From Cryobacterium roopkundense (lineage in GTDB: Bacteria; Actinomycetota; Actinomycetes; Actinomycetales; Microbacteriaceae), in contig NZ_JACHBQ010000001.1 in the NCBI RefSeq assembly GCF_014200405.1, forward strand, positions 3,534,001 through 3,598,000: 64,000 nucleotides of DNA, written 5' to 3'. A program made the translations under genes and the position numbers. The notes beneath the pieces are model-generated. The model ran no database searches. It worked only from the letters and a program-made list of their open reading frames with translations, and was not told the DNA's origin. The number at the start of each line of letters is the position of its first letter. Position 1 is the first letter of the stretch. This document shows, in pieces, positions 1-64,000 of this stretch.

Positions 1-765
1 ACCCAGGCGATATCCGCGCCGGTCAGATCCCGGCTTGGTGTAATACACAACTCCCGACCGTGGGCCGGCGGGATTTGTGAGGTGATACACCGCAGTGTCG
101 CATCCGAAGGGCGCGAGAACGTGGTCCGCGCCGATCACCGTGAGGTGCTGCGCCACCAGCTCCCCGAGAGCAATATTGACAAAGCCGAACCGATAGCTGT
201 CTTCCGCAAGCGCATAGAGGGTTCCGCGCGCGTGGAAGAAGGGTTCGAAGTCCTGGATGAAGTAGAGCCGAGCGGCCGGGCCCTGCACTCTCGACGCGAG
301 CACGTGCGCACTTTCCCAGGAACTGGCAACGTAGGCATCCGCACCCGTCATCCCGTTCGCCGCATCCCTGATCTCGGCCGTGATCTCGGGCCAGAACTCT
401 CGAATCACGGCGCGGTGGCGGTCAATATCGCCGCCGTGGCGGTCATAGAGGTAGATCACGCACCGATCCCCTCGCGCTTCCATGCCGGCGACCATCCGGA
501 ACAGGGTTGTGTGCCCGCCGGAACCTGGGCTAGGAGGCGTGCATATCCAGGCGACCGTGAGTTGCGATCTGTGCCCGCGACTCCACTGGCCGGCAGTGGC
601 GGGTAGCCGGCTGGAATCCGCCACGTCTTCGTCGAGGAGAGGGAATTCCAACTGTGCCGAGTCGAGCGTGTTGTACAGGCGCCTGGCGACCCGACGACCG
701 GCATCACCGATACCGTCGCGCTGCGCGCGTTTCATCATCTCGATAATTCCGGGTGTGGTTCTCAT
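1..765 (-). CDS. Glycosyltransferase, WsaF/rhamnosyltransferase-like (N-terminal part, runs off the window)
   Basis: This frame opens at an ATG overlapping the stop of the upstream gene (ATGA) with an AAAGGA ribosome site, and stays open to the window edge, so about 255 N-terminal residues are visible. A hydrophilic leader of about 70 residues is followed by a strand ending in a Gly-rich turn (PGSGGHTT) and later by YFIQDFEP. That combination is typical of WsaF-like rhamnosyltransferases and related GT4 enzymes that extend surface glycans. It is the last visible gene of the minus-strand polysaccharide operon. The C-terminal nucleotide-sugar domain lies outside the window, so donor and linkage cannot be judged. 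The WsaF-like call rests on the YFIQDFEP signature; general glycosyltransferase identity is more secure. Confidence 0.75.
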   Translation of the reverse strand, partial: MRTTPGIIEMMKRAQRDGIGDAGRRVARRLYNTLDSAQLEFPLLDEDVADSSRLPATAGQWSRGHRSQLTVAWICTPPSPGSGGHTTLFRMVAGMEARGDRCVIYLYDRHGGDIDRHRAVIREFWPEITAEIRDAANGMTGADAYVASSWESAHVLASRVQGPAARLYFIQDFEPFFHARGTLYALAEDSYRFGFVNIALGELVAQHLTVIGADHVLAPFGCDTAVYHLTNPAGPRSGVVYYTKPGSDRRGYRLG

Positions 766-1934
766 TGCCCTGGTCCTTTCATCGCGATGGGTTCCTGTGC
801 GCCGTCTGGGCGCTCTGCCTGTGCCGAGATATCAATGACCTGGAGAATTCGCCCAGCCACGTCGTCCCAGCGTGACGATGCCGCCACCTCTGACGCTCTG
901 GCGCCCATCGACCGAGCCGTCTCGGGAACGCTCAGCCTGGCGAGCGCATCCGCCAGGCCACGATGATCATGAGGGTGCACCGTGATCGCTGCACGACCGA
1001 GCATTTCAGCCGCGCCCCCCTCGGACGTCGCGACGACGGGCAGCCCCGCTGATGCCGCTTCAAGATACGCGATGCCGGCAGGCTCGAATCGACTCGGCAG
1101 CACAAAGGCGGTCGCGGTGGCAAACAGTCGGTCGAGAACGGCCTGCTCCGCCGGAATCTCTCGCGAAAGAAACCCGTGACCGGCGACACCCGCCTGATCC
1201 ACTCTCGGATGGTTCCCCACCAGGTCGAGGGTGGCGCGCGGGTCACGTCGGCGAATCTCCTCGAAGGCTCGAAGAACAGCGTCGCCATTCTTCCGACGCC
1301 AGTCGACGCCCACAAAGAGAAAGCGGGGAACACTCCAATCCCGCTCTGTTGCGAGGTCGATCCCGCGAGGACGGTGCCCCATCCCCACGACATGCACGCG
1401 CTCAGGAGGAACTCCGTAATCCTTGACATAGGAGCGACCAGCCCAGTCGGTACTCACGCAGCATGCCGTCGCCGCCAGGCTGGAGGCTTTTTGGCGTGAG
1501 AACCAGCGGAGCACTTCGTCGTCGGGGAAGCCCGAGCTGCGGATATCGGATTCCGGATGCTGCCACATTTGTTGAAGCGTCGAGTCGTCGTAGGTCACAA
1601 TCGGAATGCCACAGGCAGCGAGTCGGCGCAGGTCGAACGTCTCGTTACCCATGGACACGATCGCATCCAGCGGTCGGGCGTCCCGGATGCTTCGAGCCAG
1701 TGCCCAGGTGCGCGAACTCTGACGCACCAGAGTGCGGTCGGCAATGGCCCCGCGCTTGCCGCCAATGCGCGAGAGAACGGCAACCGCCTGATGCAGGCCT
1801 TGAGGCAGCCTGGTACCGAGGGGCACAACCTCAACGTCGTGCGCCAGCAGCCCGTCAGCAATCCCGCGGGGTGTCCCTGACCAGTTCCTGGACGTCAGGG
1901 GATCCGGCTGGGGATTGAGAACGCCGATTCTCAT
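762..1934 (-). CDS. Glycosyltransferase family 4
   Basis: A 390-residue GT-B fold glycosyltransferase, expected to be cytoplasmic and to add one sugar to the lipid-linked repeat unit. The chosen ATG gives the N-terminus MRIGVLNPQPDP and has AGGA six bases upstream; an in-frame start ten codons earlier is less likely. The C-terminal half has the donor-binding arrangement: RFLFVGVDWRRKN as the hinge strand, then LPSRFEPAGIAYLEAASAG, the GT4 E-x7-E motif region, followed by a GGAAEML stretch. The stop overlaps the start of the downstream glycosyltransferase. About 150 bp separate it from the preceding gene, the largest gap in this operon, so a secondary promoter there is possible. Sugar specificity cannot be read from the sequence. 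Confidence 0.85.
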   Translation of the reverse strand: MRIGVLNPQPDPLTSRNWSGTPRGIADGLLAHDVEVVPLGTRLPQGLHQAVAVLSRIGGKRGAIADRTLVRQSSRTWALARSIRDARPLDAIVSMGNETFDLRRLAACGIPIVTYDDSTLQQMWQHPESDIRSSGFPDDEVLRWFSRQKASSLAATACCVSTDWAGRSYVKDYGVPPERVHVVGMGHRPRGIDLATERDWSVPRFLFVGVDWRRKNGDAVLRAFEEIRRRDPRATLDLVGNHPRVDQAGVAGHGFLSREIPAEQAVLDRLFATATAFVLPSRFEPAGIAYLEAASAGLPVVATSEGGAAEMLGRAAITVHPHDHRGLADALARLSVPETARSMGARASEVAASSRWDDVAGRILQVIDISAQAERPDGAQEPIAMKGPGQ

Positions 1935-2085
1935 AGTGTTCCTAACTCGGTCGGGGTCGACCAAAACTGGGAAGGTGCTTGGCTTCGGTCAGCCGCACCC
2001 GTCCGGCGGGAGGCGCGCTCCGGAACATAGGACGGGTGCCCGGACAGCGCTCGGCACATCTTTCCCGTTGATTCCGCACCTTGGC

Positions 2086-3534
2086 TCATCTCGTGACCGC
2101 TCCTCCCAATTGATCGCCCACGACGCGAACCGGTTGGAGCGAAGGGTCGGTGGGCTTAGTTTGTGCTGCTTTACGGATCACGTGCGCATGCGCAGCGATC
2201 ATGGTGGAGACGCCGTCGGATGCATCGCGCGGTGCGCGCGGCTCACCTCGTTCGCGATGCACGGTGTTCACAACCCGCCGCACGGCGGTCGCGAGTTCCG
2301 ATGAGTTTCGCTGGCGTCCGGCCCGCCACCTGGCGCGTTCAACGCGTGCGTCCGTCACGTCACTAGCGGCGCCCGACGCATTGGGAATCAGTACCGATCG
2401 CGTGGGATCGCGCTCGATCAGCTCCCGTGCCCCGCCGACATCACTCAGGATCAGGGGAAGGCCGGCGGTCCATGCCTCGGTCGCCGCGACGGGCCAGCCC
2501 TCAAAAAATGAGTTGAGCAGGAAGGCGTCAGCGGCTGCGAGAAGTGTCCGTGCGTCGGAGGTGGCGAGCAAATGCACGCGACCGGCGTGGGGACTGCCCC
2601 GTCGGATCGCGTCAGATCGCCTGAATTCGACCCAATCTGAGGGATCACCTGCGATCACAAGCTGCGCGGGCACGCCCGCGGCCACGCACGTCAGAAACGA
2701 TGCAATCGTTCCGGCGATGTTTTTCTGTGCGTCGTACCGCGCCAGACACAGGAAGACGACATCATCGCCGAAGCATCCTCCAACGGCGCGCTCAAGGATA
2801 TCTCGGGCGACCTGGCGCTCATCACCGTCAGGTGCGGTTTGACCTGGCGCGGCATTGGGGATCACCGCGATCCGGGACCGGAGAGGTTCCGGCACCTGAC
2901 GGGCGTGGAACGTGCGCACCAGGTCACTGACTGCAACCGCTGAGACCGCCTGCCCGAGCAGGTCCAAGAAGGTGCGCCAGCGGTCACGCGAATAGTGGAT
3001 CTCGCTGTTATGCAGCACGGGCACCAGAGGGGCTCCAGTTTCTCGTGCAGTGGCTTCGAGAAAGGCTGGCACGCCATGCAGCTGGATGACGTCAGGGCAC
3101 AGATCGGCAAACGCGCTCAGAGCTGACGCGCGATCTGACACGCAACGCACCTGGATACCCATGTCGCGGAGGCGTTGTGCGCGAACTCCGTCTCCGCAGC
3201 AGACGACAGCGGTCACGATCCCCAGCTCCGGCAGCCGGGTGGCCAGAAGCTCCACGACGGAGCCAATTCCGCCCCCGACTTCCACGGCGGTCACCCCGAG
3301 AACGCAGGTGAGCTCTCCAGTGTGTGTGACCGGTTCGGTCGACCCCGATATCGGTCCGGCGTCGGGCGAGTGTATTGCCGGGAGCGGCCTGGCCAAAAGG
3401 GCTCGGGTGAAGGGGTGCACGTACCCGTAGCGCACACGCGGCGGAAGCGTACCGATCGTGCCGATAGCTGCCCCGAGCACGACGGCGCTCACTCGAGCGC
3501 CCAGTCGAGCGGCCAATCCAGACGAGCCGATCAT
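2086..3534 (-). CDS. Glycosyltransferase family 4 with N-terminal extension
   Basis: A 482-residue glycosyltransferase. Its ATG overlaps the stop of the flippase gene (ATGA), which decides the start, although the frame stays open about 140 codons further upstream. Roughly the first 75 residues are a hydrophobic, low-complexity leader not typical of GT4 enzymes. The catalytic fold begins near LTCVLGVTAVEVGGGIGSV. The acceptor domain includes LVPVLHNSEIHYSRD. The donor domain shows VVFLCLARYDAQKNI and NSFFEGWPVAATEAWTAGLP, the E-x7-E region. By position it is a polysaccharide chain-extending enzyme. The leader could be a membrane anchor or a start placed too far upstream; a later start would still leave a complete GT-B fold. 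Confidence 0.8.
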   Translation of the reverse strand: MIGSSGLAARLGARVSAVVLGAAIGTIGTLPPRVRYGYVHPFTRALLARPLPAIHSPDAGPISGSTEPVTHTGELTCVLGVTAVEVGGGIGSVVELLATRLPELGIVTAVVCCGDGVRAQRLRDMGIQVRCVSDRASALSAFADLCPDVIQLHGVPAFLEATARETGAPLVPVLHNSEIHYSRDRWRTFLDLLGQAVSAVAVSDLVRTFHARQVPEPLRSRIAVIPNAAPGQTAPDGDERQVARDILERAVGGCFGDDVVFLCLARYDAQKNIAGTIASFLTCVAAGVPAQLVIAGDPSDWVEFRRSDAIRRGSPHAGRVHLLATSDARTLLAAADAFLLNSFFEGWPVAATEAWTAGLPLILSDVGGARELIERDPTRSVLIPNASGAASDVTDARVERARWRAGRQRNSSELATAVRRVVNTVHRERGEPRAPRDASDGVSTMIAAHAHVIRKAAQTKPTDPSLQPVRVVGDQLGGAVTR

Positions 3535-5123
3535 GACTGCTCTTGAACTCGTGGAGAGAAGCCGAGACGTGAGCCCAGCCGGAGGCGACTTGCCATACTG
3601 ATCATCTGACGAATGGCGGACCGGGCCATGAGCAGCGTGATTCCGACATGAACCACTGAAATCACGAGCACGATCAGAACGAGCGACAGCCAGGTGGGAA
3701 TCTCCGCAGTCCAGAGCTTGCAGCCCCAGCCGGCCGCTCCCATACACACGCTGACGGTGACCAAATAGATAAACGGTCGAGCAATGACGCCCGGCGTCGT
3801 CTGGAGCGCCCGTGAAACCAGGAACCAGCGGACCACGGTCGCCAGTGTCGCGACGCACAGAAAACCCACGGCGATGGACACGAGCCCCCATCGCACCGCA
3901 ACGACGGTGGTGGCCAATGTCAGGAAGTCGATAATCAGGGCGTAGACGAACCACGCACCGGGTTTACCCAATCCGTAAAACAGCCCTTGGTCAAGCCATG
4001 CCCCCAAGGACAGCGTGCCGGCGAGCACAAGTACCTGCGCAACCTGATAACTCTGCTCCCACCCGTCACCGAAAAGTATCGGGATCATCAGCGGCGCCGC
4101 GACCGCAACGATGATGAGCGGCAGCGACAAAACGACGTAGGTGAGTTGGAGGGCACGCAGATAAGCGTCACGCAATCTCACCGCCGAGGAGCGAATCTTG
4201 GCGAAGGCTACGTTGGTCACCGGAACAATGGCACTACCGGTGAGGTCCTGCAGGATTTGCACGAGGCGCTGCGCGATACTCATATATCCCAAGGCGGTCA
4301 AGCCCAGCGTTGCCGAGATGACCGCGGACTCGCCCACTGCCCGGAGCATTGCAACGAATTCCACGCCCAGAACTTGCCCTCCGAAGCGCGCCATCAGCAT
4401 GAAGTGCACCCTGGAAAACACCCACGTCGGATGCCACTTAACCGTCAGCAACGCCAGCGCCGTCGAGATGACTCCAGCCACAAGTGACTGTGCGACCAGT
4501 GCCCAGACTCCGAAGCCCGAGAAGGCCATGATGATCGCCACGATCTGGGCGACTATGGCCGCCGCCGCGCCCTGCGCTGCGATGGTTGCAAAACGCATGT
4601 CGCGGCGCAAGAGCGCCATCGGAACGGAGCCAACCGCTGTCACGACGACCCACAGGGAAAGCACCTGCAGCACAGGAACCACGCCGGAGGAGCCGAAGAC
4701 CACGCCGAGCAGCGGCGACAGCACGAAGAGACATCCGCACAGGAGCACCCCTGCGGTCATCGAGAACCAGAACGCAGTGCTCAACATTCGCTGGTCGGGC
4801 TTCTCGACCTGAACGATGTACGCCGCGAATCCGAGATCGGCGAGCAGGAAGAAGAAGGGGAGAACTGTCGACGCTGCCGCCACCGTGCCGAAATCTTCAG
4901 GTGTCAGCAGCCGCGTGAGCACCGCAATCGTCACGAAGCTGAGTACTCGGATCGCCCACTTCTGAATGGTCATCCACACGACCCCGGCGGCGGCGCTGCG
5001 CCCGACGTCCATCTGGGGGATCCCCGATTCAATCGCCGGATCAATACCTTGAATCACCTCGATCTCGGGTACGTCACTGGGGAAGTCGGGGCGGGCATTC
5101 CCCCTCCGCTGGGCACCCATCAC
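3531..5123 (-). CDS. Polysaccharide flippase, Wzx/MOP superfamily (first of two)
   Basis: A polytopic membrane protein of about 530 residues with 12-14 predicted hydrophobic segments, matching the MOP flippases that move undecaprenyl-linked repeat units across the membrane. About 40 polar residues precede GRSAAAGVVWMTIQKW and RLLTPEDFGTVAAASTV, the family's N-terminal signature (first helix, then a P-x-D-[FY]-G loop). The region overlapping the upstream stop reads GTGATG, so translation may begin at GTG 5123 or ATG 5120. The position between glycosyltransferase genes fits a Wzx of a Wzy-dependent pathway. A second MOP protein at 33,171-34,694 means two flippases, or a flippase and an exporter of a different substrate, sit in one locus. 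Confidence 0.88.
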   Translation of the reverse strand: MMGAQRRGNARPDFPSDVPEIEVIQGIDPAIESGIPQMDVGRSAAAGVVWMTIQKWAIRVLSFVTIAVLTRLLTPEDFGTVAAASTVLPFFFLLADLGFAAYIVQVEKPDQRMLSTAFWFSMTAGVLLCGCLFVLSPLLGVVFGSSGVVPVLQVLSLWVVVTAVGSVPMALLRRDMRFATIAAQGAAAAIVAQIVAIIMAFSGFGVWALVAQSLVAGVISTALALLTVKWHPTWVFSRVHFMLMARFGGQVLGVEFVAMLRAVGESAVISATLGLTALGYMSIAQRLVQILQDLTGSAIVPVTNVAFAKIRSSAVRLRDAYLRALQLTYVVLSLPLIIVAVAAPLMIPILFGDGWEQSYQVAQVLVLAGTLSLGAWLDQGLFYGLGKPGAWFVYALIIDFLTLATTVVAVRWGLVSIAVGFLCVATLATVVRWFLVSRALQTTPGVIARPFIYLVTVSVCMGAAGWGCKLWTAEIPTWLSLVLIVLVISVVHVGITLLMARSAIRQMISMASRLRLGSRLGFSPRVQEQS

Positions 5124-6337
5124 TTCGGAGAGAGACGCAGCGCGTGTCGGCTCAGTCGGGCGACCTTCGCTGAGAGCATTCGCCCTTCGAGCGGGAGATC
5201 AGCGAACCAGTCTCGGCTCGAGTATTCGCCCTTCACGATCCGGTAGAAGTCAACAAGCCTGTCAGCCATGGCAGTGAGGGCGAAACGCTCGCTGGCGAAG
5301 GACCGTCCGAAAAGCCCTAGTTCGGTGCGACGCTGGGAATCAACGAGGAGGGGCTCGATCAGTGCAGCAAGCCGGACCGCAGGATCGGGTACGGCATCCG
5401 GGCTCCAGAAACTGGACCGCGCGAGCTTCTCGGCGGATGAGGGTTCGAACAGTGAGGACCATCCGGCCTCGCCTTGCACGACGAGCGGCTTCGCGAATGC
5501 CAGCGACCTTGCCGCTGACCCTCCCATCCCGAGCATGATGTCGGCCGCGGCATAGGCCGGTCGCGGGTCGGCTAATGCACCGATGAGCCGAATCGCGTCT
5601 CTGCCTACCTCTCTATTGACAGCATCCGCTCGAGACCGGATCAGGACCACGTTGTCTCCTGTCCCGATGATCGCAAGGGTGGCCCCGAGTGGAGGAAGTA
5701 CACGCATCGCGTCGATAGCAGCAAGAATAGGGACGGTCTTCATGCTCGCGTCGAGCCGGCTGACGATGACCAGCAACAGACCATCCTCGATGCGGTGTGT
5801 CGCGCGAAACTGTCTGCCGTCCTGAACCTGCGGGTCATTATCGATGAGATCGACGGGGGGACTAATGAGAATGGTGCGCCCCGGTCGGTCATGCTGTTCA
5901 TCCCGTTGATAACCCGTTCCAACGATCATCGGCATGTGACGGTAGAGCTTGTCCGACACACTCATTTCGTACACTGTCTGCACCCACGGCGTCCGCCCGA
6001 ACAGGGATGGTCCCCAGAAAGTGGGTCGAGCACCGCCGCCCCATGATCCGTAGACGTGAACAAGATCGATCTTGTGGCGACGCGCCAAGGCTGCGATCTG
6101 GCGTGCGCGCGGAATGATAGTCGGCGCGGGATCGTACAGGGAGATCTCTACGTCACGCGCCGCAGCCACCTCGATGAGCGACGGGCCATCCGGAATGGTG
6201 TCTCGGGCTCCCACCAGGATCGACTCGACGCCGCGACGCCGCATTTGGGCCGCGAGGTCCACCGCATTGATCTGGGTCCCACCCAACTCAAGACTGTTCA
6301 GATGCACCAGTACCTTCAGTGGCGACTCCCCGGTCAT
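5120..6337 (-). CDS. Glycosyltransferase family 4
   Basis: A 405-residue GT-B glycosyltransferase. The N-terminus KVLVHLNSLELGGTQINAV is the classic GT4 start with the GG-T acceptor loop. The donor domain contains LLVIVSRLDASMKTV, AIIGTGD and ADIMLGMGGSAARSLAFAKP. The last of these lacks the usual E-x7-E spacing, so the donor pocket is somewhat divergent. The ATG overlaps the stop of the aminotransferase upstream, and the stop overlaps the flippase start region, so translation is coupled on both sides. It probably adds one residue of the repeat unit, perhaps the amino sugar made by the upstream genes. That last point is inferred from gene order only. Confidence 0.82.
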   Translation of the reverse strand: MTGESPLKVLVHLNSLELGGTQINAVDLAAQMRRRGVESILVGARDTIPDGPSLIEVAAARDVEISLYDPAPTIIPRARQIAALARRHKIDLVHVYGSWGGGARPTFWGPSLFGRTPWVQTVYEMSVSDKLYRHMPMIVGTGYQRDEQHDRPGRTILISPPVDLIDNDPQVQDGRQFRATHRIEDGLLLVIVSRLDASMKTVPILAAIDAMRVLPPLGATLAIIGTGDNVVLIRSRADAVNREVGRDAIRLIGALADPRPAYAAADIMLGMGGSAARSLAFAKPLVVQGEAGWSSLFEPSSAEKLARSSFWSPDAVPDPAVRLAALIEPLLVDSQRRTELGLFGRSFASERFALTAMADRLVDFYRIVKGEYSSRDWFADLPLEGRMLSAKVARLSRHALRLSPK

Positions 6338-7491
6338 TGGACTATTCCGGCCACAGTCGTGGCTTCGGCGAGCGCGCTCACTATATACCGCTGCTGCTCG
6401 GCGGTGAGGTGCGGGAACATCGGAAGCGAGAGGATGCGGTCGGCAGCGGATTCCGCGACCGGGAACTGGCCTTGCTGATATCCCAGGTCGCCATAGGCGG
6501 CCGTCAGGTGCAACGGCGTCGGATAGTGGATGCCTGCGCCCACGCCCGCGGCGCCGAGCTCGGCGAGCACGCGGTCGCGCTCGTCGACCTGCACGACGTA
6601 GAGATGCCAGACGTCCTCGTTACCGGGGCGCACTGTCGGCAGGTGCACGCCGGGTACATCGGCGAGCAGCTCGGCGTACCGGGCGGCGGCGGCGCGGCGC
6701 GCGACGTTCCAGCCGTCGAGGCGTCGAAGCTTCGCGCGAAGCACCACGGCCTGCACCGCGTCAAGACGGGAGTTCATTCCCACGCGGTCATGCACGTACT
6801 TCACAGAGCTGCCGTGGCCACCGAGGTTGCGCACGAAGTCCGCGACCGCCGGGTCGTCGGTGAGGACCGCACCGGCATCGCCGGCGGCACCGAGGTTCTT
6901 GCCCGGGTAGAAGCTCGTTGCGGCGACGCGGCCAAGCGCACCGGCGCGGCCTGCGGTCGAGAACGCGCCCTGCGACTGCGCGGCATCCTCCACAATGACG
7001 AGCCCGTGCCGCTCGGCGAGCATGAGAAGCACATCCATGGGCGCGGTTTGGCCGTAGAGGTGTACCGGGACGATCGCACGGGTGAGCGGGGTGATCGCGT
7101 CTTCGACGGCGGCCGGGTCCATGAGCAAATACTCGGGATCGACGTCGACGAATACGGGCACGGCGCCGATGCGGGATACCGCCTCGGCGGTGGCGATGAA
7201 GGTGTTGACCGGAATGATGACCTCATCGCCCGGGCGAACGCCCGCGGCACGCAACGCCAACTCGACTGCATCGGTGCCGTTGCCCACCCCCACGCAATAA
7301 CCCACACCGATGAACTCGGCGTACTCACGCTCGAACCCGTCGACCTGCTCCCCCCCGATGAAGCCCGCCGTGGCGAACAATCGTTCCCACACGGGAAGTA
7401 CTTCGTGTGCGATCTCGGCCTGCTGGGCGGCCAGATCGATGAAGGGAACCCTCATGCTCGCGCGTTGCGCCACTGTCGGGGAGGTATTCAT
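6334..7491 (-). CDS. DegT/DnrJ/EryC1/StrS-family sugar aminotransferase (first of two)
   Basis: A 385-residue PLP-dependent aminotransferase of fold type I that converts a keto-sugar nucleotide to an amino sugar. The Schiff-base lysine is K198 in SFYPGKNLGAAGDAG, the PLP-ring aspartate is D169 in VIVEDAAQSQGA, and NGTDAVELAL provides the phosphate-binding loop. The sequence resembles WbpE/WlbC and PglE-type members that act on UDP-sugars. The start overlaps the stop of the acetyltransferase gene (ATGA); a second Met at residue 13, directly before VPFIDLAAQ, would also give a normal family N-terminus. With the oxidoreductase and acetyltransferase of this operon it likely makes an N-acetylated amino sugar. 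The ring position aminated is not determinable here. Confidence 0.9.
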   Translation of the reverse strand: MNTSPTVAQRASMRVPFIDLAAQQAEIAHEVLPVWERLFATAGFIGGEQVDGFEREYAEFIGVGYCVGVGNGTDAVELALRAAGVRPGDEVIIPVNTFIATAEAVSRIGAVPVFVDVDPEYLLMDPAAVEDAITPLTRAIVPVHLYGQTAPMDVLLMLAERHGLVIVEDAAQSQGAFSTAGRAGALGRVAATSFYPGKNLGAAGDAGAVLTDDPAVADFVRNLGGHGSSVKYVHDRVGMNSRLDAVQAVVLRAKLRRLDGWNVARRAAAARYAELLADVPGVHLPTVRPGNEDVWHLYVVQVDERDRVLAELGAAGVGAGIHYPTPLHLTAAYGDLGYQQGQFPVAESAADRILSLPMFPHLTAEQQRYIVSALAEATTVAGIVQ

Positions 7492-8144
7492 ATTCTCGAT
7501 CCAATCAAGTGGCTGCGTGCGGGCACGCCGATCCAGGTGTCGTGTGGCGGGACGTCACCGAGCACCGCCGCGGCCATGCCGATCGTGGCGCCGACGCCGA
7601 CGGTGACCCGCTCCCGAACGCCGGCCTGCATGCCGAGGTAGGCGCCAGAACCGATGTGCACGTCGCCTCCGAGGGTGACGCCGGCGCACAGGGTTGCGAA
7701 GGAATCGATTCGGTTCCCGTGGGTAAGAGTCACGTGCGGCATCACGACGACATGGTCACCGATCTGCACGTCAGCGGTGAGGACAACGCCGGCGAGCACG
7801 ATGCTGCCCGTGCCGATTCGGCAGGAGTCGGGGATTTCGACCGATCGGTGGATCACCCTGGCGTATCTCTCTTTCGCCACCCCGAGCCCGGTGAGCCGGT
7901 CCACAAGGGCGGCGCGACCCGCCCCGCGCCCCACGCACAGCACGATCTGGGCGGTGGGGTGCTTCGCTACCTCCGGAAGCCCGCCGGCGATGAGAACCCC
8001 ATCGATCGAGGTTCCCCACAGGTCGGGCTGGTCGTCGATGAAGACGACCTGTCGAGGGTCGGCCTGGGCCCGCAACAGGCTCAGCACCTCACGGGCGAGG
8101 CCGCTCGCCCCGATGAGCAGGATCTCAGGCACGCGAGATCGCAT
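7488..8144 (-). CDS. Sugar O/N-acetyltransferase, NeuD/PglD family
   Basis: A 218-residue acetyltransferase with two parts. An N-terminal Rossmann-like PglD_N domain begins EILLIGASGLAREVLSLL and includes VVFIDD. A left-handed beta-helix follows, built of hexapeptide repeats from about residue 95, including VVMPHVTLTHGNRIDSFATL and GAYLGMQAGV. The His in the VTLTHGN turn is in the place of the catalytic base of PglD. Family members use acetyl-CoA to acetylate the amino group created by a neighbouring aminotransferase. It lies between two DegT enzymes, overlapping the end of one by 20 bp and the start of the other by 4 bp. A GTG four codons in is an alternative start. Confidence 0.88.
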   Translation of the reverse strand: MRSRVPEILLIGASGLAREVLSLLRAQADPRQVVFIDDQPDLWGTSIDGVLIAGGLPEVAKHPTAQIVLCVGRGAGRAALVDRLTGLGVAKERYARVIHRSVEIPDSCRIGTGSIVLAGVVLTADVQIGDHVVVMPHVTLTHGNRIDSFATLCAGVTLGGDVHIGSGAYLGMQAGVRERVTVGVGATIGMAAAVLGDVPPHDTWIGVPARSHLIGSRI

Positions 8145-9273
8145 TCTCGAGCTGGAGCACCTCGATGACGCGCTCCTGATCTTCCAGCGTGAGCTGGTGG
8201 TAGATGGGCAGAATCAGGGTGTTGTCGTTCAGGTGTTCGGTGACCGAGAGCGAAGCTGTTCCGCCATCGTGGTCGAGGTACGCGGGCTGCCGATGGGCGG
8301 CCATGATGCCCCGTCGGGCCGAAATGTCTGCGACGGCCAGACGCTCGAGCAACTGCTCGCGGTCGAGCGCATACTCGGGCCCCACCTCGATCCAGAAAGA
8401 CTGAAAGTTCGTTGTGCCCCAGGCGGGGTCGGCGACGGCGCGCAACCCGGGGATTCCGGCCAGCGCGTCCGCGTAGCCGGCCGCGATCTCCCGGCGGCGT
8501 TCCACGATGGCGTCCAGCCGACCGACCTGAACGATACCGACGGCGGCCTGCAGGTCCGTCATCCGAAAGTTGAATCCGATCTCGCGATATTGCTCAGGAG
8601 GCGAGAGTACGGATGCATGCCTGTCGGTAGCCGAGACGCTCATCGAGTGCTCGCGCAACTGGCGGGCACGCTCTGCCCACTCCGGGCGTGAGGTGGTCAG
8701 CATGCCACCCTCACCGGTCGTCAGGATTTTTCGCGGGTGGAACGACCACGCCGTCAGTTCGGCGCCGGCACCCACCGGGCGCCCTCGATAGGTGGAACCG
8801 GCCGCGCAGGCCGCATCTTCGATGACCACGATTCCCAGGGGATCGCACAGTGCCCGAATCGGGTCGAGGTCAACCGGCATACCGCCCTGGTCCACCGCGA
8901 TGACCGCCCGGGTCGCGGGCGTGAGGGCCGCCCGAACGGTCTCGGCAGACACGTTACCCGTGAGGGCATCGACATCGCAAAAAACGCTGCGCGCGCCGAC
9001 ATATGACGGGGCGTTGGACGTGGCGATGAAGGAGAACGAGGGCACGACCACGTCGTCGCCAGCACCGATTCCCGCGACAACCAGCGCGAGGTGCAGGGCT
9101 GTCGTGCAGTTTGACGTTGCGACCGCGAACGGTATCTGCATCGTGCGCGCGTACAGGTCCTCGAAGGCGGCAACCCGGGGACCTTGGGCCACCCAGCCTG
9201 ATTCGATGACTTCCGTGACCGCAGCCACCTCTTCGGCGCCCATCCACGGCTTCATCACGTTGATCCGCGACAT
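8125..9273 (-). CDS. DegT/DnrJ/EryC1/StrS-family sugar aminotransferase (second of two)
   Basis: A 382-residue PLP aminotransferase of the same superfamily as the gene at 6,334-7,491 but clearly divergent from it. The lysine is K182 in SFHPRKILTTGEGG and the PLP aspartate is D153 in VVIEDAACAAGS. The KILTTGEGG form and the N-terminus INVMKPWMGAEE resemble the ArnB/PseC/PglE branch that aminates 4-keto sugars. The ATG overlaps the stop of the epimerase gene; an upstream extension of the frame is not needed. Two distinct sugar aminotransferases in one operon suggest either a di-amino sugar or two amino sugars in the repeat unit. Family assignment is firm, substrate is inference. Confidence 0.9.
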   Translation of the reverse strand: MSRINVMKPWMGAEEVAAVTEVIESGWVAQGPRVAAFEDLYARTMQIPFAVATSNCTTALHLALVVAGIGAGDDVVVPSFSFIATSNAPSYVGARSVFCDVDALTGNVSAETVRAALTPATRAVIAVDQGGMPVDLDPIRALCDPLGIVVIEDAACAAGSTYRGRPVGAGAELTAWSFHPRKILTTGEGGMLTTSRPEWAERARQLREHSMSVSATDRHASVLSPPEQYREIGFNFRMTDLQAAVGIVQVGRLDAIVERRREIAAGYADALAGIPGLRAVADPAWGTTNFQSFWIEVGPEYALDREQLLERLAVADISARRGIMAAHRQPAYLDHDGGTASLSVTEHLNDNTLILPIYHQLTLEDQERVIEVLQLENAISRA

Positions 9274-10319
9274 CAGACGGCCTCCAGCGCAACCCAGTTG
9301 CGGTCTTCGATCTGCGCCAGGCGGTCCGGGTTCTCGCGCCCGGACGCTTCGAACCACGCGACGAGTTCGGCAACGCCCCGCTCGAACGGCACTGTCTGGG
9401 CGAAGCCGGTGAGCGAGGCCATAAGCGTGGGGTCGCCGAGTAGTCGGCGCACGTCGCCCGGCCGTGCAATGTCGTGCACGGGCACCAGGTCCGGGCGCCC
9501 AACGGCCACGGCCACGGCGGCGCAGAGCGCGTTCATGGTCACTTCGCATCCGGAGCCGAGATTCAGGGTTTCGCCTGCCAGGCCGGGGCCCTGCGCCAGG
9601 AGGGCGAGCGCCGCCGAGGTGTCAGACACGTGCATGAAGTCCCTGGTCTGCTCCCCGTCGCCGAAGATGACCGGTCGTTCCCCAGCAAGAAGCCGCACGA
9701 TCGTGCGGGGCAGTACTTCGCCGCTGTCTCCTTCGAAGTGGCTCCGGGGGCCGTAGGTATTGAACGGCCGCACCACAACGGTGTCCATGCCATAGGTGCG
9801 AAAGTACGCCCGACTGTAGGCTTCGCCCGCGAGCTTGCTTCCGCCGTAGACCGTTTCCGGCCACGTGGGGTGCCGCTCGTCCATTGGCGCATACTGGGCG
9901 GTGCCGAACACCTCGCTCGTGCTGACATAGATGAAACGACGGATGCCCTCGGCCCGGGCGCTTTGCAGCATCACCAGGGTTCCCAGCGCGTTGACCTCGT
10001 GGTTCTCGACGGGATCGTGCAGACTGTGCCGAACGCCAAGGCACGCGAGGTGATAAACGATGTCGATGCCGTGAAGCGCCTTTTCGCGCACGACTCCGTC
10101 GCGAACATCGCCCACGACGAGCGTGAAGCGCGGGTTGGCGCTCTGGCCGGCCAGATTCTGGCGCGTGCCGTTGGTGAGGTTATCGAGAACGCGTACCTCG
10201 GCTGCACCCCGAGCAAGCAGGGTGTCCACGAGATGGCTTCCGATGAATCCAGCGCCTCCAGTGACGAGGATGCGCAGGCCAGTGAGGCTGTCGGCCCCGG
10301 TCTCGTCCCGGCCGGTCAT
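9273..10319 (-). CDS. NAD-dependent sugar epimerase/dehydratase (extended SDR)
   Basis: A 348-residue short-chain dehydrogenase of the extended family acting on nucleotide sugars. The NAD loop GGAGFIGSH is at residues 21-29, the active-site Ser/Thr in VSTSEVFG near 132-139, and the YxxxK pair is Y158 and K162. RPFNTYGPR and GDGEQTRDFMHV are the conserved nucleotide-sugar contacts. The pattern fits a GalE/WbpP-like 4-epimerase or a 4,6-dehydratase of the LegB/PglF-like group. STSE with LACLGVRHS makes a strict dehydratase (which needs a T-D-E triad) less likely. It overlaps both neighbours by 1-4 bp, coupling it to the oxidoreductase upstream and the aminotransferase downstream. Confidence 0.88.
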   Translation of the reverse strand: MTGRDETGADSLTGLRILVTGGAGFIGSHLVDTLLARGAAEVRVLDNLTNGTRQNLAGQSANPRFTLVVGDVRDGVVREKALHGIDIVYHLACLGVRHSLHDPVENHEVNALGTLVMLQSARAEGIRRFIYVSTSEVFGTAQYAPMDERHPTWPETVYGGSKLAGEAYSRAYFRTYGMDTVVVRPFNTYGPRSHFEGDSGEVLPRTIVRLLAGERPVIFGDGEQTRDFMHVSDTSAALALLAQGPGLAGETLNLGSGCEVTMNALCAAVAVAVGRPDLVPVHDIARPGDVRRLLGDPTLMASLTGFAQTVPFERGVAELVAWFEASGRENPDRLAQIEDRNWVALEAV

Positions 10320-11416
10320 CGGACGACCGCCACGAGCGCGGCATCCGCTGCCGCCACTCTAGTGTCTGCCACGACGCTGCGCCTGCCCTCGTCCGCGAGG
10401 CTGCGACTGGCCGCCTCCAGTACGGCAAGAACGCGCAAACCCGCCTCGCCGTCTGTGCGCGGAGCCCGGCCCTCGCGGATGCTCGCTGCAAACTCAGCCG
10501 CCATCGCCCCGAGTGCCTCGCGCTCGGGAAGCGCCGGCGACCACGTGTCACCGAGTCGGTACGAGACCATGGAAGCAGCGGCATCCGCACCATCGACGGA
10601 CTGTTGTGTGAGGTCGACTCCGCGGTCGTAGACGCTCAGCCGCTGCTGGGGATTCAGATCGTCCCAGACCAGCGTGCGGGTCGTGCCCCCGATGACCATC
10701 TGGCGGATCTTCGTGGGGCTGAGCCAGTTCACGTGAACGTGGGCGATGGCGTCGTTCTGCAGCGGGATCGTCAGGTAGCCGATACACGCCTTGCCGGCGC
10801 CGAGTGGGTCGGCGCCCTGTGCCGACACGGCCGTCGGCCGCAGACCGCCGGGGAGTATGAAGTCAATGATCGAGAGGTCATGCGGGGCGAGGTCCCAGAA
10901 CACATCGACGTCAGGCTGCACGAGCCCGAGGTTGATACGCACCGAGTCGATGAAGAGGATGTCGCCGAGCGCGCCTTCGGCGATGAGCTCGCGAATTTTC
11001 AACACCGCCGGGGTGTAGCAATACGTGTGGTCGGCCATCAGCGTGAGTCCGCGCAGAGCGGCCTCCCGTACCATCTCGGTCCCGTGCTGTTCGCTGTCGG
11101 CTAATGGCTTCTCGACAAGCACGTGCTTTCCGGCGCGGAGGGCCGCCAGCACGATGCCGTGGTGGGTCCGTGCCGGCGTCGCGATCGCGACGGCGTCGAG
11201 ATTGTCGAGTGCCAGGAGGTCCTCGAGGTCGGTGTACACGGCCACCGCGCCGCCCAGCCTGTCGGCCAGGGCCTGGCCGCGCCCCGCATCAACATCACAG
11301 ATGGCAACCAGCTCCCAGTCCGCACCGGTGCTGAAGTTGCGGGCCAGATTCGGACCCCAGTAGCCTGCGCCGATTACGGCAACTCGCAGTCGCGTTTCTG
11401 TGTTCAGTGCCGTCAT
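10316..11416 (-). CDS. Gfo/Idh/MocA-family sugar-nucleotide oxidoreductase
   Basis: A 366-residue NAD(P)-dependent oxidoreductase. The Rossmann loop VIGAGYWGPNLARNF starts at residue 14 and the family motif EKPLA at 102, where Lys is catalytic. HTYCYTPAVLKIRELI matches the WbpB/WlbA subgroup, which oxidises C3 of UDP-N-acetylglucosaminuronic acid before amination. This is the first gene of the minus-strand polysaccharide operon, with GAGGGA upstream of the ATG, and is followed at once by epimerase, aminotransferase and acetyltransferase genes. That order supports synthesis of an acetamido sugar. A WbpA-like UDP-sugar 6-dehydrogenase is not seen in the window, so the starting substrate is uncertain. 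Confidence 0.88.
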   Translation of the reverse strand: MTALNTETRLRVAVIGAGYWGPNLARNFSTGADWELVAICDVDAGRGQALADRLGGAVAVYTDLEDLLALDNLDAVAIATPARTHHGIVLAALRAGKHVLVEKPLADSEQHGTEMVREAALRGLTLMADHTYCYTPAVLKIRELIAEGALGDILFIDSVRINLGLVQPDVDVFWDLAPHDLSIIDFILPGGLRPTAVSAQGADPLGAGKACIGYLTIPLQNDAIAHVHVNWLSPTKIRQMVIGGTTRTLVWDDLNPQQRLSVYDRGVDLTQQSVDGADAAASMVSYRLGDTWSPALPEREALGAMAAEFAASIREGRAPRTDGEAGLRVLAVLEAASRSLADEGRRSVVADTRVAAADAALVAVVR

Positions 11417-11439
11417 AGCTGTCCCTCGATCGGTGGCGG

Positions 11440-11470
11440 TTGACTGTCGAGACCGACAGAGAGGTATGAA
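11440..11470 (+). promoter_or_regulatory. Candidate sigma-70 promoter with palindromic operator
   Basis: TTGACT at 11,440-11,445 and TATGAA at 11,465-11,470 are separated by 19 bp, a little long. The spacer carries the inverted repeat CTGTCG-AGAC-CGACAG (11,444-11,459), which could be a repressor site and also lies about 30 bp upstream of the leftward operon's first start codon. A T-tailed hairpin follows about 25 bp downstream on the same strand. The call rests on short motifs only. Confidence 0.25.
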
Positions 11471-11494
11471 ACCGTCGACTCAGGGCCGAAGACG

Positions 11495-11518
11495 AACCCC
11501 CAAAGCACGGGGGTTTTT
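11495..11518 (+). terminator. Intrinsic terminator-like hairpin in the divergent region
   Basis: AACCCCC (11,495-11,501) pairs perfectly with GGGGGTT (11,509-11,515) around a 7-base loop and runs into TTT, giving five T after the G-run on the plus strand. The minus-strand reading has no U-tract. No plus-strand gene ends upstream, so it is either the end of a very short transcript from the candidate promoter at 11,440 or a block against read-through into the rightward operon. Confidence 0.5.
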
Positions 11519-12035
11519 CAGATTCCGCCTCGATACCCATAGGTCATGAGGTTGCCTCACGAATAGAACAGTGCCATACGATCTGACGGTTCGCGGCCCC
11601 CCAACAAGGGCTATTCACGGCCGCGATCGTGCCGATTCGACCCTTTTCACCCCCACCCAGGGTGCGTCGCGCGACCTGCGCGCACGGCCGCCGAAGCGGG
11701 CGCGGAAACCTACTCACATTCCCGCGCTCAAAAGCTGTCTGACTACCCCCAATTAGGTCACAGCGAGGCATTCTGAAACCGAGGTATGGTCATCTCAAAG
11801 ATCCCAAGAACTGATCAATTGCTCCGAGCCACTGGCTAAGCGAAGAGCGCTGCTCGTCTCGACGACACACGTTCGATGGACTCTTTTTGAACCTGTAAGA
11901 CCTGAAAGCAGGGAACTATGCGCACCTTCGTGACGGATTGGAGCGGTTGCCGCTCCGGGGAAAGCGCAATGTCGATCCGTGACGCACTCAGGCTCACGCG
12001 GGTGGGGAGTGGTGTCCGCGGGGAGGTGGAGAGAC

Positions 12036-13568
12036 ATGGCTGATCCCGCCACGTCGGTAAGCACGGGGCCATGGCCCCAGGCCGCGCCGTCTGCACGATC
12101 CGTTCCTGGCCAGGCGACCTCGTCGCGTGCCGATTCGTTCACGTCCGGAGCCATCTGGGCTCGCCGCTATCGCACGAAACTTCTTGTGACCGACACGTCG
12201 GTAGTTATTCTCGCCGTGAGCATCTCGCTCCAGGCGCGTTTCGGCCCCAGCGCGCCAACTCTGGCCTGGGGCACTGTCGCGACCGATTACTCCCTGGCCG
12301 CGCTCGTAATCTCTGCCACGTGGATCGCAGTCCTCGGCGCCTTCCGCACGCGGGATACCCGAGTGGTGGGCGTCGGACCACGGGAGTACAAACTTGTCGT
12401 CAACGCGAGCGCTGTGGCTTTCGGACTGCTCGCGATCGTCTTCGTGATCCTGCAGGTCGATATCGCACGTCGGTTCTTCGTTCTCGCTCTGCCGATCGGT
12501 GTCTTCGGCCTTCTGTTCGAACGCTGGCTGTGGCGCAAATGGTTGCTGCGCCAGCGAAAGTTCGGGCATTACATGGCGCGGGTCATCGTTGTAGGCAATC
12601 GACGTGACGTCGAATATGTGGTCGGACAGGTGGAAGCGAAGACTGGTCCCACGTTCCACATCGTCGGCGCTGCCCTCAAGCAAGCACACGGAAGCGCAAT
12701 TGCGGCCCCCGGCCGCCCTATTCCGATCGTTTCGGATTTCGAGCACGTCGCCGACGCTGCCATCGCCTTCGACGTCGATACAGTCATTGTCGCCGGGCAA
12801 CCCAGCGCGAGCCCCGACTACATCCGCACCCTGGCCTGGGATCTCGAGGGCACGTCCGCTGACCTCGTTTTATCCACACGACTGACCGACGTCGCTGGCC
12901 CCCGGATCCACTTCCGCCCAGTCGAGGGACTCCCGCTCATTCACGTCGAGATTCCCAAATTCGAGGGTGCCCGCCACGTGCTCAAAAGAACGCTCGATGC
13001 GACGAGCGCCGGGCTGGCGCTCATCGTGCTGCTGCCCGTCTTCGCCCTCCTCGCTGTGCTCATCAAACTCGACAGCCCCGGGCCGATATTGTTCTGCCAG
13101 CAACGCTGCGGACGCAACGGACGCACCTTCACGATCGTGAAGTTCCGGTCGATGGTTCAAACGGCTGAGGACGACCTCGCCGGCCTCCTCGACCGAAACC
13201 AGGCCGCAGGCGTGCTCTTCAAGATGCGCAATGACCCGAGGATCACCAAGATCGGACGCGTGCTCCGCAAGTACTCCCTCGACGAACTCCCCCAGCTGTG
13301 GAATGTGTTCATCGGGGAAATGAGCCTCGTCGGACCGCGCCCGCCGCTCCCCTCGGAAGTCGAGAGCTATGACCCCCACGTTCAGCGTCGGCTCTACATC
13401 AAACCGGGTCTTACCGGGATGTGGCAGATCAACGGCCGCTCGTCATTGAGCTGGGAAGAGAGCGTACGGCTTGATCTGTACTATGTCGAGAACTGGTCTT
13501 TGGCCGGCGACCTCATGATCATCTGGCGCACGTTCAAGACACTCGCCCGACCCATCGGGGCGTACTGA
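12036..13568 (+). CDS. Polyprenyl-phosphate sugar-1-phosphate transferase (initiating transferase, WbaP/EpsL-like)
   Basis: A 510-residue integral membrane enzyme that starts repeat-unit synthesis by moving a hexose-1-phosphate from a UDP-sugar to undecaprenyl phosphate. Order: polar N-terminus, about five membrane helices (residues 40-180), a Rossmann-like CoA-binding-type domain (about 185-305), then the catalytic domain from KRTLDATSAG near residue 316. The latter contains DSPGPILFCQQRCGRNG, KFRSM, LDELPQLWNV, SLVGPRPP and KPGLTGMWQINGRSS, all hallmarks of the bacterial sugar transferase family. The ATG has GGGAGGTGGAGA upstream; an in-frame start 19 codons earlier lacks this. It opens the rightward operon and its stop overlaps the next start. 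Confidence 0.93.
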   Translation: MADPATSVSTGPWPQAAPSARSVPGQATSSRADSFTSGAIWARRYRTKLLVTDTSVVILAVSISLQARFGPSAPTLAWGTVATDYSLAALVISATWIAVLGAFRTRDTRVVGVGPREYKLVVNASAVAFGLLAIVFVILQVDIARRFFVLALPIGVFGLLFERWLWRKWLLRQRKFGHYMARVIVVGNRRDVEYVVGQVEAKTGPTFHIVGAALKQAHGSAIAAPGRPIPIVSDFEHVADAAIAFDVDTVIVAGQPSASPDYIRTLAWDLEGTSADLVLSTRLTDVAGPRIHFRPVEGLPLIHVEIPKFEGARHVLKRTLDATSAGLALIVLLPVFALLAVLIKLDSPGPILFCQQRCGRNGRTFTIVKFRSMVQTAEDDLAGLLDRNQAAGVLFKMRNDPRITKIGRVLRKYSLDELPQLWNVFIGEMSLVGPRPPLPSEVESYDPHVQRRLYIKPGLTGMWQINGRSSLSWEESVRLDLYYVENWSLAGDLMIIWRTFKTLARPIGAY

Positions 13569-14830
13569 TGAGTCTGAGGACCGAGCCCGGGTTTGCCTCC
13601 GTTCCTGCCGGAGGTCCACTTCGGATCGTCATGATGGGCACCCGAGGCGTGCCTGCCGCTTACGGCGGCTTTGAAACCGCCGTCGAAGAGATCGGGCGAC
13701 GTCTCGTGGAACGCGGACACGACGTCACCGTGTACTGCAGAATTTCGCACCACCCCGTGCAGAAGAGCCACCTCGGCATGCGCCTGGTCCACCTGCCCTC
13801 CTTGCGTATGAAGGTTGCGGAGACACTCAGCAACACCGCCCTCGCCGCCCTGCACGTGATGCTGCACCGCAAACCCGACGTCGCCTTCATTTTCAATGCC
13901 GCCAATTCTCCGTTCCTGCCCGTACTGCGCCTGCGGCGCATCCCAACCGCCCTGCACGTTGATGGCCTCGAATGGAAACGTGGCAAGTGGGGCGAGTCTG
14001 GCCGCCGGTACTACCGGTGGGCCGAGGCCGTCGCCGTTCGATGGGCGGATGCCCTGATCGCTGATGCAGATGGGATCTCCGCGTACTTTCGGCGGGAATT
14101 CGATGTCCCCACGGAGCTTCTCGCGTACGGAGCACCGATCCTGCGCAACGTCCCTTCGGCTCGTCTGGCCCCCCTCGGACTCGAACCAGGCGGTTTCCAT
14201 CTGCTGGTCGCTCGATTCGAGCCGGAAAACCACGTCGATCTCATCGTTGAGGGCTACCGCCGAAGCGGTTGCACGCTCCCCCTCGTGGTGGTCGGCTCTG
14301 CGCCGTACGCAGCGGCCTACACCGCACGGGTGGAAGGACTGGCCGCACCGGACCCGCGGATACGCATGCTGGGCGGCGTCTGGGACCAGGAACTGCTGGA
14401 CCAGCTCTATGCGCACGCCCTCAGCTATCTGCACGGCCACTCGGTGGGCGGCACAAATCCTTCTCTCCTCCGCGCCATGGGCGCAGCCACGGCGGTCATT
14501 GCCTGGGACGTCAATTTCAACCGCGACGTGGCCGGGCCTGACGGGCTCTACTTCACCAGTGCGGAGTCGCTGAGCTACCTGCTCGACGAAGCAGAGGACA
14601 ACCGTCAAGACATGATCGACATCGGCCTCGCGCTGCAGGAGCGAGCCGAATTCCGCTACACCTGGGAATCGGTCGTCGACGGCTACGAGGCACTCGCCCG
14701 ACGCCTGACGGAGGGCTACAGCACACACGGGGCCAATCACCCCCGGGCTCTCGAATCAGCATGGCCGGTGAGCGCGCCCGCTCCTGCCGGCATTCTCGCG
14801 TCGATGAAAACCCGGAGGCGAGCGACATGA
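13568..14830 (+). CDS. Glycosyltransferase, DUF1972/WchF-like rhamnosyltransferase family
   Basis: A 420-residue enzyme. After about 18 variable residues comes IVMMGTRGVPAAYGGFETA, the DUF1972 signature found in the second-step rhamnosyltransferases of streptococcal and actinobacterial capsules. ALHVDGLEWKRGKW is also characteristic. The donor half shows FHLLVARFEPENHV and GHSVGGTNPSLLRAMG. By position after the initiating transferase, and by analogy with WchF, it probably adds the second sugar, often beta-1,4-rhamnose. It overlaps the upstream stop by one base and the downstream start by four. The last 40 residues are rich in Pro and Ala and look like a tail. Confidence 0.88.
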   Translation: MSLRTEPGFASVPAGGPLRIVMMGTRGVPAAYGGFETAVEEIGRRLVERGHDVTVYCRISHHPVQKSHLGMRLVHLPSLRMKVAETLSNTALAALHVMLHRKPDVAFIFNAANSPFLPVLRLRRIPTALHVDGLEWKRGKWGESGRRYYRWAEAVAVRWADALIADADGISAYFRREFDVPTELLAYGAPILRNVPSARLAPLGLEPGGFHLLVARFEPENHVDLIVEGYRRSGCTLPLVVVGSAPYAAAYTARVEGLAAPDPRIRMLGGVWDQELLDQLYAHALSYLHGHSVGGTNPSLLRAMGAATAVIAWDVNFNRDVAGPDGLYFTSAESLSYLLDEAEDNRQDMIDIGLALQERAEFRYTWESVVDGYEALARRLTEGYSTHGANHPRALESAWPVSAPAPAGILASMKTRRRAT

Positions 14831-17800
14831 CCAGGTCGGCTGCGGCGCGCGCGCGGCTTGCGGCCCTGATCGTGGGGGCCTGTCTGATCTGCGGAGGAAC
14901 GTTCTCGGTTTCGCCTGCGCGTGCCGATACCGCTCCGGTGAACCCTGCTGATCCGGCCAGCCCGCTCACGGTCAGCGCCGACGCGCTCCCCACCACCCAG
15001 ATCGACGGCGTCGCCTGGTCCCAGGTCGTCGTCGGAAACACCGTCTACGTCGCCGGAAAGTTCACCACCGCGCGCCCCGCCGGCGCCGCCCCCGGCACCA
15101 ACACCGTCCCCCGGAACAACCTCCTCGCCTACGACATCACCACCGGCAAACTCGTCGACGGCTTCGCTCCCAACCTCAACGCCCAGGCCCTCGCCGTCAC
15201 CGCCTCCCCCGACGGCACCCGCATCTACGTCGCCGGAGACTTCACCAGCATCGACGGCGCCGGCTACTACCGGCTCGCCGCCTTCAGCACCGCCACCGGC
15301 AAAATCATCCCCGAGTTCCGTCCCATCATGGGCAGTCAAACCCGCGCCCTGGCCGCCACCAACAGCACCGTCTACGCCGGTGGAACCGCCCAAACCGTCA
15401 ACGGCCTGCCCCGCACCAACCTCGCCGCCATCAACGCCACAAACGGCTCAACGCTCAGCTGGACGGCCAACACGGACGCCCCGGTCTACGCGCTCGCCCT
15501 CACCAAGGACGGCACCCGGCTCGTGGTCGGCGGCCGCTTCGAGAACCTTGGAGGATCCCCGGCCTACGGCCTCGGCGCGGTTGACCCTGTCAGCGGATCG
15601 GTGATTCCCTGGGCGGCGGCGGCGCAGGTTCGAAACGCCGGCACGGCCGCATCGATCACGTCCCTGACGGCAACGGACGACCGAGTCTACGGCTCGGGCT
15701 ACGTCTTCGGCGCCGGGGGGAACCTGGAGGGGATCTTCTCGGCGGACCCGGGAACGGGGAAAATCGCCTGGGTCGAGGACTGCCACGGCGACACGTACTC
15801 GGTGTATCCGCTGGGGGACTCCGTGTACGGTGCGGGCCACCCGCACTACTGCGGAAACATCGGCGGATACCCCGAGACGAATCCACGCACCCAGCGCTAT
15901 ATGTTGGCGTTCAGCAAGGCGGCGACTGGCACAATCACCCGAGATCCGCACGGGTATTTCAACTGGGCCGGCACCCCCGCTCCCACACTGCTCAATTGGT
16001 TCCCGTCCTACGTTCCCGGCACGTTCTCTGGGCAGGGCCAGTCCACCTGGACCGTTGCCGGCAACGACGAGTACCTCGCAGTGGGGGGCGAGTTCCCCTT
16101 CGTCAACGGGGTCGCCCAGAGCGGACTCACACGGCACGCAATCACCGCTCTCACCCCTAACGCGATCGGTCCCAGCGTGAACCCTGAGCTCGTACCGACC
16201 GCGGTCTCCATCACCGCCGGCGCCGCACGCATCAGCTGGGCGGCCACCTTCGACAACGACAATTCAGTGCTCACATACGCACTCGTGCGCGACGGCGACC
16301 TCGCCGCACCGGTCTACACGACCACCCAATCATCCAACTTCTACACGCGCCCGTTGATGGGATTCGTCGACAAGGGGCTCGCCCCCGGCAGCGAGCACTC
16401 CTACCGGCTCTACGTCACGGATCCGTGGGGGAACTCTGTCAGCCGACTGGGCAATACGGTCACGATCGTCGCGGCGGATGCGAGCGACACCTATTCCGCC
16501 GCCGTGCTCGCGGACCAGCCCCGTTCCTACTGGCCGCTCAGTGAAGCCTCGGGCAGCGCGGGCCTCGACCACGCTGGACTATCCGACCTGCAACTCGGCA
16601 CGGGCGTGACCCGCGGCGCACCAGGCATTCAGGGCTCGGTGACAGCGTCGCGTTTCAGCGGCAACACCACCGGGTTCGCTGCCACGCAAACCGCCCAGGC
16701 CGCACCGAACACGTTCAGTGTGGAATCCTGGTTTCGAACCTCCTCGACCACGGGAGGCAAGATCGTGGGCTACGGCAACAACAACACCAAGCCCTCCACG
16801 AAATATGATCGCCACGTCTATATGGACAATTCCGGGCGTCTGTTCTTCGGGGTCAATCCCGGGTCGGCACGCACGATTTCGAGCCCCGGCGCCTACAACG
16901 ATGGAGTCTGGCATCAGGTCGTCGCCACTTTGGGTCCCGAGGGGATGCGTCTCTTCGTCGACGGCAAGCAGGTCGCCGCCCGATCGGACATCATCGCGGG
17001 TGAGGCTTTCGACGGCTACTGGCGAGTCGGCGGCGACAGTCTGGGAAGCTGGGCCTCGCATCCGCTCAGCTCCTACCTCAACGGCGATATCGCCCAGGTC
17101 TCGGTCTATCCGGCCGTACTGACCCGGCAGGCGGTCCGCGACCACTTCGTGGCGTCGGGTCGCGCCGCCACCACAACGCCCACACCGACGGATGCTTATG
17201 GGGCCGCCATCTCCGCGTCGGATCCCCTGCTGTACTGGCGACTCGGAGACGCAGCGGGCGCCCGTGCGGCCGATTCCGGATTGGCCGGCAACACCGGAAC
17301 GTATGCGGGTACCGTGACCGCAGGAGCAACCGGGTTGGTCAACGGCACTACTGACACGTCGGCCTCGTTCACCTCGGGCGCGGTCGTGAGCGGCGTGCAG
17401 GACTACGCGCCACGTGCGTACTCTCTCGAAACCTGGTTCACCACGACGACGACTGCCGGCGGCAAGCTGATCGGTTTCGGAGATACCCCGAGCGGGCTCT
17501 CCAAGACCTACGACCGGCACGTCTACATGCAGAACGACGGAACGCTGGTTTTCGGTACGTGGACTGGGATCGCCAACACCGCCAAGACAACGCAGGCCTA
17601 CAATGACGGGCAGCGCCATCACGTGGTAGCCACGCAATCCGCAGACGGCATGAAACTGTACGTCGATGGCGTGCTCGCCGGGACCAATCCGCAAGTCTCG
17701 GCGCAGAGCTATGCCGGGTACTGGCGCATCGGCGGCGACCCCACGTGGGGTTCGAGCAGCCCCTACTTCACCGGTGTCCTCGACGAGGCAGCCGTCTATC

Positions 17801-19881
17801 CGCGGGCGCTGAGCGCGGCGGTCGTGAAGAGCCACCACGACCTCGGCACCTATGTAGTGCCGCCGAATGTGGCGCCGACGGCGGCGTTCACCGCGACCTC
17901 CACACTGCTCACCACCGCATTCGACGCCTCCACCTCCACCGACACCGACGGAACCATCACCGGCTACGCCTGGAACTTCGGCGACACCACCACCGACACC
18001 GGGCCCACACCCACCCACACCTACGCCGCAGCCGGCACCTACACAACAACCCTCACCGTCACCGACAACAGCGGAGCCACCGCCACGACCACCCGCACCA
18101 TCACCGCCACCGCACCACCCAGCAACACCATCGCCCAAGACTCCTTCAACCGCACCACCACCAACGGATGGGGCACAGCCGACGTCGGCGGCCCCTGGGC
18201 CCACACCGGAGCAACCAACATCTACACCACCAACTCCGCAACCGCCCGCGTGCTCAACGCCACCGGATCCACCAAAATCAGCACCCTCACCAACGTCGCC
18301 TCCACCAACACCGACACCCAAGTCACCCTCTCCGCCGACAAAACCCCCACCGGCGGAGGCACCTACGTCTCCGTCCTCGGACGCGTCGCCGGCGGCACCG
18401 ACTACTCCCTGCGAGCCTGGCTCCGCAACGGCGCCACCATCCAAGCCCACCTCCTCCAAGGAAACACCTCACTCCAAGCCCTCAACACAGACCTCACCTA
18501 CACCCCCGGAACCCAACTCCAACTGCGCCTCCAAACCTTCGGAACCTCCCCCACCACCATCCGCGCCAAAATCTGGCCCACCGGTCAACCAGAACCCACC
18601 ACCTGGCAACTCACCACCACCGACACCACCCCCGCACTCCAAACCCCCGGCGCCATCGGACTCCGCACCTACATCTCCGCCTCCGCCACCAACGGCCCCA
18701 CCACCCTCACCTTCGACAACCTCACCAGCGTGCCTTCGCCGTCGAATGTGGCGCCGACGGCGGCGTTCACCGCGACCTCCACACTGCTCACCACCGCATT
18801 CGACGCCTCCACCTCCACCGACACCGACGGAACCATCACCGGCTACGCCTGGAACTTTGGCGACACCACCACCGACACCGGGCCCACACCCACCCACACC
18901 TACGCCGCAGCCGGCACCTACACAACAACCCTCACCGTCACCGACAACAGCGGAGCCACCGCCACCACCACCCGCACCATCACCGTCACCGCACCCCCGT
19001 CGAATGTGGCGCCGACGGCGGCGTTCACCGCGACCTCCACACTGCTCACCACCGCATTCGACGCCTCCACCTCCACCGACACCGACGGAACCATCACCGG
19101 CTACGCCTGGAACTTTGGCGACACCACCACCGACACCGGGCCCACACCCACCCACACCTACGCCGCAGCCGGCACCTACACAACAACCCTCACCGTCACC
19201 GACAACAGCGGAGCCACCGCCACCACCACCCGCACCATCACCGCCACCGCACCACCCAGCAACACCATCGCCCAAGACTCCTTCAACCGCACCACCACCA
19301 ACGGATGGGGCACAGCCGACGTCGGCGGCCCCTGGGCCCACACCGGAGCAACCAACATCTACACCACCAACTCCGCAACCGCCCGCGTGCTCAACGCCAC
19401 CGGATCCACCAAAATCAGCACCCTCACCAACGTCGCCTCCACCAACACCGACACCCAAGTCACCCTCTCCGCCGACAAAACCCCCACCGGCGGAGGCACC
19501 TACGTCTCCGTCCTCGGACGCGTCGCCGGCGGCACCGACTACTCCCTGCGAGCCTGGCTCCGCAACGGCGCCACCATCCAAGCCCACCTCCTGCAAGGAA
19601 ACACCTCACTCCAAGCCCTCAACACAGACCTCACCTACACCCCCGGAACCCAACTCCAACTGCGCCTCCAAACCTTCGGAACCTCCCCCACCACCATCCG
19701 CGCCAAAATCTGGCCCACCGGTCAACCAGAACCCACCACCTGGCAACTCACCACCACCGACACCACCCCCGCACTCCAAACCCCCGGCGCCATCGGACTC
19801 CGCACCTACATCTCCGCCTCCGCCACCAACGGCCCCACCACCCTCACCTTCGACAACCTCACCACGATTGCCGTGCCCTGA
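14827..19881 (+). CDS. Giant secreted multidomain surface protein (propeller, LamG x2, PKD x3, NGWG module x2)
   Basis: A 1,684-residue secreted protein. The ATG overlaps the preceding stop (ATGA) and gives a signal peptide ending near SPARA-DT. Visible order: a beta-propeller-like region of YVAGKF/YVAGDF/VVGGRF repeats (about 35-450), a fibronectin-III-like segment (455-550), two LamG/concanavalin-like domains each starting near a Y-W-x-L motif (about 553-780 and 787-1010), PKD1 (1013-1097), NGWG module 1 (1097-1300), PKD2 and PKD3 (1306-1477) and NGWG module 2 (1477-1681). There is no sortase signal, C-terminal membrane helix or obvious catalytic site. The module contains NGWGTAD, TGSTKIS, SADKTPTGGG, FGTSPTT and GLRTYISASATN and recurs in the protein at 34,766-37,378. 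Being co-translated inside a Wzy operon suggests a surface role tied to the polymer, such as binding or anchoring. Function is unproven. Confidence 0.88.
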   Translation: MTRSAAARARLAALIVGACLICGGTFSVSPARADTAPVNPADPASPLTVSADALPTTQIDGVAWSQVVVGNTVYVAGKFTTARPAGAAPGTNTVPRNNLLAYDITTGKLVDGFAPNLNAQALAVTASPDGTRIYVAGDFTSIDGAGYYRLAAFSTATGKIIPEFRPIMGSQTRALAATNSTVYAGGTAQTVNGLPRTNLAAINATNGSTLSWTANTDAPVYALALTKDGTRLVVGGRFENLGGSPAYGLGAVDPVSGSVIPWAAAAQVRNAGTAASITSLTATDDRVYGSGYVFGAGGNLEGIFSADPGTGKIAWVEDCHGDTYSVYPLGDSVYGAGHPHYCGNIGGYPETNPRTQRYMLAFSKAATGTITRDPHGYFNWAGTPAPTLLNWFPSYVPGTFSGQGQSTWTVAGNDEYLAVGGEFPFVNGVAQSGLTRHAITALTPNAIGPSVNPELVPTAVSITAGAARISWAATFDNDNSVLTYALVRDGDLAAPVYTTTQSSNFYTRPLMGFVDKGLAPGSEHSYRLYVTDPWGNSVSRLGNTVTIVAADASDTYSAAVLADQPRSYWPLSEASGSAGLDHAGLSDLQLGTGVTRGAPGIQGSVTASRFSGNTTGFAATQTAQAAPNTFSVESWFRTSSTTGGKIVGYGNNNTKPSTKYDRHVYMDNSGRLFFGVNPGSARTISSPGAYNDGVWHQVVATLGPEGMRLFVDGKQVAARSDIIAGEAFDGYWRVGGDSLGSWASHPLSSYLNGDIAQVSVYPAVLTRQAVRDHFVASGRAATTTPTPTDAYGAAISASDPLLYWRLGDAAGARAADSGLAGNTGTYAGTVTAGATGLVNGTTDTSASFTSGAVVSGVQDYAPRAYSLETWFTTTTTAGGKLIGFGDTPSGLSKTYDRHVYMQNDGTLVFGTWTGIANTAKTTQAYNDGQRHHVVATQSADGMKLYVDGVLAGTNPQVSAQSYAGYWRIGGDPTWGSSSPYFTGVLDEAAVYPRALSAAVVKSHHDLGTYVVPPNVAPTAAFTATSTLLTTAFDASTSTDTDGTITGYAWNFGDTTTDTGPTPTHTYAAAGTYTTTLTVTDNSGATATTTRTITATAPPSNTIAQDSFNRTTTNGWGTADVGGPWAHTGATNIYTTNSATARVLNATGSTKISTLTNVASTNTDTQVTLSADKTPTGGGTYVSVLGRVAGGTDYSLRAWLRNGATIQAHLLQGNTSLQALNTDLTYTPGTQLQLRLQTFGTSPTTIRAKIWPTGQPEPTTWQLTTTDTTPALQTPGAIGLRTYISASATNGPTTLTFDNLTSVPSPSNVAPTAAFTATSTLLTTAFDASTSTDTDGTITGYAWNFGDTTTDTGPTPTHTYAAAGTYTTTLTVTDNSGATATTTRTITVTAPPSNVAPTAAFTATSTLLTTAFDASTSTDTDGTITGYAWNFGDTTTDTGPTPTHTYAAAGTYTTTLTVTDNSGATATTTRTITATAPPSNTIAQDSFNRTTTNGWGTADVGGPWAHTGATNIYTTNSATARVLNATGSTKISTLTNVASTNTDTQVTLSADKTPTGGGTYVSVLGRVAGGTDYSLRAWLRNGATIQAHLLQGNTSLQALNTDLTYTPGTQLQLRLQTFGTSPTTIRAKIWPTGQPEPTTWQLTTTDTTPALQTPGAIGLRTYISASATNGPTTLTFDNLTTIAVP
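17864..18727 (+). repeat. 864-bp internal direct repeat, copy 1 (PKD plus NGWG module)
   Basis: This block encodes one PKD domain and one NGWG module. By direct comparison it matches 19,001-19,864 at a constant offset of 1,137 bp, with only three differences seen, at 17,979, 18,087 and 18,456. All three are third-position synonymous changes (Phe, Thr, Leu). This indicates a recent duplication or ongoing gene conversion. Confidence 0.95.
18743..19258 (+). repeat. Tandem 258-bp PKD-domain units
   Basis: Two adjacent 258-bp units (18,743-19,000 and 19,001-19,258) each encode an 86-residue PKD domain with the WNFGDTTT and HTYAAAGTYTTTLTV motifs. They are nearly identical and also match 17,864-18,121. 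They diverge only at the final codons where the second unit runs into the NGWG module. Confidence 0.92.
19001..19864 (+). repeat. 864-bp internal direct repeat, copy 2 (PKD plus NGWG module)
   Basis: Second copy of the block at 17,864-18,727, ending six codons before the stop of the giant secreted protein. Identity stops within the codons after FDNLT, where copy 1 continues into a Ser-Pro linker and copy 2 into the C-terminus. Confidence 0.95.
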
Positions 19882-21068
19882 TGACCGGCAAGCCGCGGAG
19901 ACCGGCTGTACATACTGGGCCTGCCGGGGCTCCGACCGAACGGAGAGAAACCGCGCTGTCCGTGGTTTTCGACGCGTACTGGTGGGACAGTGGCCCTCCC
20001 TCACTGCGTCATGTCCTGCGAGAAATCATCCTCGCGTGGCGGGAGGAGTTTCCGCATGACGACCTCACACTCGTCATGCGCACGAAGGCCGCGCGACCCG
20101 AACGTGACCTCCTGCCCGGGCCGGTGCGGGTGGCACGCACCGCTCTGTGGCCACAGGCCTTCGCCGCGACGTGGGCCGTTCGTCGGGTTGCTCGACGGGC
20201 CGGCGCCGATCTGGTTCTGACGCACAATTTCGCGGCCAGAGCACCGGGGGCCGTGAGCGCCGTCTACCTGCACGATGTTCTCTTTCGAACCAATCCGGAA
20301 TGGTTCACCTTGACCGAACGCGCGTACTTCTCTCTCATGACACGCTGGGTCAGCCGCGCGGATGTCGTCTTCACGTCGAGCCGTTCGGAGGCGGCTCGCA
20401 TCACGAAGTTCAGCCGCGCGCGGCGGGTGTGCCCGGTCGGCCTTGGCCTGAGCACGGAGCTGGTGGCGCGAAACATGCTCGAAGACGCCGATCCTCGGCT
20501 GCAGGGCTCCCGGTATTTCCTCACCGTCGGTCGGCTCAACGTGAGAAAGAATCTGCAACACACAGTGTTGGCCGCTCTGCAGTCCGGTGAACTCAGCCCG
20601 CAGACGCCGCTTGTCATCGTGGGCGAGGCAGACGGCAAACTCGGTCTTGTCGACCGTCAGTGCCGTGACGCCGTCACCTCGGGAGCAGTCATCTTCACCG
20701 GATTCGTCTCGGAAGCGCGGCTGCGCTGGCTGTACCGCAATGCGTCGCTCTTCCTTTTTCTCTCTCTCGGAGAAGGGTTCGGAATGCCGCCCCTCGAGGC
20801 CGCGTATTTCGGCGCCCCCCTCCTCGTGAGCGACCTGCCCGTCTTCAGAGAGACCCTGGGCACCCGCGCGCGATACGTCGATCCGACACACATCACGACA
20901 ATTGCGCGGGCAATAGCCGCCAGCACGGTTCCGCGGCAACGCGGTGATGCCTTCGACCCGGGCGAGCTGGCGCAGGAGCATAATTGGCAGACGATAGTAC
21001 GTGCCATGAGGACAATTGCCTCCGAAAGCCGAACCAGTCCGACGAAACGGAGGAAATCGACCTCATGA
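19881..21068 (+). CDS. Glycosyltransferase family 4
   Basis: A 395-residue glycosyltransferase of the GT-B type. The ATG overlaps the stop of the giant secreted protein by one base. The acceptor half includes LVLTHNFAARAPG and YLHDVLFRTNPEWF. The donor half has SRYFLTVGRLNVRKNLQH, VIVGEAD and LSLGEGFGMPPLEAAYFGAP, with the E-x7-E motif intact. This resembles mannosyl- and fucosyl-type GT4 enzymes of capsule loci, but the donor is not predictable. Its position between the secreted protein and the polymerase fits repeat-unit assembly. Confidence 0.88.
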   Translation: MTGKPRRPAVHTGPAGAPTERRETALSVVFDAYWWDSGPPSLRHVLREIILAWREEFPHDDLTLVMRTKAARPERDLLPGPVRVARTALWPQAFAATWAVRRVARRAGADLVLTHNFAARAPGAVSAVYLHDVLFRTNPEWFTLTERAYFSLMTRWVSRADVVFTSSRSEAARITKFSRARRVCPVGLGLSTELVARNMLEDADPRLQGSRYFLTVGRLNVRKNLQHTVLAALQSGELSPQTPLVIVGEADGKLGLVDRQCRDAVTSGAVIFTGFVSEARLRWLYRNASLFLFLSLGEGFGMPPLEAAYFGAPLLVSDLPVFRETLGTRARYVDPTHITTIARAIAASTVPRQRGDAFDPGELAQEHNWQTIVRAMRTIASESRTSPTKRRKSTS

Positions 21069-22456
21069 GCGCAGCTCTTGATCTCGGCATTCCCGGCCCA
21101 CTGGTGGACCGTTCGTTGCTGGCCGCGGTGTCGTTCACCTTCGCGGCACTGCTCTATCTGGTGCTGCGCCGATCGCCGCGCCTCGCGATCGCCCTGTGGA
21201 TTTCAGTGCTGTGTTTCGTGCCCGTCTGGGTGGGAATCGGGTTTGGCGCCGGCTTCGCGCTCGGCGTGAACGGAAAATACTACCTGTCGGCAGCCACCAT
21301 CCTGGCGATGGTCGTCAGCCTTGCTGTTTTCTCCACGCCGTCCTGGCAATTCAGCATCGTGGACGGGCTGGTCGCCCTCCTGGTCTTTGTGGGCCTGGCC
21401 TCGCTGTTCACGGCCGGAGGGGGTATCGCTCTGGCATTCATGTTTACCCTGGTGACCTATTTTGTTGTCGGTTTCGTCCTCGGCCGACTCGCGCCGCTCG
21501 CGGTCGACATCCGTTGGATCTATGGAGCCGTCGCGGTCGCCTTCACGATCGTCGCCGCACTCGCGGTGCTGGAATTCGCCACGGGCTGGAATCCGTTCGT
21601 GGGTATCCCCGGCAACGGCGCGCTGTATTCCACGTGGGCTGGCCTGCAGGGCCGAGGCGGAATCGTGCGCGCCGAAGGAGCATTCGGACATTCGATCGCA
21701 CTCGGTTCGAGCCTCGCCATGGCCATCCCGCTGGCGCTGTCATCGCGCTTTCGCCTGTCGATTCGTGCGGCGATGGTCGCACTCATGCTCGTGGCCACTG
21801 TGGTCACGTTCAGCCGTATCGCCATCGTAGGGGCGGTTCTCGGCCTCACCCTGTCCATAGTCTTTCTGCGCGACGCCATCTCCCGGCGACTGCGGGTTAT
21901 CCTGGTCTCCTCGCTCGTGGGCGTTTCCGTGGTGGCCGTGCCGTTTTTGAGTACAGTCTTCGAAGACGCGGGCACCGAGGCATCCGGAAGCGCTGCCTAC
22001 CGCGGCGATCTGTTGTCTCTCCTCACCGAGATGAACATCATCGGGCTCTCAGACTCGGCGCGGCGAAGCCCAGCCGGGCAAACGTACTTCGGAAATTTTC
22101 GTTCCATCGACAGCCAACTCATCCTGACCGGATTGACCAGCGGAATCCTCACTCTTGCTTGCGTCGTCGTACTGTTGCTTGCCGCGATCGCCCTGGTGCT
22201 CCGTCGTCGAGCGACGGCGGCGACGATCGCAATCGTCGCCCAGATCCCGGCCCTGGCCACGGTGGCGCTGATTACCCAATACTCGATCTTCCTCTGGTTT
22301 GTCGTCGGTTTGGCGGCGGCCGGTCAGGTGAGGTCGTCTCTTTTCGAGCCGCAGGACGGTGACCGCCACGGCTGGAGCCGCGACCCCAACCTGACAGCGC
22401 AGGGCCCGCCTGCGGGCAGTGGCACACATCAGTTCAAACGAGGGATTTTACGATGA
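21065..22456 (+). CDS. O-antigen polymerase/ligase-like membrane protein (Wzy candidate)
   Basis: A 463-residue integral membrane protein with about 11-12 hydrophobic helices, starting at an ATG that overlaps the preceding stop. The large loop between helices near the centre (about residues 180-225, including WNPFVGIPGNG, GRGGIVRAEGAFGHS and the helix start AIPLALSSRF) matches the O-antigen ligase/polymerase family (Wzy_C), where a periplasmic Arg and His handle the lipid-linked glycan. R-x-EGAFGHS is the clearest signature. A second loop holds GDLLSLLTEMNIIGLSDSA. Located directly before the Wzc-like gene, it is the best candidate for the polymerase of this locus. Polymerase versus ligase cannot be separated by sequence alone. 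Confidence 0.83.
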   Translation: MSAALDLGIPGPLVDRSLLAAVSFTFAALLYLVLRRSPRLAIALWISVLCFVPVWVGIGFGAGFALGVNGKYYLSAATILAMVVSLAVFSTPSWQFSIVDGLVALLVFVGLASLFTAGGGIALAFMFTLVTYFVVGFVLGRLAPLAVDIRWIYGAVAVAFTIVAALAVLEFATGWNPFVGIPGNGALYSTWAGLQGRGGIVRAEGAFGHSIALGSSLAMAIPLALSSRFRLSIRAAMVALMLVATVVTFSRIAIVGAVLGLTLSIVFLRDAISRRLRVILVSSLVGVSVVAVPFLSTVFEDAGTEASGSAAYRGDLLSLLTEMNIIGLSDSARRSPAGQTYFGNFRSIDSQLILTGLTSGILTLACVVVLLLAAIALVLRRRATAATIAIVAQIPALATVALITQYSIFLWFVVGLAAAGQVRSSLFEPQDGDRHGWSRDPNLTAQGPPAGSGTHQFKRGILR

Positions 22457-23898
22457 ATTTGCAGCAGCATCTCGCCACAATTCGGCTTTACTGGTACATT
22501 GTCGTACCGATCACGCTCCTCGGAGGCGTCCTGGGGTGGGGGCTCTCCCAGGCCGCGACGCCGAGCTACACGTCGACGGCCAGCCTGTATTTTTCGCTGA
22601 ACCTCAGCGGTTCAGCGACTGATTTGAACCAGGGCTCTGCGTATACGCAAAACCAGATTTTGTCGTTCGCCCAACTGACCAAGTCATCTCTGGTGCTCGC
22701 TCCAGTTATCGACCAGCTCGGTCTTGAGGGCACGGCGAAGGCTCTCGCGAACTCCGTCAATGTCAGCACCCCGCAGAACACCGTGGTGCTCGACGTGGCC
22801 GTGGACAATGACGACCCGGAGCGAGCTGCGCTCATCTCCAACGCCGTCGCGGCGAGTCTGAGCAAGAACGTCGAGCAGATCGCGCCCAAGACCGTCGATG
22901 GCACACCGTCCGTGTCCGTGCGGGTGATTGAACCGGCAACGGTTCCCACCGAGCCCTCGTCCCCGAATGTGCGCATCAACGTGCTCGCCGGCTTTCTGCT
23001 CGGCCTGTTTCTCAGCATCCTGATCATCGTTCTACGACAGGTGCTCGACACCCGTGTGCATTCAGTCGCCATCCTCACAGCGCTGACGGACTTGCCACTG
23101 CTGGGGTCCATCGAACAGTCCAAGAAGAAGATGGACCCGCTCGTGATGCTTCGTGACCCCCGGTCGCGCACGGCCGAGCTGTACCGGCAGATGCGCGCAA
23201 ACCTTGCTTTCGTCGCGGTCGACTCCACGTCGCTGAGCATCGTGGTGACGTCTTCGATTGCCGGCGAAGGCAAGTCAACGATTACGAGCAACCTCGCCCA
23301 GGCCCTCAGCGAGGGTGGCCAGCGTGTTCTGCTGATCGATGCGGACCTGCGACGGCCCGCCATCGCGAACTACGCCGGTCTGGAGGGACAGGTCGGGCTC
23401 ACGACGGTCCTGGTGGGCCGCGCCGACTATCGCGACGTGATTCAACCGTGGGGAACCAGCGGCCTGCGGGTCCTGCCTTCCGGACGCATACCCCCGAATC
23501 CGAGCGAGCTCCTCTCCTCCCGGGCGATGTCAGACCTCGTCGCCCTGCTGAAAGACGAATACGACGTCATCCTGATCGATGCCCCGCCGATGTCGGGTGC
23601 CGCGGATGCCGCCATTCTCTCTCGTCTCGTCGATGGCGCACTGGTCGTCGCGGATCGTACCCAGGTCCACCGGCCACAGCTGCTGCAGACCCTGGATTCC
23701 CTGTCGAAGTCCGGCGTTCACATCCTCGGTATCGTCCTCAACCGGCTGGCACCGAATAACGACCGCCAGGCCTACTATCAGTTGCCCGAAGGCAAGGCCA
23801 CGACATCCGGATCCGGCGGGGACAGACGGGGATCCGCCGTGCGGCGCACACCGACGGCCCTCCCCGACGGCACGGCCACCAAACCGACGAGCGCCTAG
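22453..23898 (+). CDS. Chain-length regulator fused to BY-kinase (Wzc/CapAB-like)
   Basis: A 481-residue membrane protein controlling polymer length and export. The Wzz-like part has helices at about 13-33 and 174-195 flanking an extracytoplasmic region, with the P-x2-P motif region before helix 2 (VIEPATVPTEPSSPN). The cytoplasmic kinase has Walker A SSIAGEGKST (268-276), Walker A' VLLIDADLRRP and Walker B VILIDAPP, the BY-kinase set. Only one adjacent Tyr pair is seen in the tail (Y441, Y442), rather than a long Tyr cluster. The gene is coupled to the polymerase by ATGA and closes the rightward operon. No Wzb-type tyrosine phosphatase is seen in the window. Confidence 0.9.
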   Translation: MNLQQHLATIRLYWYIVVPITLLGGVLGWGLSQAATPSYTSTASLYFSLNLSGSATDLNQGSAYTQNQILSFAQLTKSSLVLAPVIDQLGLEGTAKALANSVNVSTPQNTVVLDVAVDNDDPERAALISNAVAASLSKNVEQIAPKTVDGTPSVSVRVIEPATVPTEPSSPNVRINVLAGFLLGLFLSILIIVLRQVLDTRVHSVAILTALTDLPLLGSIEQSKKKMDPLVMLRDPRSRTAELYRQMRANLAFVAVDSTSLSIVVTSSIAGEGKSTITSNLAQALSEGGQRVLLIDADLRRPAIANYAGLEGQVGLTTVLVGRADYRDVIQPWGTSGLRVLPSGRIPPNPSELLSSRAMSDLVALLKDEYDVILIDAPPMSGAADAAILSRLVDGALVVADRTQVHRPQLLQTLDSLSKSGVHILGIVLNRLAPNNDRQAYYQLPEGKATTSGSGGDRRGSAVRRTPTALPDGTATKPTSA

Positions 23899-23905
23899 CC
23901 GTGGG

Positions 23906-24568
23906 TCAGCCGAAGACGACGATCGGCGAGCCCGCTGCCTTGCTCACCGTGACGGTGAGTGCTCCCTGCTCGTCAGTCGGCACGCTGAAGGAGTAGTGCG
24001 CCCTCGCGCTCGCGCCGGCGGCGAGGGTCCCGCTGAATTCTTCCGCATTCTTGTTCGCCAGAATCGGAGAGGCTGGCACCACATCGGGGCCGAAATAGGC
24101 GTTCACGGTCACCTCGGCGAGCGCCAGCGGCTGCGCGGTGCCGTTGACGAGCTCCACCTCGATTCGCACGGATGGCCCGCTGACCTCGCCTACCCCGGAA
24201 CCCACGACGGTGTCCGGCGTGATGTCGGTGATGCGGGCAGTGACGAGGCCGCCGAGATCTGCCATGGCGTCGATGGGCACGGTGCTGAGGACGATCTCGC
24301 CGAATACAGGCTCGACGGACGCGGAGGGGAGAGGAGCAGCTTCGATCGCTGGCGCCCGCGAGCTGCTCGGCTCCGAGGTGGGACGTGACGTCCCGAGCAC
24401 GGGCGCATCCGTCGAGGATCTGGACGTGGTCTCGGTTTGCCGGGGTGATGACCCACTCTCCACGCCCTGCGATCCCGCCCAGGCGAAGCCGCCGCCGAGC
24501 ACGAGCACCACACCGGCCGTCACCCCGATGGCCAGGCGTCGTGCCCGACGTTTCGGTGATGTGGTCAC
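23906..24568 (-). CDS. Membrane-anchored or secreted protein of unknown function
   Basis: A 220-residue protein with a basic N-terminus (PKRRARRLAIG), one hydrophobic helix (about 13-31), a Ser/Thr/Pro-rich linker (to about 85) and a C-terminal beta-rich domain with VRIEVELVNGTAQPLALAEVTVNAYFG, trimmed here to the motif region around VELVNGT. The organisation resembles extracytoplasmic DUF4352-like or CARDB-like beta-sandwich domains, but I do not recognise a definite family. Its start overlaps the stop of the CDP-alcohol phosphotransferase by four bases, so the two are co-translated. It is convergent with the Wzc-like gene, with only seven bases between them. Confidence 0.75.
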   Translation of the reverse strand: MTTSPKRRARRLAIGVTAGVVLVLGGGFAWAGSQGVESGSSPRQTETTSRSSTDAPVLGTSRPTSEPSSSRAPAIEAAPLPSASVEPVFGEIVLSTVPIDAMADLGGLVTARITDITPDTVVGSGVGEVSGPSVRIEVELVNGTAQPLALAEVTVNAYFGPDVVPASPILANKNAEEFSGTLAAGASARAHYSFSVPTDEQGALTVTVSKAAGSPIVVFG

Positions 24569-25392
24569 GGTCGGCCCGGCAGCGGATCAGCAGGCGCCGT
24601 CGTGGCCGTCCAGGACCGCAGCTCCCTGAACCACTTCACCAGCGCGAGCAAGAGGAACGCCGACGTGCCGGCAAAAATGAGAGTGTAGACGACGGTGAAC
24701 ACCGGGACGGACCCGAGGAAGAGGAACGACAGGCAGAGAACGCCGTAGTCCATGGGGGCGACGAGTAGCGCCCGGATCCACGACGGCTTGCCCGGACGGT
24801 CCTCGGCCAGTGGCATGGCGTTTCGGGGTCGCCTGAGCTGCTCCGTGAGAATCATCGCGAAGAACATCACTGCCGAGACGATGGTGAACGTGAGAGGCAC
24901 GAGGAGCCAGACGACCGGAACCACGTCGAATCGGTAGAAGCCGATCACGAGAGCGATGGGCATGGTCGAGACCTTGACGGCGTCGACAACGTGATCGAGC
25001 CATTCTCCCGCAGGGCTGCTGCTCTGGCGAAGCCGTGAGACCTGACCGTCGGCCGAGTCGAAGGCGTAGCCGATGACCAGGCACAGCGTGACGGCCACCC
25101 CCAGGAGCCACGACGGCGGAAACAACGCCAACAGAAGGATGCCGCTGAATGTCCAGACTGCGCTGATGCCCGTCACGGCGTTCGGGGTGAGGCCAGCCCG
25201 GTAGGCCCATGCCGCCAGGTATCGACCCAGCCGCCGGTTGACGAATCGAGAGTAGGCCGGCGCACTCCGCGCCGCCGGTTTCTGCGCCGCCGACAAGCGG
25301 CGCACGACGCCCAGGTACGACTCGTCGAGGGCGCTCGTGGCAACCCGATCCGGGTTCTCGCCGGCCGATCGACTGTGCCCCACCGCAGTCAT
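24565..25392 (-). CDS. CDP-alcohol phosphatidyltransferase family membrane enzyme
   Basis: A 275-residue polytopic enzyme that transfers a phospho-alcohol group from a CDP-alcohol to an acceptor alcohol. The catalytic signature is complete: D112, D115, G116, R120, G129, D133 and D137 in FDSADGQVSR followed by GEWLDHVVD. An Ala is replaced by Ser before the Arg, a common variant. About 65 polar residues precede the first helix and about six helices follow. Presence in a polysaccharide locus, with a TagD-like cytidylyltransferase at the far end, suggests either polyol-phosphate decoration or an unrelated phospholipid step. The real substrate is unknown. Confidence 0.85.
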   Translation of the reverse strand: MTAVGHSRSAGENPDRVATSALDESYLGVVRRLSAAQKPAARSAPAYSRFVNRRLGRYLAAWAYRAGLTPNAVTGISAVWTFSGILLLALFPPSWLLGVAVTLCLVIGYAFDSADGQVSRLRQSSSPAGEWLDHVVDAVKVSTMPIALVIGFYRFDVVPVVWLLVPLTFTIVSAVMFFAMILTEQLRRPRNAMPLAEDRPGKPSWIRALLVAPMDYGVLCLSFLFLGSVPVFTVVYTLIFAGTSAFLLLALVKWFRELRSWTATTAPADPLPGRP

Positions 25393-25515
25393 CCGTTCTC
25401 GCTTTCGTCTGATTCCGCACGTTCGTGCTGATCACTGCGTGACCTGATCACGACGTGATGTGATCAACAATCTGACACTCGCCCCTAATGCTAGATGCAG
25501 TTCTTTTCCGATGCG

Positions 25516-25539
25516 GCCCCACAAACAGGGGCAATTTTT
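25516..25539 (+). terminator. Short hairpin with T-tract, target of the insertion sequence
   Basis: GCCCC (25,516-25,520) and GGGGC (25,528-25,532) form a 5-bp stem with a 7-base loop, followed by AATTTTT. The T-tract is the site of IS insertion: its last eight bases, CAATTTTT, are the target duplication. No plus-strand gene ends just upstream, so its natural role is unclear. Confidence 0.4.
25532..25539. repeat. Target-site duplication, left copy
   Basis: The octamer CAATTTTT directly precedes the left inverted repeat and is repeated exactly at 26,977-26,984 after the right one. Eight bases is the usual duplication length for the ISL3 family. Confidence 0.93.
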
Positions 25540-26976
25540 GGCTCTCCTGACATAACCGTGGGTCGTTTCCGAGCGCCTTAACGAGTGCACGCCGCTCTCC
25601 GCCTAGGTTTCTAACTGACAAAGGTAAGAAACACAGGGACGAGAAAACGGCGTGCAAAACTTAACACTATGGCGAACTCTGCTCGGAGTCGACAAGACAG
25701 TTGTCGAGGCAGTGGATCTCGACATGGAGACGGGCATTCTGGTCGCGTCGGTGCGTCCGACGGCGTCGATGCGGAACCGTTGCGGGTCCTGCCGGAAGCG
25801 CTGCCCCCGCTACGACGCTGGTGAGGGTCGGCGGCGCTGGCGATCACTGGATGCTGGCTCGGTGCAGGTCCAGTTGGAAGCTGCGGCGCCGCGGGTGAGG
25901 TGCGGTGTTCACGGCGTGACCGTCGCCGCCGTGCCGTGGGCTCGGCATCAAAGCGGACACACGCTGTTCTTCGACGACCAAGTCGCGTGGCTGGCCACGC
26001 AAACATCCAAAACGGCGATCACGGTGTTGATGCGCATCGCGTGGCGCACCGTCGGCGCGATCATCACCCGGGTCTGGGCAGACACGGAGAAGCAATTCGA
26101 CCAGTTCGCCGACCTCACCCGGATCGGTATCGACGAAATCAGCTACAAACGCGGCCACAAGTATTTGACGTGTGTCGTGGACCACGATTCCGGCCGCCTC
26201 ATCTGGGCAGCACCGGGCCAGGACAAGGCCACCCTCGCGACGTTCTTCGACGCGCTGGGGCCGGAGCGCTCGGCGATGATCACGCATGTTTCCGCGGACG
26301 GCGCAGCCTGGATCGCCACTGTCGTCAAGGAACGAGCCCCTAACGCCGTTCGTTGCGCCGACCCGTTCCATGTCGTGAAATGGGCCACGGAGGCCCTCGA
26401 TGAGGTCCGCCGAGCCGCGTGGAACGACGCCCGCAAAGCCGCCCGGCACAACGAGGCCGGACGAGGCCGTGGCCGACCTCCAACCGGAGCGCCGGCCCGC
26501 CCGGATAGCGCCCGGGCCATGGGCATCAAGAACTGCCGATACGCGCTCTGGAAGAACCCGGAGAACCTCACCGAGAAGCAACAAGCGAAGCTCGCCTGCA
26601 TCGTGCAGACCGACCCGCGGCTGGCCCGCGCTTACTACCTGAAGGAAGGCCTCCGTGTCATCTTCAAACTGCCTCTCGACGAAGCGACTGAAGCGCTGGA
26701 CAAATGGGTCAGCTGGGCCCGCCGCTGCCGAATCCCATCCTTCGTGAAACTACAGAGAAGCATCGTCAAACACCGCACCGCGATCCTGGCTTCCATCGAG
26801 CACGGCCTCTCAAACGGGCGGGTCGAATCCATGAACACCAAGATCCGCCTCATGACTCGCATCGCGTTCGGCTTCAAAGCACCCGACGCCCTCATCGCCC
26901 TCGCGATGCTCAGCCTCGGCGGACACAAACCCGTACTTCCGGGCCGGGATTAACCCACGGAAGAGTCAGGAGAGCC
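25540..26976 (+). mobile_element. Complete ISL3-family insertion sequence, 1,437 bp
   Basis: The ends are 24-bp imperfect inverted repeats (25,540-25,563 and 26,953-26,976). The outer twelve bases (GGCTCTCCTGAC) and the inner eight (CCGTGGGT) match exactly, with four mismatches between. The element carries one intact transposase gene whose stop codon lies at the edge of the right repeat. A perfect 8-bp duplication flanks it, so the insertion is probably recent and the element may still be active. It sits between the CDP-alcohol phosphotransferase and the 3' end of a glycosyltransferase without interrupting either. Confidence 0.95.
25652..26953 (+). CDS. ISL3-family transposase
   Basis: A 433-residue DDE transposase of full family length with no frameshift. 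The N-terminal zinc-binding segment shows C44, C47 and C51 (CGSCRKRC) with a further Cys at 84. Next come a helix-turn-helix region (about 115-145) and the catalytic triad D161 (IGIDEISYKRGH), D216 (HVSADGA) and E392 (NGRVESMNTKIR). The N-G-R-x-E-x2-N-x-K-I motif is the ISL3 hallmark. Translation starts at GTG 25,652. The upstream 90 bp inside the element presumably hold its promoter. Confidence 0.95.
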   Translation: MQNLTLWRTLLGVDKTVVEAVDLDMETGILVASVRPTASMRNRCGSCRKRCPRYDAGEGRRRWRSLDAGSVQVQLEAAAPRVRCGVHGVTVAAVPWARHQSGHTLFFDDQVAWLATQTSKTAITVLMRIAWRTVGAIITRVWADTEKQFDQFADLTRIGIDEISYKRGHKYLTCVVDHDSGRLIWAAPGQDKATLATFFDALGPERSAMITHVSADGAAWIATVVKERAPNAVRCADPFHVVKWATEALDEVRRAAWNDARKAARHNEAGRGRGRPPTGAPARPDSARAMGIKNCRYALWKNPENLTEKQQAKLACIVQTDPRLARAYYLKEGLRVIFKLPLDEATEALDKWVSWARRCRIPSFVKLQRSIVKHRTAILASIEHGLSNGRVESMNTKIRLMTRIAFGFKAPDALIALAMLSLGGHKPVLPGRD

Positions 26977-26984
26977 CAATTTTT
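26977..26984. repeat. Target-site duplication, right copy
   Basis: Exact copy of CAATTTTT found at 25,532-25,539. It is followed by four bases and then the stop codon of the minus-strand glycosyltransferase, so the original sequence is restored by removing the element and one copy. Confidence 0.93.
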
Positions 26985-26988
26985 CTCG

Positions 26989-27954
26989 CTATTCGGCTCG
27001 CGCGCGCAGCTCGCGCCTGGCGATCGTGAGGCCGTCCCGCACCCCGCGGCCGCCGGCGAGAAGGGGACGAAGGGATCGCAGGAATTGACGTCGGCCTCCG
27101 TGGAGCAGCACTTCCCACGCGATGGGGAGGCTCGCCCGACGCCACCGTCGCAGGTCGTCGCTGCGCAGGTGCCGCGCCCCAAACAAGAGACGGTTTCGAA
27201 TGTTGTAGTAGTAGTAGGCTTCCGACTTCGGACTTCCGTGGCCCTGCACGACGGCCTGCTGGGTTCCGCCCTCGTCGTGCACAGCCACGGCGTCTCGGCA
27301 GACCTCGGTGACGCCGCCCGCCCGTTCGACTCGATACGAGAAGTCGACGTCTTCCCAGTAGAGAAAGTATTCCTCACTGAATCCGCCGACGCGGCTCCAG
27401 AGCTGGTCGCTCAGCAGGAGGCAGGCCCCGCTCAGCCACGGTTCGAACCGGGCTGACCGGAATTCGTTCCGACGCCGGGTGGCCCTGATCCGGCCATCAT
27501 CCAGATAGAGGTCCGCCCCGTCGAACCACACGGATCCGTCGGATCGCACGATGCGGGGAGAGACGAGTGTGAGCGGATGTGTGCGCACGCGCTCCAGAAG
27601 CACACCCACTTGGTCCGCCGCAATGGTCGCATCCGGATTCAGAAGCAGGAATGCCCCGGCGCCACTCTGCTGCGCCCGGTGCACTCCAGCGTTTACCCCG
27701 ACGCCGAAGCCGGTGTTTGAGGCGGGCAGGACCGTGAGCCATCCCTCAGTGTCGGCGAGCGCACATACCCGCTCGCGCTCTGATTCCGACGTGAAATTGT
27801 CCACCACCACGACGCGCGCCGCGGGCAGTGAACGCGTCAGGGGTACAAGATTCCTCTCGAGCAGCTCTGACGACCCGTAGTTCACGACAACGATAGCCAG
27901 GCTCTCGATGTCGGCCGATGTCCACTCGTTCTCCACCTCAGACGCACCTTTCAC
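26989..27954 (-). CDS. Glycosyltransferase family 2 (rhamnosyltransferase-like)
   Basis: A 321-residue GT-A enzyme. SLAIVVVNYGSSELLERNL is the usual GT2 start. VVVVDNFTSE, NTGFGVGVNAGVHRAQQSGA and LLNPDAT supply the nucleotide-binding region and the DxD-equivalent (NPD). FSEEYFLYWEDVDFSYRVE has the catalytic E-D-V-D motif of the WbbL/RfbF-like rhamnosyltransferase group. It is transcribed away from the divergent gene at 28,009, and its stop lies 12 bp from the insertion sequence, so its coding region is intact but its native downstream sequence has been displaced. Confidence 0.9.
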   Translation of the reverse strand: MKGASEVENEWTSADIESLAIVVVNYGSSELLERNLVPLTRSLPAARVVVVDNFTSESERERVCALADTEGWLTVLPASNTGFGVGVNAGVHRAQQSGAGAFLLLNPDATIAADQVGVLLERVRTHPLTLVSPRIVRSDGSVWFDGADLYLDDGRIRATRRRNEFRSARFEPWLSGACLLLSDQLWSRVGGFSEEYFLYWEDVDFSYRVERAGGVTEVCRDAVAVHDEGGTQQAVVQGHGSPKSEAYYYYNIRNRLLFGARHLRSDDLRRWRRASLPIAWEVLLHGGRRQFLRSLRPLLAGGRGVRDGLTIARRELRARAE

Positions 27955-27971
27955 TGCCAGTCGACCGTTCG

Positions 27972-28008
27972 CTGACCAGTGTTGCAGATTGCACTATTAT
28001 TCAGAACC
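27972..28008 (+). promoter_or_regulatory. Promoter candidate for a leaderless mRNA
   Basis: CTGACC (27,972-27,977) and TATTAT (27,995-28,000) are spaced by 17 bp. The ATG of the downstream glycosyltransferase begins eight bases after the -10 box, and no Shine-Dalgarno sequence is present. The geometry is that of a leaderless transcript starting at or next to the ATG. Confidence 0.45.
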
Positions 28009-29100
28009 ATGAGGATTCGGAACGCACGATCAGTGGCGTCGCGGTGGGGCCAGGCCCTCCCCGCGGACGACCGCGAGCCAGCGACGGCGCTGACCGTGCT
28101 GCAGTCTTTTCCGGTCCCTCGCAAGATCACAAACCCTTACATCGTGATGCTCGCCGGGTGTCTGCGCACGTTGCCCGACGTGACGGTGCTCAATTTCAGT
28201 TGGCGAACGGCCTTGCTCGGACGCTATGACGTCTTCCACTCGCACTGGCCGGAAAACCTCGTCGATGGTCACAGTCCGCTCAAGAAATTCGTGCGCCAGA
28301 TCTTTACGCTTGCGCTCGTCGCGAGGCTCACGATCACGCGCACACCGATCGTCCGCACGATGCACAATGTGGAACGTCCACAGGGTCTGTCCCGGCGGGC
28401 GAGTCTTCTCCTCGATCTCATCGATCGCGAGACGACCCTGCGAATCCGCCTCAACACCACGACCATCATCGACTCCGCCGCACCCAGCGCGACGATACCT
28501 CACGGCCATTACCGGGACTGGTTTGCCCGGTACCCGCCCTCGACCGTCGTGCCCGGCCAGATTGGCTATACCGGCCTGATCCGTCGGTACAAGGGCGTCG
28601 AGACCCTGGTCAGTGCCTTTCGCGACACCGAAGGGACCGGCGGGGGCCTGTCGCTGCGCATCGGGGGCAATCCGTCGTCGCCGGAGCTGGCACAAACCGT
28701 TTCCACGCTCGCGAGCGGCGATGACCGAATCTCCCTAACGCTGAACCTGTTGACGGATGCCGAACTCGTGGAGATCGTCACGTCCTCCGAACTGGTGGTT
28801 CTCCCCTATCGTTTCATGCACAACTCAGGGGGCGTCTTGGCTGCCCTGTCCATGGGGCGCCCCGTGCTGGTTCCGGAGAATGCGGTGAATCGCGCACTCG
28901 CGTGCGAGGTGGGGGCCGGGTGGGTGCACTGCTACGCCGGCGAGCTGACCGCCCGGCATCTCACGGACACCCTTCACGAGCTGAGGACCCACCCGGCACC
29001 GCGTCCCGTCGATCTGCAGGCACGTGAGTGGAACCACACCGGCACGAATCACGTCGACGCCTACCGGCAGGCGATCGCGATCCTTCATGACGGACACTGA
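28009..29100 (+). CDS. Glycosyltransferase (GT-B fold, GumK/beta-mannosyltransferase-like)
   Basis: A 363-residue glycosyltransferase. The ATG giving MRIRNARS was chosen because it lies eight bases after a good -10 element; the in-frame alternative ten codons upstream lies within the promoter. The N-half has YDVFHSHWPENLVDG and PIVRTMHNVERPQG, and the C-half has GQIGYTGLIRRYKGVETL, VLPYRFMHNSGGVLAALSMG and RPVLVPEN. These resemble exopolysaccharide enzymes of the GumK/AceC type. The stop overlaps the next gene by 14 bp, so both are probably in one transcript. Confidence 0.82.
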   Translation: MRIRNARSVASRWGQALPADDREPATALTVLQSFPVPRKITNPYIVMLAGCLRTLPDVTVLNFSWRTALLGRYDVFHSHWPENLVDGHSPLKKFVRQIFTLALVARLTITRTPIVRTMHNVERPQGLSRRASLLLDLIDRETTLRIRLNTTTIIDSAAPSATIPHGHYRDWFARYPPSTVVPGQIGYTGLIRRYKGVETLVSAFRDTEGTGGGLSLRIGGNPSSPELAQTVSTLASGDDRISLTLNLLTDAELVEIVTSSELVVLPYRFMHNSGGVLAALSMGRPVLVPENAVNRALACEVGAGWVHCYAGELTARHLTDTLHELRTHPAPRPVDLQAREWNHTGTNHVDAYRQAIAILHDGH

Positions 29101-30073
29101 CGGGGTGGCCTCCGCTAACGTCGCCGTTCCCCGGCTGCGGCTCACGGTGGCTGTCGTGACCTATCGGCGGCCCACCGAACTGGCCAGGGCTCTGCCCGTG
29201 ATCCTCGACCACGTCCGGGCGCTGAACGCCCTGCCGGAGGGCGCACTCGACGCAGACGTGATTGTTGTGGACAACGACGCCGCCGCGACGGCGCAACCCG
29301 TGGCGCGGGCCCTCGACTCTCCCCTCGTTCGCTATGTCGTGGAGCCGCTGCCGGGCATCGCCGCGGCCCGTAATCGTGCTCTCGACGAAACCCTCGGTTC
29401 GGACCTCCTCGTTTTCATCGACGATGACGAACAGCCGCGCGATGGTTGGCTCGCCCACCTCGTAGCAACCTGGCGGACCACCCGAGCGGCAGCCGTCTCC
29501 GGTCGTGTCATCTCGGAGTTCGCCGACGCGCTCGACCCGTGGGTAGCGGCCGGCGACTTCTTTCGTCGGCGCAGCCTGGAGACCGGAACCGAGATCCGTG
29601 TCGCGGCGGCCGGAAATCTGCTGCTCGACCTGCACCAGATTCGGGAGCTCGGAGTGCGCTTCGATTCCAGTCTGGGACTGAGCGGCGGCGAAGACACCCT
29701 GTTCAGCCGCGAGCTGCATCGGCGGGCTGGCCGCATCGTGTGGTGCGAGGAGTCGGCCGCGACCGATTTCGTTCCCCCCGCTCGAACGACGCGGCGCTGG
29801 GTCTTGCGGCGGGCGTGGAGCCATGGCAACACTGAAAGCGTTATCGACCTCTACCTGGCCGGCTCGGCGTCCAGGCGTTTGGCCGCGCGGTTCAGCGGCA
29901 CCGCGCAGGGTCTCGTACGCATGATCGGCGGTGGTGGTCGGTACGTCCTCGGGGTGCTCACCCGGTCCCTGCGACATCAGGCCAGGGGCCTGCGCGCCGC
30001 GTGCCGCGGAACCGGAATGGTTTCCGGCGCATTCGGTGTGGTCTATGAGGAATACGGCAGGACGAAAGCCTGA
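29087..30073 (+). CDS. Glycosyltransferase family 2
   Basis: A 328-residue GT-A fold enzyme. LTVAVVTYRRPTELARAL, DVIVVDNDAAA, GIAAARNRAL and LLVFIDDDEQPRDGWL form a complete GT2 N-domain with an IDDD metal site. GGEDTLFSRELHRRAG is the acceptor-side E-D motif. The start at ATG 29,087 gives MTDTDG and a 14-bp overlap with the gene upstream; a longer frame exists but would overlap more. Together with its partner it likely extends the same repeat unit. It converges on the acyltransferase, with a short tandem repeat in between. Confidence 0.88.
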   Translation: MTDTDGVASANVAVPRLRLTVAVVTYRRPTELARALPVILDHVRALNALPEGALDADVIVVDNDAAATAQPVARALDSPLVRYVVEPLPGIAAARNRALDETLGSDLLVFIDDDEQPRDGWLAHLVATWRTTRAAAVSGRVISEFADALDPWVAAGDFFRRRSLETGTEIRVAAAGNLLLDLHQIRELGVRFDSSLGLSGGEDTLFSRELHRRAGRIVWCEESAATDFVPPARTTRRWVLRRAWSHGNTESVIDLYLAGSASRRLAARFSGTAQGLVRMIGGGGRYVLGVLTRSLRHQARGLRAACRGTGMVSGAFGVVYEEYGRTKA

Positions 30074-30115
30074 CGGCTCGGCGCAATCTGGCGGCTCGGC
30101 GCAATCTGACGGCTC
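30071..30115. repeat. 18-bp tandem repeat between two convergent genes
   Basis: The unit TGACGGCTCGGCGCAATC occurs two and a half times (30,071-30,088, 30,089-30,106 with one change, then nine bases). The array begins in the stop codon of the glycosyltransferase and ends in the stop codon of the opposing acyltransferase, so each unit carries a potential stop. Confidence 0.85.
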
Positions 30116-30635
30116 AGTCCCATCTCTCGAGCCGCGAGATGGCCCGCGCCGGGTTGCCGGCGACGATCGTTGCGGCGGCAACCGACGAGGTCACCACGGA
30201 TCCGGCGGCCACCACGGCGCCGTCGCCGATCACGACTCCCTTGAGGATCAGCGCGCCGGTTCCGACGAGCACGTGATCTCCTATCGCCACAGCTATGGTG
30301 TGTGGGAGCACGGTGCCGTCCGTGCCGGTTATGCGGTGAAAGTCTGTGTCCAGAATCTGGGCGTCCCAGGACACCTGCGACCCTGTCCCGATCGTGAGCC
30401 CCGACTCCACATTGATGACCGTCCGTGCACCGATCCCACCCCCGCGAGCCAACGCCAGGGTGGCGCCTGGGCCCACCCAGATGCGCACACCACGGTGGAT
30501 CCGGCTGCCACGGTCGAGATGATAGCGACCCGGCCCACCGAGCTTCACCCCGGCCGCGATCCGCACCCCGTGATGCCCGCTCAGGGAACCGCGCGCCAGT
30601 TCGACGACACGCCGCACCCGACCGAGAAGAGTCAT
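30114..30635 (-). CDS. Hexapeptide-repeat acyltransferase
   Basis: A 173-residue protein of the left-handed beta-helix acyltransferase group (maltose O-acetyltransferase/WcaF-like). Hexapeptide-type turns are visible at IHRGVRIWVGPGATLAL, RTVINVESGLTIGTGSQ, VAIGDHVLVGTGALIL and VIGDGAVVAAGSVV, and the C-terminal signature VAGNPARAISRL is diagnostic. TDFHRITG is a probable active-site loop with the catalytic His. It likely adds an acetyl group to a glycan hydroxyl. No Shine-Dalgarno is seen; an extended -10 box ends six bases before the ATG. Confidence 0.85.
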   Translation of the reverse strand: MTLLGRVRRVVELARGSLSGHHGVRIAAGVKLGGPGRYHLDRGSRIHRGVRIWVGPGATLALARGGGIGARTVINVESGLTIGTGSQVSWDAQILDTDFHRITGTDGTVLPHTIAVAIGDHVLVGTGALILKGVVIGDGAVVAAGSVVTSSVAAATIVAGNPARAISRLERWD

Positions 30636-30641
30636 AGACCA

Positions 30642-30650
30642 TTCATATCA
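30642..30650 (-). promoter_or_regulatory. Extended -10 promoter for a leaderless acyltransferase mRNA
   Basis: On the minus strand TGA-TATGAA (30,650 to 30,642) forms an extended -10 box ending six bases before the acyltransferase ATG. TCGACC lies 16 bp further upstream as a weak -35. The geometry resembles the other leaderless candidates in this window. Confidence 0.35.
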
Positions 30651-30817
30651 GACCGCCGTCTCGGGTCGACACGGCCTCCCTTTGGGGGGTCGCCGTCATC
30701 CCCCTCGTGTGGATAACGTGAAACTGCAGGCCTGACCCAGGTAATTTGCGCGCCTCGAGTGTGGGCCGGCCCACCCAACTTCGGGTGACTACAGCCTTAC
30801 TCGATACCGGAGTCTCC

Positions 30818-31948
30818 ATGCGCATCCTCGTTTTATGGGCCGACACCGGCTCGCCCAATTTGGGCGTGCGCGCGCTGGGCGCCGGAACCGCGGCCCTCGT
30901 GCACCGGATTTGGCCGGATGCGAGCATCACCTTTCAGAATTACGGGCATCGGGCACCAGAGCTTCCGTTCGGCCGACTCCGGTCGCTCGCGAAGGAGCGA
31001 CTGACCGCAAGCCTCGGCATGCAGCAGTGGTTGGCCGGTTTCGACCTCGTCATCGATTCGCGGTCCGGTGACAGCTTCTCCGATATCTACGGGCTTCGCC
31101 GGCTTGCCGTCATGGGCGCTGTCTCGGAATTCGCCAGCCAAGCGGGCGTGCCCGTGGTGCTGGGCCCGCAAACAATCGGCCCGTTTCAGACCCGTTCCGG
31201 CCGGGTGCTCGCCCGACGGTCCCTTACGCGCGCGTCGGTGGTGATGGCGCGCGATTCCGCGAGCGCCGAGTGCTCGTCGGGGCTCGGACGCCCGGTCGAC
31301 GTGGTGACCACGGATGTTGTCTTCGCGATTGCGCGACCCCGGGTCGCGCGCACTCGCGACGTCATCTTCAACATTTCAGGCCTACTGTGGCACGACAACC
31401 CGCACGTGGATTCGGCGCGGTACCGAGATCTGGTGACGCGCGTCTATCGATCTCTCGTGAGCGAAGGTCGAGAGGTCACGCTCCTGGCCCACGTCGTCAA
31501 CCCGAGCAGCCTGACTCAGGGCAGCCTCGATCTACAGGGCCCCCAGCCGGCCACTTCGCCCAATCTGGACAACGACGTGCCCGCGATCCAGGACTTTGCG
31601 CGCCGGGTAGCCCCCGACTGCGAAATTATCATTCCCACGGGGCTGTCGGATGTGCGTTCCACCATCGCCTCCGGGCGGGTCGTGATCGGCTCGAGGATGC
31701 ACGCCTGCCTGAACGGCCTGTCCGTCGGAGTTCCCGCCGTGCCACTCGCCTATTCCCGAAAATTCGCTCCCCTGTTGCAGGGGCTCGGCTGGCATCACAC
31801 CGTCGACCTGCGCGGCGGTGATACACGGGTGGGCGAGGTCATGCGCGAGGTCAACGGCGACGCACTGACGACGGACGTCACCGGGGTGCTCGAACGCGCG
31901 CACTCGTCCCTGGCCACCGCCGAGAATGCACTGCGGAGCCTCGCGTGA
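30818..31948 (+). CDS. Polysaccharide pyruvyltransferase (WcaK/CsaB-like)
   Basis: A 376-residue member of the polysaccharide pyruvyl transferase family, which transfers pyruvate from phosphoenolpyruvate as a ketal onto a glycan sugar. The start gives MRILVLWADTGSPNLGVRAL with CGGAG seven bases upstream. Visible features are VVLGPQTIGPF, VVMARDSASAE, DVVFAI and, near the C-terminus, VIGSRMHACLNGLSVGVPAV, the R-M-H motif essential in the family, plus PLAYSRKF. Its last four bases overlap the start of the Fe-S protein, a pairing often seen in exopolysaccharide loci. Acceptor sugar unknown. Confidence 0.9.
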   Translation: MRILVLWADTGSPNLGVRALGAGTAALVHRIWPDASITFQNYGHRAPELPFGRLRSLAKERLTASLGMQQWLAGFDLVIDSRSGDSFSDIYGLRRLAVMGAVSEFASQAGVPVVLGPQTIGPFQTRSGRVLARRSLTRASVVMARDSASAECSSGLGRPVDVVTTDVVFAIARPRVARTRDVIFNISGLLWHDNPHVDSARYRDLVTRVYRSLVSEGREVTLLAHVVNPSSLTQGSLDLQGPQPATSPNLDNDVPAIQDFARRVAPDCEIIIPTGLSDVRSTIASGRVVIGSRMHACLNGLSVGVPAVPLAYSRKFAPLLQGLGWHHTVDLRGGDTRVGEVMREVNGDALTTDVTGVLERAHSSLATAENALRSLA

Positions 31949-33174
31949 TCGAACACCCCGCGCTCGACCGTGCCATCGACCGGGTGGTGAGGTCTGAGAA
32001 CTGCACGGGCTGCGGGCTGTGCGCCCTGCTCGATACCGGCCTGGACATGACGCTTGACCCAGCGGGATTCTCGCGGCCGGCACGGATCGGTCCGTCGACC
32101 GCCGACGACGATGCCGCGAGGCGTTTTCGTGCGGCGTGCCCCGGCATCCGCGTGGACGCTCAACGCCCGGCCGGAGCGCGCCGACACGCCACACTGGGAC
32201 CGATCCTCCAGGTCTGGCAGGCCTGGGCGACGGATCCGGCCGTGAGATTCGCGGGCAGCAGCGGCGGCACTCTGACAGCCCTCGCTGCGTGGCTCGCCGA
32301 GACCGGCGAGGCGGCGCAGGTGATCGGGGCACGAGCGGCTAGCGATAATCCCCGTCGAACGGTGAGCGTACGGATCCAGAGCCGCGAGGAAGCGCTGGCG
32401 TCAGCCGGGTCCCGATATGCGCCGACCTCCAGCTGCGCTGTTGGCGGGGCAGCGGATGCCGATTCCGCGTTCATCGGAAAGCCCTGCGAGGTCTCGGCGC
32501 TTCGTGCGCTGCCGTCGCCGAAGGGAAGTCCCCCCACAGAGCCTCCTTTGCTGCTGTCCTTCTTCTGCGCCGGTACGCCCAGCCAGAACGCCACGGATTC
32601 CCTCGTGGAAGGGTTGGGAGTGCCGAGGGACGAGGCTGTCCGCGACCTGTGGTTCCGCGGTCACGGCTGGCCCGGTCGCTTCACGGTTGTTCGGGCCGAC
32701 GGCACCACCGTTGACACCAGCTATGAGAACTCCTGGGGCACCAGCCTGGGTCCAGCCGTGCAGTGGAGATGCAAGATCTGCCCCGATGGTGTCGGAGAAA
32801 GTGCTGACGTCACCGCCGCCGACCTGTGGCGTGCCGATGATCGCGGCTACCCGGATTTCACTCCGGGGCCCGGGGTGAGCGCGCTGATCGCTCGCACCAT
32901 TCGCGGCCGGGACCTCGTGCTGCGTGCCGCGGCAGCCGGCATCCTCACTGTTGCGCCGCTGGATATCGATGAGCTTGCTGCGGTACAGCCGCTGCAGCGC
33001 ACCCGTCGGCATACCCTTGCCGGTCGTCTGGTCGGCACGAGGCTGGCCGGCGGCCGGGTGCCACGGTTTCGTGGTTTCGCCCTGCTGCGGTTGGCGGCGC
33101 CCCGGCTGCGCGAGACGTTCCGCACCCTGCGGGGAACCTATCGCCGCCGCCGTGCCCTCCGGCTCCACTCGTGA
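31945..33174 (+). CDS. Fe-S protein with FrhB/FdhB (coenzyme F420 hydrogenase beta subunit-like) domains
   Basis: A 409-residue protein starting at GTG (GTGA overlap with the pyruvyltransferase). The N-terminus holds CTGCGLCALLDTGLDM, a ferredoxin-like C-x2-C-x2-C motif, with AACPG as the likely fourth ligand further on. FAGSSGGTLTALAAWL and FIGKPCEVSALRAL belong to the FrhB N domain, and VQWRCKICPDGVGESADV to the FrhB C domain, which binds a second cluster and FAD in characterised relatives. Such proteins are usual companions of WcaK-like pyruvyltransferases in EPS clusters, where their role is not established. A redox step on the pyruvate donor or glycan is possible but speculative. Confidence 0.88.
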   Translation: MIEHPALDRAIDRVVRSENCTGCGLCALLDTGLDMTLDPAGFSRPARIGPSTADDDAARRFRAACPGIRVDAQRPAGARRHATLGPILQVWQAWATDPAVRFAGSSGGTLTALAAWLAETGEAAQVIGARAASDNPRRTVSVRIQSREEALASAGSRYAPTSSCAVGGAADADSAFIGKPCEVSALRALPSPKGSPPTEPPLLLSFFCAGTPSQNATDSLVEGLGVPRDEAVRDLWFRGHGWPGRFTVVRADGTTVDTSYENSWGTSLGPAVQWRCKICPDGVGESADVTAADLWRADDRGYPDFTPGPGVSALIARTIRGRDLVLRAAAAGILTVAPLDIDELAAVQPLQRTRRHTLAGRLVGTRLAGGRVPRFRGFALLRLAAPRLRETFRTLRGTYRRRRALRLHS

Positions 33175-34694
33175 AGCGCCCCAGCCGTTCGAACCGGTCC
33201 GAACCCAAGCCGACAAGCGGACTCGGGGTTCGCGCCGCCCGCGGTGCAGCCGTCACCCTGAGTGGCCAGGCCGGAAAGGTTCTGATCCAGCTGGCATCCG
33301 TCGTGGTGCTCGCGCGCATCCTGTCGCCGACGGACTATGGACTCATCGCCATGGTGGTCGTGATCATCGGAGCGGGTGAGATCTTTCGCGATTTCGGGCT
33401 CTCCTCCGCAGCGGTTCAGGCCCCCTCGCTCAGTGTGAAGCAACGGGACAACCTCTTCTGGGTCAACACCCTGCTGGGAACCATCCTGTGCGTTCTCGTA
33501 TTCGCCGCCGCGGGCCTGATCGCAGAATTGTACGGTCACCGGCAACTCGTCCCCATCGTGCACGCCCTGTCCCTGATTTTCCTCCTCAACGGCATTGCCA
33601 CGCAGTACCGTGCCGATCTCGTGCGACGACTCAGATTCAGGTTCCTGGCCACCGCCGAGGTCGTCGCCCCGGCAGTAGCGTTCGTGCTCGCGCTGTGCGC
33701 GGCACTGCTCGGATGGGGCTTCTGGGCCCTGGTGATGCAGCAGCTCGCCCAGGCTCTCGCCCTGCTCATCATGATGATCGTCGCCGCCCGCTGGATCCCC
33801 GGCCGCCCGCATCGCCACGAATCGATTCGCGGATTCCTCAGATTCGGTTGGAATATGCTCGCGACCCAATTGGTGGGATACGTGAGCAACAACATCGACA
33901 CCGCGCTGATCGGGCTGCGATTCGGTCCCGCGTCCCTGGGAATCTACAGCCGCGCCTTCCAACTTCTGATGACGCCGCTCAACCAGGTACGCGTACCGCT
34001 CACGACCGTGGCGCTCCCAGTGCTCGCCCGGCTCCAGAACGAGACTCAACGGTTCAACGAGTGGATCTGCCGGGGCCAGCTGGCGCTCGGCTACACGGTG
34101 GTGCCGCTTTTGGGCATCGTGGCCGGCACGGCCGAACCGCTCACCCAGCTCTTGCTCGGCCCCCAGTGGATGGAAGTCGCCCCCATCCTGCGCCTGCTGG
34201 CCCTCGCCGGCATCTTTCAGATCCTGGCTTTTGTGGGCTACTGGGTCTACGTTTCTCGAGGACTCACCGGCGACCTCCTGCGATATTCTCTCGTCAGCGC
34301 GCTCATCAAGGTGGTGTGCATCGTGGGCGGTTCGTACTGGGGCGTGATCGGTATCGCAGCGGGCTATGCCCTGGCTCCGGCACTCTCGTGGCCGATATCC
34401 ATCTGGTGGTTGTCCAGGCGCACCAGCCTGCCGACCCGACGGCTCTACGCTGGAGCCCTTCGAATCCTGGTGCTCGTGGCCGCGGCCACCTGCGCGGCGG
34501 GCCTCGCATCCTGGGGTCTTGCCACCGCCGATGCCATCCCCCGACTTGCCGCCGCTGTGGCGGCGGCAACGACGGTTTACGGTCTCGCCGGGTTGGCCAT
34601 CCCTCCCATCCGCCGAGATCTAACCGGCGTGATGAGCATCGTGCGGTTGGTGCCCCGGGCCCGTGGCACCTCCTCCCTGCCGAAAAACAGGTGA
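33171..34694 (+). CDS. Polysaccharide flippase, MOP superfamily (second of two)
   Basis: A 507-residue membrane protein with about 14 hydrophobic segments. RGAAVTLSGQAGKVLIQLAS and ARILSPTDYGLIAMVVVI form the WzxC/AmsL-type N-terminal signature (the P-x-D-[FY]-G loop). SNNIDTALIGLRFGPASLGI and YSRAFQLLMTPLNQV are also typical of this subgroup. Translation begins at GTG overlapping the preceding stop. Together with the pyruvyltransferase and Fe-S gene it forms a three-gene coupled unit ending in a strong hairpin. WzxC-type flippases often travel with pyruvylated exopolysaccharides such as colanic acid and succinoglycan-like polymers, in line with its neighbours. Confidence 0.9.
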   Translation: MKRPSRSNRSEPKPTSGLGVRAARGAAVTLSGQAGKVLIQLASVVVLARILSPTDYGLIAMVVVIIGAGEIFRDFGLSSAAVQAPSLSVKQRDNLFWVNTLLGTILCVLVFAAAGLIAELYGHRQLVPIVHALSLIFLLNGIATQYRADLVRRLRFRFLATAEVVAPAVAFVLALCAALLGWGFWALVMQQLAQALALLIMMIVAARWIPGRPHRHESIRGFLRFGWNMLATQLVGYVSNNIDTALIGLRFGPASLGIYSRAFQLLMTPLNQVRVPLTTVALPVLARLQNETQRFNEWICRGQLALGYTVVPLLGIVAGTAEPLTQLLLGPQWMEVAPILRLLALAGIFQILAFVGYWVYVSRGLTGDLLRYSLVSALIKVVCIVGGSYWGVIGIAAGYALAPALSWPISIWWLSRRTSLPTRRLYAGALRILVLVAAATCAAGLASWGLATADAIPRLAAAVAAATTVYGLAGLAIPPIRRDLTGVMSIVRLVPRARGTSSLPKNR

Positions 34695-34700
34695 GCGCCA

Positions 34701-34741
34701 GACGGGGCCACCGCCGCAACGAATGCGGTGGTGGCCCCGTC
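34701..34741. terminator. Long GC-rich hairpin between convergent genes
   Basis: An 18-bp stem (34,701-34,718 with 34,724-34,741, one G-T-type mismatch) closes a 5-base loop, ACGAA. It lies 6 bp after the flippase stop and 24 bp from the opposing stop of the beta-helix protein. There is no T-tract on either side, so it probably acts as a bidirectional GC-hairpin terminator. Confidence 0.7.
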
Positions 34742-34765
34742 AACCGAGGTCGTGCAGTGTCTCCT

Positions 34766-37378
34766 CTAGTTTGCCCACGCGCCCAGGTTGAGGGTTCCAG
34801 TCGCTCGTGAGACGAGGGCGGCTACATCGGCCGGCAACGGCAGCGCAACCGAGGGGATCGCGTTGACAACGGCCGCGGTGGGCTGTGATATGCCGGTCAG
34901 AGCGGCGCTGCCATCAAGGCCCAGGCTGCGGGCTTCCTGTCCGGTCGCCGCCTTGAATCCCGCGAGGTTGAAATACACCGCCGGGTTGCCGGGGCCACGC
35001 GACCAGGCGACCAGCCAGGTGGGTGCCGACGTCGAGTTGCGCTGATAGACGTTGCCGTTGGTGGTTACGCCCATCTGCTCCGCCGTGCTGATGTGACCGT
35101 AGTCTTCAACTCCCAGCACCATGTTGCCGGTGCTGTTGGCAATGATGTTGTTGCGGATCACGATGTCGGTGACAACCCAGGTCATGGTCGGGTCTGGCAA
35201 GACCTGACGCGGGTCATGCCCAGCTGTCGCGAGGTTGCTGGCCCGACGGTCGCCCTGAGCGACCTTGATCGGACGACTGGCACCGGTGATGGTGTTGTTC
35301 CAGATGTGCACCGAGGCGGTGTCACCCACGAGGATTCCCACGAGGGTGTTGTTGGCAATGACGTTGTTGGCCACCTCGAACTTGGCGGAGATCTCCAGCA
35401 CCAGCGCATTTCCCGTATTACCGATGATGTCGTTACCCGTGACGATGCCGTTGTAAACAGACTCGTCGAACCAGAGGGCGTTACCCAGGTTGCGAAGGAA
35501 CGCGCTGTTGGTGACAGAGACTCCACGCGAGCGATGGATCTTCAGGCCGCCGGACACAGGCGCCCGGTTGAATCGCTCGGTGTTGTTATCGGCGGAGAGC
35601 ATCTGGGTGACCTTGAGTCCGTCGGCGTACGAGACCGTTCCGCCGAGCATGCCGTTGCGGGCAAGCGTGATGTTCTTGAAGGTAGCGTTTACAGTTCCCA
35701 GGCCAAGACCCGTGGTCGAATTGTCAGTGATCTCGAGGTTGTCCAGGGTGACGTTGGTTGCGTAGACGGTCATGGCTCCCATGTCGGGAACGGAAGGAGC
35801 ATAACGCCTCACGCCGAAGCCTCGGAGCACGCTGTCATTACCGCTCACCGTGATGGCCTTGACCAGGTCACTGGCGCGAACACTCTTTCCCGTGGGATCG
35901 GTGCCCATGTACATGGCCTTCGCCGTGTAGTCGACGTAGAACTTGCCGGCGGTCACCTCGGCAAGGGAACCCACCTGTGCGAGGGATGAGCCATCCGCCC
36001 AGAGCTGGTCCGGGTGCGCTGCCATGGGATAGGCCGGGTTGACGAAGGCCCAGGCCCCGGTCCCGTCGAGCGCACCTCGCTTGTACGTGGGGCTGGCATC
36101 GAAAGTCACGTTCCAGTTGCTGGACACCCACGTGGCGCCGGACTTCACCCAGTTCGTGACAGCTCGGCTGCCGTCAAACCAGGCCGGCTCGTTCGGGTAG
36201 GACTGGATGGTCAGCTTCTTGGTCTTGGGAAGCAGGATCGTCTCGTGGTAGGTACCGCCGCGCAGCACGATGGTGGCTCCGGTGGGGGCGACGTTGATTG
36301 CCTTTTGCACGGTCAGGAACGGCTGTGCCAGTGCCCCGGATGCGGTGTCAGAGCCGGTGGGTGAGACGAACAGCGAGCCGCTGGGAATGGCGTAGGCCGT
36401 GGAACCGACCCGAGCGGCCCCGAGAACACGACGCACTCCGGGGACCGGAATGGTGGGGTTGGGCGACGGCAGCACGGTCGGTGTGACGGTCGGTGTCGGC
36501 GTCGGAGTCGGCGTCGGCGTCGGCGTCGGAGTCGGCGTCGGAGTCGGCGTCGGCGTCGGAGTCGGCGTCGGCGTCGGCGTCGGCACTACTTCGCGGGTTG
36601 CTCGGTAGGCCGTGAGGTTGTCGAACTCCGTCGTGACGGGGACGTTGGTGGCCGAAGCCGACAGATACGTGCGCAGTCCCATCGAACCGGCAGTCTGCAG
36701 GCCGGCGGTCGCGTCAGTGGTGGCTGCCTGCCAGGCTGCGGGTTGTGCCTGCCCGGTCGCCCAGACCATGGCCCGCAGCGTGGTGGGTGACGTGCCGAAG
36801 GCCTGCACCCGCACCTGCAACTTGGTCCCGGCGGTGTAGGTAATGCCCAGATTGACGGCGACGAGGGATGTCGCGCCGCGCATGAGGTGCAGCTGTGCGG
36901 GGACGCCCTGTCGCAGCCAGACACGAGCGGAGTAATCGGAGCCCCCGGCGGAACGGGCGACCTCAGTCACGTAGATGCCGCCGCCGGTGGGCGGTTTGTC
37001 CGCGGACACCGTGACCTGCATGTCTACATCGCTCGAAGTAACGCTCGGCAACATGCTGCTCTTGGTTGACCCGGTCGGCACGACCTGCCGTCCGGTTACG
37101 GTCGTGCCATATGCGCTGAGGTCACCGGTATGCGTCCAAGCCCCGCCGATCCCGGCGGTACCCCAGCCGTTGGCGGTCGTGCGCTGGAAGGCGTCCTGCA
37201 CGGTCGGCGGTGCCACGGTCGCCGCCTGCGCAGGAGACGCGGACAGGCCGGCGACCAGCATGAGAATTGCAGCGGCAGTAGCCGTGGCCCTGGTGCGAAG
37301 TCGGTGGAACTTTCTTGTGGTCCGACTGTCTCGAGTTAGTGGTGAATCGTTAAATTCCGAACGTATTGCAGGAGGCAT
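34766..37378 (-). CDS. Secreted right-handed beta-helix protein with N-terminal NGWG module and PT linker
   Basis: An 870-residue secreted protein. A signal peptide with a long basic n-region ends near residue 52 (SASPAQA). The NGWG module follows (about 58-262) with NGWGTAGIGGAW, SADKPPTGGG, FGTSPTTLRA and GLRTYLSASATN, clearly homologous to the two modules in the protein at 14,827-19,881. A (Pro-Thr)n linker (about 268-300) leads to SLFVSPTGSDTASGALAQPF, the start of a pectate-lyase-like beta-helix with repeated N-x-I and G-N-x-I turns to the C-terminus. The fold suggests binding or cleavage of a polysaccharide. Catalytic residues cannot be assigned. Its position next to the export genes makes the locus's own polymer the likely ligand or substrate. 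Confidence 0.88.
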   Translation of the reverse strand: MPPAIRSEFNDSPLTRDSRTTRKFHRLRTRATATAAAILMLVAGLSASPAQAATVAPPTVQDAFQRTTANGWGTAGIGGAWTHTGDLSAYGTTVTGRQVVPTGSTKSSMLPSVTSSDVDMQVTVSADKPPTGGGIYVTEVARSAGGSDYSARVWLRQGVPAQLHLMRGATSLVAVNLGITYTAGTKLQVRVQAFGTSPTTLRAMVWATGQAQPAAWQAATTDATAGLQTAGSMGLRTYLSASATNVPVTTEFDNLTAYRATREVVPTPTPTPTPTPTPTPTPTPTPTPTPTPTPTPTVTPTVLPSPNPTIPVPGVRRVLGAARVGSTAYAIPSGSLFVSPTGSDTASGALAQPFLTVQKAINVAPTGATIVLRGGTYHETILLPKTKKLTIQSYPNEPAWFDGSRAVTNWVKSGATWVSSNWNVTFDASPTYKRGALDGTGAWAFVNPAYPMAAHPDQLWADGSSLAQVGSLAEVTAGKFYVDYTAKAMYMGTDPTGKSVRASDLVKAITVSGNDSVLRGFGVRRYAPSVPDMGAMTVYATNVTLDNLEITDNSTTGLGLGTVNATFKNITLARNGMLGGTVSYADGLKVTQMLSADNNTERFNRAPVSGGLKIHRSRGVSVTNSAFLRNLGNALWFDESVYNGIVTGNDIIGNTGNALVLEISAKFEVANNVIANNTLVGILVGDTASVHIWNNTITGASRPIKVAQGDRRASNLATAGHDPRQVLPDPTMTWVVTDIVIRNNIIANSTGNMVLGVEDYGHISTAEQMGVTTNGNVYQRNSTSAPTWLVAWSRGPGNPAVYFNLAGFKAATGQEARSLGLDGSAALTGISQPTAAVVNAIPSVALPLPADVAALVSRATGTLNLGAWAN
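36494..36583. repeat. Hexanucleotide repeat coding the Pro-Thr linker
   Basis: About fifteen copies of a six-base unit (GTCGGC or GTCGGA on the plus strand) encode alternating Pro and Thr in the beta-helix protein. The arrangement is in frame, so slippage by whole units would lengthen or shorten the linker without breaking the gene. Confidence 0.9.
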
Positions 37379-37616
37379 TAGCTGATTTCAGATGGCGCAC
37401 GTTCGGAGAATGCTGGTCTATGCAACCGTAGGGGGCCACTGAGTGAACATAAGACTCCCTCATGTTCCGCCCAAAGTCAATGAAATTCCGAATGCTCGCG
37501 GTATTTCCCTGATGGAACCACGACAAAGCAAGCCCTATCCCCCGCTAATTTGTGGGTCTAACGTTAAGTGATCTAAGTGTGAACAGCTGCCTCTCCACCC
37601 CCACCGCTGCGGGCTC

Positions 37617-38129
37617 ATGTCGGCGGCCCGAGAGAAAACCGAGCACGCCGTGACACCAGACCTAGCAGTTGAAGGATCCAGAGCAGCAGCCGGCCGAGTC
37701 GGCTATGCGGCCGGCGGTTTTGACCTGTTTCATGTGGGCCATCTCAATATTCTCAAGCACGCCAAGAGCCAGTGCGACTACCTCATCGCGGGCGTCGTCT
37801 CTGACGAAATGCTCACGCTCACCAAGGGCGTCAGCCCCGTGGTGCCGCTGGCCGAACGGCTGCAAATCGTTCAGCACATCTCCTACGTGGACGAAGCCGT
37901 CGCCGAGATTCTCGAAGACAAATTGCAGACCTGGGCCGAGCTGAAATTCGACGTGTTCTTCAAAGGCGACGACTGGCGCGGCACGCCGCGGGGCCTGCAC
38001 CTCGAACGCGAATTCGCCGCCGTCGGCGTCGACGTGGTCTACTTTCCCTACACCGTCAGCACCTCGAGTACGGCCCTGCGACGTGCGTTGATTGCGCTTT
38101 CTCAGTCCGAGGCTGAGGCGCGGGCCTAG
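37617..38129 (+). CDS. Cytidylyltransferase-like nucleotidyltransferase (TagD-type)
   Basis: A 170-residue enzyme of the nucleotidyltransferase superfamily. GYAAGGFDLFHVGHLNIL contains the HxGH motif (HVGH), DWRGTP and STSSTALRR match the later substrate and R-T-x-G-I-S-T-T-like regions of glycerol-3-phosphate cytidylyltransferase, and the length fits after removing about 25 leader residues. The reaction would be CTP plus an alcohol phosphate giving a CDP-alcohol. The ATG at 37,617 has no clear ribosome site; an in-frame GTG near codon 12 is an alternative. It sits alone at the end of the locus, divergent from the beta-helix gene. A link to the CDP-alcohol phosphotransferase at 24,565 is an inference. 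Confidence 0.8.
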   Translation: MSAAREKTEHAVTPDLAVEGSRAAAGRVGYAAGGFDLFHVGHLNILKHAKSQCDYLIAGVVSDEMLTLTKGVSPVVPLAERLQIVQHISYVDEAVAEILEDKLQTWAELKFDVFFKGDDWRGTPRGLHLEREFAAVGVDVVYFPYTVSTSSTALRRALIALSQSEAEARA

Positions 38130-38163
38130 CCTTCGCCGCCTCCGTTGCGCATTCGCACGCGTG

Positions 38164-39120
38164 TTAGGCGGCGAACCTGTCCGTGGCTGTGATGATGGCG
38201 TCGAGGATTCCGGGCTGGTCGAAGGCATGGCCGGCATCCGGAATGAGGTGGAACTCGGCTTCGGGCCAGTTCTTGTGCAGGTCCCAGGCGGTGAATGCCG
38301 GCGTGCACATGTCGTAACGCCCTTGGATGATGACGCCGGGAATCTCGGCGAGCTTTCCGGCGTCCCGAATGAGCTGGTTCGGCTCGAACCAACCGCCGTT
38401 GCGGAAGAAGTGGTTCTCGATGCGGGCGAACGCCACGGCGAACGACGGTTCGGTGAAGTGCGCGATCTTCTCGGGCTCCTGCAGCAGGGTGATGGTGGAC
38501 GATTCCCAGGTGGACCACGCAACACCTGCCCGTTCGCGCACAAACCTGTCGGGATCATTCAGGAGCCGTCCGTAGGCCTCAATGAGGTGTGTGCGCTCCT
38601 CGACGGGAACCGGCGCGATGAACGCCTCCCAGAGGTCGGGGTAGATCGCTGCGGCCCCACCCTCGTAGAACCAGTCGAGTTCCACGGGGCGCAGAGTGAA
38701 GATGCCACGCATCACGAGCTCGGTGACCGCCGCAGGGTGCGTTTCCGCGTAGGCGAGGCCGAGCGTGCTCCCCCACGATCCGCCGCACACGAGCCAGCGT
38801 TCGATGCCGAGGTGTTCCCGAAGGGTCTCGAGGTCGGCCACGAGGTGCCACGTGGTGTTGGTGGCCAGGTCGGCTTCGACCGCGCTCGCGTGTGGCGTGC
38901 TGTTGCCGCAGCCGCGCTGGTCGAACAGGATGATGCGGTATTTTTCGGGGTCGAAGACTCGACGCTGCGCCGCGCTGCTCGCGCCGCCGGGTCCGCCGTG
39001 CAGATAGACGGCGGGCTTGCCGTTCGGGTTGCCCGAGGCTTCCCAGTACAGCGTCTGTCCGTCGCCAACGTCGAGCATGCCGGTTTCGTACGGTTCAATC
39101 TCGGGGTAGAAAGTGCGCAT
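38164..39120 (-). CDS. pip: Proline iminopeptidase (alpha/beta hydrolase)
   Basis: A 318-residue cytoplasmic peptidase releasing N-terminal proline. The oxyanion region is YLHGGPGG (39-46), with the classic DQRGCGNSTPH signature, the nucleophile S115 in GGSWGS, the acid in GRYDM and the base in GHAF near the C-terminus. ENHFF and the WFEPNQLI lid elements also match. Length is exactly that of the family. The gene is preceded by no close partner; the response regulator ends 10 bp upstream, so read-through from the sensor operon is possible. Confidence 0.93.
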   Translation of the reverse strand: MRTFYPEIEPYETGMLDVGDGQTLYWEASGNPNGKPAVYLHGGPGGASSAAQRRVFDPEKYRIILFDQRGCGNSTPHASAVEADLATNTTWHLVADLETLREHLGIERWLVCGGSWGSTLGLAYAETHPAAVTELVMRGIFTLRPVELDWFYEGGAAAIYPDLWEAFIAPVPVEERTHLIEAYGRLLNDPDRFVRERAGVAWSTWESSTITLLQEPEKIAHFTEPSFAVAFARIENHFFRNGGWFEPNQLIRDAGKLAEIPGVIIQGRYDMCTPAFTAWDLHKNWPEAEFHLIPDAGHAFDQPGILDAIITATDRFAA

Positions 39121-39129
39121 ACCCCGAGC

Positions 39130-39807
39130 CTATTCCCCCACGAGGCCGAGCTCGTAAGCCAGGATGACGGCCTGCACGCGGTCGCGCAGCCCGAGCTTCT
39201 GCAGGATTTTGCCGACGTGGGTTTTCACCGTCGACTCCGAGAGCGAATATCGCACGCCCAGCTCGGGGTTTGACAGTCCTTCCGCGATGGCGAGAAAGAC
39301 CTCGCGTTCGCGGGTCGTGAGAACGCAGAGCCGTGCCGCAGCGGCATCATCCGATGGATTCTCGGCGGGCAGCTTCGACCCGAACAACTCGAGCATGCGT
39401 CGGGTAACACGCGGAGAAACTGATGCTTCCCCCGATGCCACCGAACGGATCGCCGCGATCAGTTCCCCCGGTTCGGTGTTCTTAAGCAAAAAACCGCTCG
39501 CGCCGGCGCGCAGACCGCCGAATGCGTACTCGTCGAGGTCGAAAGTGGTCAGGATGATGACTCGGGTGTCCGGGTTCGCCGACGTGATGACGCCCGTTGC
39601 TTCGATACCGTCCATCCGGGGCATGCGAACGTCCATGAGCACAACGTCCGGGCGTTCCCGAGCCGCGAGCGCGACAGCCTCTGCGCCGTGGCCAGCCTCG
39701 GCGACGACCGTGAGGTCATCCTCCGCCTCGAGCACCATGCGGAAGCCCACGCGCAGCAGGGCCTGATCGTCGACGAGCATCACGCGGATGGGTGGCGTCG
39801 ACGTCAT
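39130..39807 (-). CDS. LuxR/NarL-family response regulator
   Basis: A 225-residue two-component regulator. The receiver domain has the acidic pair D13-D14, phospho-acceptor D59 (VVLMDVRMP), T87/T88 and K109. A C-terminal LuxR helix-turn-helix contains LTTREREVFLAIAEGLSNPEL and ESTVKTHVGKILQKL. Its ATG overlaps the stop of the histidine kinase gene by four bases. It lies downstream of an ABC exporter in the same orientation, so it probably controls that exporter in response to a cell-envelope stress or antibiotic, as in similar actinobacterial modules. Confidence 0.93.
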   Translation of the reverse strand: MTSTPPIRVMLVDDQALLRVGFRMVLEAEDDLTVVAEAGHGAEAVALAARERPDVVLMDVRMPRMDGIEATGVITSANPDTRVIILTTFDLDEYAFGGLRAGASGFLLKNTEPGELIAAIRSVASGEASVSPRVTRRMLELFGSKLPAENPSDDAAAARLCVLTTREREVFLAIAEGLSNPELGVRYSLSESTVKTHVGKILQKLGLRDRVQAVILAYELGLVGE

Positions 39808-41087
39808 CGGCGGTCCTCGGGGTCGAAGCTCATGGTGCCCTTCACCCGCCAGCCGCGGTTCGCAGCGGCCCCGGCCTCCAGCGTTCCGCCGTACAGGGCC
39901 ACCCTCTCCTGCAGACCGATGATTCCGCGTCCAGACCCCTGCGAAGGCCCTGGCACATGCAACAGTCCGTTGTCGGTGACGACTACCTCCACGCTGCCCG
40001 ACGTCGCCACGATGCGCACGGTCACGAGGGTGGGGCTGTCGGCGTACCGCAACACGTTCGTGAGCGACTCTTGCACGATTCGATAGATCGTCAACTGCAC
40101 GCCGGTATTGCTCGGACCGCGGCCATTTTGTTCGAGTCGGATCGGTACGTTGGCGGAGCGGAATGATTCCACGAGTTCCACGAGTTGCTCCGTGCCGGGC
40201 TGCGGCGCGAGCGGGGCCGGGAGGGCGGCCGCGGTCGGTCGGTCCTCGGCATCCGCTTCGGGGTCCTCGGCGAGCACACCGAGCAGGCGGCGCATCTCCT
40301 GCATGGAGCTGCGGCCGGTCTGCGCGACCTCGAGCATGGCGGCGCGTGAGCGTTCCGGGTCTTTCAGGGCGATCGCATGCGCACCATCGGCGAGCGCCAC
40401 CATGACGGAGAGGCTGTGGGCGACCACATCGTGCATCTCACGGGCGATGCGCGCGCGCTCCGAGACCCTGGCGAGCTGCGCCTGCTGGTCGCGCTCCCGG
40501 GCAAGCTGCTCGGCCAGGTCAAGCAGAGCGACGACGTAGCGCTTGCTGTTGCCCATATTGACGCCCACCAGAGTGGCCGCCAGCATCATGATCGCCACCT
40601 GGATGGCCACGGGAATCCAGGGCACATCGACCGGATCGTCGGTGAGCCAGGCTGCAAGACCGGCCAGGGCCAACGACGCGCTGAAGCCGATCCAGGCGCT
40701 GCGCGCGTCGGAGTACACCGCGACCGCGTAGAGCGCGAGAAGCTGGGCGATCAGGTGCACCTCGCCATAGTCGGCGAAGGTGAGCAGGCCAATCCAGGTC
40801 AGGGCCAGAACGAGCCGCGGCGCGCGGCGGCGAAAGAACAGGGCGATGGCCAGCAGCACCATAATGGCGGCGTTGAGCAGCACATCCGGCAGCGGAGCCG
40901 GGTCGTCGTCCACCAGGTTGAAGGCGAGCGTCAGGGTCATCGGCACGACGTAGAGCGCCGCGATCAAGCCGTCAGCGAGGTGCGGGTGCCGGGACCAGAA
41001 CCGGCGCACGACGCCCGGCGGGGTGGGCAGACGCAACTCTCCCCCGGCCGGGGCGACCCGTCCGGGGGAGAGTTGCGTTGCGCTCAT
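39804..41087 (-). CDS. Sensor histidine kinase, HisKA_3 type
   Basis: A 427-residue membrane sensor of the NarL-partner class. About five to six membrane helices (43-180) lie without a large external domain, typical of intramembrane sensors. A coiled linker leads to the HisKA_3 motif REMHDVVAHSLSVM with phospho-acceptor H219, and a HATPase_c domain ends the protein (RIVQESLTNVLRYA, VVVTDNG, GSGRGIIGLQERV). The ATG lies 10 bp after the permease stop, with no ribosome site. A perfect 17-bp inverted repeat occupies codons 4-19, so the true start may be a later codon, for example GTG near residue 27. Confidence 0.9.
   Translation of the reverse strand: MSATQLSPGRVAPAGGELRLPTPPGVVRRFWSRHPHLADGLIAALYVVPMTLTLAFNLVDDDPAPLPDVLLNAAIMVLLAIALFFRRRAPRLVLALTWIGLLTFADYGEVHLIAQLLALYAVAVYSDARSAWIGFSASLALAGLAAWLTDDPVDVPWIPVAIQVAIMMLAATLVGVNMGNSKRYVVALLDLAEQLARERDQQAQLARVSERARIAREMHDVVAHSLSVMVALADGAHAIALKDPERSRAAMLEVAQTGRSSMQEMRRLLGVLAEDPEADAEDRPTAAALPAPLAPQPGTEQLVELVESFRSANVPIRLEQNGRGPSNTGVQLTIYRIVQESLTNVLRYADSPTLVTVRIVATSGSVEVVVTDNGLLHVPGPSQGSGRGIIGLQERVALYGGTLEAGAAANRGWRVKGTMSFDPEDRR
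41031..41078. repeat. Perfect 17-bp inverted repeat at the 5' end of the kinase gene
   Basis: The arms 41,031-41,047 and 41,062-41,078 are exact reverse complements (CGCAACTCTCCCCCGG core) around a 14-base loop. In the mRNA this is a very stable hairpin just inside the annotated start of the histidine kinase. It carries a GGGGGAGAG stretch that could mask or act as a ribosome site. Confidence 0.93.
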
Positions 41088-41097
41088 TTATCTGATG

Positions 41098-41952
41098 TTA
41101 CGCGTCGCGTCGCTTCAGCAGGGTCGCGGCCAGGCCGAGTGCCACGGCAATCCAGCCGAGCACCACGAGCAGGCCCTGCCACGGCTCCATGCCGGTCGGA
41201 GAGAACAGTGCGGTGCCCGCGTTTGAGATCAGGTACGGCGAGGCGTCGGCGGCCCACTGTCCGCCAATCAACGCCAGCACAGTCGGCAACAGCAGGATAA
41301 TGCCGAGGGCGGCGGCGATGCCACCGGCACCGCTGCGCAGGATCGCTCCGATACCGAGCGCGAACACCGACACGAGAGCCAGGTACAGCGCGGCGCCGAG
41401 CAACGGGAGGGTGATCAGCGGGTCGAAGAGGCTGATGCTCAGGCCCAGCGGGGAGAGCATCGGCACAGCCACGAGAAGGGACGCCATCACGCTCACGAGG
41501 CCCACGAGGAACGTGCAGACCAAGAGCACAACGGCCTTGGCCGCGAGCGCCCCGAGACGGCGGGGCGCTGCAGTGAGGGTGGACTTGATCATTCCGGTGC
41601 TGTACTCGCCGCTGATCACGAGAACGCCGAGCACGGCAACAATCAGCTGGCCGAAGAGTACGCCGATGGTGGCGGACTCCAGAAGGATGCCGGCTTGGTC
41701 TGCGGCCGGCAGACCGCCGAGGGTGCCGGCGCCTCCCGAATTCTCGAAAAGCGCGCGGTTGCCCGACGCCGTGAGCGCCGCCATGCCAAGGGCGACGAGC
41801 ACGAGGATGGCGAACGACCACGCCGTGGAACGCACGCTCCACAGTTTGATCCATTCGGAGCGGATGAGGCCGGTGAAGCTGAGGCCCGAGCGCGCGGGCA
41901 CGTAAGATTCGCGCGCCGGCGCTGGCGTGGTGGGGTGGGTCAGAGTGGTCAT
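41098..41952 (-). CDS. ABC-2-type transporter permease
   Basis: A 284-residue membrane protein with six hydrophobic helices. The N-terminal FTGLIRSEWIKLWSVRST is the elbow helix motif common to ABC-2 permeases, and GEYSTGMIKSTLTAAPRR is the conserved first cytoplasmic loop of this subgroup. The gene overlaps the ATPase stop by four bases, so the two subunits are made together. Downstream lie the sensor kinase and regulator. Such sets usually export antimicrobial peptides or lipophilic drugs; the substrate here is unknown. Confidence 0.9.
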   Translation of the reverse strand: MTTLTHPTTPAPARESYVPARSGLSFTGLIRSEWIKLWSVRSTAWSFAILVLVALGMAALTASGNRALFENSGGAGTLGGLPAADQAGILLESATIGVLFGQLIVAVLGVLVISGEYSTGMIKSTLTAAPRRLGALAAKAVVLLVCTFLVGLVSVMASLLVAVPMLSPLGLSISLFDPLITLPLLGAALYLALVSVFALGIGAILRSGAGGIAAALGIILLLPTVLALIGGQWAADASPYLISNAGTALFSPTGMEPWQGLLVVLGWIAVALGLAATLLKRRDA

Positions 41953-42908
41953 CGTGCCGCCTCCTGAAGTTCGGGTTCGGTCGGTTCGGGCTTGTCGGCC
42001 GCGGTGCCGCCGGTGCGATACTCCAGCTCGTCCTGGGTGAGGGACATGTAGGCCTCCTCAAGCGACGCGCTCACCGGTGTGAGCTCGTGCAGCACGATTC
42101 CGGCGGCGGCCGCCTGGTTGCCGATCTCCGCCGCGGTCACGCCGACGATTTCGAGCAGGTCCTGCTCGAGATTGGCCACGGTCACGTCCGGTTGGGCGAG
42201 CAGACTCGCGAGTGCGGCGCTGTTCGGTGTGCGAACCCGCACAGTGCTGCGGGTGGACGAGGAGATGATGTCGGCCACCGGGGCATCCGCTATCACCCGA
42301 CCGCGGCCGAGCAGAATGATGTGATCGGCGGTGAGGGCCATCTCGCTCATCAAGTGTGAGGACAGCAGCACGGTGCGCCCTTCGGCGGCGAGCTGGCGGG
42401 TGAGGCGTCGCACCCATTGGACTCCCTCGGGGTCGAGGCCGTTGACGGGCTCGTCGAGGATGAGGGTGGCGGGGTCGCCGAGCAGTGCGGCGGCGATGCC
42501 GAGGCGCTGGCCCATGCCGAGGGAGAAGCCGCCGACGCGCTTGCGGGCTACCGGCTCGAGCCCGGTGAGGGCGATGACTTCGTTGACCCGGCTCGAGGGG
42601 ATGTTGTGGGTGGCGGCCATGGCGCGCAGGTGACTGTAGGCGCTTCGACCGGTGTGCACGGCCTTCGCGTCGAGCAGCACGCCCACTTCGCGAAGCGGCG
42701 CCTTGTGCTCGGCGTAGGGCTTGCCGTTCACGATGACGGATCCGGAGGTGGGCCTGTCGAGTCCTACGATCATGCGCATCGTGGTGGACTTACCGGCGCC
42801 GTTCGGACCCAGGAATCCGGTCACCTTGCCGGGCTGCACCACGAAGTCGACCGAGTCGACCGCCGTCTTGCTTCCGTAGCGTTTGGTCAGGGACTGTGCC
42901 TGAATCAT
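41949..42908 (-). CDS. ABC transporter ATP-binding protein (ABC-2 exporter type)
   Basis: A 319-residue ATPase. Starting at MIQAQSLTKRYG, with AAAGAGG upstream, it shows Walker A GPNGAGKST (34-42), the signature FSLGMGQRL, Walker B LILDEPVNGLDPEG and the switch His in LLSSHLMSEM. FSLGMGQR is a common variant in drug-export ATPases of the CcmA/DrrA group. The C-terminal 90 residues form the extra regulatory domain of this group. It is the first gene of a four-gene run (ATPase, permease, kinase, regulator). Confidence 0.93.
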   Translation of the reverse strand: MIQAQSLTKRYGSKTAVDSVDFVVQPGKVTGFLGPNGAGKSTTMRMIVGLDRPTSGSVIVNGKPYAEHKAPLREVGVLLDAKAVHTGRSAYSHLRAMAATHNIPSSRVNEVIALTGLEPVARKRVGGFSLGMGQRLGIAAALLGDPATLILDEPVNGLDPEGVQWVRRLTRQLAAEGRTVLLSSHLMSEMALTADHIILLGRGRVIADAPVADIISSSTRSTVRVRTPNSAALASLLAQPDVTVANLEQDLLEIVGVTAAEIGNQAAAAGIVLHELTPVSASLEEAYMSLTQDELEYRTGGTAADKPEPTEPELQEAAR

Positions 42909-43066
42909 CCGTTGCCTCTTTCGTCGTGGTGGGCCACACCAGCGGTGCGGCCCACTCAAGACGTTACGGAGAACGGATGCCGCGGCGCATCGGCCGCAGG
43001 GAGGGTCTTGCTGCGGCCGCCTCATACCCCGGTATGACGCCCGGCACCTCCCGCTGGTGCCGCCCG

Positions 43067-44494
43067 TTAGCGCTTGTAGTGGGGTCCGTCGTGTCCTTTC
43101 GGTGTCGGGACCGGTGGTCGGCCGCCTCTGCGCGGCGTTCTCCTCGGATCGACACTGGCCGGAGGGATGAAGTACACCACGTTATCCTTCACGACCACGT
43201 CCCAGCCTTCGCGGTGGATCCGATGATGGCACGCACTACAGAGCATCACGCAGTTGGCTTGATTTGTCGGTCCGTCATGCGCTTTGTACCAACGAATGTG
43301 ATGCCCCTCCGCATAGCTCGGCGGCCGGTTACAGCCAGCCGTGGCGCACCCGCCGTCCCTCTCGACGGCCGCGAGCTTCTGCGCCGTCGTAAAGAGCCGT
43401 TTTCGGAGGCCGAAGTCGAGAACTTCACTCTTGCCGCCGAGGACCATCGGGATCAAACACGCCTCCGCCGCCATCCTTCGGGCCGTTCCGGCGGAGATCG
43501 GCTGTTCAACCCCATCCAGTTGCGCTTCACCGAGGCCGGTTTGTAGGGATTCGAGGGTCATCCTGACGATGATCGTCGTGTGATCCAGCGCCCCGAGCCC
43601 TTCCTTGCAGGAGAGAGCGTGACGCACGATGTCGACGAAGGCATCGAAGTTCAGTTGCGGCATTGTTCGGCCGTCGCCGATGATCTCGTGGTTGTCGCCA
43701 CACCCGTCAGGATCTTCCTTGGCTTCAAACCTGGGTTTGCGCAGTTCCGCGCTGGTCATCCCGTCGATCGCGGTGTCCAGGTACGCCGCTGACACCGGGT
43801 CCGCATCGAGCACGTAGCGTTTCATGCCGTTGGGCAGCACCAGCCGATTCAACCCCCGCCGCGACACCAGCACCTCCTCCCGCGGTTCGACCCCGTCCAC
43901 GTCGAGGGCGTCCCGGTACCGAATCGACAGCTTCCGCACCGAGTCGACCGGGTTGGTCACCGCGAACTCCACCAACTCCTTCTCCGCCGCGTCGAGGTCT
44001 TCGGTCGTGGCCCGAGGGGCGGCCTGCTCGAGGTTCGCCGTGATGTACAGCGCCGAATCCACGGTGAGCTCCCCGGCATTGACCGCTCGAGCGACCTCCG
44101 AATACTCCGGTGGCAGGTGCTCACCGATCAGGCTCGTCCGGGGCTTCGTCGCCTTCCCCACCCTCACCAACCGCCCGGCCTCAGCCATCGAGATGTGACC
44201 GATATCGGTGAGGGCGGCGGCGGCGTTTCGGTTCCCGGTTCTGGCGGCGATGCCCGAGTCGTGGTCGAAGCGGTCGTCCAGCTCACCCGCTGCTCGAACC
44301 AAAAGGGCCTGCGCCTGTCTCACCACCTCGAAATTCGAGTTCAACACGGCCAACAAACCCCCGTCGGTCATCCGCTGCAGGTCCAGCCCGGCGTCGGCTC
44401 CCTCCTCAGTGCACACACCACCGCCCAAGGAGTGAGAGTACGTATCGGCGAGTGCCGCCGTACTCTCCACGAGAAGGTCCGTTGAAGTGGTCAT
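43067..44494 (-). CDS. DUF222 protein with C-terminal HNH nuclease domain (13E12-like)
   Basis: A 475-residue protein of a family abundant in actinobacteria. The first 330 residues are the DUF222 region, largely helical, with PPEYSEVARAVNAGEL and YVLDADPVSAAYLDTAID as typical segments. The HNH domain includes CATAGCNRPPSYAEGHHI and CVMLCSACHHRIHREGW, with four zinc-ligand cysteines and the H-H / N-H nuclease residues. Family members are thought to be endonucleases or mobile-element relics, but their role is unknown. The gene stands alone, with its own upstream region and no coupled partner. Confidence 0.92.
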   Translation of the reverse strand: MTTSTDLLVESTAALADTYSHSLGGGVCTEEGADAGLDLQRMTDGGLLAVLNSNFEVVRQAQALLVRAAGELDDRFDHDSGIAARTGNRNAAAALTDIGHISMAEAGRLVRVGKATKPRTSLIGEHLPPEYSEVARAVNAGELTVDSALYITANLEQAAPRATTEDLDAAEKELVEFAVTNPVDSVRKLSIRYRDALDVDGVEPREEVLVSRRGLNRLVLPNGMKRYVLDADPVSAAYLDTAIDGMTSAELRKPRFEAKEDPDGCGDNHEIIGDGRTMPQLNFDAFVDIVRHALSCKEGLGALDHTTIIVRMTLESLQTGLGEAQLDGVEQPISAGTARRMAAEACLIPMVLGGKSEVLDFGLRKRLFTTAQKLAAVERDGGCATAGCNRPPSYAEGHHIRWYKAHDGPTNQANCVMLCSACHHRIHREGWDVVVKDNVVYFIPPASVDPRRTPRRGGRPPVPTPKGHDGPHYKR

Positions 44495-44609
44495 GGCTTA
44501 ATTTTCTCAGCGACCACCGACATTCACGGGCCCTAAACAGCCCTGATCGGGGCATTCTGTGGAAAACTCCCAAAGATTCTTACCTGTGGAGGAGACACCA
44601 CTCTCCGCC

Positions 44610-44724
44610 GGTCGAGGCGCGACGAAGGAGCGATCGAGACCCCGCGACCCGACCCTCGGACCGCACTAGGGTCTGAGGAGCGTCTCGCGCGGCCTCGAGA
44701 CGCTCGTGCCTCGCGCCTCGACCA
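44610..44724. repeat. Two inverted copies of a Microbacteriaceae-type intergenic palindromic repeat
   Basis: The stretch 44,610-44,641 runs GGTCGAG to GAGACC, and 44,678-44,724 contains a 10-bp perfect stem (44,678-44,687 with 44,696-44,705) followed by GCCTCGACCA. Both resemble, in opposite orientations, the GGTC-tcGAGACGCTCG-CTCGACCA short repeats I recall between genes in Leifsonia, Cryobacterium and relatives. Dispersal was not checked here. Confidence 0.55.
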
Positions 44725-44726
44725 GC

Positions 44727-44760
44727 GGGATGGGGAAACCGCGGCGCATTTCCCCATCCC
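44727..44760 (-). terminator. Perfect 12-bp hairpin after the acyl-CoA oxidase gene
   Basis: GGGATGGGGAAA (44,727-44,738) and TTTCCCCATCCC (44,749-44,760) pair without mismatch around a 10-base loop. The hairpin ends 23 bp past the stop of the gene read leftward. The stem has its own A/T end but no T-tract follows. It is the likely transcription end of that gene. Confidence 0.7.
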
Positions 44761-44783
44761 AGGATGGCGCGAAGAATGAGACG

Positions 44784-46880
44784 CTACTTCTTGGAGGCCT
44801 TCTCCTCACGCGGGGCGTGACCGGAGGCGCGCAGGTCCGCGTAGTACTCGCGGGCCTCGTTCTGGCGTTCGCGCTCGATACCACTCGCGATCGGGGCGCG
44901 CAGGTGGTCCTGCGTGTAGCCGAACGCGTCGACGAGGTCCTGCGCGTGCGGACGGATGCGCGCAATCAACCTGTCGATGTAGGCCGTGACGGCCTGCGCG
45001 CGCTTCGCCGAGAGGCGCCCGTTGATGAGGTACCACGCGAGATTCTTCTCCACCAGGCCGAGGCCGAAGAGGTTCCGCAGCCAGGTGAGCACCTGCTTCG
45101 TTCCCGCGTCGTCGGTCTTCTCCAGCGCCCGGGTGAACGACTCCCACTGCAGCAGTTCGGCGTGGGCACGCGCCGCTTCGATGAGCTCGTTCTGATGGGC
45201 GTTGAAGAGATCGGCCGCTTCCTTCTTGGGCAGCTTCGTGGCCGCGCGCAGCTTGCCTGCCACGTCGGCGATCATCGTCTCGACGCGGTCGGTCAGCAGC
45301 TCGCGTTGCACCTCAGTGTCGCGGAGGGCGCCGACGGAGCGCGCCGTCGACCCGCGGTCGGTCATCAGCTGGCCGAGGCTGCGCAGGCCGCTGCCGCTGT
45401 AGGCGCGACCGGCCGCCTGCTGCACGACGTAGCGGGCGAGGGCGCCGGCATCCGCTTTGGCGAACTTGCGGCTGTAATCCGTGAGCAGGCGTTTGGCCAC
45501 AAGCTGCAGCAGCACATTGTTGTCGCCCTCGAACGTGGCATACACGTCGAGGTCGGCGCGCAGCCCGACGAGCCGGTTGGCGGCCATGAACCCGGCGCCG
45601 CCGCAGGCCTCTCTGGCCTCCTGGAGCGTATCGAGGGCATGCCAGGTGGAGAGCGGCTTGAGTGCGGCGGCGAGGGTCTCAAGGTCCTGGCGATCAGCAT
45701 CCGTGTCGGCCTTGCCGCTAAACACGTCGTCGAACTTCACCAGGAACTCGTCGTGCGCGAAGGTCTGCGCGTAGGTCGTGGCGAGGCGCGGCAGGAGGCG
45801 GCGCTGGTGACGCTGGTAGTCGAGAATGACCTCTTCGTCCACGGGACTGCCGGCTGTGAATTGGCGACGCTGGTTGCCGTAGGTGACGGCGATCGTGAGC
45901 GCCAGAGCGGATGCAGCGGTCGCGGCACCGTCGAGCGACACGCGACCCTGCACGAGCGTTCCGAGCATCGTGAAGAAGCGGCGCCCGGGGCTCGAGATCG
46001 AGCTCGTGTAGGTACCATCGGCGGTGACGTCGCCGTAGCGGTTGAGCAGATTCTCTCGCGGGATGCGCACGTGGTCGAAGTGCAACCGCCCGTTGTCGAT
46101 GCCGTTGAGGCCGCCTTTAAGGCCGTCGTCTTCGCCGCCGATGCCGGGCAGGAAGGCGCCGGTCTCGTCGCGGATGGGCAGGTAGAAGGCGTGCACGCCG
46201 TGGTTGACGCCCTGGGTGATGAGCTTGGCGAACAGCACGGCGGCGATGCCGTCTTTCGCGGCGTTGCCGAGGTAGTCCTTCCACGCCGCACGGAACGGCG
46301 TGTGGATGACGAATTCGTCGGTTTCCGGGTCGAAGGTGGCCGTCGTGCCGATGCTCGCCACGTCGGAGCCGTGGCCGATCTCTGTCATCGCGAAGGCGCC
46401 GGGCACGGTGAGGTTCATAATGTCGGGCAGGTACTTGTCGTGGTGCACCGTGGTGCCGAGGTGCAGCACGGCGGCGCCGAACAGACCCCACTGCACGCCG
46501 CCCTTGATCTGCAGGCTCGGGTCGGCGATCACCAGCTCCTCAAAACCGGCGATGTTGCCGCCGTGGTCGTCGGCCCCGCCGAGGTAGGTCGGGAACGCGC
46601 GCAGCACGTGACCGTTGTCGGCGAGCACCTTGAGCTGGCCGAAGACGCGGGTGCGGTGTTCGGCCATCGACAGGCCGGGGATCCCCTGCATGTCCGGGCG
46701 TGCGGAGAGCTCGCGGGCCGCGATGCGCACGTCGGCCCAGGTGCCGAGAAGCTGCCGGCCGAGAGTCGCCACGTTGATCCGTGGCGGCGTCGTCACGCCG
46801 TCGAGGGCGACCGGTCCGGTGTCGGTGTCGGGTTTGCTGGGAACGGTAGTGGGGGTGGGGCGCTGAATGGTGTCGGCCAT
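44784..46880 (-). CDS. Acyl-CoA oxidase/dehydrogenase family protein (long, ACOX-like)
   Basis: A 698-residue FAD enzyme of the acyl-CoA dehydrogenase superfamily, catalysing the first beta-oxidation step. Its length, N-terminal extension and C-terminal extra domain match acyl-CoA oxidases. AFAMTEIGHGSDVASIGTTA is the FAD/substrate loop, GIDNGRLHFDHVRIPRENLL follows, and ACGGAGFMAANRL and TFEGDNNVLLQLVAKRLL contain the conserved G-G-x-G and the catalytic Glu (TFEGDN). Electrons may go to oxygen or to an electron-transfer flavoprotein; sequence alone does not decide. The gene is monocistronic, with an inverted repeat about 90-125 bp upstream that could bind a regulator. Confidence 0.88.
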   Translation of the reverse strand: MADTIQRPTPTTVPSKPDTDTGPVALDGVTTPPRINVATLGRQLLGTWADVRIAARELSARPDMQGIPGLSMAEHRTRVFGQLKVLADNGHVLRAFPTYLGGADDHGGNIAGFEELVIADPSLQIKGGVQWGLFGAAVLHLGTTVHHDKYLPDIMNLTVPGAFAMTEIGHGSDVASIGTTATFDPETDEFVIHTPFRAAWKDYLGNAAKDGIAAVLFAKLITQGVNHGVHAFYLPIRDETGAFLPGIGGEDDGLKGGLNGIDNGRLHFDHVRIPRENLLNRYGDVTADGTYTSSISSPGRRFFTMLGTLVQGRVSLDGAATAASALALTIAVTYGNQRRQFTAGSPVDEEVILDYQRHQRRLLPRLATTYAQTFAHDEFLVKFDDVFSGKADTDADRQDLETLAAALKPLSTWHALDTLQEAREACGGAGFMAANRLVGLRADLDVYATFEGDNNVLLQLVAKRLLTDYSRKFAKADAGALARYVVQQAAGRAYSGSGLRSLGQLMTDRGSTARSVGALRDTEVQRELLTDRVETMIADVAGKLRAATKLPKKEAADLFNAHQNELIEAARAHAELLQWESFTRALEKTDDAGTKQVLTWLRNLFGLGLVEKNLAWYLINGRLSAKRAQAVTAYIDRLIARIRPHAQDLVDAFGYTQDHLRAPIASGIERERQNEAREYYADLRASGHAPREEKASKK

Positions 46881-46966
46881 CGTCGGTCCTAACTGTTTCG
46901 CGCGAAACGTCGCTGTCCGCCCACGCTAGGGCTCCCGCTGCGGCGAGTGAAATGGTGCGTGACGGG

Positions 46967-47007
46967 CCTACAAAGAAGCATGCGCAGCGCGGCATCCGTT
47001 TTGTAGG
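46967..47007. promoter_or_regulatory. Inverted repeat upstream of the acyl-CoA oxidase gene
   Basis: CCTACAAA (46,967-46,974) and TTTGTAGG (47,000-47,007) are perfect 8-bp arms spaced by 25 bp, centred about 107 bp before the start codon. The arrangement could be two half-sites of a dimeric or tetrameric regulator of fatty-acid genes. No regulator gene is adjacent. Confidence 0.35.
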
Positions 47008-47073
47008 TTTCCGCAACTCTCGCAGTGATCTCTCAGCCATCCCCCACAACGGAACTTCGCGCCCCGCCCGACG

Positions 47074-47150
47074 AAATCGACGGAATTTTAGGCTCCAAAG
47101 GGGTGGGGCAGTCTAAAACCTGTGTTCCGGGCCGAGATCTCCGTCGATTT
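47074..47150. repeat. 77-bp element with perfect 11-bp terminal inverted repeats
   Basis: AAATCGACGGA (47,074-47,084) is the exact reverse complement of TCCGTCGATTT (47,140-47,150). Inside, TTTTAG and CTAAAA (47,086-47,091 and 47,113-47,118) form a second nested pair. It starts 15 bp past the methyltransferase stop. It may be a transcription-end structure or a small palindromic element. Confidence 0.6.
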
Positions 47151-47164
47151 TGCGGACGGGCGGG

Positions 47165-47764
47165 TCAGGCGGGACGGCGGGCGGAGATGTGGAAGACGTG
47201 CCAGCGCTTCGGGCCGGAGAAGGACTGGCCGGGGCGGTCCTCTTCGACCAAGCTCGCCACCTCAAGGCCGGTGAGCAGACTCTCGACGTTGGCCCGGTCG
47301 TGAAAGTTCATGGTGGCGTTGTCAGCCCACTCGTCGTGAGGTCCGAACATTTCGCCGGCGAACCACGCGCCGGGGGCGAGGGCAGAACGGATGCTCGCCC
47401 ACAGTGCCGGGAATGCCTCCGGGTGACAGAACGGCAGCGCAAACGACGACAGGACGAGGTCTGCCGGGGGCAGGACGCCGAGGTCTTCGAAACGACTCGC
47501 CGTGAACGTGAACCGGCCGAGCTCGTCGGCATCGAGGCCGGCGCGCACGCGCGCCCCGGCTGCGGGGTCGGCGTCGTAGGCGAGCACGCGCCATCCGTTG
47601 TGCAGCAGGTAACGCGTCTCGGTGCCCTCGCCGCAGCCGAGGTCGATCGCGATGCCCGGCTCAGGCATGCCTCGGCGTGCGAGGGTGTCCGTGAGCACGG
47701 AACGCACGCGGCGGCCGGCCTGCGCGTCGAAGTACCCGGTCCAGTCGAGGTTCGACATGTCCAT
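47165..47764 (-). CDS. Class I SAM-dependent methyltransferase
   Basis: A 199-residue methyltransferase of the Rossmann type. AIDLGCGEGTETRYLL is motif I (SAM-binding GxGxG region), VLAYDADPAAGARV carries the ribose-binding acid, and ADLVLSSFALPFC is the motif before strand 4. It resembles small TehB/UbiE-like enzymes with unknown substrates. The ATG at 47,764 lies two bases beyond the RecQ stop; a second ATG two codons on (47,758) is possible. It is probably expressed from the recQ transcript. Confidence 0.87.
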   Translation of the reverse strand: MDMSNLDWTGYFDAQAGRRVRSVLTDTLARRGMPEPGIAIDLGCGEGTETRYLLHNGWRVLAYDADPAAGARVRAGLDADELGRFTFTASRFEDLGVLPPADLVLSSFALPFCHPEAFPALWASIRSALAPGAWFAGEMFGPHDEWADNATMNFHDRANVESLLTGLEVASLVEEDRPGQSFSGPKRWHVFHISARRPA

Positions 47765-47766
47765 GC

Positions 47767-49788
<2,022 letters not shown>

Positions 49789-49797
49789 CGTGCGAGT

Positions 49798-50871
49798 CTA
49801 CCTGCGCCCGGGTGTCCCGAGTCGAGGTCGACGCCGCCCCACGACCCGTGGCCGCGCACGAAACCCTTTCTTGAAGGTCTGCGCCGGCTTCTCGATCAGC
49901 CACCAGCTCGCCACGGCGAGCGGCGCCGTGCTGAGAAAACTCGCCGCGATGAAGAAGACAATTCCGAATTGGGTTGCGCCAGCCAGCACGAGCAACTGCT
50001 GCACGGGAAAGGCATAGACATAAACGCCGTACGAATAGTCGTTGCGGCTGCCCAATCGCCGCAGCACGGCCGGAAGCACGGTAGCGACCCAGATCATGGC
50101 GTAGGCCAGCGGGAGGGCAGCGAGCTCGCGGCCGACGCCGAGAACGCAGAGCGCCACGACCAGCAGGCTCGCTGCGACACCGAGCGTGCCGCTGAGCGGC
50201 ACGATATCGCTGTACACGAACACGACCGCGCCGGCCAGAAAGAACGGGACGAGCAGGGCGATGTTCTGCAGGTTTCCCGAATCCTGGCGAAATCCCTCGA
50301 TGAACGCGAATGCCGTCGCCGCCGCGAAGAGCGCGAGCAGCGGCCACCGACGCGCGCGCACGAAGCCGCTGAGGAGCAGCAGCCCGACCAGTACGTAGCA
50401 GCCGATCTCATAGCGCAGGGTCCAGAGGGAACCGTTCCAGATGGTGTCAATGGGCGATCCCACCAGAGTGTCTCCCACGAGCAGGTCGCCGTTTCGCATG
50501 TCTGCGTTGCTGACGACGTAGTGCAGGCCGTCCTGCACGCTCCACCCGCCGTTCAGGGCTCCAGCGATGGCTGCGGCGACGAAGCCAGTGAAGACGAGGC
50601 ACACCCAGTACGCCGGGAGAATACGCAGGGCACGACGCCAGAGATAGGGCCACAGCGCAGTTCGCATGCGACTCTTCGTGATCAGGAACCCGCTGATCGC
50701 AAAGAACCCACCGACCGCGAACATGCCCAGTTTCATGTCACCGAGTTGCGGGTCCTGTCCGAACCCTGAGATGGGCCAGGAATGCGACACGATCACGAGC
50801 GTGGCGAGCACGAGGCGAATCAGATTGAAGGCGTTGTCGCGCGGCTGGTGAGCGTCGGCGATGCTGGCCAT
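49798..50871 (-). CDS. Acyltransferase 3 family membrane protein
   Basis: A 357-residue protein with about ten membrane helices. NAFNLIRLVLATLVIVSHS is the family's first helix with the conserved R and H. GFFAISGFLITKS, RRALRILPAYWVCL and LWTLRYEIGCYVLVG are the other conserved blocks, and WLIEKPAQ closes the fold. Members O-acylate surface glycans and lipids. Though outside the polysaccharide cluster, it is a candidate modifier of the polymer or of cell-wall glycans. RecQ begins 9 bp downstream in the same direction. A hairpin at 50,908-50,941 separates it from the genes upstream. Confidence 0.92.
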   Translation of the reverse strand: MASIADAHQPRDNAFNLIRLVLATLVIVSHSWPISGFGQDPQLGDMKLGMFAVGGFFAISGFLITKSRMRTALWPYLWRRALRILPAYWVCLVFTGFVAAAIAGALNGGWSVQDGLHYVVSNADMRNGDLLVGDTLVGSPIDTIWNGSLWTLRYEIGCYVLVGLLLLSGFVRARRWPLLALFAAATAFAFIEGFRQDSGNLQNIALLVPFFLAGAVVFVYSDIVPLSGTLGVAASLLVVALCVLGVGRELAALPLAYAMIWVATVLPAVLRRLGSRNDYSYGVYVYAFPVQQLLVLAGATQFGIVFFIAASFLSTAPLAVASWWLIEKPAQTFKKGFRARPRVVGRRRPRLGTPGRR

Positions 50872-50907
50872 GATGATTCCCCCGTCCGGTGTCGCCGCAC
50901 CACACTA

Positions 50908-50941
50908 CAAGTGCCCCCGACCGAAAGATCAGGGGCACTTG
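50908..50941 (-). terminator. 10-bp hairpin after the CopC-like gene
   Basis: CAAGTGCCCC (50,908-50,917) pairs perfectly with GGGGCACTTG (50,932-50,941) around a 14-base loop. It lies 38 bp after the stop of the CopC-like gene read leftward and 37 bp before the next start. No T-tract follows. Confidence 0.6.
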
Positions 50942-50978
50942 GGGGGTAACCGACCCAGCGCCCGAAGACGCGTGGTGA

Positions 50979-51617
50979 TTACTGCTGCGGTGTGCGGCGC
51001 ACGAAGAACACCGTGGCCCCGACTGCAATCAGCACGACGGCTAGGGACCCGCCGATCCAGGCCAGATCGCTCAGGGCCGGGGCAGCGGATGCGTCGGCCG
51101 GGGCCGAGCCGGTGACCGGGGCATCCGTTGCCTGACTTCCGGCGCCGCCACAGTCGGGCTTGGCGGTTGACCCCTCTGCGAGCACCTGACCCGCGGCGGG
51201 CTGCCAGGTGAAGGAGAACTCACCCGAGACGGCGTGGCCGTCGGTGGACACGGTCTGCCAGACCACCGTGTAGTCGCCGGCCTCACCGAGCTGCGCCTCG
51301 GTTTCCACAGTGGCGCCGGAGACGGCGGCGCACCCATCGCCGTAGTAGAGCGGTGTGGCAGCCGACGTGGGGCCCGTGACCTGCATAGCGCTTGCCGCGC
51401 CGGTGCCATCGAGGTCGAGCAGCAGGTCGTTCGTGGTCACGGAGAAGACCTCCGGCTGCTCCGTGACGACGGAGTCCTCGGCCGGGGAATAGCCCACCGG
51501 GTAGTTGTGCGCCGAGGCCGGGCCCGCGAACAAGCCCAGCGCCACGGCCGTGATGATGCCACCCAGCGCCGTGCCGCACATCAGGCGGAGTGCGGACCGA
51601 CGAGTTGCCTCCTTCAC
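50979..51617 (-). CDS. CopC-like copper-binding domain protein with C-terminal membrane anchor
   Basis: A 212-residue exported protein. The GTG start at 51,617 gives a basic n-region and signal peptide (GLFAGPASA) cleaved so that the mature chain begins with His-Asn-Tyr. A CopC fold follows, with SPAEDSVVTEQPEVFSV near its N-terminus and the family motif STDGHAVSGEFSFTW. A Ser/Ala/Pro linker and one membrane helix with a short basic tail (VFFVRR) end the protein. The N-terminal His and the D-G-H motif are copper ligands in CopC proteins. It is seven bases after the YcnI-like gene. An ATG 12 codons later is the alternative start. Confidence 0.88.
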   Translation of the reverse strand: MKEATRRSALRLMCGTALGGIITAVALGLFAGPASAHNYPVGYSPAEDSVVTEQPEVFSVTTNDLLLDLDGTGAASAMQVTGPTSAATPLYYGDGCAAVSGATVETEAQLGEAGDYTVVWQTVSTDGHAVSGEFSFTWQPAAGQVLAEGSTAKPDCGGAGSQATDAPVTGSAPADASAAPALSDLAWIGGSLAVVLIAVGATVFFVRRTPQQ

Positions 51618-51624
51618 GCCGGGC

Positions 51625-52350
51625 CTACGCCGACTGCTTGCGGCGCGCGGTGACGGCGAGCACAATGCCCACCGCACCGACCGCGAGGCCGCCGACGCCG
51701 AGCACTCGGGCGAGCACATCATCCGAAGATGCGGCTGCCGCCGTCGTGTCGGCCGCCGCGTCGTGGGTGTCGACGACGGCTGCCGCGTCATGACCGTGCT
51801 CGTCCCCGGTCGCCGCGGTCACCGTGATGAACGGCGCCGGGCTCGCGGGCTCGTCTTCTCCCTCTACGGTGCTGTCGCTCCAGTCGTTTGCGCCCACCTC
51901 ACACGTCTGCAACACCGGGAATTCCAGGGTCTCACCGGCGGCATCGGCCGGAAGCGAAACGCTGAGCGCGAAGGTGGTGCGGAAGCCGTCTTCAAGCGGC
52001 GTCTGCGCCGTGTAGACGATCTGGCCGGTGCGGGTGGTGACCTCGTTGCCGTGGCCGTCGTCGATCGGGGTCGCCAGGTCGACGGCCACCTTGGCGACAT
52101 CCCAGCCGGGGGTGATCGTGGGGGAAACGCTCGCGATGCTCTCGGGAATGGTGAAAGCCATGCTCGTGGTGGGCGAGCCCTCGCAGCCGTGGGAGGTGGC
52201 GAACGTCACGACGGACGACGAGCCGGCGGCGGTGGACGATGGGACGGCAGAGACGTGAGCGCTCGCGGCGAGCGGCGCGCCGAGGGCGAGCAGTACGCCG
52301 GCGGCGAGAGCGGATGCGGTCAGTGCGGTGGTGCTGCGGGTGATCTTCAT
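51625..52350 (-). CDS. YcnI-like DUF1775 copper-associated protein
   Basis: A 241-residue secreted, membrane-anchored protein. GAAGGA lies upstream of the ATG. The signal peptide ends at LAASA, leaving mature HVSAVPSSTAAG, the N-terminal His used as a copper ligand in characterised YcnI. The DUF1775 domain contains VVTFATSHGCEGSPTTSMAF, PGWDVAKVAV and WSD near its end. A His-rich linker (GDEHGHDAAAVVDTHDA) and a C-terminal helix with basic tail (TARRK) follow. It forms one operon with the CopC-like gene. A role in copper handling in the envelope is inferred from family and context. Confidence 0.9.
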   Translation of the reverse strand: MKITRSTTALTASALAAGVLLALGAPLAASAHVSAVPSSTAAGSSSVVTFATSHGCEGSPTTSMAFTIPESIASVSPTITPGWDVAKVAVDLATPIDDGHGNEVTTRTGQIVYTAQTPLEDGFRTTFALSVSLPADAAGETLEFPVLQTCEVGANDWSDSTVEGEDEPASPAPFITVTAATGDEHGHDAAAVVDTHDAAADTTAAAASSDDVLARVLGVGGLAVGAVGIVLAVTARRKQSA

Positions 52351-52490
52351 GATGAATCCTTCAACGTTGGGGTGCACGGCGGCCGTCACAGCCACGGCGA
52401 GCGCAGCGCTATGTCTGCTACTCATTCGGTGCGGAGTGGGTATTGGTCTGGTGGCGACCGAGACACTCACGCCGGTGACCGGCGGGTTGC

Positions 52491-53117
52491 TCAGGCGACG
52501 CGAATACCCAGCGGCGGCCCACGGCGCCGAACTGACGAAAGCAGAACAAGCAGGTCGCGGGGTACGCTGACGCGCGCCGTGGTGGGGCGACGCGCCAAGA
52601 CGGGCGGAACAACCACGGTGAGACCGGGCGAGAAAAGCGCACGAATGAGGAGCCGTGCCGTGTCGAACAGGCTCCAAAAGGCGCGTTCTCCAAATCGCAG
52701 CGCGGCAATGGTCACGACGGCGGCCACGAGGTGGGCCGCCCACATGGCGGCGCCATCGTGGCCGGCGCCGTGCGTCGTGGCGGTTCCGGTGGCCTGGATG
52801 ACGCCGGGCAACAGGGCGTGCTGGTGGGTCGCCGAGGCCGCTATCGCGTCGGGCGAGAGGGCGCCGCCCGAGCCACCCAGGGAGAACAGCCCGTGGAAGA
52901 TCAGCTGGCTCGCCAGCACCGCGAGGGCACCGCGCCAGAGGGACAGGGTGCGCCCGGCGAGCGCGACACAGATCATGCCGGCGAAGGCGAGCGAGACAAC
53001 GATGGGCAGCAGGCCCGGACCGGAGCCACCACCGAGGGTGTGCGACACGGCGGCCACGAAGGTGGAGACGAACGCAACGATCCAGCCGCGAGTGAAACGT
53101 GCCCACCGAGTGGTCAT
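52491..53117 (-). CDS. Polytopic membrane protein of the copper-associated module
   Basis: A 208-residue protein with about five hydrophobic helices. The ATG is preceded by AGGAGGAAAC. Histidines cluster in and around the membrane segments: LIFHGLFSL, SATHQHALLPG and TTHGAGHDGAAMWAAHL. That pattern and its position directly upstream of the YcnI-like and CopC-like genes suggest metal handling, but no named family is certain. The C-terminal 40 residues are basic and cytoplasmic. About 140 bp separate it from the YcnI-like gene, enough for a further promoter. Confidence 0.75.
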   Translation of the reverse strand: MTTRWARFTRGWIVAFVSTFVAAVSHTLGGGSGPGLLPIVVSLAFAGMICVALAGRTLSLWRGALAVLASQLIFHGLFSLGGSGGALSPDAIAASATHQHALLPGVIQATGTATTHGAGHDGAAMWAAHLVAAVVTIAALRFGERAFWSLFDTARLLIRALFSPGLTVVVPPVLARRPTTARVSVPRDLLVLLSSVRRRGPPLGIRVA

Positions 53118-53159
53118 GTTTCCTCCTTTGCCGGCCACCTCAACGATACCCGCTCCCAC

Positions 53160-55028
53160 CTACGGCGAGATGCCCACGAGCACGGGGTCGTGGTCGCTCG
53201 AGCGGAACGGGCTTGCCGGGTCGGCGAGCCCAGACGCGTAGCCTCGGCCGGCCCATTCGGCCGAGTTGATCGACCACACTGCGGCGCCCGAGACAGCGGC
53301 GGCGAGTGACGGAGTGGCGAGCGCGTGGTCCAGGGAGCCCATTTCTCCGTCGTATAGGTAGGTGTACTCGCCAGGGGCGAGGTCGTGGAGCAGGTCCACG
53401 AAGCCCGCCTCGCTGAGGACCAGGATCGGGTCTTCTTCGGCATAGGCGTTGAAATCGCCGAGCATTAGCACGTCGGGGCTGCCGGATGCCGACTGCAGCT
53501 CCCCCACGAGTGCCACCAAAGAACGCGACTGGCGCACACGCTCGGCGCTGGAGTGCCCTTGGCCGTCGGAGGGATCCGGGCCGTCACCGCTTTTCGACTT
53601 GAAGTGATTGGCCACGACCGTCACCGTGCGATCCGACATCTGGAACGTCTGCGCGATCGGGGCGCGGGTGTTCTCGAGGCCGGCCGCGGGCAGTCGGGTG
53701 ACACTGGGACCGACGGGAGTCACGGCATCCGCTTTATAGATAAGGGCTGTCGTGATGAAGTCAGTGTGGGCGGCGTCGTGGAGTGACTCGGGTGTGGGCA
53801 CGAAGGCCCACGTCGGCGTGCCGAGGGCCGCGTTGAGGCCGCCCACCAGATCGGCGACGGCGGTGTCGATCGGTTCGCCGAGCCTGATCGAGTTCTCGAT
53901 TTCGAGCAGACAGACCACGTCGGCACCCAGACCATTGATGGCGGACACGATCTTCGACTTCTGCACACGAAACTGGGCGGGCGTCGCCGCGCCGCGCGCC
54001 TGCGGGTTGTCGCTGGACAGGGTCGTGAAGTAGTTCTGCACGTTGAAGGTGGCCGCACGCACGCTCCCTCCCACGCTGGGCGGGCCGAGCGGGCGCGGGT
54101 TGGTCTGCGCGAATGTGGGCGGGGCGGGGTCGCCCGCAACCTCGATCGGCGTGGCCGGCTGCAGGCGCCAGTCGTCGAATCCATAGGAGAGCACCCACGC
54201 CTGTGCCGGCCATACAATGGTGTCGCCGGCACGCACGACTGTGGCACCGGAAAAGTACGGTTGCTCGTCGCCCTGATTCAGGCGTGCACTCGACCCGTCG
54301 TCGAGCACCAAGCGTCGTGCCCGGTTCTTCTCACTCGCCGCGGCGGCCAGCGGCCCGGGTCGGGCTTGCTCGGTGCCGGTCACCGGAGTTTCCGGACCCG
54401 CGGTGAGCCAGAGGGAGCCGAACTGGTCGAGCTCGTGACTGTCGCTGACCCGGAAGGTTCCCGCCGGGTGCACGAGCATGCCCTCGAGGGCCTCCCTCTC
54501 CGCGTCGATCGCGGTATCGGGCAGGTCCGTCGCCGCCGGCGTGACACCGCCCGACGGCACGACGTCGATGGCACCCGGCGTCGCGGCGGTGATTTCGGTG
54601 AGCCCCTGATGTTCGCTCACAGGTCCAGTGACGCGCACGAGATCGCCGAGGGTCGCTCCGGTGGACGCCGGGTCTGCGCCCGAGCCGAGATACACGAAGA
54701 CAGCGTCGGAGGCGCCGGGGGTCGCATCCGATTCTCCGCCGGACCCGGCCGTCTGTACGTAGAAGCCGGCAAACCCGCCCGCCCGAAGATCGGCCGTCAC
54801 CACGCCCTCGACAGTGACGACGGAACCGACCAGCGGGCTCTCTGCGCCGGTGCCCTGTACCTCGGAGATCGTGCGCGCGGCGGTGTCTGCTGCGGTGGGC
54901 AGCGCGCCCCGGTCGGCCACAAACGTGACGACAGCCACCGCGAACAGCGCCGCGAGCCCGACGGCAATCAGCCCACGCCTCCTTCTCCGACGCTCGGAGG
55001 GGTATGTTGCCGGTTCACTCTGACGCAT
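53160..55028 (-). CDS. Secreted endonuclease/exonuclease/phosphatase family protein (ExeM/NucH-like)
   Basis: A 622-residue exported nuclease. GAGGAG precedes the chosen ATG. A basic run (RRRRRRG) and one hydrophobic helix form a signal or anchor. An OB-fold domain (about 60-165, VGSVVTVEGVVTADL) leads to the EEP catalytic domain: RAATFNVQNYF, CLLEIEN (metal-binding Glu), VVANHFKSKSGD, LMLGDFNAY and SSDHDPVLV with the final catalytic D-H. This matches extracellular DNases of the ExeM/NucH type. It lies 42 bp upstream of the copper-module membrane gene and may share its transcript. Confidence 0.9.
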   Translation of the reverse strand: MRQSEPATYPSERRRRRRGLIAVGLAALFAVAVVTFVADRGALPTAADTAARTISEVQGTGAESPLVGSVVTVEGVVTADLRAGGFAGFYVQTAGSGGESDATPGASDAVFVYLGSGADPASTGATLGDLVRVTGPVSEHQGLTEITAATPGAIDVVPSGGVTPAATDLPDTAIDAEREALEGMLVHPAGTFRVSDSHELDQFGSLWLTAGPETPVTGTEQARPGPLAAAASEKNRARRLVLDDGSSARLNQGDEQPYFSGATVVRAGDTIVWPAQAWVLSYGFDDWRLQPATPIEVAGDPAPPTFAQTNPRPLGPPSVGGSVRAATFNVQNYFTTLSSDNPQARGAATPAQFRVQKSKIVSAINGLGADVVCLLEIENSIRLGEPIDTAVADLVGGLNAALGTPTWAFVPTPESLHDAAHTDFITTALIYKADAVTPVGPSVTRLPAAGLENTRAPIAQTFQMSDRTVTVVANHFKSKSGDGPDPSDGQGHSSAERVRQSRSLVALVGELQSASGSPDVLMLGDFNAYAEEDPILVLSEAGFVDLLHDLAPGEYTYLYDGEMGSLDHALATPSLAAAVSGAAVWSINSAEWAGRGYASGLADPASPFRSSDHDPVLVGISP

Positions 55029-55202
55029 GCGCTTCTCCTCACCGCTTGACGCCCCAACTGGGGTTAAGGCAGAGGGTATCGGCGGCCACCGACATCGCCA
55101 TTGCCGCGCCCGCATGCCGGGCCCCCGCGCGCGCTTCACTATCCCGGTGCGCCCACGCGGCCACGGAGGTCATGGGGCGGAACGTGTCAGTTCACCACGC
55201 GA

Positions 55203-56162
55203 CTAGGGCGAGGTCTCGAACCGGGCGCTCGCCTCCAGGATGAGCTGCAGGGTACGTGCGCTGCCGTGGTGGCCCGCTTGCCCCACGACGGTCAGCTGCG
55301 CATCGGGCCAGGCCTGCGCGAGTTGCCACGGCACATCCACCGGACCGCCGATGTCCAAGGCGCCGTGTATCAAGACGCCGGGAATCCCCTGCAGGCGGTG
55401 CGCATCGCGGAGCACCTGGCTCTCCTGCAGCCAGGCGCCGTGCGAGAAATAGTGCGCCACGATTCGCGCAAACTGCATGCGAAAGTCGGCATCTTGATAG
55501 CGAATGCTCGGGCTCCAGCCGGGTTCGAGCGACACAGCGGCGTCTTCCCAGTCGCACCAGCGCTGCGCAGCGTCGGCTTGAATCCTGCTGTCGCCGGACT
55601 GGTTCAGCAGCCTGTCATAGGCCGCAACGAGGTCGCCATCGCGCTCTGCCACCGGCACGCCGGCCTGGAACGCGCGCCACTGCTCGGGAAGATACCGTGC
55701 GATGTCGTGATAGAGCCAGTGCACATCGCTCGGTCGAGTCATCGTCACGGAGACAAGGATGAGCGCCCGAACCCGATCTGGATGGGCCTCCGCATAGGCC
55801 AACGCGAGAGTGCACCCCCACGATGCGCCCCACACCACCCAGCGATCCACGCGGAGGTGTGCGCGCAACTGCTCGAGATCGTCGATGAGGTGGTGCAAGG
55901 TGTTCGTTTCGAGGGTCACGGCCGGGTCGCTCGCCGAGGGCGTGCTCTTGCCGCAGTTGCGTTGGTCCAGTTGCACGATCAGGTACTTCGACGGATTCCA
56001 GTTGCGCCGCCCACCGGGAGTGCTCCCCGACCCTGGACCGCCGTGGAGCATCACCACGGGGGTACCGGACGGGTTTCCGCTCGTCTCCCAGTACACGCCG
56101 TGCCCATCACCGACATCCATCATTCCGGTCGCGAACGGTTCGATCGGTGGGTAGCTCTCCAT
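55203..56162 (-). CDS. pip: Proline iminopeptidase-like alpha/beta hydrolase (second paralogue)
   Basis: A 319-residue homologue of the gene at 38,164-39,120. The start ATG has GGAGG six bases upstream, deciding it over a TTG two codons earlier. It shows MLHGGPGSGS, LDQRNCGKSTP, the nucleophile S114 in WGASWGC, and a C-terminal GHHG in place of GHAF. A Cys follows the nucleophile region (SWGC) and the acid loop reads HGALDIG rather than GRYDM. These changes at conserved positions suggest altered specificity or a peptidase acting on other N-terminal residues. It is divergent from the lipoprotein gene. Confidence 0.85.
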   Translation of the reverse strand: MESYPPIEPFATGMMDVGDGHGVYWETSGNPSGTPVVMLHGGPGSGSTPGGRRNWNPSKYLIVQLDQRNCGKSTPSASDPAVTLETNTLHHLIDDLEQLRAHLRVDRWVVWGASWGCTLALAYAEAHPDRVRALILVSVTMTRPSDVHWLYHDIARYLPEQWRAFQAGVPVAERDGDLVAAYDRLLNQSGDSRIQADAAQRWCDWEDAAVSLEPGWSPSIRYQDADFRMQFARIVAHYFSHGAWLQESQVLRDAHRLQGIPGVLIHGALDIGGPVDVPWQLAQAWPDAQLTVVGQAGHHGSARTLQLILEASARFETSP

Positions 56163-56247
56163 GAACAACCTCCAGTTGTGACGGTGCGGTCACGTTAGCC
56201 AACCAGACACGGTTGACCTAATCGGGACAGCAGCGAAATCGCCCCTG

Positions 56248-56276
56248 TTGACGGGCGGACCGATTGTGCTGATACG
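56248..56276 (+). promoter_or_regulatory. Promoter candidate for a leaderless lipoprotein mRNA
   Basis: TTGACG (56,248-56,253) and GATACG (56,271-56,276) are 17 bp apart. The ATG of the lipoprotein begins eight bases later with no Shine-Dalgarno sequence, the same spacing as at 28,009. Confidence 0.35.
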
Positions 56277-56284
56277 TTGCGGGC

Positions 56285-57409
56285 ATGGGGAAAAGCAGCG
56301 TCGCTTCGGTTGTGGGGTTCGGTTGTGTCGTGATTCTGGCGTTGGCGGGGTGCACGAGCCCGACTCCGGCGCCATCCGCTTCGGCAGGCACACCATCGGT
56401 ATCGCCCACGGCCGAGCTGTCGTCGGCACCGGCTTCGCGGTTCGATGTGGTCTGCGACGACCTGGTTTCTGCCGCCGAACTCGAAGCTCTTTTTGGTGGC
56501 AACGCCTACGAGGCGAGAATGAGCTGGGGGCCATCGGTGTCTCCCGTGACGTACGCGGTGCAGAACATCGGCGGGTTGAGCTGCACCTGGGGCAATGACG
56601 ACGTGCCGGTCAGCGGCATCGCCAATCCGGCCTACGACGAACTCACCGTGCAGGTGATTCCCGATGCCACCGCCGCGCAGCTCGACCTGCATACCGGTGA
56701 TCATCCGCTCGACGATGCTCCGGCGTTTGGGGACACGTCTGGCACGACGTGTTTCGCCCAAGCCGGCCTGTGCACGTCCAACATCGTGGTCGGGCAAGCC
56801 TGGATCGAGGTGTTCCTGCAGGGTGCCGACGTCGCCGACATTGCCTCAGACGCCGATGTGCAGGCGCTCGCCTCCCCGGCCTTAAGCGCGATCACCGAAC
56901 GAGTTGCTGCGGCCGCTAACAGGGCCGCTCCCGTCGCCGCCGTCACTGCTCGAACCGACTGCGACGTGATCCTGCCCGCGGCAACAGTGCAGTCCGTCTT
57001 CCACACGGAGGAACTGCCCGTGCACTCGCAGTACAGCAGCGGCGGTTGGAGCGTGATGACGGGAGCGGCCACGCTCGCCGGCGTGGCGCGCTGCATCGTG
57101 GGGCCGGCCGGCTCTGAGGTGGCCCACGCCAACCTTGAGCTGCTGCCGCATGGCGCGTGGGTTTTCGAAGACGCCCAGGTGGCGAGGGGCGTGTGGGAAA
57201 ACCACGAGGCCGTGAGCGTTGAGGGCGTGACCCAGCAGGCCTACCTCTCGTGCCCTGTCGGCACCGTCGCGGCGTGCGCCGTCGACTTCGTCGTGGGCGA
57301 TGACTGGGTGCGACTGGGTTCGTCGATCAACGGCCAACGGCCGATTGAAGACGGCGACCGCGGCCAGGTTCTGGAGCTTGCGGGGCACGTCGCATCCGCT
57401 CTGGCGTGA
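56285..57409 (+). CDS. Secreted lipoprotein of unknown function
   Basis: A 374-residue protein with a signal peptide ending in the lipobox LALAGC (Cys at residue 23), so it is predicted to be lipid-anchored. A Ser/Pro/Thr-rich spacer follows. The rest looks like two similar globular halves, each starting near a Cys-Asp pair (VVCDDLVSAAELEALFG and TDCDVILPAATVQSVF) and each with further cysteines, suggesting an internal duplication with disulfides. I do not recognise a family. It lies three bases before the LCP gene, so they probably form one operon, hinting at a cell-envelope role. Confidence 0.82.
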   Translation: MGKSSVASVVGFGCVVILALAGCTSPTPAPSASAGTPSVSPTAELSSAPASRFDVVCDDLVSAAELEALFGGNAYEARMSWGPSVSPVTYAVQNIGGLSCTWGNDDVPVSGIANPAYDELTVQVIPDATAAQLDLHTGDHPLDDAPAFGDTSGTTCFAQAGLCTSNIVVGQAWIEVFLQGADVADIASDADVQALASPALSAITERVAAAANRAAPVAAVTARTDCDVILPAATVQSVFHTEELPVHSQYSSGGWSVMTGAATLAGVARCIVGPAGSEVAHANLELLPHGAWVFEDAQVARGVWENHEAVSVEGVTQQAYLSCPVGTVAACAVDFVVGDDWVRLGSSINGQRPIEDGDRGQVLELAGHVASALA

Positions 57410-57412
57410 CCC

Positions 57413-58648
57413 GTGGCTGACGTGAGCAGGCGAAGCAAGCGGATAATGGGAATCGCCCGTCATGGACGCCTGAAGCGATCGAATCCCTACGCAACCGCGC
57501 TCAAGATAGTCGCCATCGCGATGGCCGTGGCCGTCGTCAGTACGTCTTCCGTGGCTGCCATCGTGGTCTGGAGCTTCAGTAACAAGGTCGACGAAAATGC
57601 CATCGACATCATGGTGGGCGAGACATCGACGCCTGCGCGAGAACTCGAAAGCTATGAGAACGGTTTCAATATTCTGCTCGTCGGCATCGACAACGATGAG
57701 GCTCAGAGCGCTGCGTACGGAGAACGCGACGGAACCCTAAATGACGTGAACATTCTCGTGCACGTGTCCGCCGACCACACCAACGCTGTCGTCGTGAGCA
57801 TCCCCCGCGACCTCATCGTGCCGCATCCCGTGTGCACCGACCCCGAGACCGGAAACGATTTCTCGGCGATGGCCGCACGCCCGGTCAATGAGGCCATGTC
57901 GCGGGGCGGGCTGCCCTGTGTGGTCAAGACCGTGTCCGAGTTGACGGGGCTCGACATCCCCTACGCCGGGCTCGTATCCTTCAACGACGTCGTGCAGATG
58001 AGCGACGCCGTCGGTGGAGTTCCCATCTGCCTGAACGCCGCCATCGACGACCCCGCCGCAGGCCTCGACCTGCCGGAAGGAACGAGCGTCGTCGCCGGGG
58101 AGACTGCGTTGGCGTTCCTGCGGAGCCGGAAGGGCGTCGGCGACGGCAGCGATCTGGCGCGAATTTCGTCCCAGCAGATCTACCTGGCGTCGCTCATGCG
58201 CACGGTGCAGGGCGACGGCACACTCACGAGAATCCCGACGCTCGTGAACCTGGCCAACGCTGCCGCCACCAACATCAAGCTGTCGACCTCGCTCGCCGAC
58301 ATCGACACCATGGTGTCCATGGCCCTGGCGCTCAAGGATATCGACCTGGAACGCCTCCTCTTCGTGCAATATCCCGGCACGACCGGAGATGCCGATTTCC
58401 CGGGCAAGGTCATGCCACTCGAAGCTGTGGCTGACGAAATGTTCGCCAAGCTCGCCGCCGACGAGCCGTTCGCCCTGCCCGGATCCAACCCCGAGCCGAC
58501 AGCGGATGCCCCGGCACCGGTCGAAACGTCAACCCCGGCCCCGGGCGACACGGCCTCCCCCATCCCGGAACCGACCGTCGAGGCCTTGGATGGTCTGACG
58601 GGCCAAACGGCGCAGGACGATTCCTGCGCCGAGGCCTTCAGCGGATGA
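57413..58648 (+). CDS. LytR-CpsA-Psr (LCP) family protein
   Basis: A 411-residue membrane-anchored protein. A basic cytoplasmic N-terminus, one membrane helix (about 29-53) and an extracytoplasmic LCP domain are visible, with NILLVGIDND, NDVNILVHVSADHTNAVVV, SIPRDLIVP (the catalytic Arg-Asp region), VSFNDVVQMSDAVGGVPIC and LAFLRSRKGVGDGSDLARI. LCP enzymes transfer lipid-linked polymers to peptidoglycan. A Pro-rich tail ends the protein. It is a plausible attachment enzyme for the polysaccharide made at the left of the window, though nothing in the sequence ties the two. Start GTG at 57,413; an ATG 11 codons later is possible. Confidence 0.92.
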   Translation: MADVSRRSKRIMGIARHGRLKRSNPYATALKIVAIAMAVAVVSTSSVAAIVVWSFSNKVDENAIDIMVGETSTPARELESYENGFNILLVGIDNDEAQSAAYGERDGTLNDVNILVHVSADHTNAVVVSIPRDLIVPHPVCTDPETGNDFSAMAARPVNEAMSRGGLPCVVKTVSELTGLDIPYAGLVSFNDVVQMSDAVGGVPICLNAAIDDPAAGLDLPEGTSVVAGETALAFLRSRKGVGDGSDLARISSQQIYLASLMRTVQGDGTLTRIPTLVNLANAAATNIKLSTSLADIDTMVSMALALKDIDLERLLFVQYPGTTGDADFPGKVMPLEAVADEMFAKLAADEPFALPGSNPEPTADAPAPVETSTPAPGDTASPIPEPTVEALDGLTGQTAQDDSCAEAFSG

Positions 58649-58847
58649 CACTCGCCGCGCCGGTACTCGCCTCCGTCCGTGCTCAGTCCGCGACGACCAC
58701 AGGGCTACTGCCGCGGCCCCACGGTCTCTCAGCCTTCTGGCGGTCGATTGGTTGCGCACGTGTCGCCTACGCCATGATCGGGTTGGAGCGTTGTGCTCAG
58801 GGCATCCAATTCTGCCGATCGGAATCGGCTCGACCGTGGGGGACGAC

Positions 58848-59384
58848 ATGGAATTCTTGCAAGCCCAAGCTGACGTACGACGCATTTACCACGCCGGATT
58901 CGCCGGCCCTTTAGTCTCTGCAGTCGTCTGGGCTGGGGCCAGCGCGGTCTTTACGTGGGGCTCCGTCGCGGTGGGGATGGCCGCTCTGTTCCTGGGCGGT
59001 ATGTTGATCTTCCCCTTGGGCACGCTCGTCCTGAAAATCATGGGCGGCCCGACCGGCCTGCCAAAGGGGCACCCGTCGGCTGCCCTGGCCATGCAATCCG
59101 CGTTCACCGTGCCCTGCGGGCTGCTGGTTGCAATCGCCCTGGGCAGCTACGAGCCCGTGCTCTTCTTTCCCGCATCGCTCATCATCGTGGGGGCGCACTA
59201 TCTCGTGTTCATTTCGCTGTATGGCATGAAAACATATGCCGTCTTGGCCGGTGTACTGATTCTGCTCGGCGTAATCGGTCTGTCCGCTGCACCAGAACTC
59301 GGAGCCATCAGCGGCTGGCTCGGCGCCGTTGCCTTCCTTCTCTTCGCCGTGGTGTTGTTTCGCGCTCGAGACACCGGCCGGTAG
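58848..59384 (+). CDS. Small membrane protein, DUF7010-like
   Basis: A 178-residue protein with five to six hydrophobic helices. GGGGGA precedes the ATG, which gives MEFLQAQADVRRIYHAGF; longer in-frame starts lack this. The N-terminal amphipathic segment, GPLVSAVVWAGASAV, FPLGTLVLKIMGGP and YLVFISLYGMKTYAV resemble the DUF7010 family of uncharacterised bacterial membrane proteins. No catalytic residues are evident. It has about 200 bp of its own upstream sequence, with a short inverted repeat (GCCGAT/ATCGGC) just before the start. Confidence 0.7.
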   Translation: MEFLQAQADVRRIYHAGFAGPLVSAVVWAGASAVFTWGSVAVGMAALFLGGMLIFPLGTLVLKIMGGPTGLPKGHPSAALAMQSAFTVPCGLLVAIALGSYEPVLFFPASLIIVGAHYLVFISLYGMKTYAVLAGVLILLGVIGLSAAPELGAISGWLGAVAFLLFAVVLFRARDTGR

Positions 59385-59403
59385 GCTCGCCCACTGGGAA
59401 CAC

Positions 59404-59793
59404 CTACAGCACCTCGATCCGCACGCTGTGTCCGCCGGATCGGGCGAGCCTCACGTCGCGGGTGAGAAGAGGACAGTCCAGGGCTTCGGCCAGCACGACG
59501 TAAGCAGCGTCGTAGGCGGAAACATTGTCGCGCAGTTGGATGGCTCGCCGTCGCAGCGCATCCGCCGACGGCCAGCGCTGGATCGGAACGTCCTCGAAAT
59601 CCGTCAACAGGTCTTGCGCCCGATCGGCACTCAGATACCCGGCCAGAGTGAGCCCGCGCAGCGCAGAGACCACCTCGTAGTCCAGCAAGCTCGGCGCGTG
59701 CAGCTCCTCCTCTGCCAGCCGGGCGCGGAGTTCCTCGGTGCCGGCCAAGGCCGTCAACGCATCAACCACGGCGGCGCAATCCACCACGATCAC
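59404..59793 (-). CDS. PIN-domain toxin (VapC/FitB-like RNase)
   Basis: A 129-residue ribonuclease toxin. The four acidic metal ligands of the PIN fold are present: D5 (VVDCAAVVD), E40 (LLDYEVVSALR), D95 (VSAYDAAYVVLAEAL) and D113 (LTRDVRLAR). The length is normal. Its ATG overlaps the antitoxin stop by four bases, giving the usual antitoxin-first order. The toxin likely cleaves RNA when released from the antitoxin. Confidence 0.93.
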   Translation of the reverse strand: MIVVDCAAVVDALTALAGTEELRARLAEEELHAPSLLDYEVVSALRGLTLAGYLSADRAQDLLTDFEDVPIQRWPSADALRRRAIQLRDNVSAYDAAYVVLAEALDCPLLTRDVRLARSGGHSVRIEVL

Positions 59794-60047
59794 GAGCCGG
59801 TTGGCTCCTGCACCTCCGCGAGGCGCTCCACACGCGCGGCGCCGAGTGGCTCTAGCGCAGATGCCTGCGCCTGTTCGGTGCGACGAACGGCCCGCTCGAG
59901 CACTTCACCGACCGTCGGGCGCGCCACGTCGCGGGAGACGAGCTCGAGCAGGTAGGTATTCAGTGACTCACCCCGGGCCGCCGCCCGTGCCTTCAGCGCC
60001 CGACGCGCCTCGTCCGGCACGTTCCTAATCTGCAACAGTGAACTCAT
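59790..60047 (-). CDS. FitA/VapB-like ribbon-helix-helix antitoxin
   Basis: An 85-residue antitoxin. SLLQIRNVPDEARRALKARA forms the N-terminal ribbon-helix-helix DNA-binding fold, and GESLNTYLLELVSRD the second helix pair. The C-terminal tail, rich in Glu and Arg, would wrap the toxin. The ATG at 60,047 has no ribosome site but lies six bases after a TATTAT box. It probably represses its own promoter, which contains a palindrome. Confidence 0.9.
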   Translation of the reverse strand: MSSLLQIRNVPDEARRALKARAAARGESLNTYLLELVSRDVARPTVGEVLERAVRRTEQAQASALEPLGAARVERLAEVQEPTGS

Positions 60048-60053
60048 GCATAC

Positions 60054-60083
60054 ATAATAATTCACTCTCCATACATTCTGTAT
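60054..60083 (-). promoter_or_regulatory. Promoter and palindromic operator of the toxin-antitoxin operon
   Basis: On the minus strand a TATTAT box (60,059 to 60,054) precedes the antitoxin ATG by six bases. The palindrome ATACA-TTC-TGTAT (60,071-60,083) lies over the expected -35 region, where antitoxin binding would block transcription. The stretch is strikingly AT-rich for this genome. Confidence 0.5.
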
Positions 60084-60134
60084 TGATTCTGCGATAGGTA
60101 CCGCAGCGACCTTGGCCGCCACCGACCGGTGAGC

Positions 60135-60299
60135 TCAGGACTTCAGTTTTCGCCAGCCGCCGGCACGGTTGTTCGGGATAATCTGCCGGAACATCTCGGT
60201 GAGGGCTCGGACATTGATCCTCTCGCCCCCGACACGCTGACTCGACGCGGGGCTCCGTGCGCTCGAATGCTGCTCAGGCGCCTGTGATTGCAGGAGCAT
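60135..60299 (-). CDS. Possible small protein or gene remnant (54 residues)
   Basis: A short frame on the minus strand just downstream of the enoyl-CoA hydratase encodes a polar N-terminus and a C-terminal segment RINVRALTEMFRQIIPNN with several basic residues before the stop. Codon choice resembles neighbouring genes. There is no clear ribosome site. It could be the tail of a degraded gene. No family is recognised. Confidence 0.25.
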   Translation of the reverse strand: MLLQSQAPEQHSSARSPASSQRVGGERINVRALTEMFRQIIPNNRAGGWRKLKS

Positions 60300-60333
60300 C
60301 AGCAGCTTTGGAGCGCATGGCCTCGGCCGCGGG

Positions 60334-61113
60334 TCAGGCGATGCCGGTGAAGGCGGGCTTGCGCTTCTGCTGGAAGGCTGCGAATCCCTCGCGATAGTCC
60401 TCGGTGTCGCAGAGCGCGGCCTGGGCGAGCGTCTCCGCCGTCATGCTCTGCCAGAGTCCGAGGCGTTCGTCGCGCAGCGACTGCACGAGGGCCTTGCTTG
60501 CCAGGAACGCCTGCGTGGCGCCGGTCGAGGCCCTCACGGCCGCCGCCGCCGTGGCATCCGCTAGCTCGTCAGCGGGGAAGACCTGGCTGAAGAGTCCGCT
60601 GGCCACAGCCTCGGCGCCCGACATGAGTCGACCCGAGTAGATGAGGTCGAGCGTGCGGTGCGCTCCGAGGCGTTCCACGAACAGGGCATGGCCGCCGGAG
60701 TCGAGGGTGGCGCCGAGGTTGGCGAACGGCGAGCCGATCTTGGCGGTGTCGGCCACGTACACCACGTCGGTGGCGATGAGCAGGCCGAGGCCCACGCCGA
60801 GGCACGCGCCGTGCGCTGCCGCGAAGGTGGGCGCAGGGAACGAGCTCATGCGGTGCATGAGCCCGGTGACGAGACCGCCGAGGTAGCCCTGCACATCGTC
60901 GGTGCGCGGGTCGACGGCCGAAATGTCGCGTCCGGCGCAGAAAGCACGGCCCTCGCCGCGCAGCACGAGGGCGCGCACTCCGGCTTCCTCAGCGGATGCG
61001 TACGCCGCGTCGAGTTCGACAACCGCCGCCTCGTTGAGGGCGTTCATTTTCTCCGGTGCGTTGAGCACCACGTACGCGACGTTGTTGTCGATGGTCAGCT
61101 CGATCACGGGCAT
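60334..61113 (-). CDS. Enoyl-CoA hydratase/isomerase of the phenylacetate operon (PaaF/PaaG-like)
   Basis: A 259-residue crotonase-fold enzyme. The ATG at 61,113 has AAAGGCGG upstream. NAPEKMNALNEAA, LVLRGEGRAFCAGRDIS and AHGACLGVGLGLLIATD form the oxyanion hole; the D at the end of IATD and the FANLGATLDSGG stretch match PaaG-type isomerases more than classic Glu-Glu hydratases. In phenylacetate breakdown PaaG converts the ring epoxide to the oxepin and PaaF hydrates a later intermediate. It is 37 bp downstream of paaE and in the same orientation, supporting that pathway. Confidence 0.88.
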   Translation of the reverse strand: MPVIELTIDNNVAYVVLNAPEKMNALNEAAVVELDAAYASAEEAGVRALVLRGEGRAFCAGRDISAVDPRTDDVQGYLGGLVTGLMHRMSSFPAPTFAAAHGACLGVGLGLLIATDVVYVADTAKIGSPFANLGATLDSGGHALFVERLGAHRTLDLIYSGRLMSGAEAVASGLFSQVFPADELADATAAAAVRASTGATQAFLASKALVQSLRDERLGLWQSMTAETLAQAALCDTEDYREGFAAFQQKRKPAFTGIA

Positions 61114-61150
61114 CCGCCTTTCTGGTTCGGCTGGAACGTGCGGAATACGG

Positions 61151-62281
61151 CTAGACGTCGTAGTCGACGACAACCTTCTCGGTGGTGGGGTGCGACTGAC
61201 AGGTGAGCACGTAGCCGCGCTCGATCTCGTCGGGCTCGAGGGCGTAGTTCTCCGTCATGGTGACGTCGCCGCTCACGAGCTTGGCGCGGCAGGTGCCGCA
61301 GACTCCCCCGGCGCACGCGAACGGCACATCGGGCCTCACGCGCAGGGCCGCGTTGAGAATGCTCTCGTTAGCGTTCACCGGCGTGGTCACAGTGTTGCTC
61401 TGCCCGTCGAGGGTGAATTCGATCTGGAAGGTCTTGTCCCCCGCCGCCACGATGACGGGCCGGCCGATGTCGCCGCTCGCGCGGTTGGTCTCGCCCGTGG
61501 TGAAGAGCTCGAAGCGCACGCGCGAGGCGGCAACGCCCACGTCTTCGAGGGTGTCGCGGCAGAGCTGCACGAGCTCGAACGGGCCGCAGAGAAACCACTC
61601 GTTGACGGTTCCGGGGCGCAGGATCGTCTCGAGCATGCGGCGGAACTTGTCTTCGTCGATGCGCCCGGTGAGCAGAGAGGAGGACCGCTGCTCCCGCGAC
61701 AGCACGTGGTACAGCGCGAGGCGGGCCGGGTAACGGTCTTTCAGGTCGGCCAGTTCGTCGAGAAACATCACGTCGAGTGCGGTGCGGTTCGTGTACACGA
61801 GAGTGAAACGTGAGGTAGCGGATGCCGCTAGCACCGTGTGCGCGAGCGACATCAACGGGGTGATGCCCGAGCCCGCGGCCACACCCACGATGTGCTTGTC
61901 GTCAAGGTCGGGCAGCGTGGAGGTGAACGTGCCCTGCGGGCTCATCACCTCGACTTTTTGGCCGGCCTTCAGCTCGGTGTTCGCCCAGCTGGAGAACACC
62001 CCACCGAGGTCGCGCTTGATCGCCACGCTGATCGTGCCCTGGCCCTCGGAGTCGACGCTCGGCGGGCGGCAGATCGAGTAGCTGCGGCGCAGCTCGTGGC
62101 CGTCGATGGTGGCGCGCAGGGCGAGGTGCTGGCCCGGCGCGTAGTCGAAGGAGCCGCGGAGCTCATCGGGAACCGCGAAGGTCACCTCCACGCTGTCGGC
62201 GGTGAGCTGGCGCACATCGGAGACGGTGAGGGTATGGAAACGCGCACGGTGCTTCGTCGCACCCAGATTCGTTGCAGTCAT
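61151..62281 (-). CDS. paaE: Phenylacetyl-CoA epoxidase reductase subunit PaaE
   Basis: A 376-residue reductase passing electrons from NADPH to the PaaABC oxygenase. The FAD domain includes HLALRATIDGHELRRSYSI, the R-x-Y-S motif. The NAD domain contains VGVAAGSGITPLMSL and the CGP element FLCGPFELV. The C-terminal plant-type 2Fe-2S ferredoxin has C-x4-C-x2-C (FACAGGVCGTCRAKL) and a fourth Cys in YVLTCQSHP. The ATG at 62,281 is two bases after the paaD stop; a GTG two codons earlier would overlap it. Confidence 0.95.
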   Translation of the reverse strand: MTATNLGATKHRARFHTLTVSDVRQLTADSVEVTFAVPDELRGSFDYAPGQHLALRATIDGHELRRSYSICRPPSVDSEGQGTISVAIKRDLGGVFSSWANTELKAGQKVEVMSPQGTFTSTLPDLDDKHIVGVAAGSGITPLMSLAHTVLAASATSRFTLVYTNRTALDVMFLDELADLKDRYPARLALYHVLSREQRSSSLLTGRIDEDKFRRMLETILRPGTVNEWFLCGPFELVQLCRDTLEDVGVAASRVRFELFTTGETNRASGDIGRPVIVAAGDKTFQIEFTLDGQSNTVTTPVNANESILNAALRVRPDVPFACAGGVCGTCRAKLVSGDVTMTENYALEPDEIERGYVLTCQSHPTTEKVVVDYDV

Positions 62282-62283
62282 GG

Positions 62284-62823
62284 TCACAGCACCTTGAAGT
62301 AGTCGAAGGGTTCGAGACACGCCTTGCACTCGTAGAGCGACTTGCAGGAGGTCGAACCGAAATGGGCGAGTTCACGCGTGTTCAGGGAATTGCAGCGCGG
62401 GCACTTGACCGCGAGCTGGAGGCGCACGGGGCCCGCGGGGCCGGAGGGCCGGGCGGTGGCGTGCCCGGTCGGAGCGGCAATGCCGTACTCCTCGAGCTTC
62501 TTCTTGCCGTCGTCGCTCATCCAGTCCGTGGTCCACGCGGGGCTCAGCACGAGCCGCACCGAGACGTTTTCGTAGCCGGCAGCGGTGAGCGCCGCGAATA
62601 CGTCGTCGCGCATGGCGTCGAGGGCGGGGCATCCGCTGTAGGTAGGTGTGAGGGAAACGTCGACGCCGGTCGCGGTGACGCTCACCGAGCGCAGCACGCC
62701 GAGGTCTTCGATCGTGAGCACCGGGATTTCCGGGTCGACAACAGTTGCGGCCACGGCCCAGGCCCGCAGCGAGGCGTCGTCGGTGGGCCGGGGCCGGGCG
62801 GCGGTTTCGTGAATGGTCACCAT
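62284..62823 (-). CDS. paaD: Phenylacetyl-CoA epoxidase maturation subunit PaaD
   Basis: A 179-residue protein with an N-terminal MIP18/SufT-like domain (VVDPEIPVLTIEDLGVLRSV) and PTYSGCPALDAM, followed by a C-terminal zinc-ribbon with CPRCNS and CKSLYECKACLEPF. PaaD is thought to help assemble the iron-sulfur or di-iron centres of the epoxidase. The start ATG overlaps the paaC stop. The C-terminal four-cysteine region is intact, matching the full-length type. Confidence 0.94.
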   Translation of the reverse strand: MVTIHETAARPRPTDDASLRAWAVAATVVDPEIPVLTIEDLGVLRSVSVTATGVDVSLTPTYSGCPALDAMRDDVFAALTAAGYENVSVRLVLSPAWTTDWMSDDGKKKLEEYGIAAPTGHATARPSGPAGPVRLQLAVKCPRCNSLNTRELAHFGSTSCKSLYECKACLEPFDYFKVL

Positions 62824-63644
62824 GATGCGCCCGGGTGTGCCCGCGCGAGAACCTGCATCTCGGCGAGCATCAGGCCGAGGTGCTCGGAGTGCACGCCGCG
62901 GCGACCGCCGCCCTGGGCGATGAAGCCGCGGGGTTCCTCGAGTTCTGCCTCGGCGAACACCGGCGCGATGGCCAGGTCGAAGACCTCTCGCAGGCTCGAC
63001 GGCCGCACGGCGACGCCCTCGAGCCGGTCGAGCAGGGGCTCGTCGCGGAACATCTCGTCCACGTAGGGCCACATGTCGGAGAAGGCCACGATCATGCGGC
63101 GGCGGGATTCGTCGGTGCCCAGCGAGAGCCGCAGCACCCATTGCACGGAGTGATCGCGGTGGTAGTCGACCTCCTTGGCGGCCTTGTCGGAGATCGCCGC
63201 GAGGGTGGCATCGGAGGAGTCGCGCAGCCGGGTGTAAAGCTCGAAGAGGAAGTGCGACACGATGAACTGCCGCGCGATGGTGTGCGCGAAATCGCCGTTG
63301 GGCTGCTCGACGAGCTGCAGCGAACGCCACTCGGGCTCGTCGCGCCAGTAGGCGAGGTCGTCCTCGGTCTTCCCCGAGGCCGAACCTGCATAGTGCAGCA
63401 GAGCGCGGGCGTGCCCAATCAGGTCGAGGGCGATGTTTCCGAGGGCCACGTCTTCCTCGAGCTCGGGGGCGCGGGAGATCCAGGAGCCTAGGCGCTGCGA
63501 GAGTACGAGGGAGTCGTCGCCGAGCCAGAGCGCGTATTCCGCGACGTCGGGCGAGGCAACGGATGCCGAGGCGATCAGTTCGTCGGGAAGTATTGCCACG
63601 TCTACCTGGGCGTGACCGTGCACGTCGTCGGTGTGTGAACTCAT
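62817..63644 (-). CDS. paaC: Phenylacetyl-CoA epoxidase structural subunit PaaC
   Basis: A 275-residue subunit of the ring-1,2-epoxidase complex. YALWLGDDSLVLSQRLGSWI is the family's first helix. GNIALDLIGHARALLHY, IVSHFLFELYTRL and AAKEVDYHRDHSVQWVLRL follow; PaaC has a ferritin-like fold but usually lacks a complete di-iron site. The ATG overlaps the paaB stop by four bases. It forms a heterodimer with PaaA, the catalytic subunit, whose gene begins upstream beyond the window. Confidence 0.95.
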   Translation of the reverse strand: MSSHTDDVHGHAQVDVAILPDELIASASVASPDVAEYALWLGDDSLVLSQRLGSWISRAPELEEDVALGNIALDLIGHARALLHYAGSASGKTEDDLAYWRDEPEWRSLQLVEQPNGDFAHTIARQFIVSHFLFELYTRLRDSSDATLAAISDKAAKEVDYHRDHSVQWVLRLSLGTDESRRRMIVAFSDMWPYVDEMFRDEPLLDRLEGVAVRPSSLREVFDLAIAPVFAEAELEEPRGFIAQGGGRRGVHSEHLGLMLAEMQVLARAHPGASW

Positions 63645-63946
63645 AGGTGCTTCACGCCCTCGCTCTTGGAGTAGTAGCTCGCGTGGCGGTAGTTCTTGCC
63701 GGCAGGCGACTCGAAGAAGGCGCCCTTGGCGTCGGGGTCGCTCGTGGTGATGGCCGCGGCGGGTACGACCCACACCGACACGCCCTCGGCACGACGGGTG
63801 TAGAGGTCACGGGCGTTGCGCACGGCGAGAATCTCGTCGGGGGCGTGTAGCGAGCCGACGTGCACGTGGCTCAGGCCACGGTTGGAACGAACGAAGACTT
63901 CCCAGAGGGGCCAAATTTCAGCTGCGGAATCGCCGGGCGCGGTCAT
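63641..63946 (-). CDS. paaB: Phenylacetyl-CoA epoxidase subunit PaaB
   Basis: A 101-residue small subunit needed for the epoxidase complex. WPLWEVFVRSNRGLSHVHVG at the N-terminus, NARDLYTRRAEGVSVWVV and HASYYSKSEGVKHL at the C-terminus are family hallmarks. The length is typical. The start overlaps the stop of the preceding gene, consistent with the paaABCDE order. Confidence 0.95.
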   Translation of the reverse strand: MTAPGDSAAEIWPLWEVFVRSNRGLSHVHVGSLHAPDEILAVRNARDLYTRRAEGVSVWVVPAAAITTSDPDAKGAFFESPAGKNYRHASYYSKSEGVKHL

Positions 63947-64000
63947 GAGGCCACCATTTCAGATCGTTCGGACTGTTTACGGGCATACTCTGCGGCGGCT
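63943..64000 (-). CDS. paaA: Phenylacetyl-CoA epoxidase catalytic subunit PaaA (C-terminal 18 codons)
   Basis: The frame entering from the window edge reads AAAEYARKQSERSEMVAS before a TGA that overlaps the paaB start. So short a piece shows no diagnostic motif, but the position directly before paaB in a paa operon makes PaaA the expected product. The rest lies outside the window. Confidence 0.7.
   Translation of the reverse strand, partial: AAAEYARKQSERSEMVAS

Follow-up and report, generated by a model that had tools for sequence, protein, structure and literature searches.

Genes at the locus

The window, a stretch of 64,000 nucleotides of Cryobacterium roopkundense DNA that was analysed as a whole, encodes a polysaccharide locus with the hallmarks of Wzx/Wzy-dependent assembly, for which TIGR03025, PF13440 and TIGR01007 each score above their cut-offs. 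On the forward strand lie the polyprenyl glycosylphosphotransferase that acts as initiating enzyme (c9; 11979..13568; TIGR03025, PF02397) and a DUF1972 glycosyltransferase (c2; 13568..14830; PF09314 above cut-off, with Cps2T as the nearest NCBIfam model, below its cut-off), followed by a giant gene, c0 (14827..19881), that forms a single open frame of 1,684 codons. Downstream on the same strand are a GT4 glycosyltransferase (19881..21068; PF00534), which home-made gene calling missed, a Wzy-like polymerase with an uncertain start codon (20984..22456; cluster c22 in relatives) that matches PF04932 weakly (E 6e-4; it scores 20.1 bits, where the cut-off is 31.7), and a chain-length or tyrosine-autokinase protein (c6; 22453..23898; TIGR01007). 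Further glycosyltransferases were assigned by cluster and by Pfam on a relative: a GT2-like enzyme on the reverse strand (c12; 26989..27954) and, on the forward strand, a GT4-like (c13; 28033..29100) and a GT2 enzyme (c3; 29087..30073). A polysaccharide pyruvyl transferase (30746..31948, forward; PF04230) and a Wzx-type flippase (c11; 33171..34694, forward; PF13440), one of two such flippases in the locus, complete the assembly genes. Two other genes lie among them: an ISL3-family transposase gene (25652-26953), about 260 bases off c4, and an FrhB/FdhB-like (coenzyme F420 hydrogenase beta) gene (31945-33174) between the pyruvyl transferase and flippase genes.

The preliminary description of this DNA had singled out c0 as a 1,684-residue exported protein that overlaps glycosyltransferase genes on both sides, which is confirmed: the ATG of c0 shares the bases ATGA with the stop of the DUF1972 gene, the stop of c0 shares TGATG with the start of the GT4 gene, and the translated N-terminus is a signal-peptide-like stretch. 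The architecture given there, a propeller, an FN3-like domain, two LamG, three PKD and two NGWG modules, is likewise borne out by Pfam and the predicted fold. A seven-bladed WD40-like propeller is predicted at about residues 38-441 (14938..16149), with a weak Pfam match to the Rax2 propeller that stays below cut-off, and is followed by an FN3-like beta-sandwich (16183..16479; strands at model residues 433-513) and two LamG (concanavalin A-like) domains (16480..17850, limits approximate; PF13385 in two stretches). The tail (17851..19881) has the order PKD-NGWG-PKD-PKD-NGWG, judging from Pfam, repeat and composition comparison, the three PKD domains being recognised by Pfam; both NGWG modules and the PKD domains are near-identical DNA copies. 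The third codon positions of the NGWG copies are strongly skewed (about A.16, C.79, G.05 and T.01 in 17851-19878), and a third-position G below.15 occurs only in the two c0 copies of the window among 140 NGWG segments, whose mean is.40. Over about 17867-19881 each of the three forward frames is open. The odd composition of the tail could stem from a foreign source of the DNA, or else from selection that keeps the mRNA unstructured.

Across 97 family members c0 ranges in length from 467 to 2,196 amino acids; the propeller is the constant part, the tail varies, and NGWG is absent from 15. No C-terminal hydrophobic segment was found in any of the 97. Covalent sorting by sortase or a PEP-CTERM system was considered and rejected on this count, an LPxTG-like string occurring without such a segment in seven. 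A lipoprotein was rejected as well: the family consensus near the mature start, PAxADT, appears to suit signal peptidase I instead.

The preliminary description had presented c0 itself as the candidate system. That c0 is part of a real conserved locus holds; that it is the whole system does not, since c4, c7, c1 and c8, four informative genes absent from that description, belong to it too. The first of these, c4 (24565..25392, reverse), is a CDP-alcohol phosphotransferase (PF01066 above cut-off). The motif DxxDGxxxR...GxxxDxxxD is intact in all 29 sequences compared, the window included, and none of them departs from it at the four aspartates, the two glycines or the arginine; the signature motif of CDP-alcohol phosphotransferases is DxxDGxx(A)R...GxxxDxxxD, and its usual A is S here. 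A cytidylyltransferase of the glycerol-3-phosphate or phospho-alcohol type, c7 (37617..38129, forward), matches TIGR01518 with E 8e-21, below its cut-off, and in the structure database TagD (1coz, E 7e-14) and the ethanolamine-phosphate type (3elb, E 5e-20); HxGH is present in 23 of 23 sequences, the window included. The reverse-strand gene c1 (23906..24568), whose GTG start shares four bases (GTGA) with the stop of c4, encodes one hydrophobic segment, a Ser/Thr/Pro-rich linker and a C-terminal domain, a layout judged by eye from the sequences; in a relative DUF4352 scores just above cut-off.

The last of the four, c8 (34766..37261, reverse, start codon uncertain), is predicted to be a secreted protein that joins an NGWG module to a right-handed beta-helix (PF13229, model and fold matches). 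The modelled helix carries conserved polar residues and resembles AlgE4 and RbmB, so that c8 may be called epimerase- or lyase-like by fold, a resemblance that does not by itself establish an activity. Foldseek also matched the model to the lectins ERGIC-53 and soybean agglutinin (1gv9, E 1.8e-5; 1sbf, E 1.6e-4), and these matches most likely fall on the NGWG module, the predicted N-terminal beta-sandwich of c8, which is modelled with a pLDDT of 57-89. In the genome of the window NGWG is found in c0 and c8 only, both inside this locus. In relatives it also forms part of metallophosphatase, GH88 and CotH/LTD proteins encoded off-locus, preceded by a PKD domain in four of five such proteins scanned; reuse of this kind is the expected behaviour of a localisation module. 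One phosphatase-like NGWG gene in G014 (L113, 1622-3664) is broken by a stop codon within the module.

Distribution and co-occurrence

A search with the propeller part finds a relative in 31 of 60 close genomes, its own included. Named species yielded 143 stretches with a gene for a relative, and the best 80 of the 143 were kept as 78 loci from Clavibacter, Leifsonia, Subtercola, Frigoribacterium, Arthrobacter, Cellulomonas and others. At least two of ten assembly families are present in 61 of these 78 loci, and in 48 of the 57 loci on stretches of at least 20.5 kb; homologues do not lie mostly outside polysaccharide loci, the outcome that had been named as adverse. In 48 of the 78, c1 is found upstream of c0, no more than 600 bases away. 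Of the 17 exceptional loci with fewer than two families, nine are on stretches of at least 20.5 kb (four short Leifsonia copies and L049, L052, L106, L109 and L110), one is on 20.0 kb (L100), and the remaining seven are on pieces between 3.8 and 15.9 kb long, with one family present on four of these pieces. The short Leifsonia proteins (L041-L044) consist of propeller and NGWG, give no LamG match and are encoded away from polysaccharide families; three of the four are second copies in genomes that also have a locus copy.

A sample of 248 genomes from the order, that of the window among them, has c0 in 61, c4 in 60 and NGWG in 44, with c4 spread over 27 and c0 over 29 of the 85 genera sampled in this one order. 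The two genes occur together in 51 genomes, c4 alone in 9, c0 alone in 10 and neither in 178, counts in which genomes of the same genus are not independent, a dependence that Fisher values for such counts leave out of account; the ten c0 genomes without c4 hold mostly divergent or partial matches. In 48 of the 51 the nearest copies lie no more than 20 kb apart, and in the other three they are on different contigs, which makes c4 the most consistent partner of c0. For a single-copy gene in a 4-Mb genome such proximity would be expected by chance in about 1% of cases by our own arithmetic, and it argues against a c0 that is an operon passenger without a functional tie to the polymer; despite the nine of 57 long loci that lack two assembly families, we consider that account very improbable. 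The DUF1972 gene was rejected as the main partner of c0: among the 60 close genomes it gave 25 with both and 5 and 6 with one alone, as against 30 with both and 2 and 1 alone for c4.

NGWG follows the same partners. Among the 44 NGWG genomes 41 also have c4 and 42 also have c0, 91 of the 111 NGWG copies are no further than 40 kb from c4 or c0, and in the 60 close genomes all 27 that carry NGWG carry c4. Matches to c1 at E 1e-15 or better occur in 40 of the 248 genomes, every one of them with NGWG. Strong c1 and strong DUF1972 matches mark the identical 28 of the 60 close genomes when strong means E 2.1e-13 or better and E 4.4e-128 or better, respectively, thresholds chosen after the gap in E-values had been seen; G005 and G017 have weaker DUF1972 matches and fall outside this set. 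In the named loci c1 is present in 60 of 78 but DUF1972 in 33 stretches, which does not confirm the pairing there, where 10-kb flanks may miss DUF1972. Because of these co-occurrence patterns two sub-modules appear to exist, one of DUF1972 and c1, the other of c4, NGWG and c0. The order-wide searches scored the best 5 candidates per genome for c0, 10 for c4, 12 for NGWG and 11 for c1, numbers so few that absences may be misses, and in G054 NGWG was found by profile and missed by a single-sequence search.

The locus version of the window was probably exchanged between genera. A quick tree of c0 with 99 rows groups the c0 of the window with Clavibacter and Leifsonia in a set of 13 rows (SH-aLRT 100) and not with the other rows of its own genus; a few long branches elsewhere in the tree drew a warning from the program. 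The c4 of the window is 73% identical to that of Leifsonia against a best of 60% within the genus. A 416-kb replicon of Actinomyces oris WVU627 holds the same gene set, annotated in general terms as cytidyltransferase, sugar transferase, CDP-alcohol phosphatidyltransferase, DUF1972 and LamG protein, and our own profiles also found NGWG and c1 on it. This replicon (L131, NZ_CP116225.1), from an oral isolate, is filed as a plasmid, and its c1 is flanked by two propeller genes. Nine Leptospira plasmid records (H4-H12) give weak partial propeller matches at 25-31% identity, mostly to hypothetical proteins.

Proposed roles of c0 and its partners

Several genomes separate the parts of the locus. In three of the same genus (G004, G007 and G031) the glycosylphosphotransferase, DUF1972 and c1 are retained, at a place that shows partial synteny, and genome searches gave no match to c0, c4 or NGWG in them, a near-natural deletion of these three parts. 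Five genes from the left arm of the window (6334-11416) occur in the same order next to the glycosylphosphotransferase in G007 and G031 (identities of 71-79% for the aminotransferases, 75-76% for the oxidoreductase, 62-66% for the glycosylphosphotransferase and just 37-39% for the epimerase), and at that place G004 has the oxidoreductase (73%) and the glycosylphosphotransferase (64%). Three other genomes (G001, G021 and G026) have NGWG and c4, with only a divergent propeller beside c4 and no match to c1, DUF1972 or full-length c0; NGWG is on another contig than c4 in G001 and G026 and far from it in G021. The idea of c1 as the sole receptor of NGWG was dropped, since the module occurs without a c1 match in the latter three genomes and c1 without the module in the former three.

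The biochemistry suggested by c7 and c4 is that the pair would probably attach a phospho-alcohol, either to the polymer or to the lipid that carries it. We tentatively propose that this group, on the polysaccharide, may serve as a mark, and that NGWG may be a lectin-like anchoring module that reads it and so holds c0, c8 and the unlinked enzymes. The proposal draws on the tracking of c4 by NGWG in both genome samples, a tracking that holds even without c1, the DUF1972 glycosyltransferase and full-length c0 (G001, G021, G026), and it is consistent with the absence of NGWG where DUF1972 and c1 stand without c4 (G004, G007, G031). Against it stand G088, which encodes three full c0 proteins, six NGWG modules, c1, c7, DUF1972 and c8 and in which c4 is absent from the 79 kb around c0 and NGWG and from a genome search at E 1e-20; G259 and G167, where single NGWG matches were obtained and c4 was not found; and the 19 of 60 c4 genomes from which NGWG is absent.

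Taken together, the conserved gene set encodes a polymer along with proteins that probably grip and trim it. What the analysis shows is the gene content and how it is conserved, which genes occur together and lie together, the folds as predicted and the residues that are conserved; each binding and catalytic step is inferred. The favoured account, to which we give a little better than an even chance, is that c0 is a matrix or capsule-scaffold protein, co-made with the polysaccharide of its own locus, that holds the polymer non-covalently. Secreted without a covalent anchor, it would bind the new polymer through propeller, LamG and NGWG domains, with the PKD domains as spacers, and would cross-link the chains and retain them at the surface; c8, which carries the same NGWG module, would probably edit or trim the same polymer, and c1 would be a membrane-tethered partner of the polysaccharide machinery. 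The varying LamG/PKD tails, and the 'double-sided tape' precedent of Bap1/RbmC (PMC10102183), would also suit an adhesin that faces outward to plant, ice or abiotic surfaces and for which the polysaccharide is a mere foothold. This is unlikely: NGWG is common to the lyase-like c8 and to unlinked enzymes, which suits retention better than surface targeting.

The matrix account has to contend with a conserved site in the propeller, with the nine long loci that lack two assembly families, with c0 proteins that lack NGWG, with c0 genomes that lack c4, G088 among them, and with the c4 genomes that lack NGWG. The site (15778..15852, forward; residues 318-342) was recognised in the alignment as a near-invariant D-C-H-G-D ... 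H-x-H-x-C and, in our own reading of the predicted strands, would lie partly between blades five and six and partly in a long loop of blade six. Among 131 sequences H338 and H340 are kept in 131, C319 and C342 in 130, D322 in 127, D318 in 124 and H320 in 122, and in a set of 82 the residues D, C, G, D, H, H and C are invariant. The site looks enzymatic or metal-binding from its residues, and because it is near-invariant the earlier statement that c0 has no evident catalytic site is unsafe. It raises the question of whether c0 is an enzyme whose propeller cleaves, modifies or attaches the polymer, the LamG/PKD/NGWG tail only targeting it. The constancy of the propeller beside so variable a tail, and the position of the site, would agree with this; however, the propeller has no PDB sequence match, all 15 matches of c0 sitting in the PKD region, its listed fold matches are mostly WD40 binding propellers, and the two cysteines and the histidines may form a structural disulfide and a metal site. 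An enzymatic c0 is a serious rival, if the less likely one. The WD40-like fold alone, for its part, is no evidence of glycan binding.

Relation to known systems

The preliminary description held that operons of this type usually carry assembly enzymes alone. This was too strong, because matrix proteins and a lyase, RbmB, are grouped with polysaccharide genes in the vps-rbm cluster of Vibrio (PMC10102183, PMC11637428). The Bap1/RbmC propeller, which is eight-bladed, is described as binding VPS (PMC10102183). In the favoured account c0 takes the place of the Bap1/RbmC proteins that grip their own polysaccharide, and c8 that of the lyase RbmB. The locus differs in being Gram-positive, in the seven WD40-like blades of its propeller, in having LamG and NGWG where Bap1/RbmC have a beta-prism, and in adding a CDP-alcohol phosphotransferase and a membrane-tethered partner. 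No Bap1/RbmC chain is among the 15 PDB sequence matches of c0 or among the 50 fold matches listed; with seven blades against eight and no sequence match seen, the locus was not filed as a vps-rbm member. The best explanation, by analogy, is that c0 would work like Bap1/RbmC and be of separate origin. If so, the principle of encoding matrix proteins with their polysaccharide would carry over from Vibrio to the Actinomycetota.

Exosortase/PEP-CTERM loci also encode secreted proteins among polysaccharide assembly genes, but the 97 c0 proteins are without the C-terminal hydrophobic segment. With other Wzx/Wzy/Wzz loci the c0 locus has in common the glycosylphosphotransferase, flippase, polymerase-like and chain-length/kinase genes; unlike them, it contains two giant secreted proteins with a common, apparently lectin-like module. 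Among the matches listed in the open-licence literature no description of this gene combination was found. How a Wzy-type polysaccharide is retained at the surface of thick-walled, LPS-free bacteria is only partly understood, and the locus bears on this question as a defined set of genes: the polymer, the candidate glycan mark, the lectin-like module and the putative polymer-editing enzyme could each be removed separately. It would also give a functional lead for proteins that are currently named 'LamG domain-containing' or 'hypothetical'.

In the lic genes of pneumococcus a cytidylyltransferase and a phospho-alcohol transferase decorate the surface glycan, and one recurring choline-binding module keeps many secreted proteins on that glycan without a covalent bond. 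The c7 and c4 pair and the NGWG module that recurs on several secreted proteins may be regarded as analogous, although c4 is a membrane enzyme of the CDP-OH_P_transf type and not LicD, and NGWG looks lectin-like and not like a choline-binding repeat. If true, the mark-reading scheme would be a previously unrecognised surface system of actinobacteria, akin to the choline-binding modules that read phosphocholine.
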